Assembly: GCF_010728325.1 (NCBI RefSeq) | Contig: NZ_AP022570.1 | Coordinates: forward strand, 3,100,001-3,164,000 | From: Mycolicibacterium poriferae | GTDB taxonomy: Bacteria; Actinomycetota; Actinomycetes; Mycobacteriales; Mycobacteriaceae | DNA length: 64,000 bases | Direction of reading: 5' to 3' | In this document: positions 1 through 64,000 of the stretch, one piece after another | How positions within the stretch are numbered: the first letter of the stretch is position 1 | Layout: the number at the start of each line of letters is the position of its first letter | Made by a program: the position numbers and the translations under genes | Notes under the pieces: generated by a model | Told to the model about the DNA's origin: nothing | Seen by the model: only the letters and a program-made list of their open reading frames with translations | The model's database searches: none

Positions 1-1
1 C

Positions 2-1012
<1,011 letters not shown>

Positions 1013-1014
1013 CG

Positions 1015-1830
1015 GTGAGCGGGTTCGGTGAGCGCCTCGCCGGTGCGATGGCCCAGCGTGGCCCACTGTGCCTGGGCATCGACCCGCACCCGGAGCTTCT
1101 GCAGGCGTGGGGTCTGGCCGTCGACGCCGACGGATTGGCTCGCTTCAGCGACATCTGCGTCGCCGCGTTCGGTGCCGCCGCCGTGGTCAAGCCGCAGGTG
1201 GCGTTCTTCGAGGCCTACGGTGCGGCCGGGTTCGCGGTGCTCGAGCGCACGATCGGCGCTCTGCGCGACGCCGGGGTGCTGGTGCTCGCCGACGCCAAGA
1301 GGGGTGACATCGGCTCGACCATGGCCGCCTACGCCCAGGCGTGGGCGGGTGACTCGCCCCTGGCGGCCGACGCGGTGACCGCATCGCCCTACCTCGGGTT
1401 CGGATCGTTGCAGCCGCTGCTGGACACCGCCGCCGAGCATGGCCGCGGGGTGTTCGTCCTCGCTGCGACCTCCAACCCGGAGGGTGCGGACGTCCAGCGG
1501 GCGCTGGCGGGGGAGCGCACCGTCGCGCAGACGATCGTCGACGCGGCCGCGGAGGTCAACACCGGCGAGCGGTACGGCAGCGTCGGCGTCGTGGTCGGCG
1601 CCACGCTGAGCGATCCGCCCGATGTGAGCGCCCTCAACGGGCCCGTTCTGGTGCCCGGCGTCGGCGCCCAGGGCGGCCGTCCGGAGGCGCTGGCCGGTCT
1701 CGGCGGCGCCCACCCCGGCCAGTTGCTGCCCGCGGTCTCGCGCGAGGTCCTGCGCGCGGGTCCCGAGGTGGCCGATCTGGCCGCCGCCGCCGCACGCATG
1801 CGCGACGCGGTCGCCTACCTGGCCGGGTAG
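1015..1830 (+). CDS. pyrF: Orotidine 5'-phosphate decarboxylase (subfamily 2)
   Basis: It decarboxylates OMP to UMP, the last step of de novo UMP synthesis. The 271-residue length fits the subfamily 2 enzymes of mycobacteria. An N-terminal [12 protein letters not shown] strand, [13 protein letters not shown], and the catalytic motif [10 protein letters not shown] (residues 93-102) are visible, with Lys95 as the catalytic lysine. [10 protein letters not shown] near the C-terminus is the phosphate-binding loop. The GTG start at 1015 is chosen because it lies 2 nt after the carB stop, which implies translational coupling. Confidence 0.96.
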
Positions 1831-2302
1831 TGATATCGGCGCCCCAGCCGCAGGTCAGAGATCTAGGACACCGTCGCCGGTGCCGTTCCGGCCGCCGGGA
1901 TCCGTGCGTCCACCGTTGCCGCGGGCCACGTGCGTCGCAGCGCGTCCGCCCCGACACGCCCGACACGTGATGACCAGCGAAAATTTCTCGACGAAGCCCC
2001 TCACGGAGCGGGTACGAGGGTGGCCGTCGTGTCACGTCGCTCGCCCGGGATTGCGACGATCGGCGAATGCCCTTGATATGCAGGCTCTTTGGCCGAAAAC
2101 GGCGTTGCCGCGATGGCCCCGCGGCGTTGCTGGGAAAACGCTGTGAGCGCCCCCTCGCGCCCTACACGCTGGGCTTTTGACCAGGTAACCGGGGGGTGGG
2201 GTTAGCTTTCGTCAGTCCACGTGGGTACGGTCGTCCACGCTGGCTGGTTCGCGACGGACCAGTCGAGACAAATCAGTTGATGGTGATGAATCGGAGGATC
2301 CC
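1831..2302. other. Intergenic gap between pyrF and mihF, no gene seen
   Basis: This 472-bp stretch holds no ORF with convincing coding character. An 88-codon plus-strand frame at 1880-2146 is arginine- and proline-rich and matches nothing I recognise. In M. tuberculosis a PE/PPE pair (PE15/PPE20) sits at this point; nothing of the kind is present here. The 3' end should contain the mihF promoter; TACGGT at about 2226-2231 is a possible -10 but unproven. A direct repeat GGCGTTGC lies around 2100-2130 and I see no role for it. Confidence 0.6.
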
Positions 2303-2620
2303 GTGGCCCTTCCCCAGTTGACCGACGAACAGCGCGCGGCAGCGTTGGAGAAGGCTGCTGCCGCACGTCGAGCGCGAGCCGAGCTCAAGGACCGGCTCAA
2401 GCGCGGCGGCACCAACCTCAAGCAGGTGCTCCAGGACGCCGAGACCGACGAGGTCTTGGGCAAGATGAAGGTGTCAGCGCTCCTCGAGGCGTTGCCCAAG
2501 GTCGGCAAGGTCAAGGCTCAGGAGATCATGACCGAGCTCGAGATCGCCCCCACCCGCCGGCTGCGCGGCCTGGGTGATCGTCAGCGCAAGGCCCTGCTGG
2601 AAAAGTTCGACTTCTCGTAA
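2303..2620 (+). CDS. mihF: Mycobacterial integration host factor MihF
   Basis: This is a small basic nucleoid-associated protein that binds and bends DNA without sequence specificity; it was first defined as the host factor for phage L5 integration. The 105-residue form starting MALPQLTDEQRAAALEKAAA is the usual length of the short form. An Arg/Lys/Ala-rich helix is followed by a helix-two-turn-helix segment, LLEALPKVGKVKAQEIMTEL, typical of the actinobacterial IHF family. The GTG start has GGAGG about 6-10 nt upstream. The gene is followed after 9 nt by gmk, with the gmk Shine-Dalgarno sequence AGGGAGG immediately after the mihF stop. Confidence 0.97.
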   Translation: MALPQLTDEQRAAALEKAAAARRARAELKDRLKRGGTNLKQVLQDAETDEVLGKMKVSALLEALPKVGKVKAQEIMTELEIAPTRRLRGLGDRQRKALLEKFDFS

Positions 2621-2629
2621 AGGGAGGTC

Positions 2630-3250
2630 GTGATCGAAGGCGGAGGGCCGGACCGCGGCATTGGGGCGCTTCAGGCTCCGGTGGTCGTGCTGTCCGGCCC
2701 GTCTGCCGTCGGGAAGTCCAGCGTGGTGCGCTGCCTGCGGGAACGGGTCGCTGACCTGTACTTCAGCGTGTCGGTCACCACGCGGGCGCCGCGACCCGGC
2801 GAGGTGGACGGAGTCGACTACACCTTCGTGACGCCCGAACGATTCCAGCGGCTCATCGACGAGGGTGCGCTGCTGGAGTGGGCCGAGATCCATGGGGGTC
2901 TGCACCGGTCGGGAACACCCGCCGAGCCGGTGCGCGCTGCGGCGGCGGCCGGTCGACCCGTGCTGATCGAGGTGGACCTTGCCGGTGCGCGCGCGGTGAA
3001 GAAGGCGATGCCCGAGGCCGTGTCGGTGTTCTTGGCGCCGCCGGACTGGGCCGCGCTGGAGAAACGGCTGATCGGCCGCGGCACCGAATCCGCCGACGTG
3101 ATGGCCCGCCGGCTGCAGACGGCGCGCGCTGAATTGGCCGCCCAGGGGGATTTCGACGAGGTCGTCGTCAACAGCCAGTTGGAATCGGCCTGCGCGGAAT
3201 TGGTATCCTTGCTGGTGGCCCACACGTCGGTGCCGCGCGACCGCCTCTGA
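2630..3250 (+). CDS. gmk: Guanylate kinase
   Basis: It phosphorylates GMP or dGMP to the diphosphate. The P-loop is GPSAVGKS at residues 23-30, followed by the GMP-binding segment ([20 protein letters not shown]) and the [12 protein letters not shown] motif. [15 protein letters not shown] carries the Walker B-like strand. The 206-residue length is normal. The start is GTG at 2630 with GGGAGG just upstream; the first ~17 residues before the P-loop strand are variable in the family, so a slightly later start is possible. It lies in the mihF-gmk-rpoZ-coaBC transcription unit. Confidence 0.96.
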
Positions 3251-3307
3251 TCGCCCCCCGATGTGTTCGTGACAAGCCTAACCGCCAAGCGCCAGGAGAA
3301 CTTCTAC

Positions 3308-3622
3308 GTGAGCACCCCGCACGCCGACACGCGGCTGGCCGCCGTCGACACCGACACCGCCGGCGCCAGCGCCTACGACACGCCGCTGGGCATCACCAAC
3401 CCGCCCATCGACGAGTTGCTGGACCGCGCGTCGAGCAAGTATGCGCTGGTGATCTACGCCGCCAAGCGCGCGCGCCAGATCAACGACTACTACAACCAGC
3501 TGGGCGACGGAATCCTCGAGTACGTCGGACCGCTGGTCGAACCCGGCCTGCAGGAGAAGCCGCTCTCGATCGCCATGCGCGAGATCCACGAAGACCTCCT
3601 CGAGCACACCGAGGGCGAGTAG
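3308..3622 (+). CDS. rpoZ: DNA-directed RNA polymerase omega subunit
   Basis: Omega stabilises beta-prime folding during RNAP assembly. The GTG at 3308 gives a 104-residue product; AGGAG lies 9 nt upstream. The conserved core [20 protein letters not shown] and [14 protein letters not shown] is intact and the C-terminus ends HTEGE as in other mycobacteria. The N-terminal ~30 residues are poorly conserved. The frame stays open upstream to 3263, but those extra codons show no family similarity, so they were excluded. Confidence 0.96.
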
Positions 3623-3631
3623 CCACCGCTG

Positions 3632-4879
3632 ATGCAGCGCAAACGGATCATCGTCGGTGTCGCCGGCGGTATCGCCGCCTACAAGGCGGCCACGGTGGTC
3701 CGTCAGCTCACCGAGGCGGGTCACTCGGTCCGGGTGGTGCCCACCGAATCCGCGCTGAAATTCGTAGGAGCGGCGACCTTCGAGGCGCTCTCCGGTAACC
3801 CGGTGCACACCGGGGTGTTCGACGACGTGCACGAGGTCCCGCACGTGCGGATCGGCCAGGCTGCCGATCTCGTCGTGGTCGCCCCGGCCACCGCCGACCT
3901 GCTGGCCCGCGCGGCCGTCGGCCGCGCCGACGACCTGCTGACGGCGACGCTGCTCACCGCCCGCTGCCCGGTGCTGTTCGCCCCCGCGATGCACACCGAG
4001 ATGTGGCTGCATCCGGCCACCGTCGACAACGTCGCCACGCTGCGCCGACGTGGCGCGGTGGTGATGGAACCCGCTTCGGGCCGGCTCACCGGCGCCGACA
4101 CCGGCCCCGGCCGGCTGCCCGAAGCCGAGGAGATCAGCACGCTGTCCCAGCTGCTGCTCGCCCGCCCCGACGGGTTGCCGTTCGACCTGTCCGGCGTCAA
4201 GGTGCTGGTCACCGCCGGTGGCACCCGCGAGCCCATCGACCCGGTCCGCTTCATCGGCAACCGCAGTTCGGGTAAGCAGGGTTACGCGATGGCGCGGGTG
4301 ATGGCCCAGCGTGGCGCCGACGTGACCCTGGTTGCGGGCAACACCGCCGGTCTGATCGACCCTGCCGGTGTGCACGTGGTGCACGTGGGTTCGGCTGCCC
4401 AGCTGCGCGACGCGGTCTCCAAGTACGCGCCGGAGTCCCATGTGCTGGTGATGGCTGCCGCAGTGGCCGACTTCCGGCCCGCCAACCAGGCCACCAGCAA
4501 GATCAAGAAGGGCCCCGTCGGCGAGGGGGAGCCGACCATCGAACTGGTGCGCAACGACGATGTTCTCGCCGGAGCGGTGCGGGCCCGCAGCGACGGGCAA
4601 CTGCCCAACATGAAGGCCATCGTCGGTTTCGCGGCCGAGACCGGCGACGCCAACGGCGACGTGCTCTTCCACGCCCGCGCGAAACTGCAGCGCAAAGGGT
4701 GCGACCTGTTGGTCGTCAACGCGGTGGGAGAGAACCGTGCATTCGAGGTCGACCACAACGACGGTTGGCTGTTGGCCGCCGACGGTGCGGAGTCGGCGCT
4801 GGAGCACGGTTCGAAGACTGTGATCGCCAGCCGTATTGTGGACGCGATCGTGGCGTTCCTGCACAGCGGCGCCCGTTAG
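3632..4879 (+). CDS. coaBC: Bifunctional phosphopantothenoylcysteine decarboxylase / phosphopantothenate-cysteine ligase
   Basis: It performs two consecutive steps of coenzyme A synthesis: CTP-dependent ligation of cysteine to 4'-phosphopantothenate, then FMN-dependent decarboxylation. The N-terminal CoaC flavoprotein domain starts GVAGGIAAYKAA and contains FAPAMHTEMW; the C-terminal CoaB domain starts near residue 190 (VLVTAGGTREPIDPVR) and carries the NRSSGKQGYAMA nucleotide motif near residue 210. The 415-residue length is standard. ATG at 3632 lies 9 nt after the rpoZ stop. Confidence 0.97.
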   Translation: MQRKRIIVGVAGGIAAYKAATVVRQLTEAGHSVRVVPTESALKFVGAATFEALSGNPVHTGVFDDVHEVPHVRIGQAADLVVVAPATADLLARAAVGRADDLLTATLLTARCPVLFAPAMHTEMWLHPATVDNVATLRRRGAVVMEPASGRLTGADTGPGRLPEAEEISTLSQLLLARPDGLPFDLSGVKVLVTAGGTREPIDPVRFIGNRSSGKQGYAMARVMAQRGADVTLVAGNTAGLIDPAGVHVVHVGSAAQLRDAVSKYAPESHVLVMAAAVADFRPANQATSKIKKGPVGEGEPTIELVRNDDVLAGAVRARSDGQLPNMKAIVGFAAETGDANGDVLFHARAKLQRKGCDLLVVNAVGENRAFEVDHNDGWLLAADGAESALEHGSKTVIASRIVDAIVAFLHSGAR

Positions 4880-4981
4880 TCCGGGGGCCATGGGTTCGGG
4901 TGTGAACGCCACCCGGTAGAAGTTGACTGAGCATTGACCTGCATGACCTCAATGGTGCGAGCGAGAGGAAAAGGAGCGGAC

Positions 4982-6190
4982 GTGAGCGAAGCCCGGCTGT
5001 TTACCAGTGAGTCGGTGACCGAGGGACATCCCGACAAGATCTGCGACGCCATCAGCGACTCGGTGCTCGACGCGCTGCTCGCAGACGACCCCCGATCCCG
5101 GGTCGCGGTGGAGACGCTGGTCACGACCGGCCAGGTGCACGTCGTCGGTGAGGTCACCACGACGGCGAGGAACGCCTTCGCCGACATCACCGACACCGTG
5201 CGCAACCGCATCCTCGAGATCGGCTACGACAGCTCCGACAAGGGCTTCGACGGTGAGACCTGCGGCGTGAACATCGGCATCGGCAAGCAGTCGCCCGACA
5301 TCGCCCAGGGCGTCGACACCGCCCACGAGACCCGTGTCGGCGGCGGCTCCGACCCGCTGGACCTGCAGGGCGCCGGCGATCAGGGCCTCATGTTCGGTTA
5401 CGCCATCTCGGAGACACCCGAATTGATGCCGCTGCCGATCGCGCTGGCGCACCGGCTGTCGCGCAAGCTCACCGAAGTCCGCAAGGACGGCACGCTGGGC
5501 TACCTGCGACCGGACGGCAAAACCCAGGTGACGGTGCAGTACGACGGCAACAAGCCGGTCCGGCTCGACACCGTTGTGCTGTCGACCCAGCACGCCGACG
5601 GCATCGACCTCGACAACCAGCTCTCCCCGGACATCAAGCAGCACGTCATCGACGCGGTGCTCGCCGAGCTGGGTCACGACACCATGGACACCTCGAAGCC
5701 GCGACTGCTGGTCAACCCGACCGGCAAGTTCGTGCTGGGCGGCCCGATGGGTGACGCCGGGCTGACGGGCCGCAAGATCATCGTCGACACCTACGGCGGC
5801 TGGGCCCGCCACGGCGGCGGCGCATTCTCCGGCAAGGACCCGTCCAAGGTGGACCGCTCGGCGGCCTACGCGATGCGCTGGGTGGCCAAGAACGTCGTCG
5901 CCGCCGGTCTCGCCGAGCGCGTCGAGGTGCAGGTCGCCTACGCGATCGGCAAGGCCGCTCCCGTCGGGCTGTTCGTCGAGACCTTCGGCTCCGAGACCGT
6001 CGACCCGGTCAAGATCGAGAAGGCCATCAGCACGGTGTTCGACCTGCGGCCCGGTGCGATCGTGCGCGATCTGGACCTGCTGCGCCCGATCTACGCGCCG
6101 ACGGCGGCCTACGGGCACTTCGGCCGCACCGACATCGAGCTGCCGTGGGAGCAGCTGAACAAGGTCGACGACCTCAAAGCCGCGGTCTGA
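4982..6190 (+). CDS. metK: S-adenosylmethionine synthetase
   Basis: It makes S-adenosylmethionine from methionine and ATP. The N-terminal [17 protein letters not shown] (residues 10-26) holds the ATP/Mg site. [12 protein letters not shown] and the glycine-rich P-loop-like [20 protein letters not shown] followed by [19 protein letters not shown] are complete. The 402-residue length is normal. GTG at 4982 is chosen over an earlier in-frame ATG at 4934 because it starts at the conserved SEARLFTSE sequence and has an AAGGAG ribosome-binding site. No SAM riboswitch was seen in the 102-nt leader. Confidence 0.97.
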
Positions 6191-6301
6191 CGCTGCGACG
6201 AAAGTCACAGCGGCACAGCATCTGTCGAGCTCGGGACGGCTCGGAGCGTGTTCCGGACGCGGCAGGTCAGTGCCGTCGGCCGATTTGGGCCTGAGCGCCA
6301 G

Positions 6302-6307
6302 TATTGT
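6302..6307 (+). promoter_or_regulatory. -10 box (TATTGT) of a likely leaderless promoter
   Basis: TATTGT ends 8 nt before the ATG at 6316 and no Shine-Dalgarno sequence lies between, so transcription probably begins at or next to the start codon. Confidence 0.45.
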
Positions 6308-6315
6308 GGGCCGCG

Positions 6316-7908
6316 ATGGCTCGAGATCGATCAACCAGCACAACCCGCCTGAACCGCGGTCTGATGGCTCTGCGCGGGCGGCGCGACCCTGCGCCGCTCG
6401 CCGGTCAGCGCAGTCGCGCCGCGAACGCGCTGGGCGACGTGCACACCCGCAAGGTCCTGGACCTGACCATCCGGCTTGCCGAGGTCATGCTCTCGTCGGG
6501 GTCGGGTACCGCCGACGTGGTGGCCACCGCCCAGGACGTCGCCCGCGCCTACCACCTGACCGACTGTCTCGTCGAGATCTTCGTGACGACGGTGTTCGTC
6601 TCGGCTCCGCCGACCGCCGACGGCCCGCCGTTGACGATCGTGCGGTCGGTGAACGCCCGCTCCACCGACTACACGCGGGTGGCCGACCTGGACCGCCTGG
6701 TCGGCCGGATCACCTCCGGTGGTGTCACCGTCGACGAGGCCCACCAGGTGATGGACGAGATCTCCGAACAGTCGCACCCGTATCCACGCTGGCTGGCGAC
6801 GATGGGCTGGGCGGGTTTCGCGCTGGGCATCGCCTTGCTCTTCGGCGGCACGTGGCTGACCTGCGTCCTGGCGGCGGTCACCGCGGCCGCGATCGATCGG
6901 GCCGGCCGACTGCTGAACAAGATCCGGACCCCGTTCTTCTTCCAGCACGTGATCGGGGCGATGATCGCGACCCTGGTCGCCGTCGCGGCCTATTTCTTCT
7001 TCGGTCTGGGCCCGACGACGCTGGTGGCCACCGGCATCGTCATGTTGCTCGCCGGCATGACGATCGTCGGCGCCATGCAGGACGCCGTGACGGGTTACAT
7101 GCTCACCGCGGTGACCCGGCTGGGCGAAGCGCTGTTCCTCACCGGCGGCATCGTCGTGGGCATCCTGGCCGGACTCCAGGTCGCCGAAATAATCGGTGTC
7201 CGAATCGAACTGCATGTCGATGCCACCCGGACCTTCATCATCCCGAATCAGCCGCTGCCGATCGCGCTCGCGGTGTTCGGGGCGGCCTTCGCCGGCCTGT
7301 GCTTCACCATCGCCAGTTACGCGCCCTTGCGGTCAGCGCTCACCGCCGGGGTCGTTGCCGGGATGGCCGAGATGGTCCTCATCGGGTTGGGCCGAGCCGG
7401 TTTCGGTCAGGTCGTCGGCACCGGCATCGCCGCAGTCCTCGTCGGTGTGTTCGCCACCGTGATCTCGATCCGCCGACAGGCGCCCGCCCTGGTCACCGCG
7501 ACCGCGGGCATCATGCCGATGCTGCCCGGCCTCGCCGTGTTCCGGGCGGTCTTCTATCTCGCCGTCGAAGAGGACTTCGATGACGGTATGCAGCAGCTGT
7601 TCTCCGCCGCGGCCGTGGCGCTGGCCCTGGGTGCCGGCGTCGTGCTCGGTGAGTTCATCGGCTCGCCATTGCGTTACCGCGCGGGCCGGCTCGGCGAGTT
7701 CCTGCGCGTGGAAGGCCCCCCGGGCATCCGCCGCGCGGTGGGTGCCGTGGTGCACCTGCAGCCCGCCGGCGAGGGCATGACGCTGCGCACCGAGGGGCAA
7801 CGCTCACGAAGCGTGGCGATGGAACCCGACCTCGGTGGGGACCGGAGCGCCGACGACCCGCCCGAGGACGAGGGGACGTCGTCGGAGAACGGCAGCCACC
7901 CGGATTGA
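6316..7908 (+). CDS. ThrE-family threonine/serine exporter-like membrane protein
   Basis: This 530-residue protein matches the ThrE/DUF1212 family of amino-acid exporters. A soluble N-terminal domain (to about residue 155) contains the family signature RLAEVMLSSGSGTADV and ends with ISEQSHPYPRW. About ten hydrophobic segments follow, including GWAGFALGIALLFGG, then the second family half with FIIPNQPLPIALAVFGAAFAG and IMPMLPGLAVFRAVFYL. The final ~60 residues are a charged, probably cytoplasmic tail. Export of threonine or serine is the activity of the Corynebacterium glutamicum relative; substrate here is inferred only. The start ATG is fixed by the leaderless -10. Confidence 0.85.
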   Translation: MARDRSTSTTRLNRGLMALRGRRDPAPLAGQRSRAANALGDVHTRKVLDLTIRLAEVMLSSGSGTADVVATAQDVARAYHLTDCLVEIFVTTVFVSAPPTADGPPLTIVRSVNARSTDYTRVADLDRLVGRITSGGVTVDEAHQVMDEISEQSHPYPRWLATMGWAGFALGIALLFGGTWLTCVLAAVTAAAIDRAGRLLNKIRTPFFFQHVIGAMIATLVAVAAYFFFGLGPTTLVATGIVMLLAGMTIVGAMQDAVTGYMLTAVTRLGEALFLTGGIVVGILAGLQVAEIIGVRIELHVDATRTFIIPNQPLPIALAVFGAAFAGLCFTIASYAPLRSALTAGVVAGMAEMVLIGLGRAGFGQVVGTGIAAVLVGVFATVISIRRQAPALVTATAGIMPMLPGLAVFRAVFYLAVEEDFDDGMQQLFSAAAVALALGAGVVLGEFIGSPLRYRAGRLGEFLRVEGPPGIRRAVGAVVHLQPAGEGMTLRTEGQRSRSVAMEPDLGGDRSADDPPEDEGTSSENGSHPD

Positions 7909-7929
7909 CCGCGGGCCGAACGCGCGGTC
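7907..7929 (+). terminator. GC-rich hairpin after the ThrE-like gene
   Basis: GACCGCG (7907-7913) and CGCGGTC (7923-7929) form a perfect 7-bp stem with a 9-nt loop, overlapping the stop codon of the exporter gene. There is no U-tract, which is common for mycobacterial terminators. The next gene is convergent, so a bidirectional role is possible. Confidence 0.4.
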
Positions 7930-7935
7930 GGTCGC

Positions 7936-8002
7936 GCTGACCCCGTCAGACGCTGAACGCTGACCCGTCAGACGCTGAACGCTGACCCGTCAGGCGCTGA
8001 AC
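7936..8002. repeat. Three tandem 22-23 bp repeats spanning the stop codon of the monooxygenase gene
   Basis: Units at 7936-7958 (23 bp), 7959-7980 and 7981-8002 share the sequence GCTGACCCGTCAGACGCTGA plus AC. The last unit overlaps the final codons and TGA stop of the minus-strand gene ending at 7990. The copies downstream of the gene therefore duplicate its terminal codons together with the stop codon. A single-base insertion distinguishes unit 1 and a G/A change distinguishes unit 3. Confidence 0.9.
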
Positions 8003-9498
8003 GCGTAATCGCCGAGGGGGAATCGTCGACTGCGCCAATACGCCTCCACCGTGGTGGTCGGCCGCAGCGGCACGTCGCCGTGCTGGTCGAAGTAGTAGCT
8101 GTTCGCCAGTCGGCAACTGTCCTGCCAGAAGATCTGGCGGTGCCGCTTGCGCATCATCTCTGCGAAGTAGCGGTCGTTGGCCTCACGGCGTACCTCGACC
8201 CGCGTCGCACCCTTGGCCCGCGCAGCGGTCACGCATCGCACGATGTGATGGCTCTGCGCTTCGATCAGCGCGAAATACGATGAACCGACGTAGCCGTAGG
8301 GGCCGAACACGGTGAAGTAGTTCGGAAAGCCGGGCACACTGACACCCTCGTAGGCCTGCAGACGGTTCTCGCTCCAGAACCGGTCCAGGGACGCGCCGCC
8401 GGGGCCGACGACCGGGTATGTCGCCGACGAGTCGTCCTGGCCGGAGAACACCTTGAACCCGGTGGCGAGGATCAGCACCTCCACCTCGTGGTGTGCGCCG
8501 TCGGCGGTCATCACCCCCGAGCCGGTGATCGTGGTGATCGGCTCGGTGACGAGGTCGACGTTGTCCCGGTTGAACGTGGCCAGATAGGTGTTGTGGAAGC
8601 CGGGCCGCTTACAACCCACCGCGTAGCGTGGCGTCAACTTGTCCCGCACCACCGGATCGTGCACCTGCCGGCGGAGATACGCCCGTCCGGCCGCATCCAT
8701 CCGCCGGGCCAGCGGGTTGACGGTGAAGTACTGGGCGGCCAGCGGAAACGTGAACTCCACGTAGGCCTGGCTGAGCAACCGCTGCACGGCGCCGCCGAAC
8801 GGCAGCCGCATCAGCCACCGCGCCGCCGGCGGCAGCGGCACATCGAGTTTGGGGAAGCACCAGATCGGTGTGCGCTGGAAGACCGTCAGATGGTCCACCA
8901 GCGGGGCGATCTCGGGGATCACCTGGACCGCCGACGCGCCGGTGCCGATGACGGCCACCCGTTTTCCGCGCAGTTCCAGTTCGTGGTCCCAGCGCGCGGT
9001 GTGGACCGTCGTGCCGCCGAACTCCTCGACGCCGGCGATGTCCGGCAGGTTCGGCACCGACAGCACCCCGCAGGCGTTGATCAGGAAGCGGGCGCGGACC
9101 TGCCTGTGCCCGCTCGCCGAGTCGAGATCGAGAACCCAGACGTTGTCGGCGTCGTCGAACGTGGCGGCCTGCACGGTGGTGCCGAAGCGGGCCTTCGGTC
9201 GCAGGCCGTACTTGTCGACACAGTGAGCGGCGTAGCCGGCCAACTCGGTGCCGGGCGCGTAGGTCCGCGTCCATTCGGTGCTCTGCTCGAAGGAGAACTG
9301 ATAGGAGAACGACGGGATGTCGACCGCGATCCCGGGATAGGTGTTCCAGTACCACGTGCCGCCCGGTTGCTCGCCGGCTTCGACGATCAGGTAGTCGTGC
9401 ATCCCGGCGCGGTCCAGTTGGATCGCGGTGCCGATGCCGGAGAACCCGGCACCGACGATGACGACGTCGTGGTCTGGTGCGCGACGCGGTGCGGCCAT
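7990..9498 (-). CDS. Type I Baeyer-Villiger monooxygenase (flavin-containing)
   Basis: FAD- and NADPH-dependent enzymes of this family insert oxygen next to a ketone to give an ester or lactone. The FAD Rossmann motif GAGFSG is at residues 16-21, the NADPH Rossmann motif GTGASA at 185-190. Between them lies FGGTTVHTARWD (160-171), an exact match to the class fingerprint FxGxxxHxxxW[P/D]. The length of 502 residues fits. ATG at 9498 is the start closest to the Rossmann fold. It is the last gene of a three-gene minus-strand unit after two esterase genes (19-nt gap), so ester cleavage following oxygenation is the likely partnership. M. tuberculosis Rv1393c is the positional counterpart. The substrate is unknown. 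Confidence 0.88.
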   Translation of the reverse strand: MAAPRRAPDHDVVIVGAGFSGIGTAIQLDRAGMHDYLIVEAGEQPGGTWYWNTYPGIAVDIPSFSYQFSFEQSTEWTRTYAPGTELAGYAAHCVDKYGLRPKARFGTTVQAATFDDADNVWVLDLDSASGHRQVRARFLINACGVLSVPNLPDIAGVEEFGGTTVHTARWDHELELRGKRVAVIGTGASAVQVIPEIAPLVDHLTVFQRTPIWCFPKLDVPLPPAARWLMRLPFGGAVQRLLSQAYVEFTFPLAAQYFTVNPLARRMDAAGRAYLRRQVHDPVVRDKLTPRYAVGCKRPGFHNTYLATFNRDNVDLVTEPITTITGSGVMTADGAHHEVEVLILATGFKVFSGQDDSSATYPVVGPGGASLDRFWSENRLQAYEGVSVPGFPNYFTVFGPYGYVGSSYFALIEAQSHHIVRCVTAARAKGATRVEVRREANDRYFAEMMRKRHRQIFWQDSCRLANSYYFDQHGDVPLRPTTTVEAYWRSRRFPLGDYAFSA

Positions 9499-9517
9499 CG
9501 TGATCCCTAATTCGACG

Positions 9518-10498
9518 TCAGGCCGGCATCGGCTTGCGTAGGCCGGCCCGCAGCGCGGCCAGCCCGCGGTCGGTGGCTTCGGCCGCCGCGGGGACCACCG
9601 CAGCGAAGTTGACGAACGCGTGCACCATCGTCGGCGAGTTGTGCAGCTCGACCGGCACTCCGGCCGCGGCGAGCAGTTCGGCGTAGCGCGCACCGTCATC
9701 GCGGATCGGGTCGTGTTCGGCGGTACCGATGTAGGCAGGTGGCAGCCCGGACAGGTCGGCGGTGTTCGCCGGAGCCAGCGTGGGCGGCAGCGATGCCGGT
9801 TCGGTGATGTCCATGCCGGCCGGCAGATACCAGTGCAGGAAGGCGGCGACGACGTCGCGGTCGAGGATCGGCGCGTCGACGTTCTCCGACATCGACGGCA
9901 GCGACATGTCCGCGGTCGTCGAGGGATACCACAGCAGCTGGAACGCCAGTGCCGGGCCACCGTTGTCGCGGGCCCGCTGCGTCACCACCGCCGACAGGTT
10001 GCCGCCGGCCGAATCGCCGGCCACCGCAATGCGTGCCGGGTCGCCGCCGAGTTCGGCGGCGTGCTCGGCCACCCACTGCAGCGCCGCCCATGCGTCCTCG
10101 ACACCGGCCGGGAACGGGTTCTCCGGGGCAAGCCGGTAGTCGACCGACACGACGATGGCCTCGGCGCCGATCGCGTGGGCGCGCGCCACGCCCTCGTGGG
10201 TGTCCAGGTCGCCGACCGACCAGCCGCCACCGTGGTAGTACACGACGACGGGCAGGTCATCGAGCTGGTCGACCGGCGGCCAGTAGATGCGGACCGGGAT
10301 GTCGGTGACATCGGCGAAGCCGACGGTGCGTTCCTCGATCCGCATCGGGGGCAGCGATTCGGGCGGTGGCGCGAGCACCCGGAGCTTCTCGCGCGCCACC
10401 TCGACGCCGTCGTCGGCGGTGAAGTGCAACGGAAACGCGTCCAGAATGTCCTTCAAAGCCGGATCGATCTGCGGTCGCTGGGTCACGGAGTCCGTCAT
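9518..10498 (-). CDS. lipH: Hormone-sensitive-lipase family esterase, LipH-like
   Basis: This is an alpha/beta-hydrolase of the HSL (group IV) esterase family, 326 residues. The oxyanion motif HGGGW is at residues 89-93 and the nucleophile elbow GDSAG at 161-165 (Ser163). The acidic member is probably in GTAEHDPIRDDG and the histidine in MVHAFVNF. No signal peptide is seen, so it should be cytoplasmic. It lies 4 nt downstream of a paralogue (10503-11438), matching the lipI-lipH pair of M. tuberculosis (Rv1400c-Rv1399c), from which the symbol is taken. The physiological ester is not known; a product of the adjacent monooxygenase is a reasonable guess. Confidence 0.88.
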   Translation of the reverse strand: MTDSVTQRPQIDPALKDILDAFPLHFTADDGVEVAREKLRVLAPPPESLPPMRIEERTVGFADVTDIPVRIYWPPVDQLDDLPVVVYYHGGGWSVGDLDTHEGVARAHAIGAEAIVVSVDYRLAPENPFPAGVEDAWAALQWVAEHAAELGGDPARIAVAGDSAGGNLSAVVTQRARDNGGPALAFQLLWYPSTTADMSLPSMSENVDAPILDRDVVAAFLHWYLPAGMDITEPASLPPTLAPANTADLSGLPPAYIGTAEHDPIRDDGARYAELLAAAGVPVELHNSPTMVHAFVNFAAVVPAAAEATDRGLAALRAGLRKPMPA

Positions 10499-10502
10499 GG
10501 CC

Positions 10503-11438
10503 TCACGTTAGCGCGGCACGCAAGCGGGCCAGGCCACGATCGGCGGCCGCGGTCGCGGCCGGCACCACCCCGGCGTAGCCCAGGTAGCCATGCACCAGCG
10601 ACTCGGCATTGTGCAGTTCGACAGCCACCCCCGCACCGGCCAGCAACTCGGCGTAGCGAATCCCGTCGTCACGCAGGGGGTCGTGCCCGGCCACAGCGAT
10701 GTAGGTGGCCGGCAGCCCGGCCAGATCACCGCGCGCGGGCACCAAGGTGGCCGGCGGGGCGGACATGTCGACGTCGGCTCCGCTGAGGTACCAGCGTGTG
10801 AAGCCACGGCACGCCGCCGCGTCGAGCACCGGCGCGCCGGCATTCTCGGCGAACGACTCCAGCGACGTGTCGAAGGTGGTCGACGGATACCACAGCAGTT
10901 GGTAGCGCAGCGGTGTCCCTGCGTCGCGGGCCAACTGCGCCATGACGGCGGCCAGATTTCCTCCCGCCGAGTCACCGGCCACCGCGACCCGGCCGGGATC
11001 GGCGCCCAACTCGGCGGCGTGGCGCAATACCCACCGGGTGACAGCCCACGTGTCGTCGACCGCGGCGGGGTAGGGATGTTCGGGGGCCAACCGGTAACCG
11101 ACCGACACCACCAGCGCGTCGCCGCCCGCGGCGTGCATGCGGGCAGCGCCGTCATAGGTGTCGAGATCGCCGACCGACCACCCGCCGCCGTGGATGAAGA
11201 CCACCACCGGCAGGACGTCCGCCGGCGTCGCCGGCCGGTAGATGCGCACGGGGACGGGGCCGGCCGGTCCCTCGACGGTACGGTCGACGGCGCTCACCTC
11301 CGGATGTACGGCCTTGCGGGGCAGATCGGCGAATCGCTGCCGGGCCGGTTCGGGTCCGCCGTCGGTGGTGAGCTGGAACGGCACGGCATCGAGCACTGTG
11401 CGCAGAACCGGATCCACTGTGGTGCGGGCGACAGCCAT
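10503..11438 (-). CDS. lipI: Hormone-sensitive-lipase family esterase, LipI-like
   Basis: This 311-residue paralogue of the neighbouring esterase has HGGGW at residues 83-87 and GDSAG with nucleophile Ser157, then AGHDPLRDDG and LVHGYLGY for the Asp and His. The two share the layout and many blocks (for instance YRLAPE and LLWYPSTT), so they arose by tandem duplication. The start MAVARTTVDP at 11438 is supported by a -10 box 7 nt upstream. It is the first gene of the unit that ends with the Baeyer-Villiger monooxygenase. Confidence 0.87.
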   Translation of the reverse strand: MAVARTTVDPVLRTVLDAVPFQLTTDGGPEPARQRFADLPRKAVHPEVSAVDRTVEGPAGPVPVRIYRPATPADVLPVVVFIHGGGWSVGDLDTYDGAARMHAAGGDALVVSVGYRLAPEHPYPAAVDDTWAVTRWVLRHAAELGADPGRVAVAGDSAGGNLAAVMAQLARDAGTPLRYQLLWYPSTTFDTSLESFAENAGAPVLDAAACRGFTRWYLSGADVDMSAPPATLVPARGDLAGLPATYIAVAGHDPLRDDGIRYAELLAGAGVAVELHNAESLVHGYLGYAGVVPAATAAADRGLARLRAALT

Positions 11439-11445
11439 GACAGGC

Positions 11446-11451
11446 AGGGTA
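11446..11451 (-). promoter_or_regulatory. -10 box (TACCCT, minus strand) before lipI
   Basis: On the minus strand TACCCT stands 7 nt before the ATG at 11438. The spacing suggests a leaderless transcript covering lipI, lipH and the monooxygenase gene. Confidence 0.4.
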
Positions 11452-11546
11452 GCCCCCCACGGCAGAGCCGTTTCGCCGACAATCGGTCTCACCACACCAT
11501 GACATGGGCCGACACCGGCCGACATCGACCATGTGAGGACACCCGG

Positions 11547-12413
11547 GTGAGACTTCTGCGCCGCCACGCCACACCGGAAGCCGTTCGGACGCGGCCGATC
11601 ACGCTCGCCCCGTTGACGGTGCTGGAACTGGGTCCGCCCGAACTGGTCGCCTGTGCGGCCGAAGCCGGTTATGACGGCGTCGGCTTGCGATTGATCCGGG
11701 CCACCGAGCAGGAGCCGGTGCGGCCCACCCTGGGGCAGACGCCGACCATCCGCGAGACCCGCCGACGACTCGACGCCACAGGCCTTTTCGTCCTGGACGT
11801 GGAGGTGCTGCGGCTGCGGCCCGACACCCGCGTACGCGAGGAGTTCGGCGCTGTCCTCGAGACCGCGGCCTACCTCGGCGCGGGTCAGGCGTTGGTGACC
11901 GGGAACGACCCGGACCATTCCCGCCTGGCGGACAACCTCGCCGAACTCGCCGAGTTTGCCGCGCAGTTCGGTGTCCGAGCGAACCTGGAGCCGATGCCGT
12001 GGACCGACGTTCGGGATCTCGCGGAGGCGACGTCGATTCTGCGGGCCTGCCACGCCGGCTCGGTGGGCGTGCTGGTCGACGCGTTGCACTACGACCGGAC
12101 TGCGACGACACCGGATGACCTGCAGGCGCTGCCGGCCGACTGGATCAACTACGTCCAGATCTGCGACGGTCTGTCACCGCGTCCCACCTCGGTCGACGAG
12201 CTGCGCTTCCAGGGCCGCAACGCCCGGCTGCTGCCGGGGGAGGGATGCATCGATCTGGTGGACATGTTGCAGGCGCTGCCCGGTGTCCCGGTGAGCATCG
12301 AGGCGCCGGTCCAGTGGCGCGCGCCTGCGGGAGTCCGGGCCAGGGCGGCGTTGCGGGCCGCGCGTCAGGTGGTCGGGCGCGCCGACGCCGACCGCGTAAC
12401 GCTGTCGGCGTGA
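11547..12413 (+). CDS. Sugar phosphate isomerase/epimerase-like TIM-barrel protein
   Basis: The 288-residue product resembles the xylose-isomerase-like TIM-barrel superfamily: LELGPPELVACAAEAGYDGVGL at the start, LDVEVLRL in the second strand, AVLETAAYLGAGQALVTG, ANLEPMPWTDV with a probable metal-binding Glu, VGVLVDALHY with a probable metal-binding Asp and His, and VQICDG. These positions match the metal-ligand pattern of sugar epimerases and endonuclease IV relatives, but the substrate cannot be told. GTG at 11547 has GAGGAC upstream. The reading frame is open far upstream, antisense to lipI, which is a shadow. The next gene follows after 31 nt and is probably co-transcribed. Confidence 0.75.
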   Translation: MRLLRRHATPEAVRTRPITLAPLTVLELGPPELVACAAEAGYDGVGLRLIRATEQEPVRPTLGQTPTIRETRRRLDATGLFVLDVEVLRLRPDTRVREEFGAVLETAAYLGAGQALVTGNDPDHSRLADNLAELAEFAAQFGVRANLEPMPWTDVRDLAEATSILRACHAGSVGVLVDALHYDRTATTPDDLQALPADWINYVQICDGLSPRPTSVDELRFQGRNARLLPGEGCIDLVDMLQALPGVPVSIEAPVQWRAPAGVRARAALRAARQVVGRADADRVTLSA

Positions 12414-12444
12414 CCGTGCCTGACCGGACATCAGTTTCGACGTT

Positions 12445-13464
12445 GTGACCGCCGGTTCGACGGTGTTGCGGCCCTTGCGGTCCCGGCGATCGGCGCGCGC
12501 GGTGGTCGGTGTGGTCGGCCTGCTGCTGCTGGCCTGCGCGACTGTCGGGGTCGGTGCGCACTTCCTCGGGCCGGTCAGCACCGTGGTGACGTTGGCGGCG
12601 TCGTTCACCCCGTTGTGCGTCGCCCTCGCGGCGGTGGCCACCCTGATGTTGGTCGCTGCGCGGTGGCGATACCCGGCGCTGGCAGGGGTGCTGGTGGTCA
12701 CGATGGGGGTGGCGTCCCAACTGCCGCTGTACATCGGTCAGGTCGGGCCGGTCTCCGACACCGCGCAGCCGGTGCTGCGACTGTTCCAGGCCAACATTCG
12801 GCTGGGTGAGGCCGATGCGGCGGCGCTGGCGCGGACGGCGCGCTCCGAACGCATCGACGTGCTCACCGTGGCCGAGCTGACCGCACCGGCTGCCGAACGC
12901 CTGGCAGCGGCGGGGCTCGAGCGGACGCTGCCCTACACCTACCTGGAGCCCAAGGAAGGCGGCGGCGGGGAGGGCATCTACTCGCGACACCCGCTGGCCG
13001 AAACCGCGAAAATACCTGGTTTGCAACACAACAACCTGCGGGCGACGATCGACGTGCCCGGCGCCGGGCCGGTAGCGATCTATGCGTTGCACCCGGTTCC
13101 GCCGTATCCGTTACCGGCGTGGCGATGGGCCACCGAGCTGGACCGGATCGGTGACGCCCTGGCCGCCGAGACGATGCCGCTCGTGGTGGGTGCGGACTTC
13201 AACTCCACCTACGACCACGAGCGGTACCGGAACCTGCTGCGCCTGCGCGGCCCGGGCGACGCGCCGCTGGTGGACGCCGCCGAGTATCTCGGTATCGGCA
13301 TCGTGGCCACCTATCCCGCCGGGCGGTGGTATCCCGCGGTGCTCGCGATCGACCGGATCCTGGCACGCGGAGCCACGCCGATGTCGATGCGGCGGGTGGA
13401 CATCCCGGGATCGGATCACCACGGCCTGATCGGTGATCTCGGGCTGGACAGCGTTCAGCACTGA
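12445..13464 (+). CDS. Membrane-anchored endonuclease/exonuclease/phosphatase family protein
   Basis: The 339-residue protein starts with about three hydrophobic helices (residues ~20-100), followed by an EEP-fold domain. RLFQANIRLGEAD is the usual first strand with its Asn, LTVAELT carries the metal-binding Glu, VVGADFNST holds the catalytic Asp-x-Asn pair, and GSDHHGLI the terminal Asp-His. The active domain is probably extracytoplasmic. It could be a phosphodiesterase acting on lipids, cyclic nucleotides or nucleic acid; sequence alone does not decide. It overlaps the 3' end of the convergent flippase-NRPS fusion gene by 10 nt. Confidence 0.78.
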   Translation: MTAGSTVLRPLRSRRSARAVVGVVGLLLLACATVGVGAHFLGPVSTVVTLAASFTPLCVALAAVATLMLVAARWRYPALAGVLVVTMGVASQLPLYIGQVGPVSDTAQPVLRLFQANIRLGEADAAALARTARSERIDVLTVAELTAPAAERLAAAGLERTLPYTYLEPKEGGGGEGIYSRHPLAETAKIPGLQHNNLRATIDVPGAGPVAIYALHPVPPYPLPAWRWATELDRIGDALAAETMPLVVGADFNSTYDHERYRNLLRLRGPGDAPLVDAAEYLGIGIVATYPAGRWYPAVLAIDRILARGATPMSMRRVDIPGSDHHGLIGDLGLDSVQH

Positions 13465-16400
13465 AGACGGGCTGCGGCAATCAGCTCGCAGACGCGGCCG
13501 ATGTGCGGCTCGCGGATCACCGAGTCGTGGTCGCAGTTGATCCGCTCGATCTGCAGCCGCCCGGTGAGCAGGTGGGGCCAGACCCGGGCGTCGTCGCTGT
13601 TGAAGGCGCTGAGCACCAACAACGTCGGCCCCGCGTAGGGCCGTGGCCGGTGCAGTCGACCGACCCGCACACCGACTTCCCGCAGCGCCTCGATCCTGCG
13701 CTCGGGCCTGGTGCCGGCGATACCCGCCAACGGCAGCCACAGCCTGCGCCGCCACAGCACCGAACGGGGGATGGGAGCCTGCTCGAACAGGGCCGACGTC
13801 ACCTCCGGGAGGAACTTCCGGGCCGCCCGAACGGTCCGGGCCGGCAGGAATGGATCCAGCATGGCAACCAGGTCGACCCGGTGGCCGAGCTCGGTCAACC
13901 GGTTGGCCACCTCGGTGGCGATGAACGCCCCCAGCGAATGTCCGACCAGCGCGTAGGGCCCCTCGGGTTGCACGGCGAGCAGTTCTCGCAGGTGCCGCCC
14001 GGCCGCCCGGCCGACCGTCCAGTCGGGAAAGGCGCGGTTCTCCAGACCCTGGGGTTGGAAGGCGACCACCGCGGTATCGGTGCCGACGTGCTCGGCCAGC
14101 GGCGCGAAGGTCAGCGCGGAGGCGCCGGCACCGGCGAAGCAGAACAGGGTCCGGGAGGTGTGCGCAGAAGGGCTGCGCAGCACCACTGTCGTCGGCGCGG
14201 GCCGGAGCGCGGTTGCGGTGGCGCCCCCGCTCCGGCGGGTCGCGAGACGCTCGGCCAACTGCGCAACCGTCGGTGCCGACGCCAGCTCCGAGGGGCTCAG
14301 CGTCACCCCGTACCGTGTGGCGAGGCAGGCGGTCAGCTGCGCGACGTTCAGCGAATCACCGCCCAGCGCAACGAAGTTCTCGCTACGTCCGACGGCGTCG
14401 AGGCGCAGGATGGCTGCCCACTCCGCGGCGATCTCGGTCTCCAGCCCCGGCCGTGGCGGTTCGATCGGCCCTCGTTGCGGCGCAGGCAGATCCTGACGGT
14501 TCACCTTTCCCCGCTCGTTGCGGGGCAGTGCCTCCACCAACACGATGTGGGTGGGCACCATCCAGGCGGGCAGCCGGCTGTGCAGCTGTGCCCGGATGTC
14601 GGCGACGGCCGGTGTCCGCATCCCCGGGGTGGGGGCCGCGTAGCCGATCAGCACCGGGGCGTCGGAGTCCCCTCCGGCGATGACGAGTGCCTCCCGGATG
14701 CCTGGGCATTCCAGCAGCGCCGTCTCCACTTCGGCAGGCTCGACGAGGTAGCCGCGGATCTTCACCGCGGCGTCCATCCGCCCCAGGATGACCAGCGTGC
14801 CCGTCCCGGTGATCCGCGCGCGATCATTGGTGACGAACGTTGCACTGCCGTCGCTGTTTCCCACGAACGTCGTCGCCGCGCTGTGCGGATTGAGGTAGCC
14901 CGCAGCGAGGTAGCGCGAAGTCACCGTGAGACGGCCGTCCTCGTCCACGCCCAACGTCTTGTGGGGGACGGCGATTCCGGCTGGGACCACCCCGGCGGGC
15001 ACCTCGTCGTCGGGCCCGATGTCGTAATGGGCGATGCCGAGAGTCTCCGACGAGCCTGCCCAGTTGGTCACGACCGCGTTCGGTGCCACTCGGCGAGCCT
15101 CTCGGACCATGTTGCTGTACAGCGGTTCTCCGGTGGTGACGATGCGCCGGACCCGGTCGAGGGGCCTGCGGCCGTCCCCGGCCTCGGCCAGTGACTGCAG
15201 GAATGACGGGGTGCACATCACGACCTCGGCCTCGGAGTCGGCGAGGCGTGTCAACACATCGTCGGCAGTCTGTGCGCGCGGGTCGAGCGCGATGATCTCG
15301 GCGCCGGACAGCAGGGCCCCGATCGCCACGTTGAGCCCGGCGGCGAAACTCACCGGCATACACAGCGCGACGCGGGCGCCCTCGACGATGCCGAAGCGGT
15401 CACGATGCAGGATCCAGTCGCTGAGCCAGGTGCCGTGCGCATGCAGTACCGCCTTGGGCTCACCGGAGGACCCCGACGTGAACTGGATGCTGGTCACCGT
15501 GTCGACAGTCAGGGTGGCGGACTCGACGGGGCCGGTCAGCGGTGGCAGCTCGCGGCCGGCCGGCCACACCCGGGTGCCGGTGATGGACAGCGTGGGGGTT
15601 TCCCCGCCGACGACGACGGTGTCCAGCACCACCCCGCGTGCCCTCAGGACATCGACGAGCTGTTGCATGCGGTCGTGCGGCAGGTTGGCGTCCAGCGGAA
15701 CCAGGGGGGTGGCCGCTGCGAAGCTGCCGAGGATGACGGCCGCGGTGTCGGCGCTGAGGTCCCCGACGAGCGCCACCGCGGCGTCGGGGTCGTCGCGGAG
15801 GCGCAGCTGCGCGGTCCAGCGTTGGGCCGCGGCGCTCAACTCGGCGTAGGTGACGGTGTCGCTTCCGCTCCGCAGGGCGATGCGGTCGGAAAGTCGTTCG
15901 GCGACTTCCCGAAACCGCTCGGTCACCGACTGGTATGCCAGGGCGCCTTCACCGGTGTCGTCAGGACCTGCGGACGTTCGATGGGCGGGCGCGGGGGTAG
16001 TTGACGGTTCCGCGGGCGGCGTCGACGTGAAGCTGAAGCTGCGCACCAGGGCGATGGTGGGTCCGAGCAGGATCGCCGTGCAGACGAACTCGGCGACCAG
16101 GTAGGTGTAGCCGACGCCGTCGATGCCCCAGCGTGGGGTCGACAGGATCGAACCCGCGACGACGACGACGCCGAGCACCACCTGCGACGTGACGGCCAGG
16201 CGCAGCCGGCGCTGCAGCCGCGCCAGCGCCGTGTAGATGGTCATGACCGCCAGCGCGGGCAGCGTGAGCGCCATCAGGCGGATCAACCGGGTGCCCTCCT
16301 CGGCGTACTGCGGTCCCAGGATGCCCAGGATCAGGGGAGCCGCGACGAGCAGGCCGAGGCAGCTGGCCGCGGCCGCGCCGCCGCACATCACCACGAATCG

Positions 16401-17399
16401 CCGCGTGCACGAACGCAGGTCGGCGCCGGGCGTCGACGCGGTGGCGATGAAGGGCGCGGCGGTCGCGCCGATCAGTACACCCAGTGTGTTGACGACCAAC
16501 CAGCACATCGAGAAGTACGCGTTCATCTCGGTACCGAGTTGGGCGACCACGATCAGCGGCACCAACAGCGGCACGGTGACGTCGACGGAGTTGATCGCAT
16601 ACGAGCTGGCGAAGAAGTGGAACAGCTCCCGTCGCGGCGGCAGCGCCGGCTGTCCGGCCCGGCGCCGCGACTCCCGCCTGATCACCACCACGGCGATGAC
16701 CCCGGTGATGACGGCGGCCGGCAACACCCAGGACCAGACGATGGCGGCGCCGGTGGCCACCGGGATGAGAGCGATCACCGCAAGCAATTTGGTGGTGGAC
16801 TGGCCGATGTTCTTCGTCGCGATCATGCGGGCGCGACCGAGTCCGACGAGCACCTGGTCCTGCAGTGCGTAGACCGACAGCACCCCGACGGCGACCGGGA
16901 ACAGCGCCATCTCCACCGGGTGGGGGAACAGCTCATCGCGCGGCCCGACCAGGACGAAGACCACGCCGAAGAGCACTGCGGCGCCGAGCGCGAAAGTGGT
17001 GCCGTGGCGCACCAGCCGATGGGTGTCCCGCCCGGCCAGCGGCAGGAAGCGCTCGTACAGATTGCCGAGGCTGAAATTGGCCAGGATCGCGATCAGCGTT
17101 GCGGAGGAGATGATGGCCGACGCGCGCCCCACCTCGGCGGCGTCGTAACCACGGGCGGCGGCGGTCCAGAAGGCGAACCCGAGGACACCGGTGGCGGCGC
17201 TCGAACTCATCACCGCGAGGATGTCCATCCCCAGTGCCCGGCCGTGCAGTCGGCGCCGGTCGGACGCCGGGGTGACGGCCGTGCAGTTCGCCGCAACGCC
17301 GCGGATGTCGAGTTCCGCGTCGGTGTCGTGGGTGAAACCGTCAGCCGCAGAGCCTGTTTGGCCACCGCGGTGGCCGGGCGCCCGGCTGGTCGTCGACAT
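13455..17399 (-). CDS. Flippase-like membrane domain fused to NRPS-like adenylation, carrier and thioesterase domains
   Basis: This 1314-residue protein has an unusual architecture. Residues ~55-455 form about 12 membrane helices like polysaccharide/MATE-type flippases. After a Pro/Thr-rich linker (~457-482) comes an adenylation domain: A3 core FTSGSSGEPK (640-649), A5 NWAGSSETLG (779-788), A7-like TNDRARI (857-863), A8 GRMDAAVKIRGYLVEP (873-888), A10 NERGKVNRQDL with Lys965. A carrier domain follows with LGGDSL and phosphopantetheine site Ser1016, then a type I/II thioesterase: GHSLG Ser1155, Asp1182 (27 residues later, as in surfactin-type thioesterases) and probable His1291. There is no condensation domain. 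The A4 region reads MPVSFAAG and lacks the Asp that binds an alpha-amine, so a non-alpha-amino carboxylic acid may be the substrate. GAGGA precedes the ATG. Two IdeR-like boxes lie upstream. Divergent from a glycosyltransferase operon; role inferred as export and acylation of its glycan. Confidence 0.9.
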   Translation of the reverse strand: MSTTSRAPGHRGGQTGSAADGFTHDTDAELDIRGVAANCTAVTPASDRRRLHGRALGMDILAVMSSSAATGVLGFAFWTAAARGYDAAEVGRASAIISSATLIAILANFSLGNLYERFLPLAGRDTHRLVRHGTTFALGAAVLFGVVFVLVGPRDELFPHPVEMALFPVAVGVLSVYALQDQVLVGLGRARMIATKNIGQSTTKLLAVIALIPVATGAAIVWSWVLPAAVITGVIAVVVIRRESRRRAGQPALPPRRELFHFFASSYAINSVDVTVPLLVPLIVVAQLGTEMNAYFSMCWLVVNTLGVLIGATAAPFIATASTPGADLRSCTRRFVVMCGGAAAASCLGLLVAAPLILGILGPQYAEEGTRLIRLMALTLPALAVMTIYTALARLQRRLRLAVTSQVVLGVVVVAGSILSTPRWGIDGVGYTYLVAEFVCTAILLGPTIALVRSFSFTSTPPAEPSTTPAPAHRTSAGPDDTGEGALAYQSVTERFREVAERLSDRIALRSGSDTVTYAELSAAAQRWTAQLRLRDDPDAAVALVGDLSADTAAVILGSFAAATPLVPLDANLPHDRMQQLVDVLRARGVVLDTVVVGGETPTLSITGTRVWPAGRELPPLTGPVESATLTVDTVTSIQFTSGSSGEPKAVLHAHGTWLSDWILHRDRFGIVEGARVALCMPVSFAAGLNVAIGALLSGAEIIALDPRAQTADDVLTRLADSEAEVVMCTPSFLQSLAEAGDGRRPLDRVRRIVTTGEPLYSNMVREARRVAPNAVVTNWAGSSETLGIAHYDIGPDDEVPAGVVPAGIAVPHKTLGVDEDGRLTVTSRYLAAGYLNPHSAATTFVGNSDGSATFVTNDRARITGTGTLVILGRMDAAVKIRGYLVEPAEVETALLECPGIREALVIAGGDSDAPVLIGYAAPTPGMRTPAVADIRAQLHSRLPAWMVPTHIVLVEALPRNERGKVNRQDLPAPQRGPIEPPRPGLETEIAAEWAAILRLDAVGRSENFVALGGDSLNVAQLTACLATRYGVTLSPSELASAPTVAQLAERLATRRSGGATATALRPAPTTVVLRSPSAHTSRTLFCFAGAGASALTFAPLAEHVGTDTAVVAFQPQGLENRAFPDWTVGRAAGRHLRELLAVQPEGPYALVGHSLGAFIATEVANRLTELGHRVDLVAMLDPFLPARTVRAARKFLPEVTSALFEQAPIPRSVLWRRRLWLPLAGIAGTRPERRIEALREVGVRVGRLHRPRPYAGPTLLVLSAFNSDDARVWPHLLTGRLQIERINCDHDSVIREPHIGRVCELIAAARLQC

Positions 17400-17466
17400 G
17401 GGGTCCTCACGGGAGTGTGCGCCCGGGCGTCGGGTGACGCGTCCGGGGTGGTGCGGGTGTCCGACG

Positions 17467-17472
17467 ATACTA
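17467..17472 (-). promoter_or_regulatory. Probable -10 box (TAGTAT, minus strand) for the flippase-NRPS gene
   Basis: TAGTAT on the minus strand lies about 68 nt before the ATG at 17399, predicting a leader of roughly 60 nt with its own GAGGA ribosome-binding site. The IdeR-like site 17490-17508 lies immediately upstream, over the -35 region. Confidence 0.4.
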
Positions 17473-17489
17473 AAGTCCGCGAAGAATGG

Positions 17490-17508
17490 TTAGGCTATCC
17501 AAACCTGT
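17490..17508. promoter_or_regulatory. Weaker IdeR/DtxR-type iron box
   Basis: TTAGGCTATCCAAACCTGT matches the DtxR/IdeR consensus TWAGGTWAGSCTWACCTWA at about 14 of 19 positions, with intact outer TTAGG and AACCT half sites. It sits over the predicted -35 region of the minus-strand flippase-NRPS promoter, the expected place for iron-dependent repression. Confidence 0.5.
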
Positions 17509-17558
17509 GAGCCCGGTCATAGCCGGGATGGAGCGCGCCGAAGAGCGGCGTCATGCAT

Positions 17559-17564
17559 TACAGT
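17559..17564 (+). promoter_or_regulatory. Possible -10 box (TACAGT) for the glycosyltransferase operon
   Basis: TACAGT matches the mycobacterial TANNNT pattern and would start transcription near 17571, just before the strong IdeR-like box. No clear -35 is seen. The leader would be about 100 nt. Confidence 0.35.
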
Positions 17565-17575
17565 GACTTCCCAGC

Positions 17576-17594
17576 TAAGGTCAGCCTAACCTTA
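17576..17594. promoter_or_regulatory. Strong IdeR/DtxR-type iron box
   Basis: TAAGGTCAGCCTAACCTTA agrees with the DtxR/IdeR consensus TWAGGTWAGSCTWACCTWA at 18 of 19 positions. It is embedded in a longer inverted repeat, GCTAAGGT (17574-17581) and ACCTTAGC (17589-17596). It lies 76 nt before the first glycosyltransferase gene, just downstream of its probable -10 box, so Fe-loaded IdeR should block transcription. This predicts induction under iron limitation. Confidence 0.8.
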
Positions 17595-17670
17595 GCTAAC
17601 GATTCAAGGCCGTTCGCCGGGATTCCGGGGCGGTGCATCAAAGCCACACTCGAACAGGAAGTTTCGCTAC

Positions 17671-18549
17671 GTGACGGATATCGCGCCAGACCCGAAACCT
17701 TACGCTGAGGCAAACTTCGGGCACTTTCGGCACGACATGCACCGAAGCGTCGGCGCCACGGCGACATCGGTCAACCACCGCGCTGGTGACGGTGGGGTCG
17801 CCGGGATGGGCCGGCCCAGGGTCACCGTCGTGCTCCCCACCCGCAACGAAGCCCGCAACCTGCCGCACGTGGCCGAGCGGATGCCACCGGTCGACGAACT
17901 CGTCGTCATCGACGGCGGCTCGCAGGATGGAACCGCCGACGTCGCGCGCCGGTTGTGGCCACACGCCACGGTGATCGAGCAGACCCGCAGCGGCAAGGGA
18001 AACGCACTGGCCTGCGGCTTCCGCGCGGCCACGGGCGACATCATCGTCATGATCGACGGGGACGGCTCCACCGATCCGGCCGAGATCCCGCGGTTCGTCG
18101 AGGCGCTGGTGCAGGGCGCGGATCTGGCCAAGGGCAGTCGATTCTGCCGGGACGGCGGCAGTGATGACATCACCCGATTCCGCAGGCTGGGCAACTACGG
18201 CTTGAACTGGCTCGTCAACCGTATCTTCCGCACGCAGTTCAGCGATCTGTGCTACGGCTACAACGCGTTCTGGCGGCGCAACCTCGACTGTCTCGATCTC
18301 CCGTGCACCGATGTTCCCGAGCCGCAGTGGGGTGACGGGTTCGAGATCGAGACCGTGATCAACGTCCGTGCCGCCAAGAGCGGGTGGCTGATCCGTGAGG
18401 TCGGCAGTTTCGAGGGCAAGCGGTTGCACGGCAACAGCAACCTCAATGCCGTCACCGACGGGATGCGGGTGCTGCGCACGATCGGGCGCGAGCACCGCGA
18501 GCGGGTCGGCGGCGCTCGCGTGCCGGCCGGCGCGGGGTGGTCGCCGTGA
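17671..18549 (+). CDS. GT2-family glycosyltransferase (DPM1-like), first gene of the glycan operon
   Basis: The 292-residue protein is a GT-A fold family 2 transferase. After a variable ~48-residue N-terminus come VTVVLPTRNEARNL, LVVIDGGSQDGT and GKGNALACGFRAATGD, then the metal-binding DGDGS (Asp129 and Asp131) and a C-terminal QWGDGFEIETVINVRAAK segment. The pattern is that of polyprenyl-phosphate-mannose/glucose synthase-like enzymes but without a C-terminal membrane anchor, so it may transfer to a lipid carrier at the inner membrane face. GTG at 17671 follows AGGAAG. The stop overlaps the next GTG start (GTGA), indicating coupling. Confidence 0.86.
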   Translation: MTDIAPDPKPYAEANFGHFRHDMHRSVGATATSVNHRAGDGGVAGMGRPRVTVVLPTRNEARNLPHVAERMPPVDELVVIDGGSQDGTADVARRLWPHATVIEQTRSGKGNALACGFRAATGDIIVMIDGDGSTDPAEIPRFVEALVQGADLAKGSRFCRDGGSDDITRFRRLGNYGLNWLVNRIFRTQFSDLCYGYNAFWRRNLDCLDLPCTDVPEPQWGDGFEIETVINVRAAKSGWLIREVGSFEGKRLHGNSNLNAVTDGMRVLRTIGREHRERVGGARVPAGAGWSP

Positions 18550-19499
18550 CAGTTCAGCCCACCGACACCGCAGCACCGGCCGTCGCTGCGGTGTCGATCA
18601 GCGTGGTGATCTGTTGCTACACCACCGAACGCCGCGCCGGCCTGGCCCGCGCGGTCGATTCGGTGGTGGCCCAACTCAGTGTCGGCGACGAACTGATCGT
18701 GGTCGTCGACGGCAACGACGCGCTGCATCGCGAATTGCGAACTCATGCGCCGTCTGGCGTCGTCGTGGTGGCCAACACTGCCAGCCGCGGGCTCTCCGGT
18801 GCGCGCAACACCGGTCTGCGGACCGCCTCCGGCGATGTGGTGGTCTTCCTGGACGACGACGCGGCGCTGCACCCGGCGGCGCTCTCCGGTGTGCGCGCGG
18901 CGTACCTCGACCCCGGCGTCGTGGGCGTCGGTGGCGCAGTGCATCCCGAGTGGCCTCGCGGCTCAGCACCGCGCTGGTTTCCGCCCGAGTTCGGCTGGGT
19001 GGTCGGTTGTGACTACCGCGGGCTGCCGTGCGACGGCGCCGACATCCGCAATCCGATCGGTGCCGCCATGGCCGTGCGACGGGCCGAACTCGTCGGCATC
19101 GGGGGTTTCTCGGATCGGCTCGGCCGCGTCGGCACTCTGCCGACCGGGTGCGAGGAGACCTTGATGGGCATCGAGCTGGTGCGGCGTCACCCGACCGCCA
19201 AGATCGTCCGGCATGCCGCGTTCTCGGTGTCGCACACGGTGTCCGCCGACCGGGTGACGTTGTCCTACTTCCTGCGCCGCTGCTTTCACGAGGGACGAAG
19301 CAAAGCGATCCTGACCCGCCTGTGCGGTCAGCGGTCCTCGCTGGCCAGCGAGCGCAGGTACACCACGCAGACATTGCCCACCGGGCTGTGGCACGCGCGA
19401 CGGCGGCCCGGCCGGATGCTGGCACTGCTCGCCGGGCTGATGACCACCGCGGGGGGATACCTGATGGGACTGTTTCAGACTGCGTCACAGGGGGAGTGA
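18546..19499 (+). CDS. GT2-family glycosyltransferase, second gene of the glycan operon
   Basis: The 317-residue transferase has SVVICCYTTERRAGL for the nucleotide-sugar fold, ASRGLSGARNTGLRTASGD, and the metal site LDDDAAL (Asp103-105). The acceptor half includes VGVGGAVHPEWP, NPIGAAMAVRRAELVGIGGF and TGCEETLMGIEL, a layout seen in rhamnosyl/galactosyl-type polysaccharide transferases. A hydrophobic stretch near the C-terminus (MLALLAGLMTTAGGYLMGL) could anchor it in the membrane. The start at 18546 is preferred over an in-frame GTG at 18537 because it forms a GTGA junction with the preceding gene. Confidence 0.86.
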   Translation: MTVQPTDTAAPAVAAVSISVVICCYTTERRAGLARAVDSVVAQLSVGDELIVVVDGNDALHRELRTHAPSGVVVVANTASRGLSGARNTGLRTASGDVVVFLDDDAALHPAALSGVRAAYLDPGVVGVGGAVHPEWPRGSAPRWFPPEFGWVVGCDYRGLPCDGADIRNPIGAAMAVRRAELVGIGGFSDRLGRVGTLPTGCEETLMGIELVRRHPTAKIVRHAAFSVSHTVSADRVTLSYFLRRCFHEGRSKAILTRLCGQRSSLASERRYTTQTLPTGLWHARRRPGRMLALLAGLMTTAGGYLMGLFQTASQGE

Positions 19500-19502
19500 G
19501 CG

Positions 19503-20165
19503 ATGACCACTGACACCGACTGGCTCGCGGATGCCCGGATCACGGGACGGGTGGCCCTGGTCCCGCTGCTCTACTTCGCCGCCGAGTGGGTGGTCTCCGC
19601 GTCGTGGCGCGGGTACTACGGCTACCGCGAGGACGTGGTCGGGCCGCTGGGAGCGGCGTTCTGCGGACCGCAGGGAAACTGGCCCTGCAGCGATCTCTAC
19701 CACGTGATGAACGTCGCTCTGGTGGCGACCGGGGCGGCGGTGGCGATCGTCGCCGCCGGCTTCTGGCGGCAGCGGGTGACCGATCGCGGGCACGCGCTCC
19801 TGCTGATCGTCGCGGGCATCGGGCTGGCGTGCTCGGGCGTGGTGACCGTGAACGTCGACTATGCGTGGAATCTGACCGCCACCATGGTTTTCCTGACGCT
19901 GGGCGCCGTCGGCAGTGTCCTCGTCGCCGTCAGCTCGACCTCGGCGATGTCGGTCGAACGCCGGGCGATCGCGGTGCTCGCGGGCGCGCTGAGCCTGGTG
20001 GGACTGTTCAGCTTCCTCGGCGGGCACCAGGTGTTCGGCGCGGGTGGCGCCCAGCGGATGGCGACATACGGCGTCCTGGTCGCAGTGATCGCTCTGGGCA
20101 CCACCGGCCTGCGGACTCGCCATTCCGCTGCGGCCGGCGCGGTACTCGTCGAGGAGCGGCGATGA
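19503..20165 (+). CDS. DUF998-type polytopic membrane protein
   Basis: The 220-residue protein has about six hydrophobic helices. The features GAAFCGPQGNWPCSDLYHVMNV and YAWNLTATMVFLTLG fit the DUF998 family, whose biochemical role is not established. It lies 3 nt after the second glycosyltransferase and overlaps the GH16 gene by the ATGA junction, so it is co-translated with the glycan genes. A role in membrane assembly or transport of the glycan is inferred from context only. Confidence 0.75.
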   Translation: MTTDTDWLADARITGRVALVPLLYFAAEWVVSASWRGYYGYREDVVGPLGAAFCGPQGNWPCSDLYHVMNVALVATGAAVAIVAAGFWRQRVTDRGHALLLIVAGIGLACSGVVTVNVDYAWNLTATMVFLTLGAVGSVLVAVSSTSAMSVERRAIAVLAGALSLVGLFSFLGGHQVFGAGGAQRMATYGVLVAVIALGTTGLRTRHSAAAGAVLVEERR

Positions 20166-20977
20166 AGTTCGGCGCGCGTCGTGCGGTCGCTGCGCTGAGC
20201 GTGCTGGGGCTGTGTGGATGCGCGATGCACGACACCATCGGACATGCGCAACCGGCCGGTCCCGTCGCCGTGTTCAGTGACGACTTCACCGGCCCCGCAG
20301 GAACGCCGCCAGGGGGTCCGTGGCGGTTCGACACCGGTGGCGGCGGTTGGGGCAACAACGAAGTGCAGGTCTACACCGACGATCCCGGCAACGTCAGCCT
20401 CGACGGGGCCGGGCACCTGGCGATCGTGGCGCGCGGCGACGCCGACGGCAGCAACATCACGTCGGCGCGGGTGACGACCAAGGGAACCGTCGAGTTCACC
20501 TCCGGGCGCGCCGAGGCCCGCATCGCGCTGCCCGCCGGGGCGGGCCTGCACCCCGCGTTCTGGCTGCTCGGCAGCGACGTCGACCAGGTCGGCTGGCCCG
20601 CCTCCGGGGAGATCGACGTCATCGAGACGCTGAACCTCGCCGACGAATACCACACCGGTGTTCACGTTCCGCGCCAGGGATCGGCTCGGGGACAGGAGAT
20701 CTCGGCGTCCGGACCCGCTCCGTTCCCGCTGGCCGGCGAGTTCCACACCTACTGGGTCGAGAAGACCCCCGGGCGCATCGTCACCGGCATCGACGACCTG
20801 ACGCTGTTCACCGTCACACCCGCCGATCTGGCGCCCGAGAGCACGTGGGTGTTCGACGGACCGGTGTTCTTGCTGCTCAATGTCGCCGTCGGGGGGAACT
20901 GGCCCGGTCCACCTGATCTCACCACGCCGAATCCCTCGACGATGCTCGTCGACTGGGTTCGGGTGAGCGCACTGTGA
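20162..20977 (+). CDS. Exported GH16-family beta-glucanase-like protein (probable lipoprotein)
   Basis: The 271-residue product starts with a basic then hydrophobic leader ending LGLCGCAM; Cys20 could be lipidated, although residue -2 is an unusual Cys. The mature part is a GH16 jelly roll: GWGNNEVQVYT (62-72) is typical of laminarinase-like members, and the catalytic motif GEIDVIE (149-155) supplies nucleophile Glu150, Asp152 and acid/base Glu155. Members cleave or transglycosylate beta-1,3 or beta-1,3-1,4 glucans or galactans. Inside a glycosyltransferase operon it probably trims or releases the polymer made by its neighbours. The ATG at 20162 overlaps the upstream stop. Confidence 0.86.
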   Translation: MKFGARRAVAALSVLGLCGCAMHDTIGHAQPAGPVAVFSDDFTGPAGTPPGGPWRFDTGGGGWGNNEVQVYTDDPGNVSLDGAGHLAIVARGDADGSNITSARVTTKGTVEFTSGRAEARIALPAGAGLHPAFWLLGSDVDQVGWPASGEIDVIETLNLADEYHTGVHVPRQGSARGQEISASGPAPFPLAGEFHTYWVEKTPGRIVTGIDDLTLFTVTPADLAPESTWVFDGPVFLLLNVAVGGNWPGPPDLTTPNPSTMLVDWVRVSAL

Positions 20978-22254
20978 GGCCGGCGCCGGCGCTCGACCCC
21001 GCGATGCCACCACAGGCCCGGCCGACGTGGTCCAAAGCGCGGTGGATAGGCCTGCTCGACCTCGACGAGTGCACCCCCGACGCCGACGGCGCGGTGGAGT
21101 TCGTCCCGCGCCACGCCGAGGGCTACGGACTCGCCCGGGTGCTGATGCGCCGCGGGACCGAGCCCCTGGGCTTCGTCGAGGCGTCTGTGCGGGACGGCCG
21201 GGTGCGTCTGCCCGCCGCTGCGGTTCCGAACGATCCAGACCCCGCGGAGATCGCGCCGCTGGCGCCGATGTCGGTGGTCGTATGCACCCGTGACCGGCCC
21301 GACCAACTGACCGATGCGCTGACGTCGATCCTGGCACTGGACTACCCGGACTTCGAGGTCGTCGTGGTGGACAACGCCGCCCGCACCGGGGCCACCACCG
21401 CTGTGGTCGAGAAGCTGTCCGACTCCCGCCTCAGACTGGTGGCCGAACCGCGGCCCGGGTTGTCGAGAGCCCGAAACGCCGGGCTCAGGCAAGCCCGTCA
21501 CCAGTTCGTCGCGTTCACCGACGACGACGTCGTGGTCGATGGTCAGTGGCTGCGCGGGATCGCCCGCGGATTCGGCCGGTCACCGCGGGTGTCGTGCGTC
21601 TGCGGACTCATTCCCAGCGGTGAGCTGCGGACCCCGGCACAGGCGTATTTCGACCAGCGCGTCTCCTGGGCGGGTTCACTGCGGCCGCGGCTGTTCAGCC
21701 TGGCCGAGCCGCCCGAGGACCTTCCGCTGTTCCCGTTCCAGGTCGGTCGCATCGGGGCAGGCGCCAATTTCGCTGTCCGGCGCGACCGCATCGCAGCCCT
21801 CGGCGGTTTCGACGAGGCGCTGGGCGCCGGCACCGCGGCGCAGGGCGGCGAAGACCTGGACATGTTCTTCCGGGTGGTCACGGCGGGCGACACGCTTGCC
21901 GCCGAACCCTCGGCCATCGTCTGGCATCGCCACCGCAGCGACAACGACGCGCTGCTGCGGCAGGTCCGCGGCTACGGGGTGGGTCTGGGCGCCTGGTTGA
22001 CCAAGGTGGGCTCGGACCGGTCCAACCGGCAGCTGGCCTGGCGGATCCTGCGGCGGCGCCTCGGCTCGTCGCTGCGTGCCGGGGCGGACTACGGCGCGAT
22101 CATGGCGATGCCGTACTCCATGCCCGGATTCCGCGACGACCTGCCCGGCGCCCTCGGTCGAACCGAGGTGATGGCGGTGCTGAGCGGTCCGACGGCGCTG
22201 TGGCGCGGCCGCCGGGCCGTCACCGGCGCCACGACGGCGGCGGCGCCTCGATGA
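20974..22254 (+). CDS. GT2-family glycosyltransferase with extra N-terminal domain, third of the glycan operon
   Basis: In this 426-residue protein the first ~97 residues form a separate acidic domain (LLDLDECTPDADG and RHAEGYGLARVLMRRG). The GT-A domain follows with MSVVVCTRDRPDQLTDAL, VVVVDNAARTG, RPGLSRARNAGL, and the metal site TDDDVV (Asp183-185). The acceptor side has GRIGAGANFAVRRD and GGEDLDMFFRV with the likely catalytic base. This N-terminal plus GT2 layout recurs in actinobacterial exopolysaccharide clusters. GTGA and ATGA junctions tie it to both neighbours. Confidence 0.85.
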   Translation: MRPAPALDPAMPPQARPTWSKARWIGLLDLDECTPDADGAVEFVPRHAEGYGLARVLMRRGTEPLGFVEASVRDGRVRLPAAAVPNDPDPAEIAPLAPMSVVVCTRDRPDQLTDALTSILALDYPDFEVVVVDNAARTGATTAVVEKLSDSRLRLVAEPRPGLSRARNAGLRQARHQFVAFTDDDVVVDGQWLRGIARGFGRSPRVSCVCGLIPSGELRTPAQAYFDQRVSWAGSLRPRLFSLAEPPEDLPLFPFQVGRIGAGANFAVRRDRIAALGGFDEALGAGTAAQGGEDLDMFFRVVTAGDTLAAEPSAIVWHRHRSDNDALLRQVRGYGVGLGAWLTKVGSDRSNRQLAWRILRRRLGSSLRAGADYGAIMAMPYSMPGFRDDLPGALGRTEVMAVLSGPTALWRGRRAVTGATTAAAPR

Positions 22255-24455
22255 CGACAACCGTTGCGGCACAGACCGGCGACCCCGCGCCGACGGTCGC
22301 CGCTGCGGGGCACGCGGTCCGTCGGCTGCCGTCGATGCCGTTGCGCATGGCCGACCTCGCCGTCCTCGGCGCGGCGGCCGGCGTGGTCGCGATGACGGCC
22401 CTGCCCAGCGTCATTCGGGCCGGTGCGCTGGCGGTGTTCATCGCCCTCGGCCCGGGGGCGGCGGTGCTGACCTGGGTGCGCATCCCGCGCCGGGCACTGC
22501 TGTCCACTGTTCCGGTGCTGGGCATCGCCCTCGTCACGATGGTGACGATCGCTGCGATGTGGTCCTACCGCTGGAGCCCACCGGACATCCTGTGGGTGCA
22601 GGTGGTCGCTGTCGCGGGCAGCAGCGCCTGGTGGTACTACCGCCGCGGCACCAGCGTGCTGGAGGCGGCACGTCGCTGGCGGTGGCGCACCGTCCCCGGC
22701 GTTGCACACCGCGGCACATCCGTTGTGCGGCGCCACTTCTCGTTGCTGCTGAGCGGAGCGGCCGTGGCGCTCTGGGCGGCCGCGGTGCCCGGGTTGCCCG
22801 GAGTGGAGGCCAGCTACTACGGTCTGTTGTTCTCCGGAACCGGCCCGCTGCTCGCCGTGTCCATGGTGCTGACGAGTTGGGCGCTACTGGTCGCCCTGCG
22901 GGACCGGACGCTGGTGCCGGCCGCCGCGGCGATCGGCGCGGCGATCGTCGTCGCCCGGGTCACCACGTTCGCCGCCACCGACGTGCCGCTGTGGGACTGG
23001 ACGTACAAGCACCTCGCGGTCGTGGACTACCTCATGGTGCACGGCCGGATCATGGCCGACGGCACCGACATCTATGCGCAGTGGACCGCGTTCTTCGCGG
23101 TCTGGGCGTGGTTCTGCGAGGCCACCGGGTTGCCGGCGATGACCGTCGCGCACGTTTTCGCACCGGTCATCCACGTATTGATCGCGTTCACCGTGTACAG
23201 CGCCGCGCGCGTCGTCGGACGGTCGCGCCGCACCGCACTCGCCGCCGCGTACCTCGCCGAGATCGCCAACTGGGTCGGCCAGGACTATTTCGCCCCGCAG
23301 GCCTGGGCCCTGGTGCTGGGCTTCGGAACGCTGGTGCTGCTGCTGGCCTCGCCCCGCAGCCGGGCCTGCGGAGTGCTGAGTGTCGTCGTGTTCGCCGCGA
23401 TGGTCCCGACCCATCAGCTGACGCCGTTCTGGATCGTGGCCGTGGCCTCCGTGCTGTGTCTGTTCAAGCGAGCGCGGCCCCGCTGGGCGGCGCTGGCCAT
23501 GGCCGGGGTGGCACTGGCCTACCTGGTGTTGAACCTCGAAGCGGTGCTGCCCTACGGACTGCTGTCCGGCGGCAGCCCGCTGGACAACGCCGCCAGCAAC
23601 GTGCTGACATCCGGGCTGCCCGCCAAGGACTTCACGTCGGCGGTGGTGCGCACACTGTCGGTGGTGGTGATCCTCAGCGCGGTCGGCTGCGCCATCTGGT
23701 GCCGGCGACACAAGCGACCGGTGTTCACACTGGCAGTGTTGGCGTTCAGTTCATTCGGGTTGCTGTTCGGGCAGAGCTACGGCGGCGAGGCGATCTTCCG
23801 CGTGTACCTGTACGCACTGCTCGGCTGCGCCCTGCTCATCGCGCCGGCGCTGGTCGCTGCGCTGGACACGGCCGGTCGCGGGGCGCGGACCGTGCTCGTC
23901 AGGACGGTCGCGGCGGTCGGTGTGACCGCGGCGGCGGTGGCCGGCCTACACGGCTACGTGGCGCTGTGGCCGATGATCTACCAAACTCGCGAACAGGTCG
24001 AGTTGATGGACCGCATCACCGACGGCGCCGACGTGCGGACGCGGCTGGTGATGCTGCGCCTCGGCGGTATGCCGACCCGGCTGAACGCCAGCTATGCCGA
24101 GGTCACGCTGTACAACCACTATTTCGATGCGACGATCGGCTTCGACCTGTGGGACTACCGGGACCCGAAGCTGCCCGAGTTGAAGGCGCAGTTCCCCACT
24201 GCCGAGGACATCAAGACCCTCGACGACTACGCGCAGTACGACGCATTCCGGGCCTACGTGCTGTTCAGCGAGCAATCCGACAAGGCTGTTCGCTACTACG
24301 GCGACTTCCGTCCCGAAGCGGCCGACATCATGAAGCAGGCGCTGCGCAGTTCCCCCAACTGGACGGTGTACTACGAAGACGGGGAGACCGTGGTGTTCCG
24401 CACGGCCCACGACTGGGACGTGCCGCCACAAACCACCGCAGAAGGTGCTCGCTGA
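22251..24455 (+). CDS. Large polytopic membrane protein, possible glycan polymerase or GT-C enzyme
   Basis: The 734-residue protein has perhaps 12-14 membrane helices in the first ~560 residues and a soluble C-terminal ~160-residue tail (from about QVELMDRITDGADV). An extracytoplasmic loop containing DVPLWDWTYKHLAVVDYL recalls GT-C glycosyltransferases or Wzy-like polymerases, but no diagnostic motif was identified, so the function is inferred from being the last gene of the glycosyltransferase operon. ATG at 22251 overlaps the preceding stop; earlier in-frame codons from 22200 are read within the previous gene and were excluded. Confidence 0.78.
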   Translation: MTTTVAAQTGDPAPTVAAAGHAVRRLPSMPLRMADLAVLGAAAGVVAMTALPSVIRAGALAVFIALGPGAAVLTWVRIPRRALLSTVPVLGIALVTMVTIAAMWSYRWSPPDILWVQVVAVAGSSAWWYYRRGTSVLEAARRWRWRTVPGVAHRGTSVVRRHFSLLLSGAAVALWAAAVPGLPGVEASYYGLLFSGTGPLLAVSMVLTSWALLVALRDRTLVPAAAAIGAAIVVARVTTFAATDVPLWDWTYKHLAVVDYLMVHGRIMADGTDIYAQWTAFFAVWAWFCEATGLPAMTVAHVFAPVIHVLIAFTVYSAARVVGRSRRTALAAAYLAEIANWVGQDYFAPQAWALVLGFGTLVLLLASPRSRACGVLSVVVFAAMVPTHQLTPFWIVAVASVLCLFKRARPRWAALAMAGVALAYLVLNLEAVLPYGLLSGGSPLDNAASNVLTSGLPAKDFTSAVVRTLSVVVILSAVGCAIWCRRHKRPVFTLAVLAFSSFGLLFGQSYGGEAIFRVYLYALLGCALLIAPALVAALDTAGRGARTVLVRTVAAVGVTAAAVAGLHGYVALWPMIYQTREQVELMDRITDGADVRTRLVMLRLGGMPTRLNASYAEVTLYNHYFDATIGFDLWDYRDPKLPELKAQFPTAEDIKTLDDYAQYDAFRAYVLFSEQSDKAVRYYGDFRPEAADIMKQALRSSPNWTVYYEDGETVVFRTAHDWDVPPQTTAEGAR

Positions 24456-24464
24456 GCCTGTCCG

Positions 24465-25718
24465 TCACCCGGTCCGGCTCAGCAGCTCGCGTGCCCGCTC
24501 GGGCACCGAATCCAGTGCGGCGCAGACCTGCTCGGCATCGAACACCGACTCGTGGAACTCCGCGGTCATCCACAACGCGCCGGGCACCGTCGCAGTCGTC
24601 ACCGTCACCCCGCAGGGTCCGGCCGGATCGCTGGCCACCAGGATGCAGGCTTCGGCCGGGTCGCTGAAGGACCACGCGGTGCGCGGGACCGATCCGATGC
24701 TGGAGTGCAGCAACCGCATTCGCGGCCGTGGTGGCCCCGACCAGTCAGCTCCGCGACGCGCCCACCGAGCGGCCCGGGCTTTCACCGAACTCACCACGAG
24801 ATTGGCCACCGGTCGGGCCATGCGGACGGCGCAGCCCATGTCCGAGTGCAGTCCGCCGGGCCCCGCGGCCGGGTCGACGGTGAAGTCGAGACCGGCCGAG
24901 AACGATGCGAGCGTGTCCCACCCGGCCGGTAGGTACCGACGCACGTCGAACGGCAGCGTGACCACGGGATCGACGTCGAATCCGTTGTCCGCGAACGCTG
25001 TGTGCAGAGCGCAGGTGTAGACGGCGAACATGCTGACCCCGGGCCTGGTGGCATCACGCAGCCGGCGCAGCTCGTCGGCCTCGGCGCCGGCGATGCGTGC
25101 GATCCGGGTGGCCGGTGACGGGCCGACGCCGAGATCGCCCGCTGCGGGCGCCGCCGTCGCCGCGGGTTTGGTGCGTCGGTGGTGGCGCCACAGCGGAAGT
25201 AGTCGCCGAGGGCGCAGCCCGATCGCGCGGATCGCCGCCGCCGGGAGCGGAGCCACCGCGTGCCGGTAGGGCCGCCACAGCGCGGGCTCCGACGGGTCGA
25301 CCCCGCCCAACAACACCGCGACGAGCAGATCCAGCAGCGGGATCTCGCCCAGGCCGTGGCTGAAGTCGATGGCCAGATGGTCGCGTCCGGCCAGGACGCG
25401 GATTCCGCCGTCGGGCATCTCGCGCAGTGCCGCCAGCAGCACCATCGGATCGTCGTCGGCGGCCGGGTCCGCCGCACGCACCGCGTCGTCGAGGCCGTGC
25501 GGTGTGAAGCGCCACCGCACCCTCGCCGTCGACGGCTGCAGACCGATGCGGGCGACCGGTCCGACGGCGGCCATCGCCGCGAAGCGGGATCTCAGCTCGT
25601 CGAGCGACGGCATCGTCACGGGTCCCAGCACCACCGCCGACCGGCGGTGACTGTGCTGTACGTCCAGGGACGCGACACGCACGGTGGCCGGCTGCCGACG
25701 GCGCGCAGTAAAGGCCAT
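24465..25718 (-). CDS. Condensation/WS-DGAT/PapA-like acyltransferase
   Basis: The 417-residue protein resembles the chloramphenicol-acetyltransferase-like fold of NRPS condensation domains, PapA and wax-ester synthases. In place of the HHxxxDG motif it has SHGLGEI (residues 120-126): the second His (His121) is kept, Asp is replaced by Glu. LPFDVRRYLPAGWDT matches the second conserved block of the family. Acyl transfer from CoA or a carrier protein to a hydroxyl or amine is the likely activity. It converges on the glycan operon (9-nt gap) and could serve as the stand-alone acyl transfer partner of the A-T-TE protein. ATG at 25718 is preferred; an in-frame ATG at 25880 lies beyond the likely promoter. 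Confidence 0.66.
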   Translation of the reverse strand: MAFTARRRQPATVRVASLDVQHSHRRSAVVLGPVTMPSLDELRSRFAAMAAVGPVARIGLQPSTARVRWRFTPHGLDDAVRAADPAADDDPMVLLAALREMPDGGIRVLAGRDHLAIDFSHGLGEIPLLDLLVAVLLGGVDPSEPALWRPYRHAVAPLPAAAIRAIGLRPRRLLPLWRHHRRTKPAATAAPAAGDLGVGPSPATRIARIAGAEADELRRLRDATRPGVSMFAVYTCALHTAFADNGFDVDPVVTLPFDVRRYLPAGWDTLASFSAGLDFTVDPAAGPGGLHSDMGCAVRMARPVANLVVSSVKARAARWARRGADWSGPPRPRMRLLHSSIGSVPRTAWSFSDPAEACILVASDPAGPCGVTVTTATVPGALWMTAEFHESVFDAEQVCAALDSVPERARELLSRTG

Positions 25719-25724
25719 TTGCCT

Positions 25725-25816
25725 GCAGAACCTATCAGAGCCCGGACCTGCGACGAGATGCCCGATCGGCGCTCCGCGCACGTTGTTCTCGCGGTGCTGT
25801 GTTCTATAGGTTCTGC
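25725..25816. promoter_or_regulatory. Divergent leaderless promoters framed by an 11-bp inverted repeat
   Basis: ATAGGTTCTGC occurs on the minus strand at 25735-25725 and on the plus strand at 25806-25816, one copy before each divergent gene. Each contains a TANNNT -10 (TAGGTT), 6 nt before the ATG at 25819 and 10 nt before the ATG at 25718. The identity extends beyond the hexamer, suggesting either duplicated promoters or a shared regulator site. Confidence 0.5.
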
Positions 25817-25818
25817 CC

Positions 25819-26580
25819 ATGACGCAGGCGAGGAGACGACGCGAGCCGACGGTCCCTGTAGGGAGCTCCCGGTCCCGCACGCTGTGGTTCGGCGCGGCGC
25901 TGGTCGCGGTCGGCTACGGCGTCTTCCTGATCGTGGTCGCGACGCGCGTGCCGTCGGGAGCCGATCTGACCGGACAGTTCGCTCTGCAACCGGCCGCCAA
26001 GGCGCTGACCGCGGTGCTGCTCGCCGCCGCCGCGGTGGGACATCCCGTCGTGCGCGAACGGCGCTGGCTGATCGGCGCTCTGCTGTTCTCCGCGGCCGGG
26101 GACTACTTGCTGGCGATGCCGTGGTGGGAAGCGTCTTTCGTGCTCGGACTGGCCGCCTTCCTCATCGCCCACCTGTGCTTCCTGGCGGCCCTGGTGCCGC
26201 TGGCCGCGCCGACACCGACTCGGCTGGCCGCCGCCGGCCTGACCGTGGCGTCCTGCGTGGCGCTGCTGATCTGGTTCTGGCCGCGGCTGATCGCCGAGGG
26301 GATGGCGGTGCCGGTCACGCTCTATATCGCCGTGCTCGGTGCCATGGTCTGCGCGGCGTTGCTCGCCGACCTGCCCACCCCGTGGACCGCGCTGGGCGCG
26401 GTGAGCTTCGCGGTCTCCGACGCGATGATCGGGATCTCCCGATTCGTCCTGGGGGACGAGCGGTTGGCGGTGCCCATCTGGTGGTTCTACGCCGCCTCGC
26501 TGCTGCTGCTCACCGCCGGGCTGTTGTTCGGGCGGTCGTTCGGGTCGCCGTCCGGGGCCTCTGCTACACCTGCGGGGTGA
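25819..26580 (+). CDS. YhhN/TMEM86-family membrane protein, putative lysoplasmalogenase
   Basis: The 253-residue protein has about eight hydrophobic helices. [29 protein letters not shown] and [13 protein letters not shown] correspond to the conserved blocks with acidic residues of the YhhN family. The characterised mammalian relative TMEM86B hydrolyses the vinyl-ether bond of lysoplasmalogens; whether a mycobacterium does this is uncertain. It occupies the place of M. tuberculosis Rv1401, directly before priA, with which it shares a GTGA junction. Confidence 0.8.
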
Positions 26581-28577
26581 GCACCACCCGGCACCCGGCC
26601 GAGCACGAGCCGATCGCGCGCGTGCTGCCGATGCTGTCGGTGCCGCACCTCGACCGCGAGTTCGACTACCTCGTCGCGTCCGAGCAATCCGACGAGGCCC
26701 AACCCGGCGTCCGGGTCCGGGTCCGGTTCCACGGTCGGCTCGTCGACGGCTTCCTCCTCGAGCGCCGCTCCGACACCGACCACGTCGGAAAGCTCGGCTG
26801 GCTGGACAAGGTGGTCTCCGGCGAACCGGTGCTGACCCACGACATCCGCCGGCTCACCGACGCCGTCGCAGCCCGCTATGCGGGCACCCGAGCCGACGTG
26901 CTGCGCCTGGCGGTGCCGCCACGGCACGCCACCGTCGAGAAGCGGCCCGCACCCCCGCTCGAACCACTCGATCCGCAGCCCGTCGATACCGCGGCGTGGG
27001 CGGCGTACCAGGGCGGCGCGCAGTTCGTCGCCGCCCTCCAGGAGGGCCGCGCGGCACGCGCGGTGTGGCAGGCGTTGCCGGGGGAGTCGTGGCCGCAGCG
27101 GCTGGCCGAAATCGCCGCGGCGACGGTCGCAACGGGCCGGGGTGTGTTGGCCGTGGTTCCCGACCAGCGCGACATCGACCAGCTGCAGGCGGCCGCGACG
27201 GCGCTGATTCCGGACACTCGGGTGGTCGCCCTGTCGGCCGGACTTGGGCCGGCCGAGCGGTACCGGCGCTGGCTGCGCGCGCTGCGCGGTCAGGCGCGGC
27301 TGGTGATCGGGACGCGCAGCGCCGCCTTCGCGCCCGTCTCCGATCTCGGACTGGTGCTGATCTGGGACGACGGTGACGACTCCCTGGTCGAACCCCGAGC
27401 CCCGTATCCGCACTCCCGTGAGGTGGCGATGTTGCGGGCCCACCAACTGCGCTGTGCGGCGGTGATCGGCGGCTACGCGCGCACCGCCGAAGCCCACGCG
27501 CTGGTGCGTGGCGGGTGGGCGCACGACCTGACCGCGTCGCGCCGGGCGGTACGTGCGCACGCCCCCCGGGTGGTCGCGCTCGAGGACAGCGCCTACGCCC
27601 AGGAACGCGACCCCGCCGCGCACACCGCCCGGCTCCCGTCGATGGCCCTCGACGCCGCCCGCGCCGCGCTGCGCGCCGACACCCCGGTCCTGGTGCAGGT
27701 TCCGCGCCGCGGTTATGTGCCGGCGTTGGCGTGCGGCCGGTGCCGCAGCATCGCCCGCTGCCGGCACTGCACCGGGCCGTTGTCGCTGCCCGGTCGCGAC
27801 GCGCCCGGGGCCGTATGCCGCTGGTGCGGCCGTGAGGAGCTGGCCCTGCGGTGCGCGCGGTGCGGGTCGGACGCGGTGCGCGCGGTGGTGGTGGGCGCCC
27901 GGCGCACCGCCGAAGAACTCGGCCGGGCGTTCCCCGGCGCGGCGGTCATCACCTCCGGTGGTGACAGCGTGGTGGCCACGGTGCCGCACCGCCCCGCCGT
28001 GGTGGTGGCCACCCCGGGCGTGGAGCCGGTGGCCGAAGGCGGCTACGGCGCGGCGCTGCTCCTCGACGCCTGGGCACTTCTGGGTCGCCAGGACCTGCGC
28101 GCGGCCGAGGACACGCTCCGCCGCTGGATGGCCGCGGCCGCCCTGGTCCGCAGTCACGACGACGGCGGGGTCGTCGCGGTCGTCGCGGAATCGGCCATCC
28201 CCACGGTGCAGGCGCTGGTGCGCTGGGACCCCGTCGGTCACGCCGAGGCGGAGCTGGACGCGCGTACCGAAGTCGGCCTGCCCCCGGCGGTGCACATGGC
28301 CGCCGTCGACGGCACCACCGACGCGGTCGACGCGCTGCTGCAGGCCGCTGACCTACCCGACGGAGCCGAGGTCCTCGGCCCGGTCGACCTGCCCGTCGGC
28401 GCCCGCCGGCCCGCCGGGGTGGCCGCCGATCACCCGGTGGGCCGGATGCTGGTCCGGGTGCCGCGCGAACTCGGGCTGGGCCTCGCCGCGGCGTTGCGAC
28501 GGGCGAGCGCGGCCGCCAGCGCACGCCACGACCATGAGCCGGTTCGTGTGCAGATCGATCCGCTGCACATAGGGTGA
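26577..28577 (+). CDS. priA: PriA-like primosomal protein N', helicase motifs degenerate
   Basis: PriA normally reloads the replisome at collapsed forks using a 3'-5' helicase core. The 666-residue protein keeps the N-terminal fork-binding domain ([11 protein letters not shown]), the paired zinc cysteines ([13 protein letters not shown], then CRWCG and CARCG) and the C-terminal domain. The Walker A loop GxTGSGKT is missing: [11 protein letters not shown] stands in its place, and the DEEH box is IWDDGDD. This loss of ATPase residues is a feature of actinobacterial PriA, so it probably works as a structural restart factor. GTG at 26577 overlaps the upstream stop; the long open frame before it is a shadow. 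Confidence 0.9.
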
Positions 28578-28613
28578 TTCCCGTCTGACGGTGGATCCGG
28601 ACAGGAGAGGGCG

Positions 28614-30422
28614 ATGGCGCGTCTGATCTCGTGGCTGATCACGCTGGCGGTGATCGCGCTGGGGGTGCTGTGGCCGTGGCTGTTCCAGGGCGGCGCCACC
28701 GACACGGCGGCGCCCTACGATCCGGTCGTCTTCGACGACTACGACGTCGACATCGTCGTCACCGACGACGGCACGATGACCGCGGTCGAGACCATCACCG
28801 CGGATTTCCCGAGCGGGCGCCACGGTCTGTTCCGGTACTGGGACGTGGCCAACCCCAACGATCCGAACATCCGCCAGCGGCCGGAGGTCACGTCGGTGCT
28901 GCTCGACGGGCGTCCGGCACGATACGAGATGTTGTGGGAGGACGGCCGCCGATTCCGGGTGGCCAAGATCGGTGACCCGGACCGGACGCTGAGCTACGGC
29001 GCTCATGTCTTCGAGATCCGCTACACCATCCCGGGCGTGCTCGACCCCGGCACCACCGGCGCCGGGAAGCAGTTCGCCGCCACCACCGGCGACCCCACTG
29101 CGGCGCCGACGGTGTTCTTCTGGAACGTCATCGCGCCGTCGTGGAACAACCACATCCGCGCGGTGGACGTCTCCGTCGAGTTACCCGCGAACGTCACCGG
29201 CGCGCAGTGTTCGGTCGGCTCGGGCGTCGGCGTGATCTGTGACGACCTGACCATCCGGGGCAACCGCGTGGAGTTGTCGGCGGCGAACCTGGCACCGCGC
29301 ACCCCCGTCACCGTGCGCGCCGGCGTCGACCTGCCGACCCCGGCCCGGCCGACGCTGCCCTGGTCCTACACCTGGGACCGCGTACTCGGCCAGTCGGTGG
29401 CCGGCGTGGTGGGCGTCGCGGCGCTCACCCTGCTGCTGGCCGTCGGAGCACTGCTGTGGCTGCGCGCGGTCACCGAGCGCAACCCCGGCTTCCCGCTGCA
29501 GTACGCGCCGCCGCCGGGCCTGGGACCGGTGCAGGTCGAATACCTCCGCACCGAGTGGGTGCCCAAGAACGGCCTGACCGCCACGCTGTTTCATCTGGCC
29601 GAACGCGGTCTGATCACCCTGCAGCAGGTCAGCGACAAACACTGGCGAATCCGGGGGGTGGCCCAGCGGGGGCAGTGGAGGGACGTGGACCCGGTCAGCG
29701 CGGCGGTCGGCAGGAAACTGAAAGTCGACTCCGCGGGCGCGGAATTCGAGGCCAAGAAGACCGTCAAGTCGGGGGAGCGGCTCCAGAAGGCCAAGGCCGA
29801 GATGACCGAGACCGTGGAGAAGTGGGCGCTGACCTCCGGGCTCATGGTCCAACGCAAGAAGGAGCTGTGGCTGCGCGCCGCCAACGGCGTGGCCTTCGTG
29901 TTGATGATCTGCGCGTTCTTCAACTGGGGGCCGCCCTTCACGCTCTGGGCCCTGCCGTTCGCGGCGTTCTTCGTCTTCTCGGCGGCTTCCTGGCGACCCG
30001 GGGTGGGAACCAGACGCACCGCTGCCGGACGTGAATTGTGGTCGCGCATCGGCGGGTTCCATCGGGTGCTGGCCACCGACTCGGCCGAGAGCCGCTTCGA
30101 CTTCGCCGCGCGCAAGGACCTCTACACCGCCTACGTGCCGTTCGCGGTGGCCGCCGGCGCGGCCGCGATGTGGGCGAAGAAATATCAAGAAGTCACCGGT
30201 ACCGTTGCACCGCAACCCGATTGGTACAGCAGCTCGACGACGACGTCGTCGGGTTGGTTCGGCTCCGGCGGCGGCGCGGATTTCGACAGCTTCGAATCGG
30301 CGTTGTCGTCGTCGATCGGCGCCTACACCGCCTCGCAGGCGAAGTCGTCGTCTTCGGGCGGCGGCGGGTCCAGCGGCGGCGGGGGCGGCGGTGGTGGAGG
30401 AGGAGGTGGCGGGTCGTGGTGA
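28614..30422 (+). CDS. DUF2207 membrane protein with Gly/Ser-rich C-terminus
   Basis: The 602-residue protein has an N-terminal membrane/signal helix (LISWLITLAVIALGVLW), then a large extracytoplasmic domain (DVDIVVTDDGTMTAVETITADFP to about residue 240) typical of DUF2207. Helices near residues 265-285 and 423-460 follow, with a cytoplasmic stretch between them (TEWVPKNGLTATLFHLAERGLI) resembling a winged helix. It ends in a Ser/Gly-rich tail with a long glycine run. The function is unknown. Its GTGA overlap with a LemA gene is a pairing I regard as recurrent in bacteria. AGGAGAGG precedes the ATG. Confidence 0.82.
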   Translation: MARLISWLITLAVIALGVLWPWLFQGGATDTAAPYDPVVFDDYDVDIVVTDDGTMTAVETITADFPSGRHGLFRYWDVANPNDPNIRQRPEVTSVLLDGRPARYEMLWEDGRRFRVAKIGDPDRTLSYGAHVFEIRYTIPGVLDPGTTGAGKQFAATTGDPTAAPTVFFWNVIAPSWNNHIRAVDVSVELPANVTGAQCSVGSGVGVICDDLTIRGNRVELSAANLAPRTPVTVRAGVDLPTPARPTLPWSYTWDRVLGQSVAGVVGVAALTLLLAVGALLWLRAVTERNPGFPLQYAPPPGLGPVQVEYLRTEWVPKNGLTATLFHLAERGLITLQQVSDKHWRIRGVAQRGQWRDVDPVSAAVGRKLKVDSAGAEFEAKKTVKSGERLQKAKAEMTETVEKWALTSGLMVQRKKELWLRAANGVAFVLMICAFFNWGPPFTLWALPFAAFFVFSAASWRPGVGTRRTAAGRELWSRIGGFHRVLATDSAESRFDFAARKDLYTAYVPFAVAAGAAAMWAKKYQEVTGTVAPQPDWYSSSTTTSSGWFGSGGGADFDSFESALSSSIGAYTASQAKSSSSGGGGSSGGGGGGGGGGGGGSW

Positions 30423-30952
30423 CCTTCCTGCTTGTCGTCATCCTGGTGGTGGCGGTGGCGGTGCTCATCGGATTCGTTGTGGGCTACAACAAGATCCGGT
30501 CCGCCGATGTGCGGGTGGCCGAGGCGCTGTCGGGCATCGACGTGGAGCTGACGCGACGCGCCGCCCTGATCCCGAGCCTGGTGCACACCGTCGCGACCTT
30601 CGCCACCCACGAGAAGGCCGTGCTTGACCACGTCACCGACGCCAACGCGGCCGTGACCGCGGCCACCAGCGGGACGTCCGTGACGCAGCGCAGCGCGGCC
30701 GAAAAACAACTCGACCGCGCGCTGGCGCCGGTGCTCGCCCTCGGCCGCGACTATCCGCAACTCAGCTCGTCGGCCAACTTCCTGGACCTGCAGCGCAACC
30801 TCGCCGACACCGAGGACAAACTGGCGTTCGCCCGGCAGTACTACAACGACTCCGTGGCCGGCCTGAACCGGCTGCTCACCACCATCCCGTGGCTGCTGGT
30901 CGCACCGCTGACCGGGACCACCGAGAAGGAGTACTACCAGACACCGCGATGA
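30419..30952 (+). CDS. LemA family protein
   Basis: The 177-residue protein has one N-terminal membrane helix (FLLVVILVVAVAVLIGFVVGY) and a LemA four-helix domain: EALSGIDVELTRRAALIPSLVHTV, then YPQLSSSANFLDLQRNLADTEDKLAFARQYYNDSV, the most conserved block of the family. LemA proteins are thought to be scaffold-like envelope proteins with no known enzymatic activity. It is translationally coupled to the DUF2207 gene, so the two probably work in the same membrane complex. Confidence 0.88.
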   Translation: MTFLLVVILVVAVAVLIGFVVGYNKIRSADVRVAEALSGIDVELTRRAALIPSLVHTVATFATHEKAVLDHVTDANAAVTAATSGTSVTQRSAAEKQLDRALAPVLALGRDYPQLSSSANFLDLQRNLADTEDKLAFARQYYNDSVAGLNRLLTTIPWLLVAPLTGTTEKEYYQTPR

Positions 30953-30959
30953 GCCTCCC

Positions 30960-30965
30960 TAGACT
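30960..30965 (+). promoter_or_regulatory. -10 box (TAGACT) of a likely leaderless fmt promoter
   Basis: TAGACT ends 6 nt before the GTG start at 30972, so the fmt-rsmB message probably starts at its first codon and is separate from the LemA unit. Confidence 0.45.
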
Positions 30966-30971
30966 GGCGCG

Positions 30972-31901
30972 GTGCGTCTCGTCTTCGCCGGCACGCCGGA
31001 ACCGGCCCTGCCCTCCCTGCGACGGCTGATCGAATCCCCCCGTCACGACGTCGTCGCCGTGCTGACCCGCCCTGATGCGGTTGCCGGTCGGCGCGGGCGG
31101 GCCGCCCCGTCCCCGGTGGCGCAGATGGCCGCCGAGCACGGCATCCCGATCCTTCGCCCGGCCCGCCCCAATTCCGAGGAGTTCGTCGCCGAACTCACCG
31201 AGCTGGGCCCCGACTGCTGCGCCGTGGTGGCCTACGGGGCGCTGCTCGGGGAAGCACTGTTGGCGGTCCCCGCGCACGGCTGGGTCAACCTGCACTTCTC
31301 GCTGCTGCCCGCCTGGCGTGGAGCGGCTCCGGTGCAGGCGGCTCTGGCGGCCGGGGACACCGTGACCGGAGCGACGACATTCCAGATCGAGCGCAGTCTG
31401 GATTCCGGTCCGGTGTTCGGCGTGGTCACCGAGACCGTTCGACCCACCGACACCGCCGGCGAGTTGCTCGAGAGGCTCTCGGTCGCGGGTGCGGAGCTGC
31501 TCGAGGCGACGATGGACGGCATCGCCGAACAGAAGCTGACCGCGGTGCCGCAACCCGCCGAGGGCGTCAGCGTCGCCCCCAAGGTCACCGTCGACGACGC
31601 CCGGATCCGCTGGGACCTACCGGCGCACGTCGTGGACCGGCGCATCCGTGCGGTCACGCCCAACCCCGGTGCCTGGACCATGATCGGCGATCTGCGGGTC
31701 AAGGTCGGGCCGGTGACGGTGCCCGAGCAGGCCCCCGAGCTGGAGCCGGGGCGCATGCAGGTGGGCAAGCGCCACGTGCTGGTCGGTACCGGATCGGCGC
31801 CGGTGCAGCTGGGCAGCGTGCAGCCACCGGGCAAGAAGGCGATGGCCGCCGCGGACTGGGCGCGCGGCGCCCGGCTCGATGAACACGGCTGGGCCCGATG
31901 A
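30972..31901 (+). CDS. fmt: Methionyl-tRNA formyltransferase
   Basis: It formylates initiator Met-tRNA with 10-formyltetrahydrofolate. The 309-residue protein has [18 protein letters not shown] at the start, the folate/catalytic block [21 protein letters not shown] with Asn and His, [16 protein letters not shown] with the catalytic Asp, and the C-terminal tRNA-binding OB domain ([21 protein letters not shown]). The stop overlaps the rsmB start (ATGA), indicating coupled translation. Confidence 0.96.
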
Positions 31902-33277
31902 GCGGCGCCGGACGCCGACCCCGGCGCACCCCGCTGGACCCGGCCCGCCGCGCGGCCTTCGACGTGCTGCGCGCGGTGTCCACCCGCGACGCCTACGCCA
32001 ATCTGGCGCTCCCGGCGATCCTGCGGGAGCGCGGAATCAGCGGGCGTGACGCCGCATTCGCCACCGAACTGGCCTACGGCACCTGCCGCACCCGCGGGCT
32101 CCTCGACGCCGTCATCGCCGCCGCAGCGGGTCGGCCCGTGGATCGCATCGACCCGGTGTTGTTGGACCTGCTTCGGCTGGGGGCCTACCAAGTGCTGCGC
32201 ACCCGGGTGGAAGACCACGCTGCGGTCTCGACGACCGTGGAGCAGGCCGGAATCGAATTCGATTCGGCGCGAGCTGGTTTCGTCAACGGTGTGCTGCGAA
32301 CCATCGCGCGGCGCGACGAGGCGTCCTGGGTCGCGGAGCTGGCTCCGCCGGCGGCCACCGATCCGGTGGGGCACCTGGCGTTCACGCACGCCCACCCGCG
32401 GTGGATCGGCCAGGCGTTCGCCGATGCGCTGGGCGCCCGCGCAGGTGAACTCGAGGCGCTGCTGGCCAGCGACGACGCCCGTCCGGAGGTGCATCTGGTG
32501 GCGCGGCCGGGGCGGCTCTCGGCCGGCGAGCTGGCCGAGACGACCGGTGGCACCGTCGGGCGCTACTCCCCGTATGCGGTGTATCTCGGCGACGGCGACC
32601 CCGGGGCGCTGCCGGCGGTTCGCGACGGCTCGGCGCTCGTGCAGGACGAGGGCAGCCAGCTGATCGCCCGCGCGCTCACACTGGCCACGCTCGACGGTGA
32701 CGACACGGGCCGCTGGCTCGATCTGTGCGCCGGCCCCGGCGGGAAGACGGCGCTGCTGGCGGCCCTCGGCGAACCCGTCGGAGCCTTCGTCGACGCGGTC
32801 GAACCCGCCGCCGCCCGCGCCGATCTGGTCGAGCAGAACACCGCCGGGCTACCCGTCACCGTCCACCGCGTCGACGGGCGCGAGCCGGGCCTGCCGCCCG
32901 GTTACGACCGGGTCCTCGTCGACGCCCCGTGCACCGGGCTGGGTGCGCTGCGCCGACGGCCCGAAGCCCGCTGGCGGCGCCAGCCCGGCGACGTGCCCGC
33001 GCTGGCGAAGCTGCAACGCGAACTGCTGGCCTCGGCGATCCGGCTCACGCGCCCGGGCGGGGTCGTGCTGTACGCGACATGCTCGCCGCATCTGGCCGAA
33101 ACGGCCGGCGTCGTCGCCGACGCACTGCGCCGGTATCCGGTGACCGCCCTGGACACCACGGCACTGCTCGCCCCGGCCACCGACATCGGTGACGGGCCGT
33201 CGGCGCAGTTGTGGCCGCACCGCCACGGCACCGACGCGATGTTCGCCGCCGCGTTGCGGGTCGACGGCGACCGCTAG
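31898..33277 (+). CDS. rsmB: 16S rRNA m5C967 methyltransferase RsmB/Fmu family
   Basis: The 459-residue protein combines an N-terminal NusB-like RNA-binding domain ([27 protein letters not shown]) with an SAM-dependent methyltransferase. [15 protein letters not shown] is the SAM motif, [19 protein letters not shown] is motif IV with the release cysteine, and [15 protein letters not shown] contains the nucleophilic cysteine of motif VI. It sits between fmt and rpe as in other mycobacteria. Confidence 0.94.
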
Positions 33278-33280
33278 GGT
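33275..33280 (+). promoter_or_regulatory. -10 box (TAGGGT) before rpe
   Basis: TAGGGT begins at the TAG stop codon of rsmB and ends 6 nt before the rpe ATG. It suggests that rpe and ribD can be transcribed as a leaderless unit in addition to read-through. Confidence 0.4.
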
Positions 33281-33286
33281 GAGCGC

Positions 33287-33964
33287 ATGGCTGCACCGAT
33301 GATCGCCCCGTCGATCCTGGCCGCCGACTTCGCCCGGCTGGCCGACGAGACCGCCGCAGTGGCGGGAGCGGACTGGCTGCACGTCGATGTCATGGACAAC
33401 CATTTCGTGCCGAACCTCACGCTGGGCCTGCCGGTGGTGGAGGCGCTGCTGAAGGTCACCGACATCCCGATGGACTGCCACCTGATGATCGAGGACCCGC
33501 AGCGGTGGGCGCCGCCCTACGCCGAAGCCGGCGCCTACAACGTCACGTTCCATGCCGAGGCCACCGAGAACCCGGTCGGCGTGGCTCGCGACATCCGCGC
33601 CGCCGGTGGCAAAGCTGGTCTGGCGGTCAAGCCGGGTACCCCGATCGAGCCGTATCTGGAGATCCTGCCCGAGTTCGACACGCTGCTCGTGATGTCGGTC
33701 GAACCCGGGTTCGGGGGCCAGAAATTCATCGCCGAGGTGCTGCCCAAGGTCGGTACCGCGCGGCGGCTCGTCGACGCGGGCGAGTTGAGCATCCTGATCG
33801 AGATCGACGGCGGTATCAACGCCGACACCATCGAACAGGCGGCCGTTGCCGGAGTCGACTGTTTCGTCGCCGGTTCGGCGGTCTACAGTGCCGACGATCC
33901 CGCCGCCGCGGTGCGGGCACTGCGCGCACAGGCCGGCGCGGCGGCCACGCATCTGTCGGTATGA
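33287..33964 (+). CDS. rpe: Ribulose-phosphate 3-epimerase
   Basis: It interconverts ribulose 5-phosphate and xylulose 5-phosphate in the pentose phosphate pathway. The 225-residue TIM barrel begins [28 protein letters not shown] holds metal-binding His and Asp, [11 protein letters not shown] another His, [10 protein letters not shown] the phosphate loop, and [12 protein letters not shown] the second catalytic Asp. The ATG follows a -10 box; the stop overlaps ribD (ATGA). Confidence 0.96.
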
Positions 33965-34962
33965 ACCTCGACGCCGCCATGCAGGCGGCCATCGAGCAGG
34001 CTGAACAGGTCAAGGGCCGCACCTATCCGAATCCTCCAGTGGGAGCGGTCATCCTGGATCGTGACGGTCAGATCGCCGGCGTCGGCGCCACCTCGCCGGC
34101 GGGTGGGCCGCACGCCGAGGTCCTCGCGTTGCGGCGAGCCGGCACCCGCGCCGCCGGAGGTACCGCGGTCGTCACCCTGGAACCGTGCAACCACACCGGC
34201 CGTACGCCGCCCTGCGTGGACGCATTGCTGGCCGCCGGTGTCGCCGCGGTGGTCTTCGCCGTCAGCGATCCGAATCCGCTCGCGGCCGGGGGAGCCGCCC
34301 GACTGGCCGAAGCGGGCGTCGAGGTGCAGGCCGGTGTGCTGGCCGGTGCCGTCGCCGGCGGGCCGCTGCGCGAATGGCTGCACAAGCTCCGGACCGGAAC
34401 TCCCCACGTGACGTGGAAGTTCGCGACCAGCGTGGACGGCCGCAGCGCCGCCGCCGACGGCACCAGCCAATGGATCACCAGTGAGGCCGCCCGCGCGGAC
34501 GTCCATCGCCGGCGGGCGGCCGCCGAGGCGATCATCGTCGGCACCGGAACGGTGTTCGTCGACGACCCCGTCCTGACCGCCCGCCTCCCCGACGGTGCGC
34601 TGGCCGAGAAGCAGCCGTTGCGTGTGGTCGTGGGCGAACGTGAGATATCGCCGGATGCAAGGGTTCTCAACGATGACTCGCGAACCATGGTGATCCGCAC
34701 CCGTGACCCCCACGAAGTGCTCAGGGCGCTGTCGGACCGCACCGACGTGCTGGTCGAGGGCGGCCCCACCCTGGCCGGCGCCTTCCTGCGGGCCGGTGTG
34801 ATCGACCGCATCCTGGCCTACGTGGCACCGATCCTGCTGGGTGGGCCGATCACCGCCGTGGACGACGTCGGCGTGCTCAGCATCGCTCAGGCTCAACGCT
34901 GGCAATTCGACGGGGTGCAGGCCGTCGGGCCTGATGTGTTGCTCAGCCTGGTACCGGCCTGA
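33961..34962 (+). CDS. ribD: Bifunctional riboflavin deaminase/reductase RibD
   Basis: It deaminates and then reduces the pyrimidine intermediate of riboflavin synthesis. The N-terminal zinc deaminase domain has [13 protein letters not shown] and the [11 protein letters not shown] zinc motif; the C-terminal dihydrofolate-reductase-like domain starts near residue 150 ([34 protein letters not shown]) and includes [12 protein letters not shown]. The 333-residue length is normal (ribG in M. tuberculosis nomenclature). It ends just before a strong terminator. Confidence 0.96.
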
Positions 34963-34979
34963 CGGTGGGCGGTGTCACA

Positions 34980-35007
34980 GTCGCCGCACGCGCGGCGACC
35001 CCGTTTT
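34980..35007 (+). terminator. Intrinsic terminator after ribD
   Basis: GTCGCCGC (34980-34987) and GCGGCGAC (34992-34999) form a perfect 8-bp stem with a 4-nt loop ACGC, followed within 4 nt by a TTTT run (35004-35007). This is the clearest rho-independent terminator in the window and closes the rpe-ribD unit. Confidence 0.75.
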
Positions 35008-35115
35008 GCGGCCCTCAGATCGGTAATGTCGGAGGGGTCGGTCATCGAGCCGACGGGAATATCGCGCTTTCAGAGACGAGTTGCGCTGAGAAAGCACGAG
35101 AAAAGGACATCGAGC

Positions 35116-35277
35116 ATGACTGCTCTGCAGGGATGGATCCACCACAATCCGGTCGATCCCCGACATCTCAAGGCCGCTATCTGGGGCGTCTGGCGGGATC
35201 TGACCAGTGAGAAACCCACTGAACTCACCGAACGCGACGAGCCTCAGCTGATGGGCCGAGGGCTCGAACGCTGCTGA
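35116..35277 (+). CDS. Small hypothetical protein (53 residues)
   Basis: ATG at 35116 is preceded by AAGGA about 8 nt upstream. The predicted product begins [20 protein letters not shown] and continues with [12 protein letters not shown]; it has three Trp, no membrane helix and no signal peptide. I do not recognise it. It starts 109 nt after the ribD terminator, so it would need its own promoter; TAATGT at 35024-35029 is a candidate -10. Its end overlaps the 3' end of the convergent transporter gene by 34 nt. Confidence 0.5.
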
Positions 35278-36842
35278 TCGGCCGCTGATTCAGCCGGTTC
35301 CTCGGCATGTTCGCGCCGGGCGGCGATCAACAATCCCAACACCGCGCCCACGACACAGACCACCGCGGTGATCGTGAAGATCTCCGAATACTGCATGACG
35401 TACGCCTCCCGGACGCGCGCGGCCTCGGCGGCGAGGCGCTGCGCCAGCGTGTTGGCGTTCGGGTCGGTGGGAATGGTCGCCAGGTGCTGGTTGAAGCGGT
35501 ACAGACCCCACGCCGACAGCGCCGCGATGCCGATCAGCATGCCGATCATGCGCGCCACCACCACTGCTGCCGAGGCGATGCCGTGCTGCGCGGTGGGCAC
35601 CACGCGCAGCGTCGCTGAGGTGAGAGGCCCGATCACCAGGCCCAGGCCCAGCCCGGCGATCGCCAGGTCGGTGTCGAGCACGGGCAGGCTGACGAAGCCC
35701 AGGTCGTGGCGGGCGGCGAGCAGGTCGACCGGCCACCGGGAGATCAGCAGGTAGCCCCCGGCGGCGATCAGCAGTCCGACGAACGCGACGATGCGGTCAC
35801 CGATCCTGGTGGCCAACCAGCCGCCCAGCAGGGCGCCGATGGGCAAGGCGATCAGGAAACGCAGCAACAGGAACGCGGCCTGGTTCTGATCCTGACCCAG
35901 CACGCCCTGACCGAACAATTCGACGTTGACCAGCGTCACCATCAACGCGGCGCCGGCGGCCAGCGAGGCACCCAGGGCCGCCAGGAACGGGCGGAAGTGC
36001 ACGCCGGTGGGATCCAGCAGCCGGGTGCGGGCGAACTTCTCCCAGACGAAGAACGCCACCATCGCCACGGCCGCGGCGATCAACACCGGCGGGCCCCAAC
36101 TGGGCAGCACCTGTCGGCCGTCCGGGGCCGGGTTGTACAGACCGATCACCGCCAGGCCCAGCGCCACGGCCAGCAGCAGCCCGCCCACCACGTCGACCTT
36201 CTGCGGATCGTCGGTCTCGGCGCGCGCCGGCAGGCTGAAGTGGATCATCACCATCGCCAGGGCCGCCAGCGGCACGTTGACCCAGAACACCGACTGCCAG
36301 TGAGCGAACAACCACACCAGCGTGATGCCGTAGACCGGTCCCAGGACGCTGCCGAGCTCCTGGGCCGCGCCGACACCGCCGAGCACGGCGGCGCGGTTGC
36401 GTGCGGCCCACAGATCGGCCGCGAGCGCCAACGTCACCGGCAGCAGCGCGCCGCTGGCCGTGCCCTGGATGATGCGGCCGACCACCAGCACTGTCAGATC
36501 GGTGGACATCGCGGTGATCACCGAGCCCAGCGCGAACCCGGCCAGGCTGACCTGGATGAGCATCTTGCGGCCGAACCGGTCCGAGGCCCGGCCCAGCAGC
36601 GGCATCGCCGCGATGTAGCCGAGCAGGTAGCCCGTGATGATGGGAGTGACCCGCTGGATCTGATTGATGCCGATCCCGACGTCGGACATGATGTCGGTCA
36701 TGATCGTCACGACGACGTAGGTGTCGAGCGCGCCGAGCACAACCGCGAGGCTGCCCGCACTGATGGCGATGCGGCGGTTGGTCGGGGTGGAGGGGGTCGC
36801 CGATCGCGGCGAGCCCGACTCCGTCACCGGGGAGCGGTGCAT
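35244..36842 (-). CDS. MFS transporter, P55/Rv1410c type
   Basis: The 532-residue protein has about 14 membrane helices. The MFS signature is [20 protein letters not shown] in loop 2-3, with [14 protein letters not shown] in helix 1 and [14 protein letters not shown] in helix 4. It shares a TGATG junction with the upstream lipoprotein gene (lprG). In M. tuberculosis the LprG-Rv1410c pair moves triacylglycerides and lipoarabinomannan-type lipids to the outer envelope and affects drug tolerance; the same is inferred here. The acidic tail is probably cytoplasmic. Confidence 0.93.
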
Positions 36843-37543
36843 CAGACAGCCGGTTTGTCGACGGTCACCGGTTCACCCCAGTCCGACAGCGTCATCGTCA
36901 CGCTGTTGCCCGGGCTGGGCTCCAGTCGCGCCTGCATCAGCTGGTGGTCGCCGTCCTCGGCGACCCAGGCGGTGCCGGGAACCGGGGCGGTCGCGGCGAT
37001 CTGCGGGGCGATCTTGTTGACGGCGTCGGCGCTGACCATGCCGGTGATGCGGACGGTGGTGACGCCTTCGACGGTCTCGCGGCCGTCGGACTTGGCGTCG
37101 GAGAAATTGGACAGCACGTTGGCCAGGCCGGCGTCGGGGCTCAGGATTGCCGCCACGTCGTAGATGTCGGACGCGGGACCGAAGTTCGACAGGCTGCCAC
37201 CCGCGGTGATCGCCGCGTAGAGGTCCCCGTCGGCGACGACGAACTGCACACCTTGGAGCCGCTGGCCCAGGAAGACGATGTCGGCGGTGCCTTTGGCCGC
37301 GACGGCGGGCCGCTGGGTCAGGTCGCCCTCGAGCGACTCGACGGGCAGCTCGGCGATCTGGCCCTGCACGGCCAACTTCAGGTGTGCGCTGGTCTCACCG
37401 GCGGTCGTCTCGCTGGACTCCTGCAACAGGGTGGCGGCGTCGGGCAGGTCTGTGGCGGAGTCGTCGGAGGAGCCGGAGCACCCCGCGACAAGGGCGGCAA
37501 CGGCGAAAAGGGCGGCGAGGATCGCCAACAGGCGGGTCTGCAT
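36842..37543 (-). CDS. lprG: Lipoprotein LprG, lipid-binding
   Basis: LprG carries acylated glycolipids in a hydrophobic pocket between the membranes. The signal peptide ends in lipobox LVAGC. The mature domain shows the LprG pattern: [48 protein letters not shown] and [16 protein letters not shown]. Two starts are possible: ATG at 37552 or 37543. The later one is taken because TACCAT, a TANNNT box, ends 7 nt before it and overlaps the earlier ATG. It is the first gene of the lprG-P55 operon. Confidence 0.93.
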
Positions 37544-37602
37544 GTCCTGCATGGTAGTAGGTGTGCCGGTGTGCGGGCGCCGCCCGCCGGTCGGCGACGT
37601 TC

Positions 37603-37608
37603 TACGCT
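37603..37608 (+). promoter_or_regulatory. -10 box (TACGCT) of a likely leaderless ribE promoter
   Basis: TACGCT ends 6 nt before the GTG at 37615. There is no room for an FMN riboswitch between this box and the start codon. Confidence 0.45.
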
Positions 37609-37614
37609 GGCAAC

Positions 37615-38238
37615 GTGTTCACGGGAATCGTCGAAGAACTTGGTGAGGTCGTCAGCAGGGAGGATCTCGGCGACTCCGCTCGGCTGGTCATCCGCGGTCC
37701 GGTCGTCACATCAGATGCCGGACACGGCGATTCGATCGCGGTCAACGGGGTGTGTCTGACCGTGGTCGACGTTCTCGCCGACGGCTCGTTCTCCGCGGAT
37801 GTGATGGCCGAGACGCTGCAGCGATCGAGTTTGCGGGAGGCGGTGTCCGGCGCGCGGGTCAACCTGGAGCGCGCCGCGGCGATCAGCAGCAGGCTGGGCG
37901 GTCACATCGTGCAAGGTCACGTCGACGGAACCGGCGCCATCGTGTCCCGCACCCCGTCGGAGCACTGGACCGTGGTGCGCGTCTCCCTGCCGGCGGCGTT
38001 GTCGCGGTACGTGGTCGAGAAGGGCTCGATCACCGTCGACGGCGTCTCGCTGACCGTGTCAGGCCTGGGTCCGGACTGGTTCGAGGTTTCGCTGATCCCC
38101 ACCACGCTGGACCTGACGACCCTGGGCCGCGCCGAGGTCGGGGCGCCGGTGAACCTGGAGGTCGATGTCATCGCCAAATACGTCGAACGGCTGCTGGGCG
38201 CCGGCCGCGCCGAGCCGGGTGCCGGCGCGCCGACCTGA
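37615..38238 (+). CDS. ribE: Riboflavin synthase (alpha chain)
   Basis: It dismutates two 6,7-dimethyl-8-ribityllumazine molecules to riboflavin. The 207-residue protein begins MFTGIVEELG and contains two lumazine-binding repeats: SIAVNGVCLTV in the first and SITVDGVSLTV in the second, plus GGHIVQGHVDGTG linking them. It is called ribC in M. tuberculosis. It is transcribed away from lprG. Confidence 0.96.
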   Translation: MFTGIVEELGEVVSREDLGDSARLVIRGPVVTSDAGHGDSIAVNGVCLTVVDVLADGSFSADVMAETLQRSSLREAVSGARVNLERAAAISSRLGGHIVQGHVDGTGAIVSRTPSEHWTVVRVSLPAALSRYVVEKGSITVDGVSLTVSGLGPDWFEVSLIPTTLDLTTLGRAEVGAPVNLEVDVIAKYVERLLGAGRAEPGAGAPT

Positions 38239-38476
38239 GCGGGCGCGCCGTCACTCTGTTCGCCGGTGCCGGCCGAGCCGACGAAGTCGCAACTACCGGC
38301 GATGCCGGCAAAGTCGCGGGTGACGAGGGTCACCCTCTCGTCGGCGCCGGGCGGTGAGCGATCACACCCTTCTGCGCGGTGCCGGACGGCGGGCAATAAC
38401 CGGCCTCGAGGCGTGGTTCATACTGAAGGGTGTTGACAGGGTGGTTCCAGACCCCGGGACCGGCAAGGTGGTGCAG

Positions 38477-40706
<2,230 letters not shown>

Positions 40707-40729
40707 GCCGAGCCGTCGGGGTGGGGCAG

Positions 40730-40735
40730 TAGCCT
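40730..40735 (+). promoter_or_regulatory. -10 box (TAGCCT) before uvrC
   Basis: TAGCCT ends 7 nt before the GTG at 40743, giving a probable leaderless start for the uvrC-rapZ transcript. Confidence 0.4.
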
Positions 40736-40742
40736 GGGAGCT

Positions 40743-42887
40743 GTGCCCGATCCATCGACGTACCGACCTGCCCCTGGGTCGATTCCCGTCGAACCCGGGG
40801 TGTACCGCTTCAAGGACGCCCACGGCCGGGTCATCTACGTCGGCAAGGCCAAGAGCCTTCGCAGTCGGCTGAACTCCTACTTCGCCGACCTGTCCGGACT
40901 CGCTCCGCGCACCCGCCAGATGGTGATGACCGCGGCCGGGGTGGAGTGGACGGTCGTCAACACCGAGGTCGAAGCCCTTCAACTCGAATACAACTGGATC
41001 AAGGAATTCGATCCGCGGTTCAACATCCGCTACCGCGACGACAAGTCCTACCCCGTACTCGCGGTCACTCTCAACGAGGAGTACCCGCGCCTGATGGTCT
41101 ACCGGGGACCGCGGCGCAAAGGGGTGCGCTACTTCGGCCCCTACTCCCACGCCTGGGCCATCCGCGAGACCCTGGACCTGCTGACCCGCGTGTTCCCCGC
41201 GCGAACCTGTTCCAACGGAGTGTTCAAGCGTCACAGCCAGATTGACCGCCCCTGCCTGCTCGGATACATCGACAAGTGTTCCGCACCGTGCATCGGCCGG
41301 GTCAGCGCCGAGGAGCACCGCCGCATCGTCGGTGATTTCTGCGACTTCCTGGCCGGCAAGACCGACAAGCTGGTCCGCGAGATGGAGCAGCAGATGAACG
41401 ACGCGTCGGTCAACCTCGATTTCGAGCGCGCTGCGCGGCTGCGCGACGACATCTCGGCGATGCGCCGCGCGCTGGAGAAACAAGCGGTGGTCTTCGGCGA
41501 CGGCACCGACGCCGACGTCGTCGCCTTCGCCGACGACGAGCTGGAGGCTGCGGTCCAGGTCTTCCACGTCCGCGGCGGGCGGGTGCGCGGTCAGCGCGGC
41601 TGGGTCGTCGAAAAGTCCGGTGAGCCCGGCGAATCCACGCTGGAGTATCTGGTCGAGCAGTTTCTCACCCAGTTCTACGGAGACCAGGCGGCGCTGGGCA
41701 CTGCTGCCGACGGCGGGCGAGACGACGTGGCCAACCCGGTCCCGCGGCAGGTGCTCGTGCCGGTGCTGCCCGACACCTCCGACGAGCTCGAGACGTGGTT
41801 GTCCCAGCTGCGGGGCTCGCGGGTGACGCTGCGGGTTGCCCAGCGGGGTGACAAACGGGCGCTGGCCGAAACGGTGCACCGCAACGCGCAGGACGCCCTG
41901 ACCCAGCACAAGCTCAAGCGGGCCGGTGACTTCACCGCGAGAAGCGCTGCGCTGCAGAGCATCCAGGAGGCTCTCGAGCTCGAGGACGCGCCACTGCGCA
42001 TCGAGTGCGTCGACATCAGCCACGTCCAGGGCACCGACGTGGTCGCCTCGCTGGTCGTGTTCGAAGACGGCCTGCCCAAGAAATCCGACTATCGGCACTA
42101 CGCGATCAGAGAGGCGGCGGGACAGGGCCGCTCCGACGACGTCGCATCGATCGCGGAGGTGACACGGCGGCGCTTCCACCGTCACCTGCGCGACTCCGGA
42201 GACGTCGCCGAGGGGAGCGCTGCAGTGGACGATGGCGCTCGCGCGAGCGCTCGCGTGGACGATGGTTCTCGCGCGAGCGCTCGCGTGGATGATGGTCCTC
42301 GCGCAAGCGCTCGTCCGGCCCGGTTCGCGTACCCCCCCAACCTTTTCGTCGTCGACGGGGGCGCCCCGCAAGTCAACGCGGCAGCATCGGTGCTCGACGA
42401 ACTGGGGGTGACCGACGTCGCGGTGGTCGGCCTGGCCAAGCGGCTGGAAGAAGTGTGGGTCCCCGGACGCGACGGTTCGCCCGCCGAGCCCGTGATCCTG
42501 CCGCGCAACAGCGACGGTCTGTACATGCTGCAGCGGGTGCGGGACGAGGCGCATCGGTTCGCGATCAGCTACCACCGCAGCAAGCGCTCCAAACGAATGA
42601 CGGCCTCGGCGCTGGATTCGGTGCGGGGGCTGGGTGAGCACCGGCGCAAAGCCCTGGTCACCCATTTTGGGTCGCTGGCCCGGCTCAAGCAGGCCAGCGT
42701 CGAGGAGATCACCTCGGTGCCCGGCATCGGCGCTGCGACGGCCCGGGCCGTGCTGGAGGCACTCGGCGCCGCGTCGCCGACGGAGTCAGCCGCCGAGGGG
42801 TCGGTTGCCGCTACACCTGATTCACCGGCCGTTTCGCAGGCGTCCGCACCCGTGATCGGCGATGATCGGAGCACAGCACCGGGATGA
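40743..42887 (+). CDS. uvrC: Excinuclease ABC subunit C
   Basis: UvrC makes the dual incisions in nucleotide excision repair. The 714-residue protein has the GIY-YIG domain ([25 protein letters not shown]), a cysteine cluster ([19 protein letters not shown]), the UVR motif ([15 protein letters not shown]), the RNase H-like domain ([24 protein letters not shown]) and C-terminal helix-hairpin-helix ([17 protein letters not shown]). Residues 495-524 are a threefold 10-residue repeat, VDDGxRASAR, encoded by 30-bp DNA repeats and not part of the normal fold; it sits in a loop before [13 protein letters not shown]. The stop overlaps rapZ (ATGA). Confidence 0.96.
42225..42314. repeat. Three in-frame 30-bp tandem repeats inside uvrC
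   Basis: Units 42225-42254, 42255-42284 and 42285-42314 differ at few positions. Each contains the palindromic core CGCGAGCGCTCGCG or its variant GCGCAAGCGCTCG. The third unit shares the 20-mer TCCTCGCGCAAGCGCTCGTC with the repeats between opcA and zwf. Confidence 0.9.
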
Positions 42888-43831
42888 CAGAGCAAGGTAT
42901 GCACGAGGAACTGCGCGCAGACACCGGCACCGCCGCTGACGGGGGTGACCTCGGCGACGAGGTCGGAAGCGACATCGATGTAGTCCTTGTCACCGGCCTG
43001 TCCGGAGCCGGCCGCGGGACCGCAGCCAAGGTGCTCGAGGACCTCGGCTGGTATGTCGCCGACAACCTGCCGCCCGAGCTCATCGCCCGGATGGTCGACC
43101 TGGGGCTGGCCGCCGGTTCCCGCATCACCCAGCTCGCGGTGGTGATGGACGTGCGGTCCCGGGGCTTCACCGGCGACCTCGACTGGGTGCGCAACGAGCT
43201 GGCGACACGCAACATCACCCCCCGGGTGCTGTTCCTGGAGGCCTCCGACGACATCCTCGTCCGGCGTTACGAGCAGAACCGGCGCAGCCATCCGCTGCAG
43301 GGCAACCAGACGCTGGCCGAGGGCATCGCCGCGGAACGGACCATGCTCGCGCCGGTGCGCGCGGCCGCCGATCTGGTCATCGACACGTCGGCACTGCCGG
43401 TTCCGGCGCTGCGCGAGAGCATCGAGCGCGCCTTCGGGGCCGAGACGGTCGCCCACACCAACGTCACCGTGGAGTCTTTCGGTTACAAGTACGGCTTGCC
43501 GATGGACGCCGACACCGTGATGGATGTGCGGTTCCTGCCCAATCCCCACTGGGTGGACCAGCTGCGCCCCCACAGCGGCCAGCATCCCGACGTCCGCGAC
43601 TACGTCCTCGGCCAACCCGGCGCCGTCGAGTTCCTCGACTCCTACCATCAGCTGTTGGGCGTCGTCATCGACGGATACCGCAGGGAGGGGAAGCGCTACA
43701 TGACCGTGGCCATCGGCTGTACCGGCGGCAAGCACCGCAGTGTGGCGATGGCCGAGGCCCTGGCCGCCCGGTTGTCCGGCGGCGACGCGCTGACGGTGCG
43801 CGTGCTGCACCGCGATCTGGGGCGCGAATGA
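42884..43831 (+). CDS. rapZ: RapZ/YvcJ-family nucleotide-binding protein
   Basis: The 315-residue P-loop protein has Walker [11 protein letters not shown] near residue 40, then [42 protein letters not shown] and the C-terminal [19 protein letters not shown] domain. The Escherichia coli homologue is an RNA adaptor for glucosamine-6-phosphate synthase regulation; in Bacillus it hydrolyses nucleotides. The mycobacterial role is undefined. The uvrC-rapZ-yvcK-whiA order is widely conserved in Gram-positives. Confidence 0.93.
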
Positions 43832-43886
43832 GCTGTTCCGTAAGTGAGGCACGGCAGGTGAGCTTCTCCGCGCGGGAGGGGGACGT

Positions 43887-44906
43887 ATGAGTCCCCGCAT
43901 CGTCGCCCTCGGTGGCGGCCACGGGTTGTACGCGACGCTGTCGGCGGCGCGGCGGATCACCCCGCATGTCACCGCGATCGTCACCGTGGCCGACGACGGC
44001 GGGTCCTCGGGCCGGCTGCGCAGCGAGCTCGACGTCGTACCCCCCGGTGATCTGCGAATGGCTCTGGCGGCGTTGGCCTCCGACAGCCCGCACGGTCGGT
44101 TGTGGGCGACGATCATTCAGCACCGGTTCGGCGGCAGCGGCGCGCTCGCCGGGCACCCCATCGGCAATCTCATGCTGGCCGGGCTCAGCGAGGTCCTCGC
44201 GGACCCCGTGGCGGCCCTCGATGAGCTGGGCCGCATCCTGGGCGTGAAGGGCCGGGTGCTGCCGATGTGTCCCACGGGCCTGAGCATCGAAGCCGACGTG
44301 GTCGGCTTGGAGGCCGATCCGCGGGTCAGCCGCGCCATCCGCGGGCAGGTGGCCATCGCGACCACCGTGGGCAAGGTGCGGCGGGTGCGGCTGCTGCCCA
44401 GCGACCCGCCGGCCACCCGTCAGGCCATCGACGCCATCATGAACGCCGATCTCGTCGTGCTCGGTCCGGGGTCGTGGTTCACCAGTGTCATTCCGCACGT
44501 GCTGGTGCCGGAGCTGGCGGCGGCGCTGCGCTCGACGGCCGCCCGGCGCGCGCTGGTGCTCAACCTGGTCGCCGAACCAGGGGAGACCGCCGGCTTCTCG
44601 GTGGAGCGTCACATCCACGTGCTGTCGCAGCACGCGCCGGAGTTCACCATGCACGACATCATCGTCGACAGCACCAGCGTGCCCAGCGAGCGCGAGCGCG
44701 ACCAGTTGCGCCGCACGGCGCTGATTCTCGACGCCCGCGTAGAGTTTGCTGACGTTTGCAGACCTGGTACACCTTTACATGACCCGGCGAAACTGGCCGC
44801 GGCGTTGGAGGGGGTCCGAAGGCGGGGCATGGTGCCCAGGGCGGCGCCGCCTACTGTGCCCACACCGACAGTGAACGGACCGAGAGGTGACGACCCGTGG
44901 CGATGA
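43887..44906 (+). CDS. YvcK/CuvA-family cell-shape and carbon-metabolism regulator
   Basis: The 339-residue protein has [18 protein letters not shown] at the N-terminus, [33 protein letters not shown] and [19 protein letters not shown], the conserved blocks of the Rossmann-like YvcK family that binds UDP-sugars. In mycobacteria (Rv1422, CuvA) it is required for cell-wall integrity and growth on certain carbon sources. GAGGGGGA precedes the ATG; a short 55-nt gap separates it from rapZ. Its end overlaps whiA by 10 nt. Confidence 0.93.
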
Positions 44907-45880
44907 CAGCCGAGGTCAAAGACGAACTGAGCCGGCTGGTGGTCAATTCGGTCAGCGCCCGCCGCGCCGAGGTGGCGTCACTGCTGCGGTTCGCCGGCGG
45001 ACTGCACATCGTCTCCGGCCGGGTGGTCGTCGAAGCCGAAGTGGACCTGGGCATCATCGCGCGTCGGCTGCGCAAGGACATCTACGACCTGTACGGGTAC
45101 AACGCGGTGGTTCAGGTCATGTCGGCGACCGGCATCCGTAAGAGCACCCGCTACCTGGTGCGTGTGGTCAAGGACGGTGAGGCGCTGGCGCGTCAGACCG
45201 GGTTGCTCGATCTGCGCGGCCGCCCGGTGCGCGGACTGCCCGCCCAGGTCGTCGGCGGCAGCGTCGCCGATGCCGAAGCCGCTTGGCGGGGAGCGTTTTT
45301 GGCGCACGGCTCGCTCACCGAGCCGGGTCGGTCCTCGGCGCTGGAAGTCAGCTGCCCCGGGCCCGAGGCGGCGTTGGCCCTGGTCGGTGCTGCGCGGCGG
45401 CTCGGTGTCAGCGCCAAAGCCCGCGAGGTGCGCGGCAGTGACCGGGTTGTGGTGCGCGACGGTGAGGCCATCGGCGCTCTGCTGACCCGGATGGGCGCCC
45501 AGGACACCCGACTGACCTGGGAGGAGCGGCGCATGCGCCGCGAGGTCCGCGCCACCGCCAACCGGCTGGCCAATTTCGACGACGCGAACCTGCGCCGGTC
45601 CGCGCGCGCGGCGGTCGCCGCGGCCGCCCGCGTCGAGCGCGCGCTGGAGATCCTCGGCGATACCGTGCCCGATCACCTGGCCGCTGCCGGCAGCCTGCGT
45701 GTCGCGCACCGCCAAGCCTCGCTGGAGGAGCTGGGTCGCCTCGCCGATCCGCCGATGACGAAAGACGCCGTGGCAGGGCGTATCCGGCGCTTGCTCTCGA
45801 TGGCCGACCGCAAAGCCAAACAGGACGGTATCCCCGACACCGAATCCGCGGTCACCCCCGACCTGCTCGAGGACGCCTAG
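44897..45880 (+). CDS. whiA: WhiA sporulation-regulator family DNA-binding protein
   Basis: The 327-residue protein combines a degenerate LAGLIDADG homing-endonuclease-like N-terminus ([13 protein letters not shown] and [15 protein letters not shown]) with a C-terminal helix-turn-helix ([29 protein letters not shown]). In Streptomyces WhiA with WhiB controls cell division genes; non-sporulating actinobacteria keep it. The start is GTG at 44897 ([12 protein letters not shown]), inside the yvcK gene. Confidence 0.95.
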
Positions 45881-46002
45881 AGATCGAATAGGTGCTCGAG
45901 CACCTTCTTGTCGATGGCCTCGAACTGGTGGTCCTCGACCTTCATGTAGTGACGGACCCGGTTGACGAAGTCGTTGATCGCCGGTATCACCCAATCGGTC
46001 AT
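45877..46002 (-). CDS. Small hypothetical protein (41 residues)
   Basis: This minus-strand ORF begins [20 protein letters not shown] and continues [21 protein letters not shown], ending with TAG that overlaps the whiA stop by 4 nt. Codon third positions are mostly G or C as in real genes here, and the frame fills almost all of the space between whiA and the next gene. It is amphipathic and probably helical, without a membrane helix. I do not recognise the family. Confidence 0.55.
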
Positions 46003-46020
46003 CTGCTGAGTATCGGGTTA

Positions 46021-46026
46021 TACGGT
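46021..46026 (+). promoter_or_regulatory. -10 box (TACGGT) before the solute-binding-domain gene
   Basis: TACGGT ends 6 nt before GTG at 46033. It decides the start: an upstream reading frame to 45892 exists but runs antisense to the small ORF and shows no family similarity. Confidence 0.45.
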
Positions 46027-46032
46027 GGTTCC

Positions 46033-46749
46033 GTGGCTGCATTGCTCGTCGGGGTCGGCTCTCCCGAGCCGCCCTTCAGCGGGATGCCCGGCGGCGGACT
46101 GGACATCGACCTGATGACGGCGCTGGGGTCGGCGGTGGGCGAATCGGTGGAGTTCATCGCCGGCGAGGAGAGCACGGACTTCGGCGCCGTCCTGGCGCGA
46201 CTGGCCGCCGGCGAATACAACTGTGTGGCCGCAGCGGTGAGCATCACCCCCGAACGGGAACACATGGTCGCGTTCCTCCCGCCCTACGTGATCTCCGGCC
46301 AGGGCCTGGCCGTCGACACCGTGCGGCTGCCGCAGGTCCGCTCGATCGACGACCTGAGCGGACTGACCGTCGGGGTGCAGCGCGGCGACACCAGCGAATC
46401 GATCGCCGGGCACCTCCTCGCCCAGGGGCGCGTGGCGCACGTGCGGGTCTATGACTACGGCGCCGTCGGCACCGCCGTCGCCGATCTCACCGCCGGTGGC
46501 TGCGACGCAGTGCTCGGACTGGCTCCGGCCTTGTCCCGGCTGGTCAGCCAGGTGCCCAATGTCGAGATCGTCCAGTCGGGCGGGATCGCCACCGAACAGA
46601 TCGCGGTCGCGGTCAACCCTGCCGACCAAACCCTGTTGGCGCGCCTGCAGGTGGCCCAGGCCGAGCTGGAAGAGGACGGCACACTGCAGCGGCTGCGGCG
46701 TAAATGGCTCGGCAACCCCTACGTCGATCAGAGTTTGGCGGTGCGCTAG
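46033..46749 (+). CDS. Family 3 solute-binding domain protein lacking a signal peptide
   Basis: The 238-residue protein matches the bacterial extracellular solute-binding family 3 fold: LLVGVGSPEPPFSGMPGGGLDIDLMTAL directly at the N-terminus (shown here broken by domain, residues 4-31), EFIAGEESTDFGAVLARLAAGEYNC in part, and VAAAVSITPEREHMVAFLPPY, then LTVGVQRGDTSE. Such proteins bind amino acids or other small ligands outside the cell. With the leaderless GTG start there is no signal peptide or lipobox, and no transporter genes adjoin. It may be a cytoplasmic ligand sensor or be mis-started; the upstream codons offer no signal sequence either. Confidence 0.78.
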   Translation: MAALLVGVGSPEPPFSGMPGGGLDIDLMTALGSAVGESVEFIAGEESTDFGAVLARLAAGEYNCVAAAVSITPEREHMVAFLPPYVISGQGLAVDTVRLPQVRSIDDLSGLTVGVQRGDTSESIAGHLLAQGRVAHVRVYDYGAVGTAVADLTAGGCDAVLGLAPALSRLVSQVPNVEIVQSGGIATEQIAVAVNPADQTLLARLQVAQAELEEDGTLQRLRRKWLGNPYVDQSLAVR

Positions 46750-47880
<1,131 letters not shown>

Positions 47881-47885
47881 CCCCG

Positions 47886-49100
47886 ATGGCTGTCAAGACG
47901 CTCTCCGATCTTCTGGCAGAGGGTGTTTCGGGCCGGGGCGTGTTGGTGCGCTCCGACTTCAACGTCCCGCTGAACGACGACCGGCAGATCACCGATCCAG
48001 GCCGGATCATCGCCTCGTTGCCGACCCTGAAGGCGTTGAGTGACGCCGGCGCCAAGCTCGTCGTCACCGCGCACCTGGGCCGGCCGAAGGGCGAGCCTGA
48101 CCCGAAGTTCTCGCTGGCTCCGGTCGCCAGGGACCTGGGGGAGCGGCTGGGTCGCCACGTACAGCTCGCCGGTGACGTGGTCGGCAGCGACGCGCTGGCC
48201 CGCGCCGAGGGACTGACCGACGGTGACATCCTGCTGCTGGAGAACATCCGTTTCGATCCGCGCGAAACCAGCAAGGACGACGCCGAGCGGGAATCGCTGG
48301 CCAAGGCGCTCGTCGAACTCGTCGGCGACGACGGCGCCTTCGTCAGCGACGGCTTCGGCGTCGTGCACCGCAAGCAGGCTTCGGTGTTCGATGTCGCCAA
48401 GCTGCTGCCGCACTATGCCGGCAAGCTGGTCGCGACCGAGGTCAAGGTGCTCGAGCAGCTGACCGAGTCCACCGAACGGCCCTACGCGGTGGTGCTCGGC
48501 GGCTCCAAGGTCTCCGACAAACTCGCCGTGATCGAAAACCTGGCCACCAAGGCCGACAGCCTCATCATCGGCGGCGGCATGTGCTTCACCTTCCTTGCCG
48601 CGCAGGGTCTTTCGGTTGGTTCATCGTTGCTCGAAGAGGGCATGGTCGACACCTGCCGCAAGTTGTTGGACACCTACGCCGACGTGTTGCACCTGCCGGT
48701 GGACATCGTCGTCGCCGAGAAGTTCGCCGCCGACTCGCCGCCGGAGACGGTGTCCTGCGATGCGATCCCGGACGACAAGATGGGCCTCGACATCGGCCCC
48801 GAGTCGGTGAAGCGCTTCGCCGCGCTGCTGTCCAACGCCAGGACGGTGTTCTGGAACGGTCCGATGGGCGTGTTCGAGTTCCCGGCGTTCTCCGCTGGCA
48901 CCAAGGGCGTCGCCGAAGCCATCATCGCCGCCACCGGCAAGGGCGGCTTCAGCGTCGTCGGTGGCGGGGACTCGGCTGCAGCGGTACGGCAGCTGGGGTT
49001 GCCCGACGACGGCTTCTCCCACATCTCCACCGGCGGCGGCGCGTCGCTGGAGTACCTCGAGGGCAAGACCTTGCCCGGCATCTCCGTACTCGAGTCCTGA
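47886..49100 (+). CDS. pgk: Phosphoglycerate kinase
   Basis: It transfers phosphate from 1,3-bisphosphoglycerate to ADP. The 404-residue protein has [72 protein letters not shown] and [11 protein letters not shown]; all substrate-site blocks are intact. It is the second gene of gap-pgk-tpiA. Confidence 0.97.
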
Positions 49101-49110
49101 AGGGGGCACC

Positions 49111-49896
49111 GTGTCGCGAAAGCCGCTGATCGCCGGCAACTGGAAGATGAACCTGAACCACTTCGAAGCCATCGCGTTGGTGCAGAAGATCGCGTTCTCG
49201 TTGCCCGACAAGTACTTCGACAAGGTCGATGTCACCGTCATCCCGCCGTTCACCGACCTGCGCAGTGTGCAGACGCTGGTCGACGGGGACAAGTTGCGGT
49301 TGACCTACGGTGCCCAGGACCTCTCCCAGCACGACTCGGGCGCCTACACCGGCGAGGTCAGCGGCGCTTTCCTGGCGAAACTGGGGTGTTCGTTCGTCGT
49401 GGTCGGCCACTCCGAGCGGCGCACCTACCATCACGAGGACGACGCGCTGGTCGCCGCGAAGGCGCTCGCCGCGTTCAAGCACGGCCTGGTGCCGATCATC
49501 TGCATCGGTGAGCATCTCGAGGTCCGTGAGGCAGGCAACCACGTCGACTACAACGTCGAACAGTTGCGGGGCTCGCTGGCCGGGTTGAGCGCCGAGCAGA
49601 TCGGGCAGGCTGTGATCGCCTACGAGCCCGTGTGGGCGATCGGCACCGGCCGGGTGGCCAGCGCGGCCGACGCCCAGGAGGTCTGCCAGGCCATCCGGCA
49701 GGAGTTGGGCAACCTGGCGTCGCCGGAGCTGGCTGCCGGCGTTCGGGTGCTCTACGGCGGCTCGGTCAACGCCAAGAACGTCGGCGAGATCGTCGGGCAG
49801 GCGGACGTCGACGGCGCGCTGGTGGGCGGTGCCTCGCTGGACGGCGAGCAGTTCGCCACGCTGTCGGCGATCGCCGCGGGCGGGCCTCTTCCGTAG
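49111..49896 (+). CDS. tpiA: Triosephosphate isomerase
   Basis: It interconverts dihydroxyacetone phosphate and glyceraldehyde 3-phosphate. The 261-residue barrel begins [19 protein letters not shown] (catalytic Lys), has [14 protein letters not shown] (catalytic His), [15 protein letters not shown] (catalytic Glu) and [14 protein letters not shown] (phosphate loop). GTG at 49111 lies 10 nt after pgk with GGGGG upstream; a longer frame reaches back inside pgk and is not used. Confidence 0.97.
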
Positions 49897-49969
49897 GGCC
49901 TTTCCCGTAGGCCCAATTCGCAGGGCCGATTACCCGGGCCCGATTTCTCAGGGCGGACTGCTCACCCTG

Positions 49970-49975
49970 TAGTCT
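49970..49975 (+). promoter_or_regulatory. -10 box (TAGTCT) before secG
   Basis: TAGTCT ends 7 nt before the secG ATG. The 73-bp spacer after tpiA contains several short GGCCC/GGGCC inverted repeats that may terminate the glycolytic transcript. Confidence 0.4.
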
Positions 49976-49982
49976 GGCCGCC

Positions 49983-50216
49983 ATGGAATTGGCCCTGCAG
50001 ATCATCCTGGTCGTGACCAGCGTGCTGGTTGTGCTCCTGGTCCTGCTGCATCGCGCCAAGGGCGGCGGTCTGTCCAGCCTGTTCGGTGGCGGTGTGCAGT
50101 CCAGCCTGTCCGGCTCCACGGTGGTCGAGAAGAACCTGGACCGGTTGACGCTGTTCGTCACCGGCATCTGGGTGGTCGCCATCATCGGGATGGCGCTGCA
50201 GATCAAATACAGCTGA
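49983..50216 (+). CDS. secG: Protein translocase subunit SecG
   Basis: A 77-residue component of the SecYEG channel. Two membrane helices are visible (LALQIILVVTSVLVVLLVLLH and FVTGIWVVAIIGMALQI) joined by the conserved loop AKGGGLSSLFGGGVQSSLSGSTVVEKNLDRLT. Position after tpiA matches other mycobacteria. Confidence 0.95.
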   Translation: MELALQIILVVTSVLVVLLVLLHRAKGGGLSSLFGGGVQSSLSGSTVVEKNLDRLTLFVTGIWVVAIIGMALQIKYS

Positions 50217-50232
50217 CCCTTCGACACCGCAT

Positions 50233-50263
50233 GCCCGGTCCGACGTCACCGTCGTGACCGGGC
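50233..50263 (+). terminator. Long hairpin after secG
   Basis: GCCCGGTC (50233-50240) plus CGACG pairs with CGTCG plus GACCGGGC (50256-50263) across loop TCAC, a 13-bp stem with one bulged T. There is no U-tract. It separates secG from ppc. Confidence 0.6.
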
Positions 50264-50374
50264 TCTGTGCGTCTGGGGCGGGGTCACCGCCGTGACCGGG
50301 CATTGGGCGTCGCGGCTTGGTCATCGCAGGGGGCTCGTCATGCGACTGATCGGCTCGCCCTCGATACTTGGGGG

Positions 50375-53179
50375 ATGGCTGAGTCTCCCGATACCACGTT
50401 GGCACCGATCGGTTCTGTCCTGCGCACCCAGGTGGGACGGGAAGCCACGGAGCCGATGCGTGAGGACATCCGCCTGCTCGGCGCGATCCTGGGGGAGACC
50501 GTTCGCGACCAGAACGGTGACACCGTCTTCGACCTGGTAGAGCGCGCCCGGGTGGAGTCGTTTCGGGTGCGTCGCTCCGAGATCGACCGCGCCGACATCG
50601 TCTCGTTGTTCGACGGCATCGATGTTCACCAGGCCATCCCCGTCATCCGCGCCTTCACCCACTTCGCGCTGCTGGCCAACGTGGCTGAGGACATCCATCG
50701 CGAGCGCCGCCGGGCGGTCCACGAGGCCGCCGGTGAACCGCCCCAGGACAGCAGCCTCGCCGCCACCTACCTCAAACTCGACACGGCGAACCTGGATCCG
50801 GACACCGTGGCCGACGCGCTGGTCGGGGCGCTGGTGTCGCCCGTCATCACCGCGCACCCCACCGAGACGCGGCGGCGCACCGTGTTCGACACCCAGCACC
50901 GCATCACCGAGCTGATGCGGATGCGGATGCACGGCCTGACCAGGACCGAGGAAGGCCGCGACATCGAGACCGAGTTGCGCCGACACATCCTCACGCTGTG
51001 GCAGACCGCGCTGATCCGGCTGTCGCGACTGAAGATCCAGGACGAGATCGAAACCGGCCTGCGGTACTACGCGGCGGCGTTCTTCGAGGTCATTCCGCAG
51101 GTCAATGCGCAGGTGCGCGCGGCGCTGCAGGCCCGCTGGCCCGACACCGACCTGCTGGCCGAGCCGATCCTGCGCCCCGGATCGTGGATCGGCGGCGACC
51201 GGGACGGCAACCCGAACGTGACCGCCGACGTGGTGCGGCTGGCCACCGGCCGCGCCGCGTTCACCGCATTCGCGTACTACTTCGGTGAGCTCACTGCGCT
51301 CGAGCAGGAGTTGTCGATGTCGGTGCGTCTGGTGCACATCAGCGACGGGCTGGCCGCCCTCGCCGACGCCTGCCATGAGCCGGCCCGCGAGGACGAGCCC
51401 TACCGTCGCGCGCTTCGGGTCATCCACGCGCGGCTCACGGCGACAGCGCAGCAGATCCTCGACGAGCAACCCGAGCACGAACTCGACCTGGGCATGTCGC
51501 CCTACCAGACGCCGGCCAAGCTGCTGGACGACCTCGATGTGGTCGACGAGTCACTGCGCTCCAACGGCAGCGCGGTGCTCGCCGACGACCGGTTGTGCCG
51601 GCTGCGGGAATCGGTGCGGGTGTTCGGGTTTCATCTCTCCGGGCTGGACATGCGGCAGAACTCCGACGTGCACGAGGAGGTCATCGCCGAGTTGTTCGCC
51701 TGGGCGGGGGTGCACGACGACTATGCGTCGCTGAGCGAGCCGGAGCGCGTCGAGCTGCTCGCCGCCGAACTGGGCACCCGGCGACCGCTGGTGCGCCCCG
51801 AGGCCGACCTGTCCGAGCTGGCGCGCAAGGAGCTGGGCATCGTCATGGCCGCCGCCCGCGCCGTGCACGTGTTCGGGCCGCAGGCGGTGCCGAACTACAT
51901 CATCTCGATGTGCCAGTCGGTGTCGGACATGCTCGAACCCGCGATCCTGCTGAAGGAGGCCGGGCTGCTGGACGCCTCGGGTGACCAGCCGTACGCCGCG
52001 GTCGGGATCGTGCCACTGTTCGAGACCATCGACGACCTGCAACGCGGGTCGTCGATCCTGGAGGCGGCGCTGGAGCTTCCGCTGTACCGCGCCCTGGTCA
52101 CCGCGCGGGGCGACAGCCAGGAGGTGATGCTGGGCTACTCCGACTCCAACAAGGACGGCGGCTACCTGGCGGCCAACTGGGCGCTCTACCGCGCGGAACT
52201 GGATCTCGTCGAGTCGGCCCGCAAGACCGGCATCCGGCTGCGGTTGTTCCACGGTCGCGGTGGGACGGTGGGCCGCGGCGGGGGGCCCAGTTACGACGCC
52301 ATCCTGGCGCAGCCGCCCGGCGCGGTGCGGGGCTCGTTGCGCCTGACCGAACAGGGTGAGGTCATCGCCGCCAAGTACGCCGAGCCGCAGATCGCCCGCC
52401 GGAACCTGGAAACCCTGTTGGCCGCCACGCTGGAGGCCACCCTGCTGGACACCGAAGGCCTGGGGCGCTCGTCGGAAGAGGCCTACGCGGTGCTCGACGA
52501 CCTCGCTGCCAGGGCGCAGCGCGCCTACGCCGAATTGGTGCATGAGACACCTGGATTCGTCGACTACTTCAAAGCCTCGACACCGGTCAGTGAGATCGGC
52601 GCGCTGAACATCGGCAGCCGGCCGACGTCGCGGAAACCCACGACGCAGATCTCGGATCTCCGCGCGATCCCGTGGGTGCTGGCCTGGAGCCAGTCGCGGG
52701 TGATGCTGCCGGGTTGGTACGGCACCGGCAGCGCCTTCGAGCAGTGGATCGCCGACGGCGATGACCAGGATGCGCGGCTGGCCGTCCTGCAGGACCTCTA
52801 TCAGCGCTGGCCGTTCTTCACCACCGTGCTGTCCAACATGGCCCAGGTGCTCGCCAAGTCGGACCTTGGCCTGGCGGCGCGGTATTCGGAGTTGGTCGAC
52901 GACGAGGACCTTCGGCGGCGGGTGTTCGACAAGATCGCCGACGAGCACGCGCGGACCATCCGGATGCACGCGTTGATCACCGGGCAGGACGATCTGCTGG
53001 CCGACAACCCGGCGCTGGCCCGCTCGGTGTTCAACCGGTTCCCGTACCTCGAGCCGCTGAACCACCTGCAGGTGGAGTTGCTGCGGCGTTACCGCTCCGG
53101 CGACGAGGACGAGTTGGTCCAGCGGGGGATCCTGCTGACGATGAGCGGGCTGGCGACGGCGCTGCGCAACAGCGGCTGA
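50375..53179 (+). CDS. ppc: Phosphoenolpyruvate carboxylase
   Basis: It carboxylates PEP to oxaloacetate, an anaplerotic step. The 934-residue protein carries the catalytic HPTETRRRT His region, [33 protein letters not shown] near residue 584 with the catalytic Lys, [15 protein letters not shown] and [17 protein letters not shown]; the C-terminus ends RNSG like the usual RNTG. ATG at 50375 ([11 protein letters not shown]) has GATACT 6 nt upstream as a weak -10, so it may be leaderless; the frame is open further upstream without conservation. M. tuberculosis has no ppc at this locus as far as I know. Confidence 0.96.
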
Positions 53180-53185
53180 GGAGTC

Positions 53186-53560
53186 TTACTGCAGTCCCGC
53201 GGTGCGCCTCACGCGGTCGATGGCGCCTCGCACGACCTGCTCGGTGGCCGCGAGCGGGGAGATGACCGATTCGCCCATTTCGACGATGCGTTCGACGCGG
53301 GCGACGACCCCTTCCATCCGGTCGACGACGTCGTGCAGGCGAGGAGCCAGCTCGTTGATCTGGTTGATGGTCTCGTTGAACCGTTCCAGAGTGGCGTCCA
53401 GATTGCCGGTCGAATGGTTGAGGTCCTCCAGCGTCTCGCTGAGACCCTCCAGGATGGTGTCGACCTGCTCGACGGTGACGTCGGCGTTCAGCGCCGCCTG
53501 TGCCAGTTTGCGGATCCGCTCCGGGCCGGTCCGGATCGGTCGGTCACCTCTGTCTGCCAT
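53186..53560 (-). CDS. Helical coiled-coil protein of unknown function
   Basis: The 124-residue protein is almost entirely helical with heptad-like spacing: VEQVDTILEGLSETLEDL, LDATLERFNETINQINEL, LHDVVDRMEGVVARVERIVEM. No membrane segment or signal is seen. This pattern occurs in small actinobacterial proteins of unknown function. ATG at 53560 (MADRGDRP) is chosen; the frame extends to 53623 but those codons overlap a repeat element. It converges on ppc with a 6-nt gap. Confidence 0.68.
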   Translation of the reverse strand: MADRGDRPIRTGPERIRKLAQAALNADVTVEQVDTILEGLSETLEDLNHSTGNLDATLERFNETINQINELAPRLHDVVDRMEGVVARVERIVEMGESVISPLAATEQVVRGAIDRVRRTAGLQ

Positions 53561-53603
53561 GACGCAAGTATGACGACTCCACGCGCCGAACTGGCAGTGC
53601 CCC

Positions 53604-53669
53604 GGCGTCGAGACTGCAGCCACGGCGGGAAAGTGCGAGAGGGAAGCGCAGCCACCGCAGTGTGAACGG
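53604..53669. repeat. Degenerate copy of a ~65-bp hairpin element
   Basis: It shares GAGACTGCAGC (53610-53620) and AAAGTGCGAG (53630-53639) at identical spacing with the intact element at 54166-54230. Its outer arms pair imperfectly (CGTCGAGACTGCA against CGCAGTGTGAACG). The two copies flank the secreted-peptide gene. Confidence 0.6.
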
Positions 53670-53793
53670 ACGTCGTCGGCCGTTGCGAGGCTTCGATTCC
53701 TGCCAGCGGCCGGTCAATTTCTGCCAGCGGAAATCAACTGCCTGACCTGCGGGTTACACCGGGCAGAACTCAAGATCAGAAAGAGGAACCGAG

Positions 53794-54096
53794 ATGAAGA
53801 GCATCACTCTCGCCACCGCCGCCGCTGCCGGTTTGACCGCCGCCGTCCTGGGCCTGGCCACTCCCGCGGCCGCCGCACCCAGTGGCTCCGACGCCCAGCA
53901 GACCATCAGCCAGCTCGAAGCCGACGGCAACCGCGTCATCGTCAACCGTCTGTCCGACGCCCCGCTGTCGCAGGCCACCGTCGTGGCCGTCCAGCCCGGA
54001 CCCGCCCTGCGCGGCACCGTGCCCAACACCGGCTACAACGACGACAACCGCCAGGACGTCGTTACCGGCCAGGTCTACTACGTCGACGTCCGCTGA
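53794..54096 (+). CDS. Small secreted mycobacterial protein
   Basis: The 100-residue product has a clear signal peptide (MKSITLATAAAAGLTAAVLG, then LATPAAAA) with probable cleavage before APSGSD. The mature ~72 residues include [25 protein letters not shown], a pattern I associate with small secreted mycobacterial proteins in which VIVNK and APL recur; the cysteine often seen in that region is absent. Function unknown. AAAGAGGAA precedes the ATG. The stop codon is inside a 27-bp tandem repeat. Confidence 0.85.
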   Translation: MKSITLATAAAAGLTAAVLGLATPAAAAPSGSDAQQTISQLEADGNRVIVNRLSDAPLSQATVVAVQPGPALRGTVPNTGYNDDNRQDVVTGQVYYVDVR

Positions 54097-54154
54097 GCGG
54101 ACAATCAGGCAGGGGTCCGCTGAGCGGACAATCGGACAGGGGTCCGCTGAGCGG
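54088..54154. repeat. 27-bp tandem repeat (2.5 copies) carrying the stop codon of the secreted-protein gene
   Basis: Units 54088-54114 and 54115-54141 and a partial third at 54142-54154 each begin with GTCCGCTGAGCGGAC, a perfect 6-bp hairpin with loop TGA. In the first unit this TGA is the stop codon of the secreted-protein gene. The result is two perfect tandem hairpins and a truncated third at the 3' end, possibly acting as a terminator array. Confidence 0.85.
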
Positions 54155-54165
54155 CGCGTCACAAA

Positions 54166-54230
54166 CCGTTGAGACTGCAGCTACTGCGGCAAAGTGCGAG
54201 TGACGCCCGCCGCCAGTGCAGTCTCAACGG
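54166..54230. repeat. Intact 65-bp inverted-repeat element
   Basis: CCGTTGAGACTGCA (54166-54179) and TGCAGTCTCAACGG (54217-54230) are perfect 14-bp inverted arms around a 37-nt core containing AAAGTGCGAG. No transposase or ORF is inside. It lies 20 bp after the end of pgl, which converges on it, and may serve as a bidirectional terminator or be a dispersed palindromic element. Confidence 0.8.
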
Positions 54231-54249
54231 GGAGAGCGCGTCAGCCGGG

Positions 54250-54981
54250 TCAGAGCTTGGCGGCCGCGGCTTCGTCCAGCAGCCAGACCGTCGCCTCGGT
54301 GCCGACCGCGCCGGCGGCCGGCACCTCGGTCGGTTCGGCGCCGTTGACCGCAGCGGCCACTGCGTCGGCCTTGCCCTCGCCGGAGACCACCAGCCACACC
54401 TGCCGGGAGCGGCGAACCGCGGGCAGGGTCAACGTGATCCGGCGCGGCGGCGGCTTGGGGGAGTCGGTGACACCGACCACCATCCGCTCGGTCTCGCGCA
54501 CCGCCGCAGAGTCGGGGAACAACGAGTTGACGTGGCCCTCACCGCCCATGCCCAGCAGATGAATGTCGAATTCGGTTGCGGGGTCGACGAACGTCTCGGC
54601 GAGTAGCTGTTCGTACCCGCCGGCAGCCGCGTCGAGGTCGTCGCCGAACTCGCCGTCGGAGGCGGCCATCGAATGCACGTTGACCGGGGGGATGTCGATG
54701 TGGTCGAGCAGCGCCTCGCGGGCCTGCTTGTCGTTGCGCTCGTCGTCGTCAGAGGGCACGAAACGTTCGTCGCCCCAGTAGATGTGCACCTTCGCCCAGT
54801 CGATCTCGCCGGCGCGTTCGCGCACCCGCTCGAGCAGCCCGATGCCGGTGCCGCCGCCGGTCAGCACGATCGAGGCGGTACCGTGCTCCTCGATCGTGGA
54901 AGCGATGGCCGACACCAGCCGGTCGCCTGCGGCAGCGACCAGCGCCGTGCTGTCGGAGTAGGTTTCGATGGTCGGTTTCAT
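54250..54981 (-). CDS. pgl: 6-phosphogluconolactonase
   Basis: It hydrolyses 6-phosphogluconolactone in the oxidative pentose phosphate pathway. The 243-residue protein (devB type) shows [55 protein letters not shown] and [15 protein letters not shown], the conserved family blocks. ATG at 54981 overlaps the opcA stop. It is the last gene of tkt-tal-zwf-opcA-pgl. Confidence 0.95.
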
Positions 54982-55889
54982 TGATAGGACACCTTGTCGA
55001 TTCCGGTCAGCGCCTCGCGATAGATCTCGTCGGCATCGAGCCGGCGCATCTCCTCGGCGAGGCATTCAGGGACATCTCTTCTTGCCAGTGGAACCAGCGC
55101 CACGGGCCGCGACGTTCGGCTCAGCGTCGCCGTCACACCCTCCTGCGGTCGGCTGAGCGTCACGGTGTCATGATCCCGGTGCAGCTCCACCTTGAGGGTG
55201 CCGACCGACCGGGTCACCGTGCCGTCGATGCGGCTGGCCAGCCAGCCGGCCAGCATGTCCAGCGCCGGCTCGGACTTCAGGCCCGACACCACCGCCGAAC
55301 GGATCGGCTCATACGGCGGCTCGTCGATGGCCGAGGCCAGCAGCGCGCGCCAGTAGGTGATGCGACTCCACGCCAGGTCGGTGTCGCCGGGGTGATAGCC
55401 GGGCAGGCGACTCTTGATCGCGGCCAGCGGATCAGGGGCGTCGGTGGCGTTGGTGATCCGGCGGATCGCCAACCTGCCCAGCGGATCCTCGGCCGGCACC
55501 TGCGGCGCGGTGTCAGGCCACCACGCCACCACCGGGGTGTCGGGCAGCAGGAACGGCAGCACGACTGCCGAGGGATGCGCGGACAGTTCGCCGTGCAGAC
55601 GTAGCACCACCACCTCACCCGCTCCGGCGTCACGGCCGACCCGTAGCTCGGCGTCAAGCCGTGGGTCAGCGGCGTCACCGTCACCGGCCAGTGCTGCGAT
55701 CACCCGGCAGGGATGCTCACGACTGGCGAACGTGGCGGCGTCGATCGCGCTCTGCAGCGTCTCCTCGCTGTCGGGGGCGATGACGAGGGTCAGCACCCGG
55801 CCCAGCGTCAGCGCGCCGCCCTCTTCACGAAGCCCGGTGATCTTCTTGTTGATCTCGGCAGTGGTGGTGTCGGGAAGTTCGACGATCAT
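54978..55889 (-). CDS. opcA: Glucose-6-phosphate dehydrogenase assembly protein OpcA
   Basis: OpcA is needed for G6PDH activity in cyanobacteria and actinobacteria. The 303-residue protein begins [17 protein letters not shown] and has [52 protein letters not shown] in pieces, and [19 protein letters not shown]. The frame is open upstream through the repeat region and into zwf, but the family start is MIVELPDT. About 121 bp of repeat-bearing DNA separates it from zwf. Confidence 0.95.
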
Positions 55890-55930
55890 CGGGGCCCCCG
55901 GTTCTCCCCCGCAAGCGGGAGGTGCCCCCA

Positions 55931-56012
55931 CGCGCAAGCGCTCGTCGGGGCTTGTCGGTTCCTCGCGCAAGCGCTCGTCGGGGTTTGTCGGTTCCTCGCG
56001 CAAGCGCTCGTC
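55931..56012. repeat. 33-bp tandem repeats between zwf and opcA
   Basis: Units at 55931-55963 and 55964-55996 and a partial third from 55997 carry the core CGCGCAAGCGCTCGTC followed by GGGGYTTGTCGGTTCCT. The final unit runs into the TGA stop of zwf. On the minus strand the repeats are an open frame (DERLREEPTNP type) leading into opcA but outside the conserved protein. The 20-mer TCCTCGCGCAAGCGCTCGTC is identical to one in uvrC (42296-42315). Confidence 0.9.
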
Positions 56013-57540
56013 ACGGCCGCCTCCATTCCCGGTCCAGCCGATGCACCATCTCGAATGCCGACGGCGGGCCCCACGTACCCGACTCGTAGGGCTCCGGACG
56101 CCCTTGCCCGGCCCAGGCGTCCAACACCGGATCGAGGATCTTCCAGGACAATTCGACCTCGGCGTTGACCGGGAACAACGACGGCTCGCCGAGCAGGACA
56201 TCGAGGATCAACCGCTCATAGGCTTCCGGGGAGTCCTCGGCGAACGCCGAGCCGTAGGAGAAGTCCATGTTCACATCTCGGACCTCCATCGCGCTGCCGG
56301 GCACCTTGGAGCCGAACCGCATCGTGATGCCTTCGTCCGGCTGGATCCTCAGCACCAGTGCGTTCTTGCCGAGCTCCTCGGTCATCGTTGAGTCGAACGG
56401 CAGATGCGGGGCACGCTTGAACACCAACGCCACCTCGGTGACACGACGCGGCAGTCGTTTTCCGGTGCGCAGGAAGAAGGGCACCCCCGCCCAGCGCCGG
56501 GTGTCCACCTCGAGGGTGATCGCGGCGAACGTCTCGGTCGTGGACTCGGGGGAGAAGCCGCCCTCGTCGAGCAGGCCCGGCACCTTCTCGTTGCCCTGCC
56601 AGCCCGCCGAATACTGGCCGCGCGCCGAGGTCAGATTCAACGGCTGAAGCGGCCGGGTCGCCGAGAGCACCTTGATCTTCTCGGCCTGCAGCTCGTGCGG
56701 ACCGAAGCTGACGGGTTCCTCCATCGCTGTCAGCGCCAGCAGCTGGATGAGGTGGTTCTGGATGACGTCGCGCGCAGCGCCGATCCCGTCGTAGTAGCCG
56801 GCCCGGCCGCCCAGGCCGATGTCCTCGGCCATCGTGATCTGGACATGATCGACGTAGTGGGCATTCCAGATCGGCTCGTAGAGCTCGTTGGCGAACCGCA
56901 GCGCCAGGATGTTCTGCACCGTCTCCTTGCCGAGATAGTGGTCGATACGGAACACCGACTCCTCGGGAAAGACGCTGTTGACCACCGCGTTGAGCTCGCG
57001 GGCGCTGGCCAGGTCGTGCCCGAACGGCTTCTCGATCACGACCCGGCTCCACCGGTCCTCCTGCTGGCGGGCCAAGCCGGACTTGTGCAGCTGTTCGCAC
57101 ACGACGGGGAACGCCTTGGGCGGGATGGACAGGTAGAAGGCGTGATTTCCGCCCGTGCCGCGTTCGGCGTCGAGCTTGTTCAGCGTCTCGGCGAGCCGCT
57201 CGAAGGCCGCGTCGTCGTCGAACGTGCCCTGCACGAAGCGGAAACCCTCGGCCAGCCGGTCCCACACCTCTTGACGAAACGGGGTGCGCGCATGCTGCTG
57301 GACCGCCTCGTAGACCACCTGGCCGAAGTCCTCGTCGGCCCAGTCCCGTCGTGCGAAACCCACCAGGGCGAACGACGGCGGCAGTAGGCCCCGGTTGGCG
57401 AGGTCGTAGATGGCCGGCATCAACTTCTTGCGTGCCAAATCACCGGTCACGCCGAAGATCACCACGCCGCACGGGCCGGCGATGCGGGGCATGCGCTTGT
57501 CGCGCTTGTCCCGTAGCGGGTTGTGCCATGGAGTCGTCAC
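56011..57540 (-). CDS. zwf: Glucose-6-phosphate 1-dehydrogenase
   Basis: It oxidises glucose 6-phosphate with NAD(P) as the first step of the pentose phosphate pathway. The 509-residue protein has VIFGVTGDLARKKLMPAIYDL, VIEKPFGHDLASARELN, the substrate signature RIDHYLGKETVQNILALRF, and a C-terminus ending REWRRP as in zwf2 of M. tuberculosis. GTG at 57540 lies 10 nt after tal and precedes the conserved WHNPLRDKRDKR; the frame extending into tal is not used. Confidence 0.96.
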   Translation of the reverse strand: MTTPWHNPLRDKRDKRMPRIAGPCGVVIFGVTGDLARKKLMPAIYDLANRGLLPPSFALVGFARRDWADEDFGQVVYEAVQQHARTPFRQEVWDRLAEGFRFVQGTFDDDAAFERLAETLNKLDAERGTGGNHAFYLSIPPKAFPVVCEQLHKSGLARQQEDRWSRVVIEKPFGHDLASARELNAVVNSVFPEESVFRIDHYLGKETVQNILALRFANELYEPIWNAHYVDHVQITMAEDIGLGGRAGYYDGIGAARDVIQNHLIQLLALTAMEEPVSFGPHELQAEKIKVLSATRPLQPLNLTSARGQYSAGWQGNEKVPGLLDEGGFSPESTTETFAAITLEVDTRRWAGVPFFLRTGKRLPRRVTEVALVFKRAPHLPFDSTMTEELGKNALVLRIQPDEGITMRFGSKVPGSAMEVRDVNMDFSYGSAFAEDSPEAYERLILDVLLGEPSLFPVNAEVELSWKILDPVLDAWAGQGRPEPYESGTWGPPSAFEMVHRLDREWRRP

Positions 57541-57550
57541 GGCCGCAAGG

Positions 57551-58669
57551 TCACTTGCCGGCGGCGTCGAGTTGTCCCTTGGTGGCGTCGAGCAGCTCCA
57601 GCCAGGACTTCTCGAACTTCTCGACACCTTCGTCTTCGAGCACCTTGAACACATCGGGCAGGTCGATGCCGATGTCGGCGAGCTTGTCGAAGACCTCCTG
57701 GGCCTCCGCGGCACGGCCGGTCACCGTGTCGCCGGTGACCACCCCGTGGTCGGCGACGGCGTCGATCGTCTTCTCCGGCATGGTGTTCACCGTGTTGGGT
57801 GCCACGAGCTCGGTCACGTAGAGCGTGTCGGAGTAGTCCGGGTTCTTGACGCCGGTCGATGCCCACAGCGGGCGCTGCACCCGGGCGCCGGAGGACTGCA
57901 GCGCCGAGAAGCGGTCGCCGCCGAGGAACACCTCTTCGTAGGCGGCATAGGCCAGCCGGGCGTTGGCCACGGCAGCCTTGCCGCGCAGCGCCATTGCTTC
58001 CTCGGAGCCGATGCTCTCGAGGCGCTTGTCGATCTCGGTGTCCACGCGGGAGACGAAGAATGAGGCGACCGAGTGGATGCGGGACAGATCGTGGCCGGCC
58101 TCCTTGGCTTTTTCCAGGCCGGCCAGGTAGGCGTCCATCACCATGCGGTGTCGTTCGACAGAGAAGATCAGCGTCACGTTCACCGAGATACCCTCGGCGA
58201 GCACCGCGGTGATCGCCGGAATGCCGGGCATCGTGGCCGGGATCTTGATGAGCAGATTGGGGCGGTCGACGGTCTTCCACAGGTCGATGGCCTGCAGGAT
58301 CGTCTTGTCGGTGTCGTGCGCCATCCGTGGATCCACCTCGATGGACACCCGGCCGTCCACCCCGTCGGACTGCTCGTACTGCTTGGCCAGCACGTCACAG
58401 GCGTTGCGGACGTCGTCGGTGGTGACGGTGCGGATGGTGGCTTCGACGTCGGCGCCGCGCGCGGCCAGCTCGTTGATCTGCTCGTCGTAGGCGTCGCCGG
58501 AGGACAACGCGGACTGGAAGATCGACGGGTTGGTGGTCACGCCGACCACCGACTTGGTGTCGATCAGCTCTTGGAGGTTGCCGGTCTGCAGCCGGTCTCG
58601 GGACAGGTCGTCGAGCCACACGGATACGCCCGCAGCGGACAGTGCGGCCAGATTCTGGTTCTGGGTCAT
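57551..58669 (-). CDS. tal: Transaldolase
   Basis: It transfers a dihydroxyacetone unit between sugar phosphates. The 372-residue protein has [48 protein letters not shown] with the Schiff-base Lys, [12 protein letters not shown] and [16 protein letters not shown]. The length and these motifs fit the actinobacterial class. It follows tkt after 51 bp. Confidence 0.97.
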
Positions 58670-58720
58670 GGTCGGATCCTCGGTCTCTCGTTGTGTCTGA
58701 TCGGCCGTCTGGTTGGCCGT

Positions 58721-60808
58721 CTAGTTGGCCATCGTGCGTTCCGCGGCGGCCACCACAGCCTCTGGGGTGAAGCCGAATTCCCGGAACAGCGTCTTGTCGT
58801 CGGCGGACTCGCCGTAGTGCTCGATGGAAACGATCTCGCCGCAATCGCCGACGAGCTTGTACCAGCTCTGGGCGATCCCCGCCTCGACCGCCACCCGCGC
58901 CGACACGGTGGGTGGCAGCACGCTGTCGCGGTAGTCCTGCGGCTGCGATTCGAACCATTCGATGCAGGGCATCGACACCACGGCGGCGGTGATGTTCTTG
59001 TCGGCCAGCATCTTCTTGGCCTCGACCGCGATCTGCAGTTCGGAGCCGGTCGCGATGAGGATGACGTCGGCCTGGGCCGAGCCACCGCCCAGTACGTAAC
59101 CACCGCGGGCAACACCGTCGGAGTCGGTGCCCTCCAGCACCGGGATTCCCTGACGGGTCAGGACGAAACCGACCGGGCCGCTGCCGTTGCCCCGGGCGAT
59201 GATGCTGCGCCAGGCGTAGGCGGTCTCGTTCGGATCGCCCGGCCGGACCACCGACAGGTTCGGAATGGCCCGCAGCGCCGCCAGGTGCTCGATCGGCTGA
59301 TGGGTGGGGCCGTCCTCCCCGAGGCCGATCGAGTCGTGGGTCCAGACGTAGATGGTGTCGATGTCCATCAGCGAGGCCAGTCGGACCGACGGCCGCATGT
59401 AATCGGAGAACTGCAGGAACGTGCCGCCGAACGCGCGGGTCGGCCCGTGCAGCACGATCCCGGACAGGATCGCACCCATCGCGTGCTCACGGACCCCGAA
59501 GTGCAGCACCCGCCCGTACCAGTCGGCTTTGAAATCGTCGGTTGAAATCGAGGGTGGCCCAAAGGATTTGACCCCGTCGATGGTGGTGTTGTTGCTGCCG
59601 GCCAGGTCGGCGGAACCGCCCCAGAGCTCGGGCAGTTTGGGGGCGACGTCGTTGAGCACCTCGCCGAAGGCCTTGCGCGTGGCCATCGCTTTGGAGCCCG
59701 GCTCCCAGTGGGTGATGTCGGCATCCCAACCGTCGGGCAGCTCCTGCGCCAGCAGTCGGTCCAGCAGCTTCTTGCGCTCGGGTTCGCGCTCGGCCCACGC
59801 GTCGAATGTCGACTGCCACTTCTGGTGTGCCTCGCGGCCGCGGTCGACGAGTTTGCGGGTGTGGCCGATGACCTCGTCGCTGACCTCGAAGGTCTGGTCG
59901 GGATCGAACCCGAGCACCTTCTTCGTGGCGGCGACCTCGTCCTCGCCGAGCGCGGAGCCGTGCACGCCGCCGGTGTTCATCTTGTTGGGGGCGGGATAAC
60001 CGATGATCGTGCGCAGCGCGATGAACGACGGCTTGTCGGTGACCTTCTTGGCCTCGGCGATTGCCTGCTCGATGGCGACGACGTTCTCGCCACCCTCGAT
60101 CTCCTGCACGTGCCACCCGTAGGCCCGGTAGCGCGCCGCGACGTCCTCGGACAGTGCGATGTTGGTGTCGTGCTCGATGGAGATCTGGTTCTTGTCGTAG
60201 AACACGATGAGATTGCCGAGCTGCTGGGTGCCCGCGAGCGACGACGCTTCGCTGGTGACGCCCTCCTCGATGTCGCCGTCGGAGGCGATCACGTAGATGT
60301 AGTGGTCGAACGGGCTCTCACCCCACGGCGTGTCGGGGTCGAACAGGCCGCGCTCGTAACGTGAGGCCATCGCCATGCCCACGGACGAGGCCAGCCCCTG
60401 GCCGAGCGGGCCGGTGGTGATCTCCACACCTCGGGTGTGGCGGAACTCGGGATGGCCGGGGGTCTTGGACTTGAACGTCCGCAGCGCCTGGATGTCGGAC
60501 AGCTCCAGGCCGAAGCCGCCGAGGTAGAGCTGGATGTAGAGGGTGAGGCTGGAGTGCCCACAGGACAGCACGAACCGGTCTCGACCCAGCCAGCTGGTGT
60601 CGCTGGGGTCGTGCTGCATCTGTCGCTGGAACAGCGTGTAGGCCAGCGGTGCGAGGCTCATCGCGGTGCCGGGGTGCCCGCTGCCGACCTTCTGGACCGC
60701 GTCGGCGGCCAGCACCCGCACGGTGTCGACGGCCCGGGTGTCCACCTCCGTCCAGTCGTCCGGGTGGTTCGGCCGGGTGAGGGCGTTGATCTCTTCGAGC
60801 GTGGTCAC
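58721..60808 (-). CDS. tkt: Transketolase
   Basis: This thiamine-diphosphate enzyme transfers two-carbon units. The 695-residue protein has [34 protein letters not shown], the TPP motif beginning [10 protein letters not shown] and ending [14 protein letters not shown], and [22 protein letters not shown] in the pyrimidine domain. GTG at 60808 ([16 protein letters not shown]) is the start; earlier codons reach into the divergent promoter region. It is the first gene of the pentose phosphate operon. Confidence 0.96.
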
Positions 60809-61014
60809 GAGGCGCACTCCTTGACTTGAGCGGTGGGCATCCGGTTGTGAGTGGGTGATCCGCACCAACCACCCTAGTGCGGAACGCTGCGGCGACGCAG
60901 GGGTCATCCCTGGCCGGGGAGTCGCTGGGGACCCTGCGGTTCCGAGTACCCGCCCCGGCGGTCTACCATCCTCTGTAGTAGAAGTTCGTTGTTCGTCGTC
61001 GAGGAGTGGGTTGC

Positions 61015-61956
61015 GTGAGGATTCGCGAAGGCCATCTCGTCGACGACGCCCCGAACGGATCCGTCCGCTTCCGCGACCGCGTCCTCGGCTACATCGGGTT
61101 GACCAAGCCGCGCGTCATCGAACTGCTCTTGGTCACGACGATCCCGGCCATGCTGCTTGCGCACCGCGGCACCGTCGACCCGGTGCTGATCTTCAACACG
61201 TTGGTCGGTGGCCTGCTCGCGGCTGCCGGCGCCAACACGCTGAACTGTGTGGCCGACGCCGACATCGACAAGGTGATGAAGCGCACCGAACGCCGTGCCC
61301 TGGCGCGCGCCACGGTGCCGCGCAGCCACGCGCTGATCTTCGGCTTGACGCTGTCGGTGGCCTCGTTCTTCTGGCTGTGGTGGACGACCAACATGCTCTC
61401 GGCCCACCTCGCGGGCGCCACCATCGCGTTCTACGTGCTGGTCTACACGCTGCTGCTCAAGCGGCGCACGTCGCAGAACGTGGTGTGGGGTGGGGCCGCC
61501 GGCTGCATGCCGGTGATGATCGGCTGGTCCGCGGTGACCGGCACGATCCAGTGGCCCGCCTTGGTGATGTTCCTGATCATCTTCTTCTGGACTCCTCCGC
61601 ACACCTGGGCGCTGGCCATGCGTTACAAGGAGGACTACAAGGCCGCCGGGGTGCCGATGCTGCCCGCGGTGGCCACCGAGCAGCAGGTCACCAAGCAGAT
61701 CCTGATCTACACCTGGCTGACCGTCGCGGCGACGCTGGCCTTGGCGCTGGCCACCGGTTGGTTGTACGCGGCGGTGGCGATCGTGGCCGGCACCTGGTTC
61801 CTGGTGATGGCGCACCAGCTCTACGCCGGGGTGCGACGCGGCGAGCCGGTCAAGCCGCTGCGGCTGTTCCTGCAGTCCAACAACTACCTCGCGGTCGTGT
61901 TCCTCGCGCTGGCCGTCGACTCGGCCCTGGCCCTGCCCGCGCTGTTCAGCGTCTGA
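61015..61956 (+). CDS. ctaB: Protoheme IX farnesyltransferase (heme O synthase)
   Basis: It attaches farnesyl to heme B for cytochrome aa3 oxidase. The 313-residue UbiA-family membrane protein has [20 protein letters not shown], the first Asp-rich motif [41 protein letters not shown], and the second motif [17 protein letters not shown] at 61015 is preferred over GTG at 61006 because GAGGAG overlaps the earlier codon and is well spaced for the later one. Divergent from tkt. Confidence 0.95.
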
Positions 61957-61957
61957 C

Positions 61958-62944
61958 TCAGGGGATCAGGACCACCGACCCCACGGTCTGTCGGCCCTGC
62001 AGGTCGCGGTGGGCCTGCTGCGCCTCGTGCAACCGGTAGCGATGGCTGACGGTCACCGACAGCGTGCCGTCGGCGATGGCGGTGAGCAGTTCGCCGGCCC
62101 GCCACGAGAACTCGTCGGGAGTGCGCGTGTAGTGCGCGAGGTTGGGTCGAGTCAGGTAGACCGATCCGGCCGCGTTGAGTCGCTGCGGGTCGACTGGGGG
62201 GACGGGCCCGCTGGCTGCGCCGAACAGCGCCAGCGTGCCTCGGACCGCCAAGCTCGCCAGGCTCGCGTCGAATGTCGACGCCCCCACACCGTCGTACACC
62301 GCGGCGACGCCGTTGCCGTCGGTGAGCTCGCGGATGCGGTCACCGAAGGCCTGCGCGTCGCCGGCGTCGCTGCCGGGATAGTCGAGGACCTCGATCGCAC
62401 CGGCCTGGCGGGACAGTTCGGCCTTGTCCGGCGTCGACACCGTGGTGATGACGCGAGCAGCCAGCGCGGTCGCCCACTGCGTCAGGATCAACCCGACGCC
62501 GCCGGCGCCCGCGTGCATCAGCACGGTGTCGCCCTGCTGCACCGCGTAGGTCGACTTGAGCAGGTAGTGCGCGGTCATGCCCTTGAGCAGGGCCGAGGCC
62601 ACGGCGTCGGGAGCCACGCCGTCCGGCACGTAGGCGACGAAGTCGGCCGGCGCCAGACAGTACTCGGCGTACGCGCCGGACGCCTTGTCGGTGACGACCC
62701 GGTCACCGACCGTCAGGGCGGCGACGTCCTCGCCGACGGCCTCGATGACGCCGCACACCTCGCTGCCGACGACGAACGGCAGCTCCCGCGGATACAACCC
62801 GGAGCGGAAATAGGTGTCGATGAAGTTGACGCCGATCGCCTCCGCCCGGATCAGCACCTGGCCGGGGCCGGGCTCGGGTCGCGGCTTCTCCACGTGGGAC
62901 AGGACTTCCGGTCCGCCGGTCTCGGCGACTTCGATGGCGTACAT
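61958..62944 (-). CDS. NADPH:quinone oxidoreductase, zeta-crystallin-like
   Basis: The 328-residue medium-chain reductase lacks zinc ligands. It has EAIGVNFIDTYFRSGLYP, PFVVGSEVCGVIEAVGEDV, LLKGMTAHYLLKSTY, VLMHAGAGGVGLILTQWA (NADPH Rossmann) and YDGVGASTFDASLASLAVRG. M. tuberculosis has qor (Rv1454c) at the same position. ATG at 62944 is the most likely of three clustered ATGs (62944, 62953, 62956). It converges on ctaB with 1 nt between stop codons. Confidence 0.92.
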   Translation of the reverse strand: MYAIEVAETGGPEVLSHVEKPRPEPGPGQVLIRAEAIGVNFIDTYFRSGLYPRELPFVVGSEVCGVIEAVGEDVAALTVGDRVVTDKASGAYAEYCLAPADFVAYVPDGVAPDAVASALLKGMTAHYLLKSTYAVQQGDTVLMHAGAGGVGLILTQWATALAARVITTVSTPDKAELSRQAGAIEVLDYPGSDAGDAQAFGDRIRELTDGNGVAAVYDGVGASTFDASLASLAVRGTLALFGAASGPVPPVDPQRLNAAGSVYLTRPNLAHYTRTPDEFSWRAGELLTAIADGTLSVTVSHRYRLHEAQQAHRDLQGRQTVGSVVLIP

Positions 62945-62985
62945 AGGGCCCATCATGCCCGCCGCGGTGCCCGGCGCCCCGTCGG

Positions 62986-62991
62986 TAGCAT
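62986..62991 (+). promoter_or_regulatory. -10 box (TAGCAT) before the ATP-grasp gene
   Basis: TAGCAT ends 9 nt before the ATG at 63001, with no Shine-Dalgarno sequence between; a leaderless or very short leader is likely. Confidence 0.35.
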
Positions 62992-63000
62992 TGCTTCGCC

Positions 63001-63957
63001 ATGAAGACGGCCCGTCCCGACCTGTTCCACCCGCGGATCGTGTTCGCGGGGTGCCCGGCGTTGCCCGACGGCGACGGTGATGACGCCGGACTGGTCGGCG
63101 CACTGCGTCGCCGCGGGCTGCACGCACGATGGCTGTCCTGGGACGACCCGGCGGCGCTCGAGGCGGACCTGGTGATCCTGCGCGCGGCCTGGGACTACAC
63201 CGAACGGCTGGACGAATTCCTGGCCTGGACGCGCCGGGTGCCGCGCCTGCTGAACTCGCCCGACGTGGTGGCCTGGAACACCGACAAGCGCTACCTGGCC
63301 GACCTCGCCGGCGCCGGGGTGCCAACGGTGCCGAGTCTTTTCATCGCGCCCGGCCAACGCTTCGAGCTGCCCGAGGGTGTGCTGGCCCGGGGCGGCGAGA
63401 TCGTCGTCAAGCCGGCGGTCGGTGCGGGGTCGTCCGGTGCGCTGCGGTTCTCCGAGCGGGCGCCGGCGCGCGCGCATGCGGCGATGCTGCAGGCCGACGG
63501 GCACACCGTGCTGGTGCAGCCCTTCGACCCGCGTGTCGAGGAGGGGGAGACGGCGCTGGTGTTTCTCGGCGGCGCGGCGTCGCACGCGTTCACCAAAGGT
63601 CCGATCCTCCCGCCGCCGGGGGGTGCGCCGGTGTTCGACGAGTCGGGCACCTACGCGCAGGAGCGGCTGTCGCCCGCGGAACCGGATTTCGAGCTGTGGG
63701 ACCTCGGCCACGCGGCGTTGTCGACGGCCGCGGCGCATCTGGGCATCGCGGTGACGGAACTGTTGTACGCGCGGGTGGACGTCATCGGCGGTCCTGAGGC
63801 GCCCGTGCTGCTCGAGCTCGAATTGGTGGAGCCGTCGCTGGGCTGGCGCCAGCTGGACGAGGCGAGCCGGCAGCGTCAGCAGCGGGTCTTCGCGCTGGGT
63901 GTGGAGTCAGCGCTGGAGCGGTTCGGCCTCGGTCCGCTCTCGCATCGACGCCCATAG
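63001..63957 (+). CDS. ATP-grasp domain protein, DcsG/RimK-like
   Basis: The 318-residue protein has an N-terminal pre-ATP-grasp domain with ADLVILRAAWDYTERLDEFLAW, a signature shared with the cycloserine-forming ligase DcsG, then NTDKRYLADLAGAGVPTVPSLF, EIVVKPAVGAGSSGALRF (ATP-binding Lys), TVLVQPFDPRVEEGETALVFL and YARVDVIGG followed by LLELELVEPSLGW with the metal-binding Glu residues. A carboxylate-amine or related ligation is expected; the substrate is unknown. M. tuberculosis has a conserved gene here (Rv1455), but I have no function for it. Confidence 0.85.
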   Translation: MKTARPDLFHPRIVFAGCPALPDGDGDDAGLVGALRRRGLHARWLSWDDPAALEADLVILRAAWDYTERLDEFLAWTRRVPRLLNSPDVVAWNTDKRYLADLAGAGVPTVPSLFIAPGQRFELPEGVLARGGEIVVKPAVGAGSSGALRFSERAPARAHAAMLQADGHTVLVQPFDPRVEEGETALVFLGGAASHAFTKGPILPPPGGAPVFDESGTYAQERLSPAEPDFELWDLGHAALSTAAAHLGIAVTELLYARVDVIGGPEAPVLLELELVEPSLGWRQLDEASRQRQQRVFALGVESALERFGLGPLSHRRP

Positions 63958-64000
63958 CGCCGCGGTGGCCGCCGTGCAGGCCGCCGCACCGGCGACATGC
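63907..64000 (-). CDS. ctaA: Heme A synthase CtaA/Cox15 C-terminus (partial, continues beyond window)
   Basis: Only the last 30 codons are present. The minus-strand frame reads HVAGAAACTAATAALWASM followed by RERTEAEPLQR and a TGA stop. A His-x-x-Gly-Ala start of a final membrane helix and a short charged tail are what heme A synthase ends with, and Rv1456c, a Cox15-type protein, lies at this place in M. tuberculosis. It overlaps the 3' end of the convergent ATP-grasp gene by 51 nt. Identification rests on a short stretch plus synteny. Confidence 0.65.
   Translation of the reverse strand, partial: HVAGAAACTAATAALWASMRERTEAEPLQR

Follow-up and report, generated by a model that had tools for sequence, protein, structure and literature searches.

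A putative Wzx-type flippase fused to an adenylation–carrier–thioesterase module in Mycolicibacterium poriferae, with a proposed role in attaching an aromatic acid to a glycan

The window, a stretch of 64,000 nucleotides from Mycolicibacterium poriferae (contig NZ_AP022570.1, positions 3,100,001 to 3,164,000), contains a long minus-strand gene that joins a flippase-like half to an adenylation–carrier–thioesterase (A-T-TE) module, beside a candidate supplier of an aromatic acid and a set of glycan genes. The features are given in window coordinates.

11592..12413, plus strand: AP11, a QuiC-like TIM-barrel protein (PF01261), likely protocatechuate supplier; the homologous part of ORF 10590-12413
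12445..13464, plus strand: EEP12, a membrane-anchored Exo_endo_phos protein (PF03372; VanJ 31 bits, below the cut-off of 700), convergent with the fused gene
13455..17399, minus strand: the 1314-residue fusion, with flippase, adenylation, carrier and thioesterase domains in this order
13515..14153, minus strand: thioesterase domain, residues 1083-1295, with Ser1155, Asp1182 and His1291 (PF00975, PF12697)
14244..14435, minus strand: carrier domain, residues 989-1052, with Ser1016 (PF00550)
14505..15914, minus strand: adenylation domain, residues 496-965, with Lys965 (PF00501 and PF13193)
15342..15344, minus strand: Ala686 codon, at the A4 site where domains that activate amino acids have Asp235
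15990..17267, minus strand: predicted MOP flippase domain, residues 45-470
17671..18549, plus strand: gt14, AglJ-like GT2 glycosyltransferase (PF00535; TIGR04182 125.5 bits, below the cut-off of 325)
18537..19499, plus strand: gt15, AglG-like GT2 glycosyltransferase (PF00535; NF041394 163 bits, below the cut-off of 440)
19503..20165, plus strand: DUF998 membrane protein (PF06197 32.3 bits, cut-off 30)
20162..20977, plus strand: GH16 glycoside hydrolase (PF00722), putative lipoprotein
20974..22254, plus strand: gt18, GT2 glycosyltransferase (PF00535)
22302..24455, plus strand: GTC19, membrane glycosyltransferase of GT-C fold, closest to oligosaccharyltransferases in fold searches

The frame at 13455-17399 starts with ATG and is uninterrupted from end to end. 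Pfam (E ≤ 0.001) located AMP-binding at residues 496-836, AMP-binding_C at 890-965, PP-binding at 989-1052 and Thioesterase at 1083-1188, the order expected from the original prediction, and no condensation domain. The C-terminal part is thus an NRPS-like A-T-TE module that retains its catalytic residues: Lys965, Ser1016, Ser1155 and Asp1182 are invariant in 13/13 aligned homologues, His1291 is kept in 12 of these, the thirteenth being truncated, and all five residues are invariant in 16/16 diverse A-T-TE proteins. At least 73 homologues (among the best 120 of 479) span 87-100% of the fused query at 52-99% identity, and the fusion occurs in 17 of the 297 genomes of the genus; it is therefore a genuine gene and not an assembly join, the event that had been named as refuting the prediction. 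Mycolicibacterium neoaurum ATCC 25795 carries the fusion as well (locus L136). Within the genus, 2 of the 17 fused genes show damage, one by a single in-frame TGA (G200) and one by a frame broken near the thioesterase (G056), as might be expected of an assembly or sequencing artefact or of a decaying gene. That reading was rejected, with practically no chance of being right, on the conservation of the fusion across homologues and genomes, with the catalytic residues of all domains kept. No description of such a fusion was found in the titles and abstract openings of the open-licence papers listed by literature searches.

The flippase half of the fused protein has no Pfam match at E ≤ 0.001. 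Its homologue P0030 matches PF01943 (Polysacc_synt) with 30.6 bits (cut-off 28.2), the Gordonia otitidis homologue (L160) falls under this cut-off with 25.2 bits, and a further homologue (L119) shows no PF01943 match. An AlphaFold2 model of residues 45-470 (pLDDT 88.4) displays about 12 long helices by eye, and comparison with solved structures gave WzxE as the best match (TM 0.71-0.74, E 1.2e-7); the best 50 PDB matches listed all belong to the MOP superfamily (WzxE, MurJ, MATE). Residues 45-470 are thus predicted to adopt a Wzx/MurJ/MATE-type (MOP) flippase fold, so that the single open frame, Pfam and the structural model together agree with the proposed one-chain layout. Its gene context suggests that this domain would transport a lipid-linked glycan. 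The fused protein resembles WzxE and other Wzx flippases in this fold, in the PF01943 match of a homologue and in its glycosyltransferase neighbours, but it carries a cytosolic-type A-T-TE module at its C-terminus, a layout absent among the solved structures listed.

The fused gene lies in a glycan cluster. Reading of the A-T-TE contexts (17/17 fused and 21/21 stand-alone loci, several flanks ending at contig ends) revealed gt14 and GTC19 each in 16/17 fused loci. The same flippase family also occurs on its own: among the 22 stand-alone mycobacterial flippase loci read, out of 29 matches, 19 include one or more of gt14, gt15, gt18 and GTC19. GTC19 has a GT-C fold close to STT3, AglB and PglB; neither it nor its homologue P0207 matches anything in Pfam or NCBIfam, and it was placed solely by fold searches. 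Oligosaccharyltransferases are its closest relatives by fold, and glycan transfer to protein is a putative function. The cluster recalls the haloarchaeal glycosylation system, AglJ and AglG being the best NCBIfam matches of gt14 and gt15 and AglB being near GTC19 in fold, although both NCBIfam scores are below their cut-offs. The haloarchaeal AglJ/AglG/flippase/AglB system is not known to contain an A-T-TE.

The A-T-TE module is more widespread than the fusion, being present in 35 of the 297 genomes. Three Gordonia species encode the flippase and A-T-TE as two genes in the same order as in the fusion, overlapping by 4 nt, a pair to which the fused gene is kin. Outside the genus, the two lie within 10 kb of each other in all six genomes that have both. 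The fused genomes and the overlapping Gordonia pairs exclude the other refuting outcome considered, in which the halves would always be separate, unrelated genes; these pairs, the adjoining glycosyltransferases and the GT-C protein also bear out the proposed link to a glycan exporter.

Several observations count against flippase-coupled acylation. A flippase match is missing in 12/35 A-T-TE genomes of the genus (E ≤ 1e-40) and in 8/14 outside it (E ≤ 1e-30). In G124, the A-T-TE is kept at the same chromosomal place with no flippase nearby. Glycan markers are mostly missing at the stand-alone A-T-TE loci of the genus (21/21 read), which have no glycan cluster in common; the neighbours at three of these include ABC and EamA transporters, a dihydroxyacetone kinase, a transposase, a sodium/proton exchanger and a GT1-type glycosyltransferase, the last adjoining 6/21 loci. 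In Curtobacterium, the A-T-TE adjoins relatives of gt14, gt15, gt18 and GTC19 with no flippase match in the flank examined. The Frankia flanks contain neither these four markers nor the flippase (one Frankia locus also by Pfam). The module could instead make a small aryl metabolite, such as a catechol- or aminophenol-type ester acting as a chelator or redox mediator, which the thioesterase would release and the flippase half export in a MATE-like manner, while the glycan genes glycosylate it or act apart. The retention of A-T-TE and supplier in the 12 genomes without matching flippase, the six GT1-type neighbours and the MATE drug transporters among the fold matches listed are in keeping with this, as is the incorporation of Streptomyces 3-amino-4-hydroxybenzoate (3,4-AHBA) into small metabolites, described in PMC6692506 and PMC10179220. 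We nevertheless hold it to be unlikely, since WzxE is the best structural match, PF01943 comprises polysaccharide proteins, relatives from this flippase family occur in glycan clusters devoid of A-T-TE, and GTC19, with its oligosaccharyltransferase-like fold, accompanies nearly every fused gene.

A phylogenetic profile was drawn over the 297 genomes with E cut-offs of 1e-120 for A-T-TE, 1e-40 for the flippase, 1e-20 for PF01959 and 1e-60 for AP11, the best 3, 5, up to 4 and 8 candidates per genome being scored, respectively. Each of the 35 A-T-TE genomes has exactly one of two supplier types, with zero overlap: the QuiC-like (3-dehydroshikimate dehydratase-like) AP11 in 28 and a DHQ synthase II (DHQS-II; 3-amino-4-hydroxybenzoate synthase-like) in 7. 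Neither is found in any of the 262 genus genomes lacking A-T-TE, and the window genome has no DHQS-II. The probabilities calculated for the profile take no account of relatedness among the genomes. At the Geodermatophilus, Frankia and Curtobacterium loci, neither supplier is present in the flank examined. In the DHQS-type fused genomes, 25-73 nt separate the upstream DHQS-II from the flippase match (5/5), and the genes of a candidate 3,4-AHBA synthase pair, a GriH/FevH-like DHQS-II and a GriI/FevI-like aldolase, adjoin in 4/5 (G302: beside a second DHQS-II copy). At the DHQS-type locus L164, the scores for BagC/FevH (421 bits, cut-off 750) and BagB/FevI (231 bits, cut-off 500) are below the cut-offs, while those of the broader DHQS-II and ADH-synthase subfamilies are passed.

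QuiC is the sole NCBIfam match of AP11 at E ≤ 1e-5, and because its score of 40.3 bits is far under the cut-off of 1200 (set for a two-domain protein), we term AP11 QuiC-like and not a family member. The active-site residues given for 3-dehydroshikimate dehydratase in PMC7442255 (Glu134, Asp165, His168, Gln191 and Arg210) are identical in AP11 and invariant in 15/15 homologues, and Glu239 probably corresponds by position to Glu237. QuiC residues Ser206 and Leu136 are replaced by Gly208 and Met135 (15/15 homologues). The remoteness of the relationship and the change of Ser206 to glycine count against a dehydratase function; AP11 is predicted, as a remote QuiC relative, to make protocatechuate from 3-dehydroshikimate.

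The adenylation domain was said to lack the amino-acid-binding aspartate of A4, and this proved correct: Ala686 occupies the position, aligned to the LgrA motif 'sfdgs', and none of the 16 diverse A-T-TE members has the aspartate. We assume that GrsA pocket numbering (235, 278, 328, 329) applies to this domain, the A4 match alone among these positions being seen in the alignment. Residue 686 is tied to the supplier gene, with alanine in 31/31 proteins of the QuiC/AP11 type versus glycine in 7/7 and 6/6 of the DHQS type. It is the best class-separating column of 796 in a test on mycobacterial proteins, 31 of the AP11 type (20 or more letters required per column) and 7 of the DHQS type (6 or more), from which Gordonia jacobaea and G. 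lacunae were excluded because their examined flank has no supplier gene. Over 44 rows, columns 612, 686, 710, 744, 787 and 1236 share no letter between the classes, and only 686 has one single letter in each. On an A-T-TE tree built by a quick method, it switched twice, both times together with the supplier gene.

Given the aromatic supplier profile and this tracking, the likely substrate of the module is a 3,4-substituted benzoate, probably protocatechuate in the window protein and likely 3-amino-4-hydroxybenzoate in the DHQS-type relatives. The absent A4 aspartate, the pocket and the gene context fit a putative aryl-acid-activating domain, and for the unusual carboxylic acid originally suspected, profile and pocket residue suggest a hydroxy- or aminohydroxybenzoic acid. 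The acid activated could still be another one, with AP11 or DHQS-II serving a later or parallel step, for instance in making the sugars of the glycan, and flippase-coupled acylation correct. The TIM-barrel family of AP11, PF01261, includes sugar isomerases and epimerases, IolI is among its PDB matches, and sequence alone cannot give the class of an A domain; but two suppliers of different families substitute for each other exactly, the pocket residue switching along, and QuiC is the one NCBIfam match, which makes this alternative improbable.

The substrate evidence does not bear out the analogy with the D-alanine-activating Dlt system, whose DltB is an acyltransferase of the MBOAT type and no MOP flippase. 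The two systems are alike in that a carrier-borne acyl group destined for a surface polymer would be delivered at a membrane protein, and DltA models score moderately on the adenylation domain (135 bits, cut-off 476). A one-protein Dlt analogue activating D-alanine or another amino acid was nonetheless rejected on the A4 position, the DltA scores, the pocket residue and the aromatic supplier genes that track the module, as well as the MOP-type membrane half, and we give it only a very slight chance.

Stand-alone enzymes that activate a benzoic acid and load it on a carrier have precedents in AsbC/AsbD of petrobactin biosynthesis, with the dehydratase AsbF, and in mycobacterial FadD22, an A-T protein for 4-hydroxybenzoate. 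The supplier dehydratase, AsbF (PMC7442255 and PMC9324987), also shares the same broad fold; here, however, thioesterase and flippase are on the same chain, and no adjoining polyamine or lipid partner genes were seen. The DHQS-type relatives, with aldolase and DHQS-II homologues beside the A domain, resemble the Streptomyces 3,4-AHBA pathways (GriI/GriH, FevI/FevH, AhbI/AhbH with AhbL2 or GriC), in which an A enzyme comes after the 3,4-AHBA synthase according to PMC10179220; the products of those pathways are small molecules, whereas the genes here adjoin a flippase and glycosyltransferases. The Pks13 thioesterase belongs to a mycobacterial carrier–thioesterase unit with a sugar as acyl acceptor, transferring mycolate to trehalose (PMC11649247). 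Its substrate is mycolic acid and its context a PKS; for the thioesterase of the fused protein, acyl transfer is inferred.

These observations are consistent with the following mechanism. First, AP11 would convert 3-dehydroshikimate into protocatechuate, which the A domain would adenylate and load onto Ser1016. Secondly, gt14, gt15 and gt18 would assemble a glycan in the cytosol, linked to polyprenyl phosphate as its carrier. The thioesterase, which likely faces the cytosol, would serve as acyltransferase for this lipid-linked glycan; it may instead hydrolyze the acyl-carrier. Thirdly, the fused flippase would carry the aryl-glycan across the membrane, and GTC19 would hand it to an acceptor outside. 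We give an even chance to this reading as a whole, in which a Wzx-type flippase and an A-T-TE loaded with protocatechuate (3-amino-4-hydroxybenzoate in relatives) transfer the acid to a lipid-linked glycan at the flippase. No description of an aryl-decorated mycobacterial glycan was found in the titles and abstract openings of the open-licence papers listed by literature searches.

More broadly, we put forward, with somewhat less than even confidence, that Actinobacteria possess a dedicated machine painting catechol- or aminophenol-type acids, passed from a carrier to the lipid-linked glycan, on surface glycans at their own flippase, in mycobacteria on a single chain, and whose supply routes (3-dehydroshikimate to protocatechuate, or GriI/GriH-like enzymes to 3-amino-4-hydroxybenzoate) have been swapped and whose pocket has been re-tuned each time. 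If this is true, one chain couples a flippase to the enzyme modifying its cargo, and a single pocket residue, switched twice with the supplier gene, reveals a change of A-domain substrate. Aromatic acids would join the known chemistry of actinobacterial surface glycans, and metal binding, oxidative cross-linking or adhesion could be functions of an aryl coat. For some environmental mycobacteria, the fusion would permit the placement of aromatic groups on surface sugars during export.

The gene at 13455-17399 (minus strand) reads without interruption from ATG to stop and encodes 1314 amino acids. The original prediction of a flippase joined on one chain to an adenylation-carrier-thioesterase (A-T-TE) module was borne out by this open frame, by the Pfam domains and by the modelled MOP-type fold. 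A Pfam scan of the 1314-residue protein found AMP-binding, followed by AMP-binding_C, PP-binding and finally Thioesterase; it showed no condensation domain. The N-terminal half of the window protein had no Pfam match; the same half of a homologue (P0030) passed the PF01943 cut-off. An AlphaFold2 model of this half built with 20 sequences (pLDDT 88.4) had WzxE as its top solved-structure match, and the best 50 rows listed all belonged to the MOP superfamily. The predicted catalytic residues Lys965, Ser1016, Ser1155, Asp1182 and His1291 are retained in fused and unfused relatives. The constituent parts are of known kinds; no description of the joined layout was found in the open-licence literature, judged by titles and the starts of abstracts.

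The 5.93 Mb genome holding the window has its nearest named relatives in Mycobacterium and Mycolicibacterium. A protein search returned 479 relatives, and 73 of the 120 listed span 87-100% of the query. The fusion is conserved, being present in 17 of 297 genomes of the genus and in 14 of 78 named loci, including those of M. neoaurum, M. vaccae, M. iranicum and M. austroafricanum. Across the 297 genomes, all 17 flippase matches with at least 64% identity are fused; further matches are stand-alone flippases (29, at 32-42% identity) and stand-alone A-T-TE proteins (21, at 47-50%). Two fused copies are damaged: one (L073, genome G200) carries a single in-frame TGA, and the other (L026, G056) is broken near the TE, in a genome that also has an undamaged stand-alone A-T-TE roughly 9 kb off.

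Three Gordonia species (G. otitidis, G. lacunae and G. sputi) carry the two halves as separate genes of one strand, flippase first and A-T-TE second, which share 4 nt; the overlap is taken from coordinates for G. otitidis and from reading of the frames for the other two. The flippase tree unites the 17 fused and three Gordonia proteins in one clade (100/100), separate from the main clade of stand-alone mycobacterial flippases, which numbers 20. The A-T-TE tree places the four Gordonia proteins of this type outside the 38 from mycobacteria. Of these 38, the 21 stand-alone proteins make up a single clade (100), joined to four fused proteins (99). This topology suggests a single fusion followed by loss of the flippase half, with two fusions as a less likely history. 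In a set of 298 genomes of the order, A-T-TE occurs in 14 outside the genus, the flippase in 19 and both in six. The two lie at most 10 kb apart in all six, the nearby A-T-TE match being partial in one (G409), where full-length copies lie elsewhere. The flippase follows A-T-TE by about 0.9 kb in Rhodococcus globerulus, R. triatomae, Gordonia amarae and a Gordonia MAG. This proximity ties the two functions together in unfused genes as well. Gordonia jacobaea (L163, 9119-12457) has a second kind of fusion, a single 1149-aa ORF in which a glycan-assembly enzyme, a gt15-like GT2 glycosyltransferase, leads directly into A-T-TE.

Two alternative routes appear to supply the acid. AP11, a TIM-barrel protein encoded 1 kb from the fused gene, has QuiC (3-dehydroshikimate dehydratase) as its sole NCBIfam match at E<=1e-5, far below the cut-off. 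Five of the seven QuiC active-site residues covered by the alignment are kept in 15/15 homologues; Ser206 and Leu136 are both changed, likewise in 15/15. AP11 is a remote QuiC relative with a predicted dehydratase role. DHQ synthase II (DHQS-II) is absent from the window genome; in the five DHQS-type fused genomes its gene precedes the flippase match by 25-73 nt, in the same orientation. A GriI/FevI-like aldolase adjoins it in four of these five and, in G302, adjoins a further copy of DHQS-II some 7 kb distant; three of the five encode a 4-hydroxybenzoate-hydroxylase-like protein. This cassette is also found ahead of A-T-TE in two of the Gordonia pairs (G. sputi and G. otitidis, the hydroxylase being absent from the contig of the latter), in both Rhodococcus species, G. 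amarae and the Gordonia MAG. In Streptomyces, 3-amino-4-hydroxybenzoate is the product of such aldolase and DHQS-II pairs, and its activation by an A enzyme has been proposed (PMC10179220, PMC6692506).

Among the 297 genomes, AP11 occurs in 28 and DHQS-II in seven; the sets are disjoint and their union is exactly the 35 A-T-TE genomes. AP11 is distant from A-T-TE in several stand-alone species, among them G238, G034 (1.2 Mb away) and G161 (on another contig), so that linkage alone does not explain the co-occurrence. Residue 686 is the best of 796 columns separating 31 AP11-type from seven DHQS-type A-T-TE proteins, with Ala in 31/31 and Gly in 7/7; Gly is also the residue in 6/6 proteins from Gordonia and Rhodococcus that go with a DHQS-II cassette. 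This is the A4 position, which is Asp in amino-acid-activating domains. In GrsA numbering, residues 786, 787 and 728, which rank 2, 3 and 9, presumably fall at or close to further positions of the pocket. When the 686 region is left out of tree building, two changes are required for the supplier and two for residue 686, and their labels agree in 44/44 rows. This tracking is the strongest sign that the A domain binds the acid made via the AP11 or DHQS-II route.

Features adjoining the fused gene and AP11 are as follows.
12445-13464: EEP12, a membrane-anchored Exo_endo_phos protein, VanJ-like (31 bits)
7990-9474 and 9518-11490, minus strand: a PtlE-like monooxygenase and two alpha/beta-hydrolase-type esterase ORFs, adjoining AP11
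Synteny of the monooxygenase extends to several fused genomes, and EEP12 is found repeatedly next to the cluster, in mycobacteria, Gordonia, Rhodococcus and Geodermatophilaceae. For the GT2 glycosyltransferases gt14 and gt15 (17671-19499), the best NCBIfam models are the haloarchaeal AglJ and AglG, with scores below cut-offs, and the modelled fold of GTC19, a GT-C protein, resembles oligosaccharyltransferases. Together, these three appear to form an archaeal-style glycosylation set in mycobacteria, present without A-T-TE too. In G192, a genome without A-T-TE, a weak A-domain-only match (29%; L111, 1475-2938) adjoins GH16, GTC19 and flippase relatives.

The module could instead make a small aryl metabolite, released by the TE and exported by the flippase half in a MATE-like manner. 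A flippase match is missing in 12 of the 35 A-T-TE genomes of the genus and in 8/14 outside it, and the glycan cluster is mostly absent around stand-alone A-T-TE genes. Six of these genes adjoin a GT1-type glycosyltransferase; the neighbour is EryCIII-like at L029, L032, L083, L086, L091 and L096, six of the 21 stand-alone mycobacterial loci, in one tree clade. In G124, A-T-TE remains at the corresponding chromosomal position, where glycan genes are close by and the flippase is absent. Because of the flippase-less genomes, the missing cluster and G124, this alternative, though less likely, keeps an appreciable share of the probability.

We favour arylation of an exported glycan, of which no description was found in titles and abstract starts of the open-licence literature. 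If its membrane helices are even in number, the flippase half would leave the module and the N-terminus on one side of the membrane, by analogy the cytosolic one. AP11 would make protocatechuate, which the A domain would adenylate and load onto Ser1016. The TE would then transfer the aryl group to a polyprenyl-carried glycan, resembling Pks13, whose TE passes its acyl chain to a sugar (PMC11649247) and offers a precedent within mycobacteria. The flippase would move the arylated glycan out, and GTC19 may hand the product on to an acceptor.
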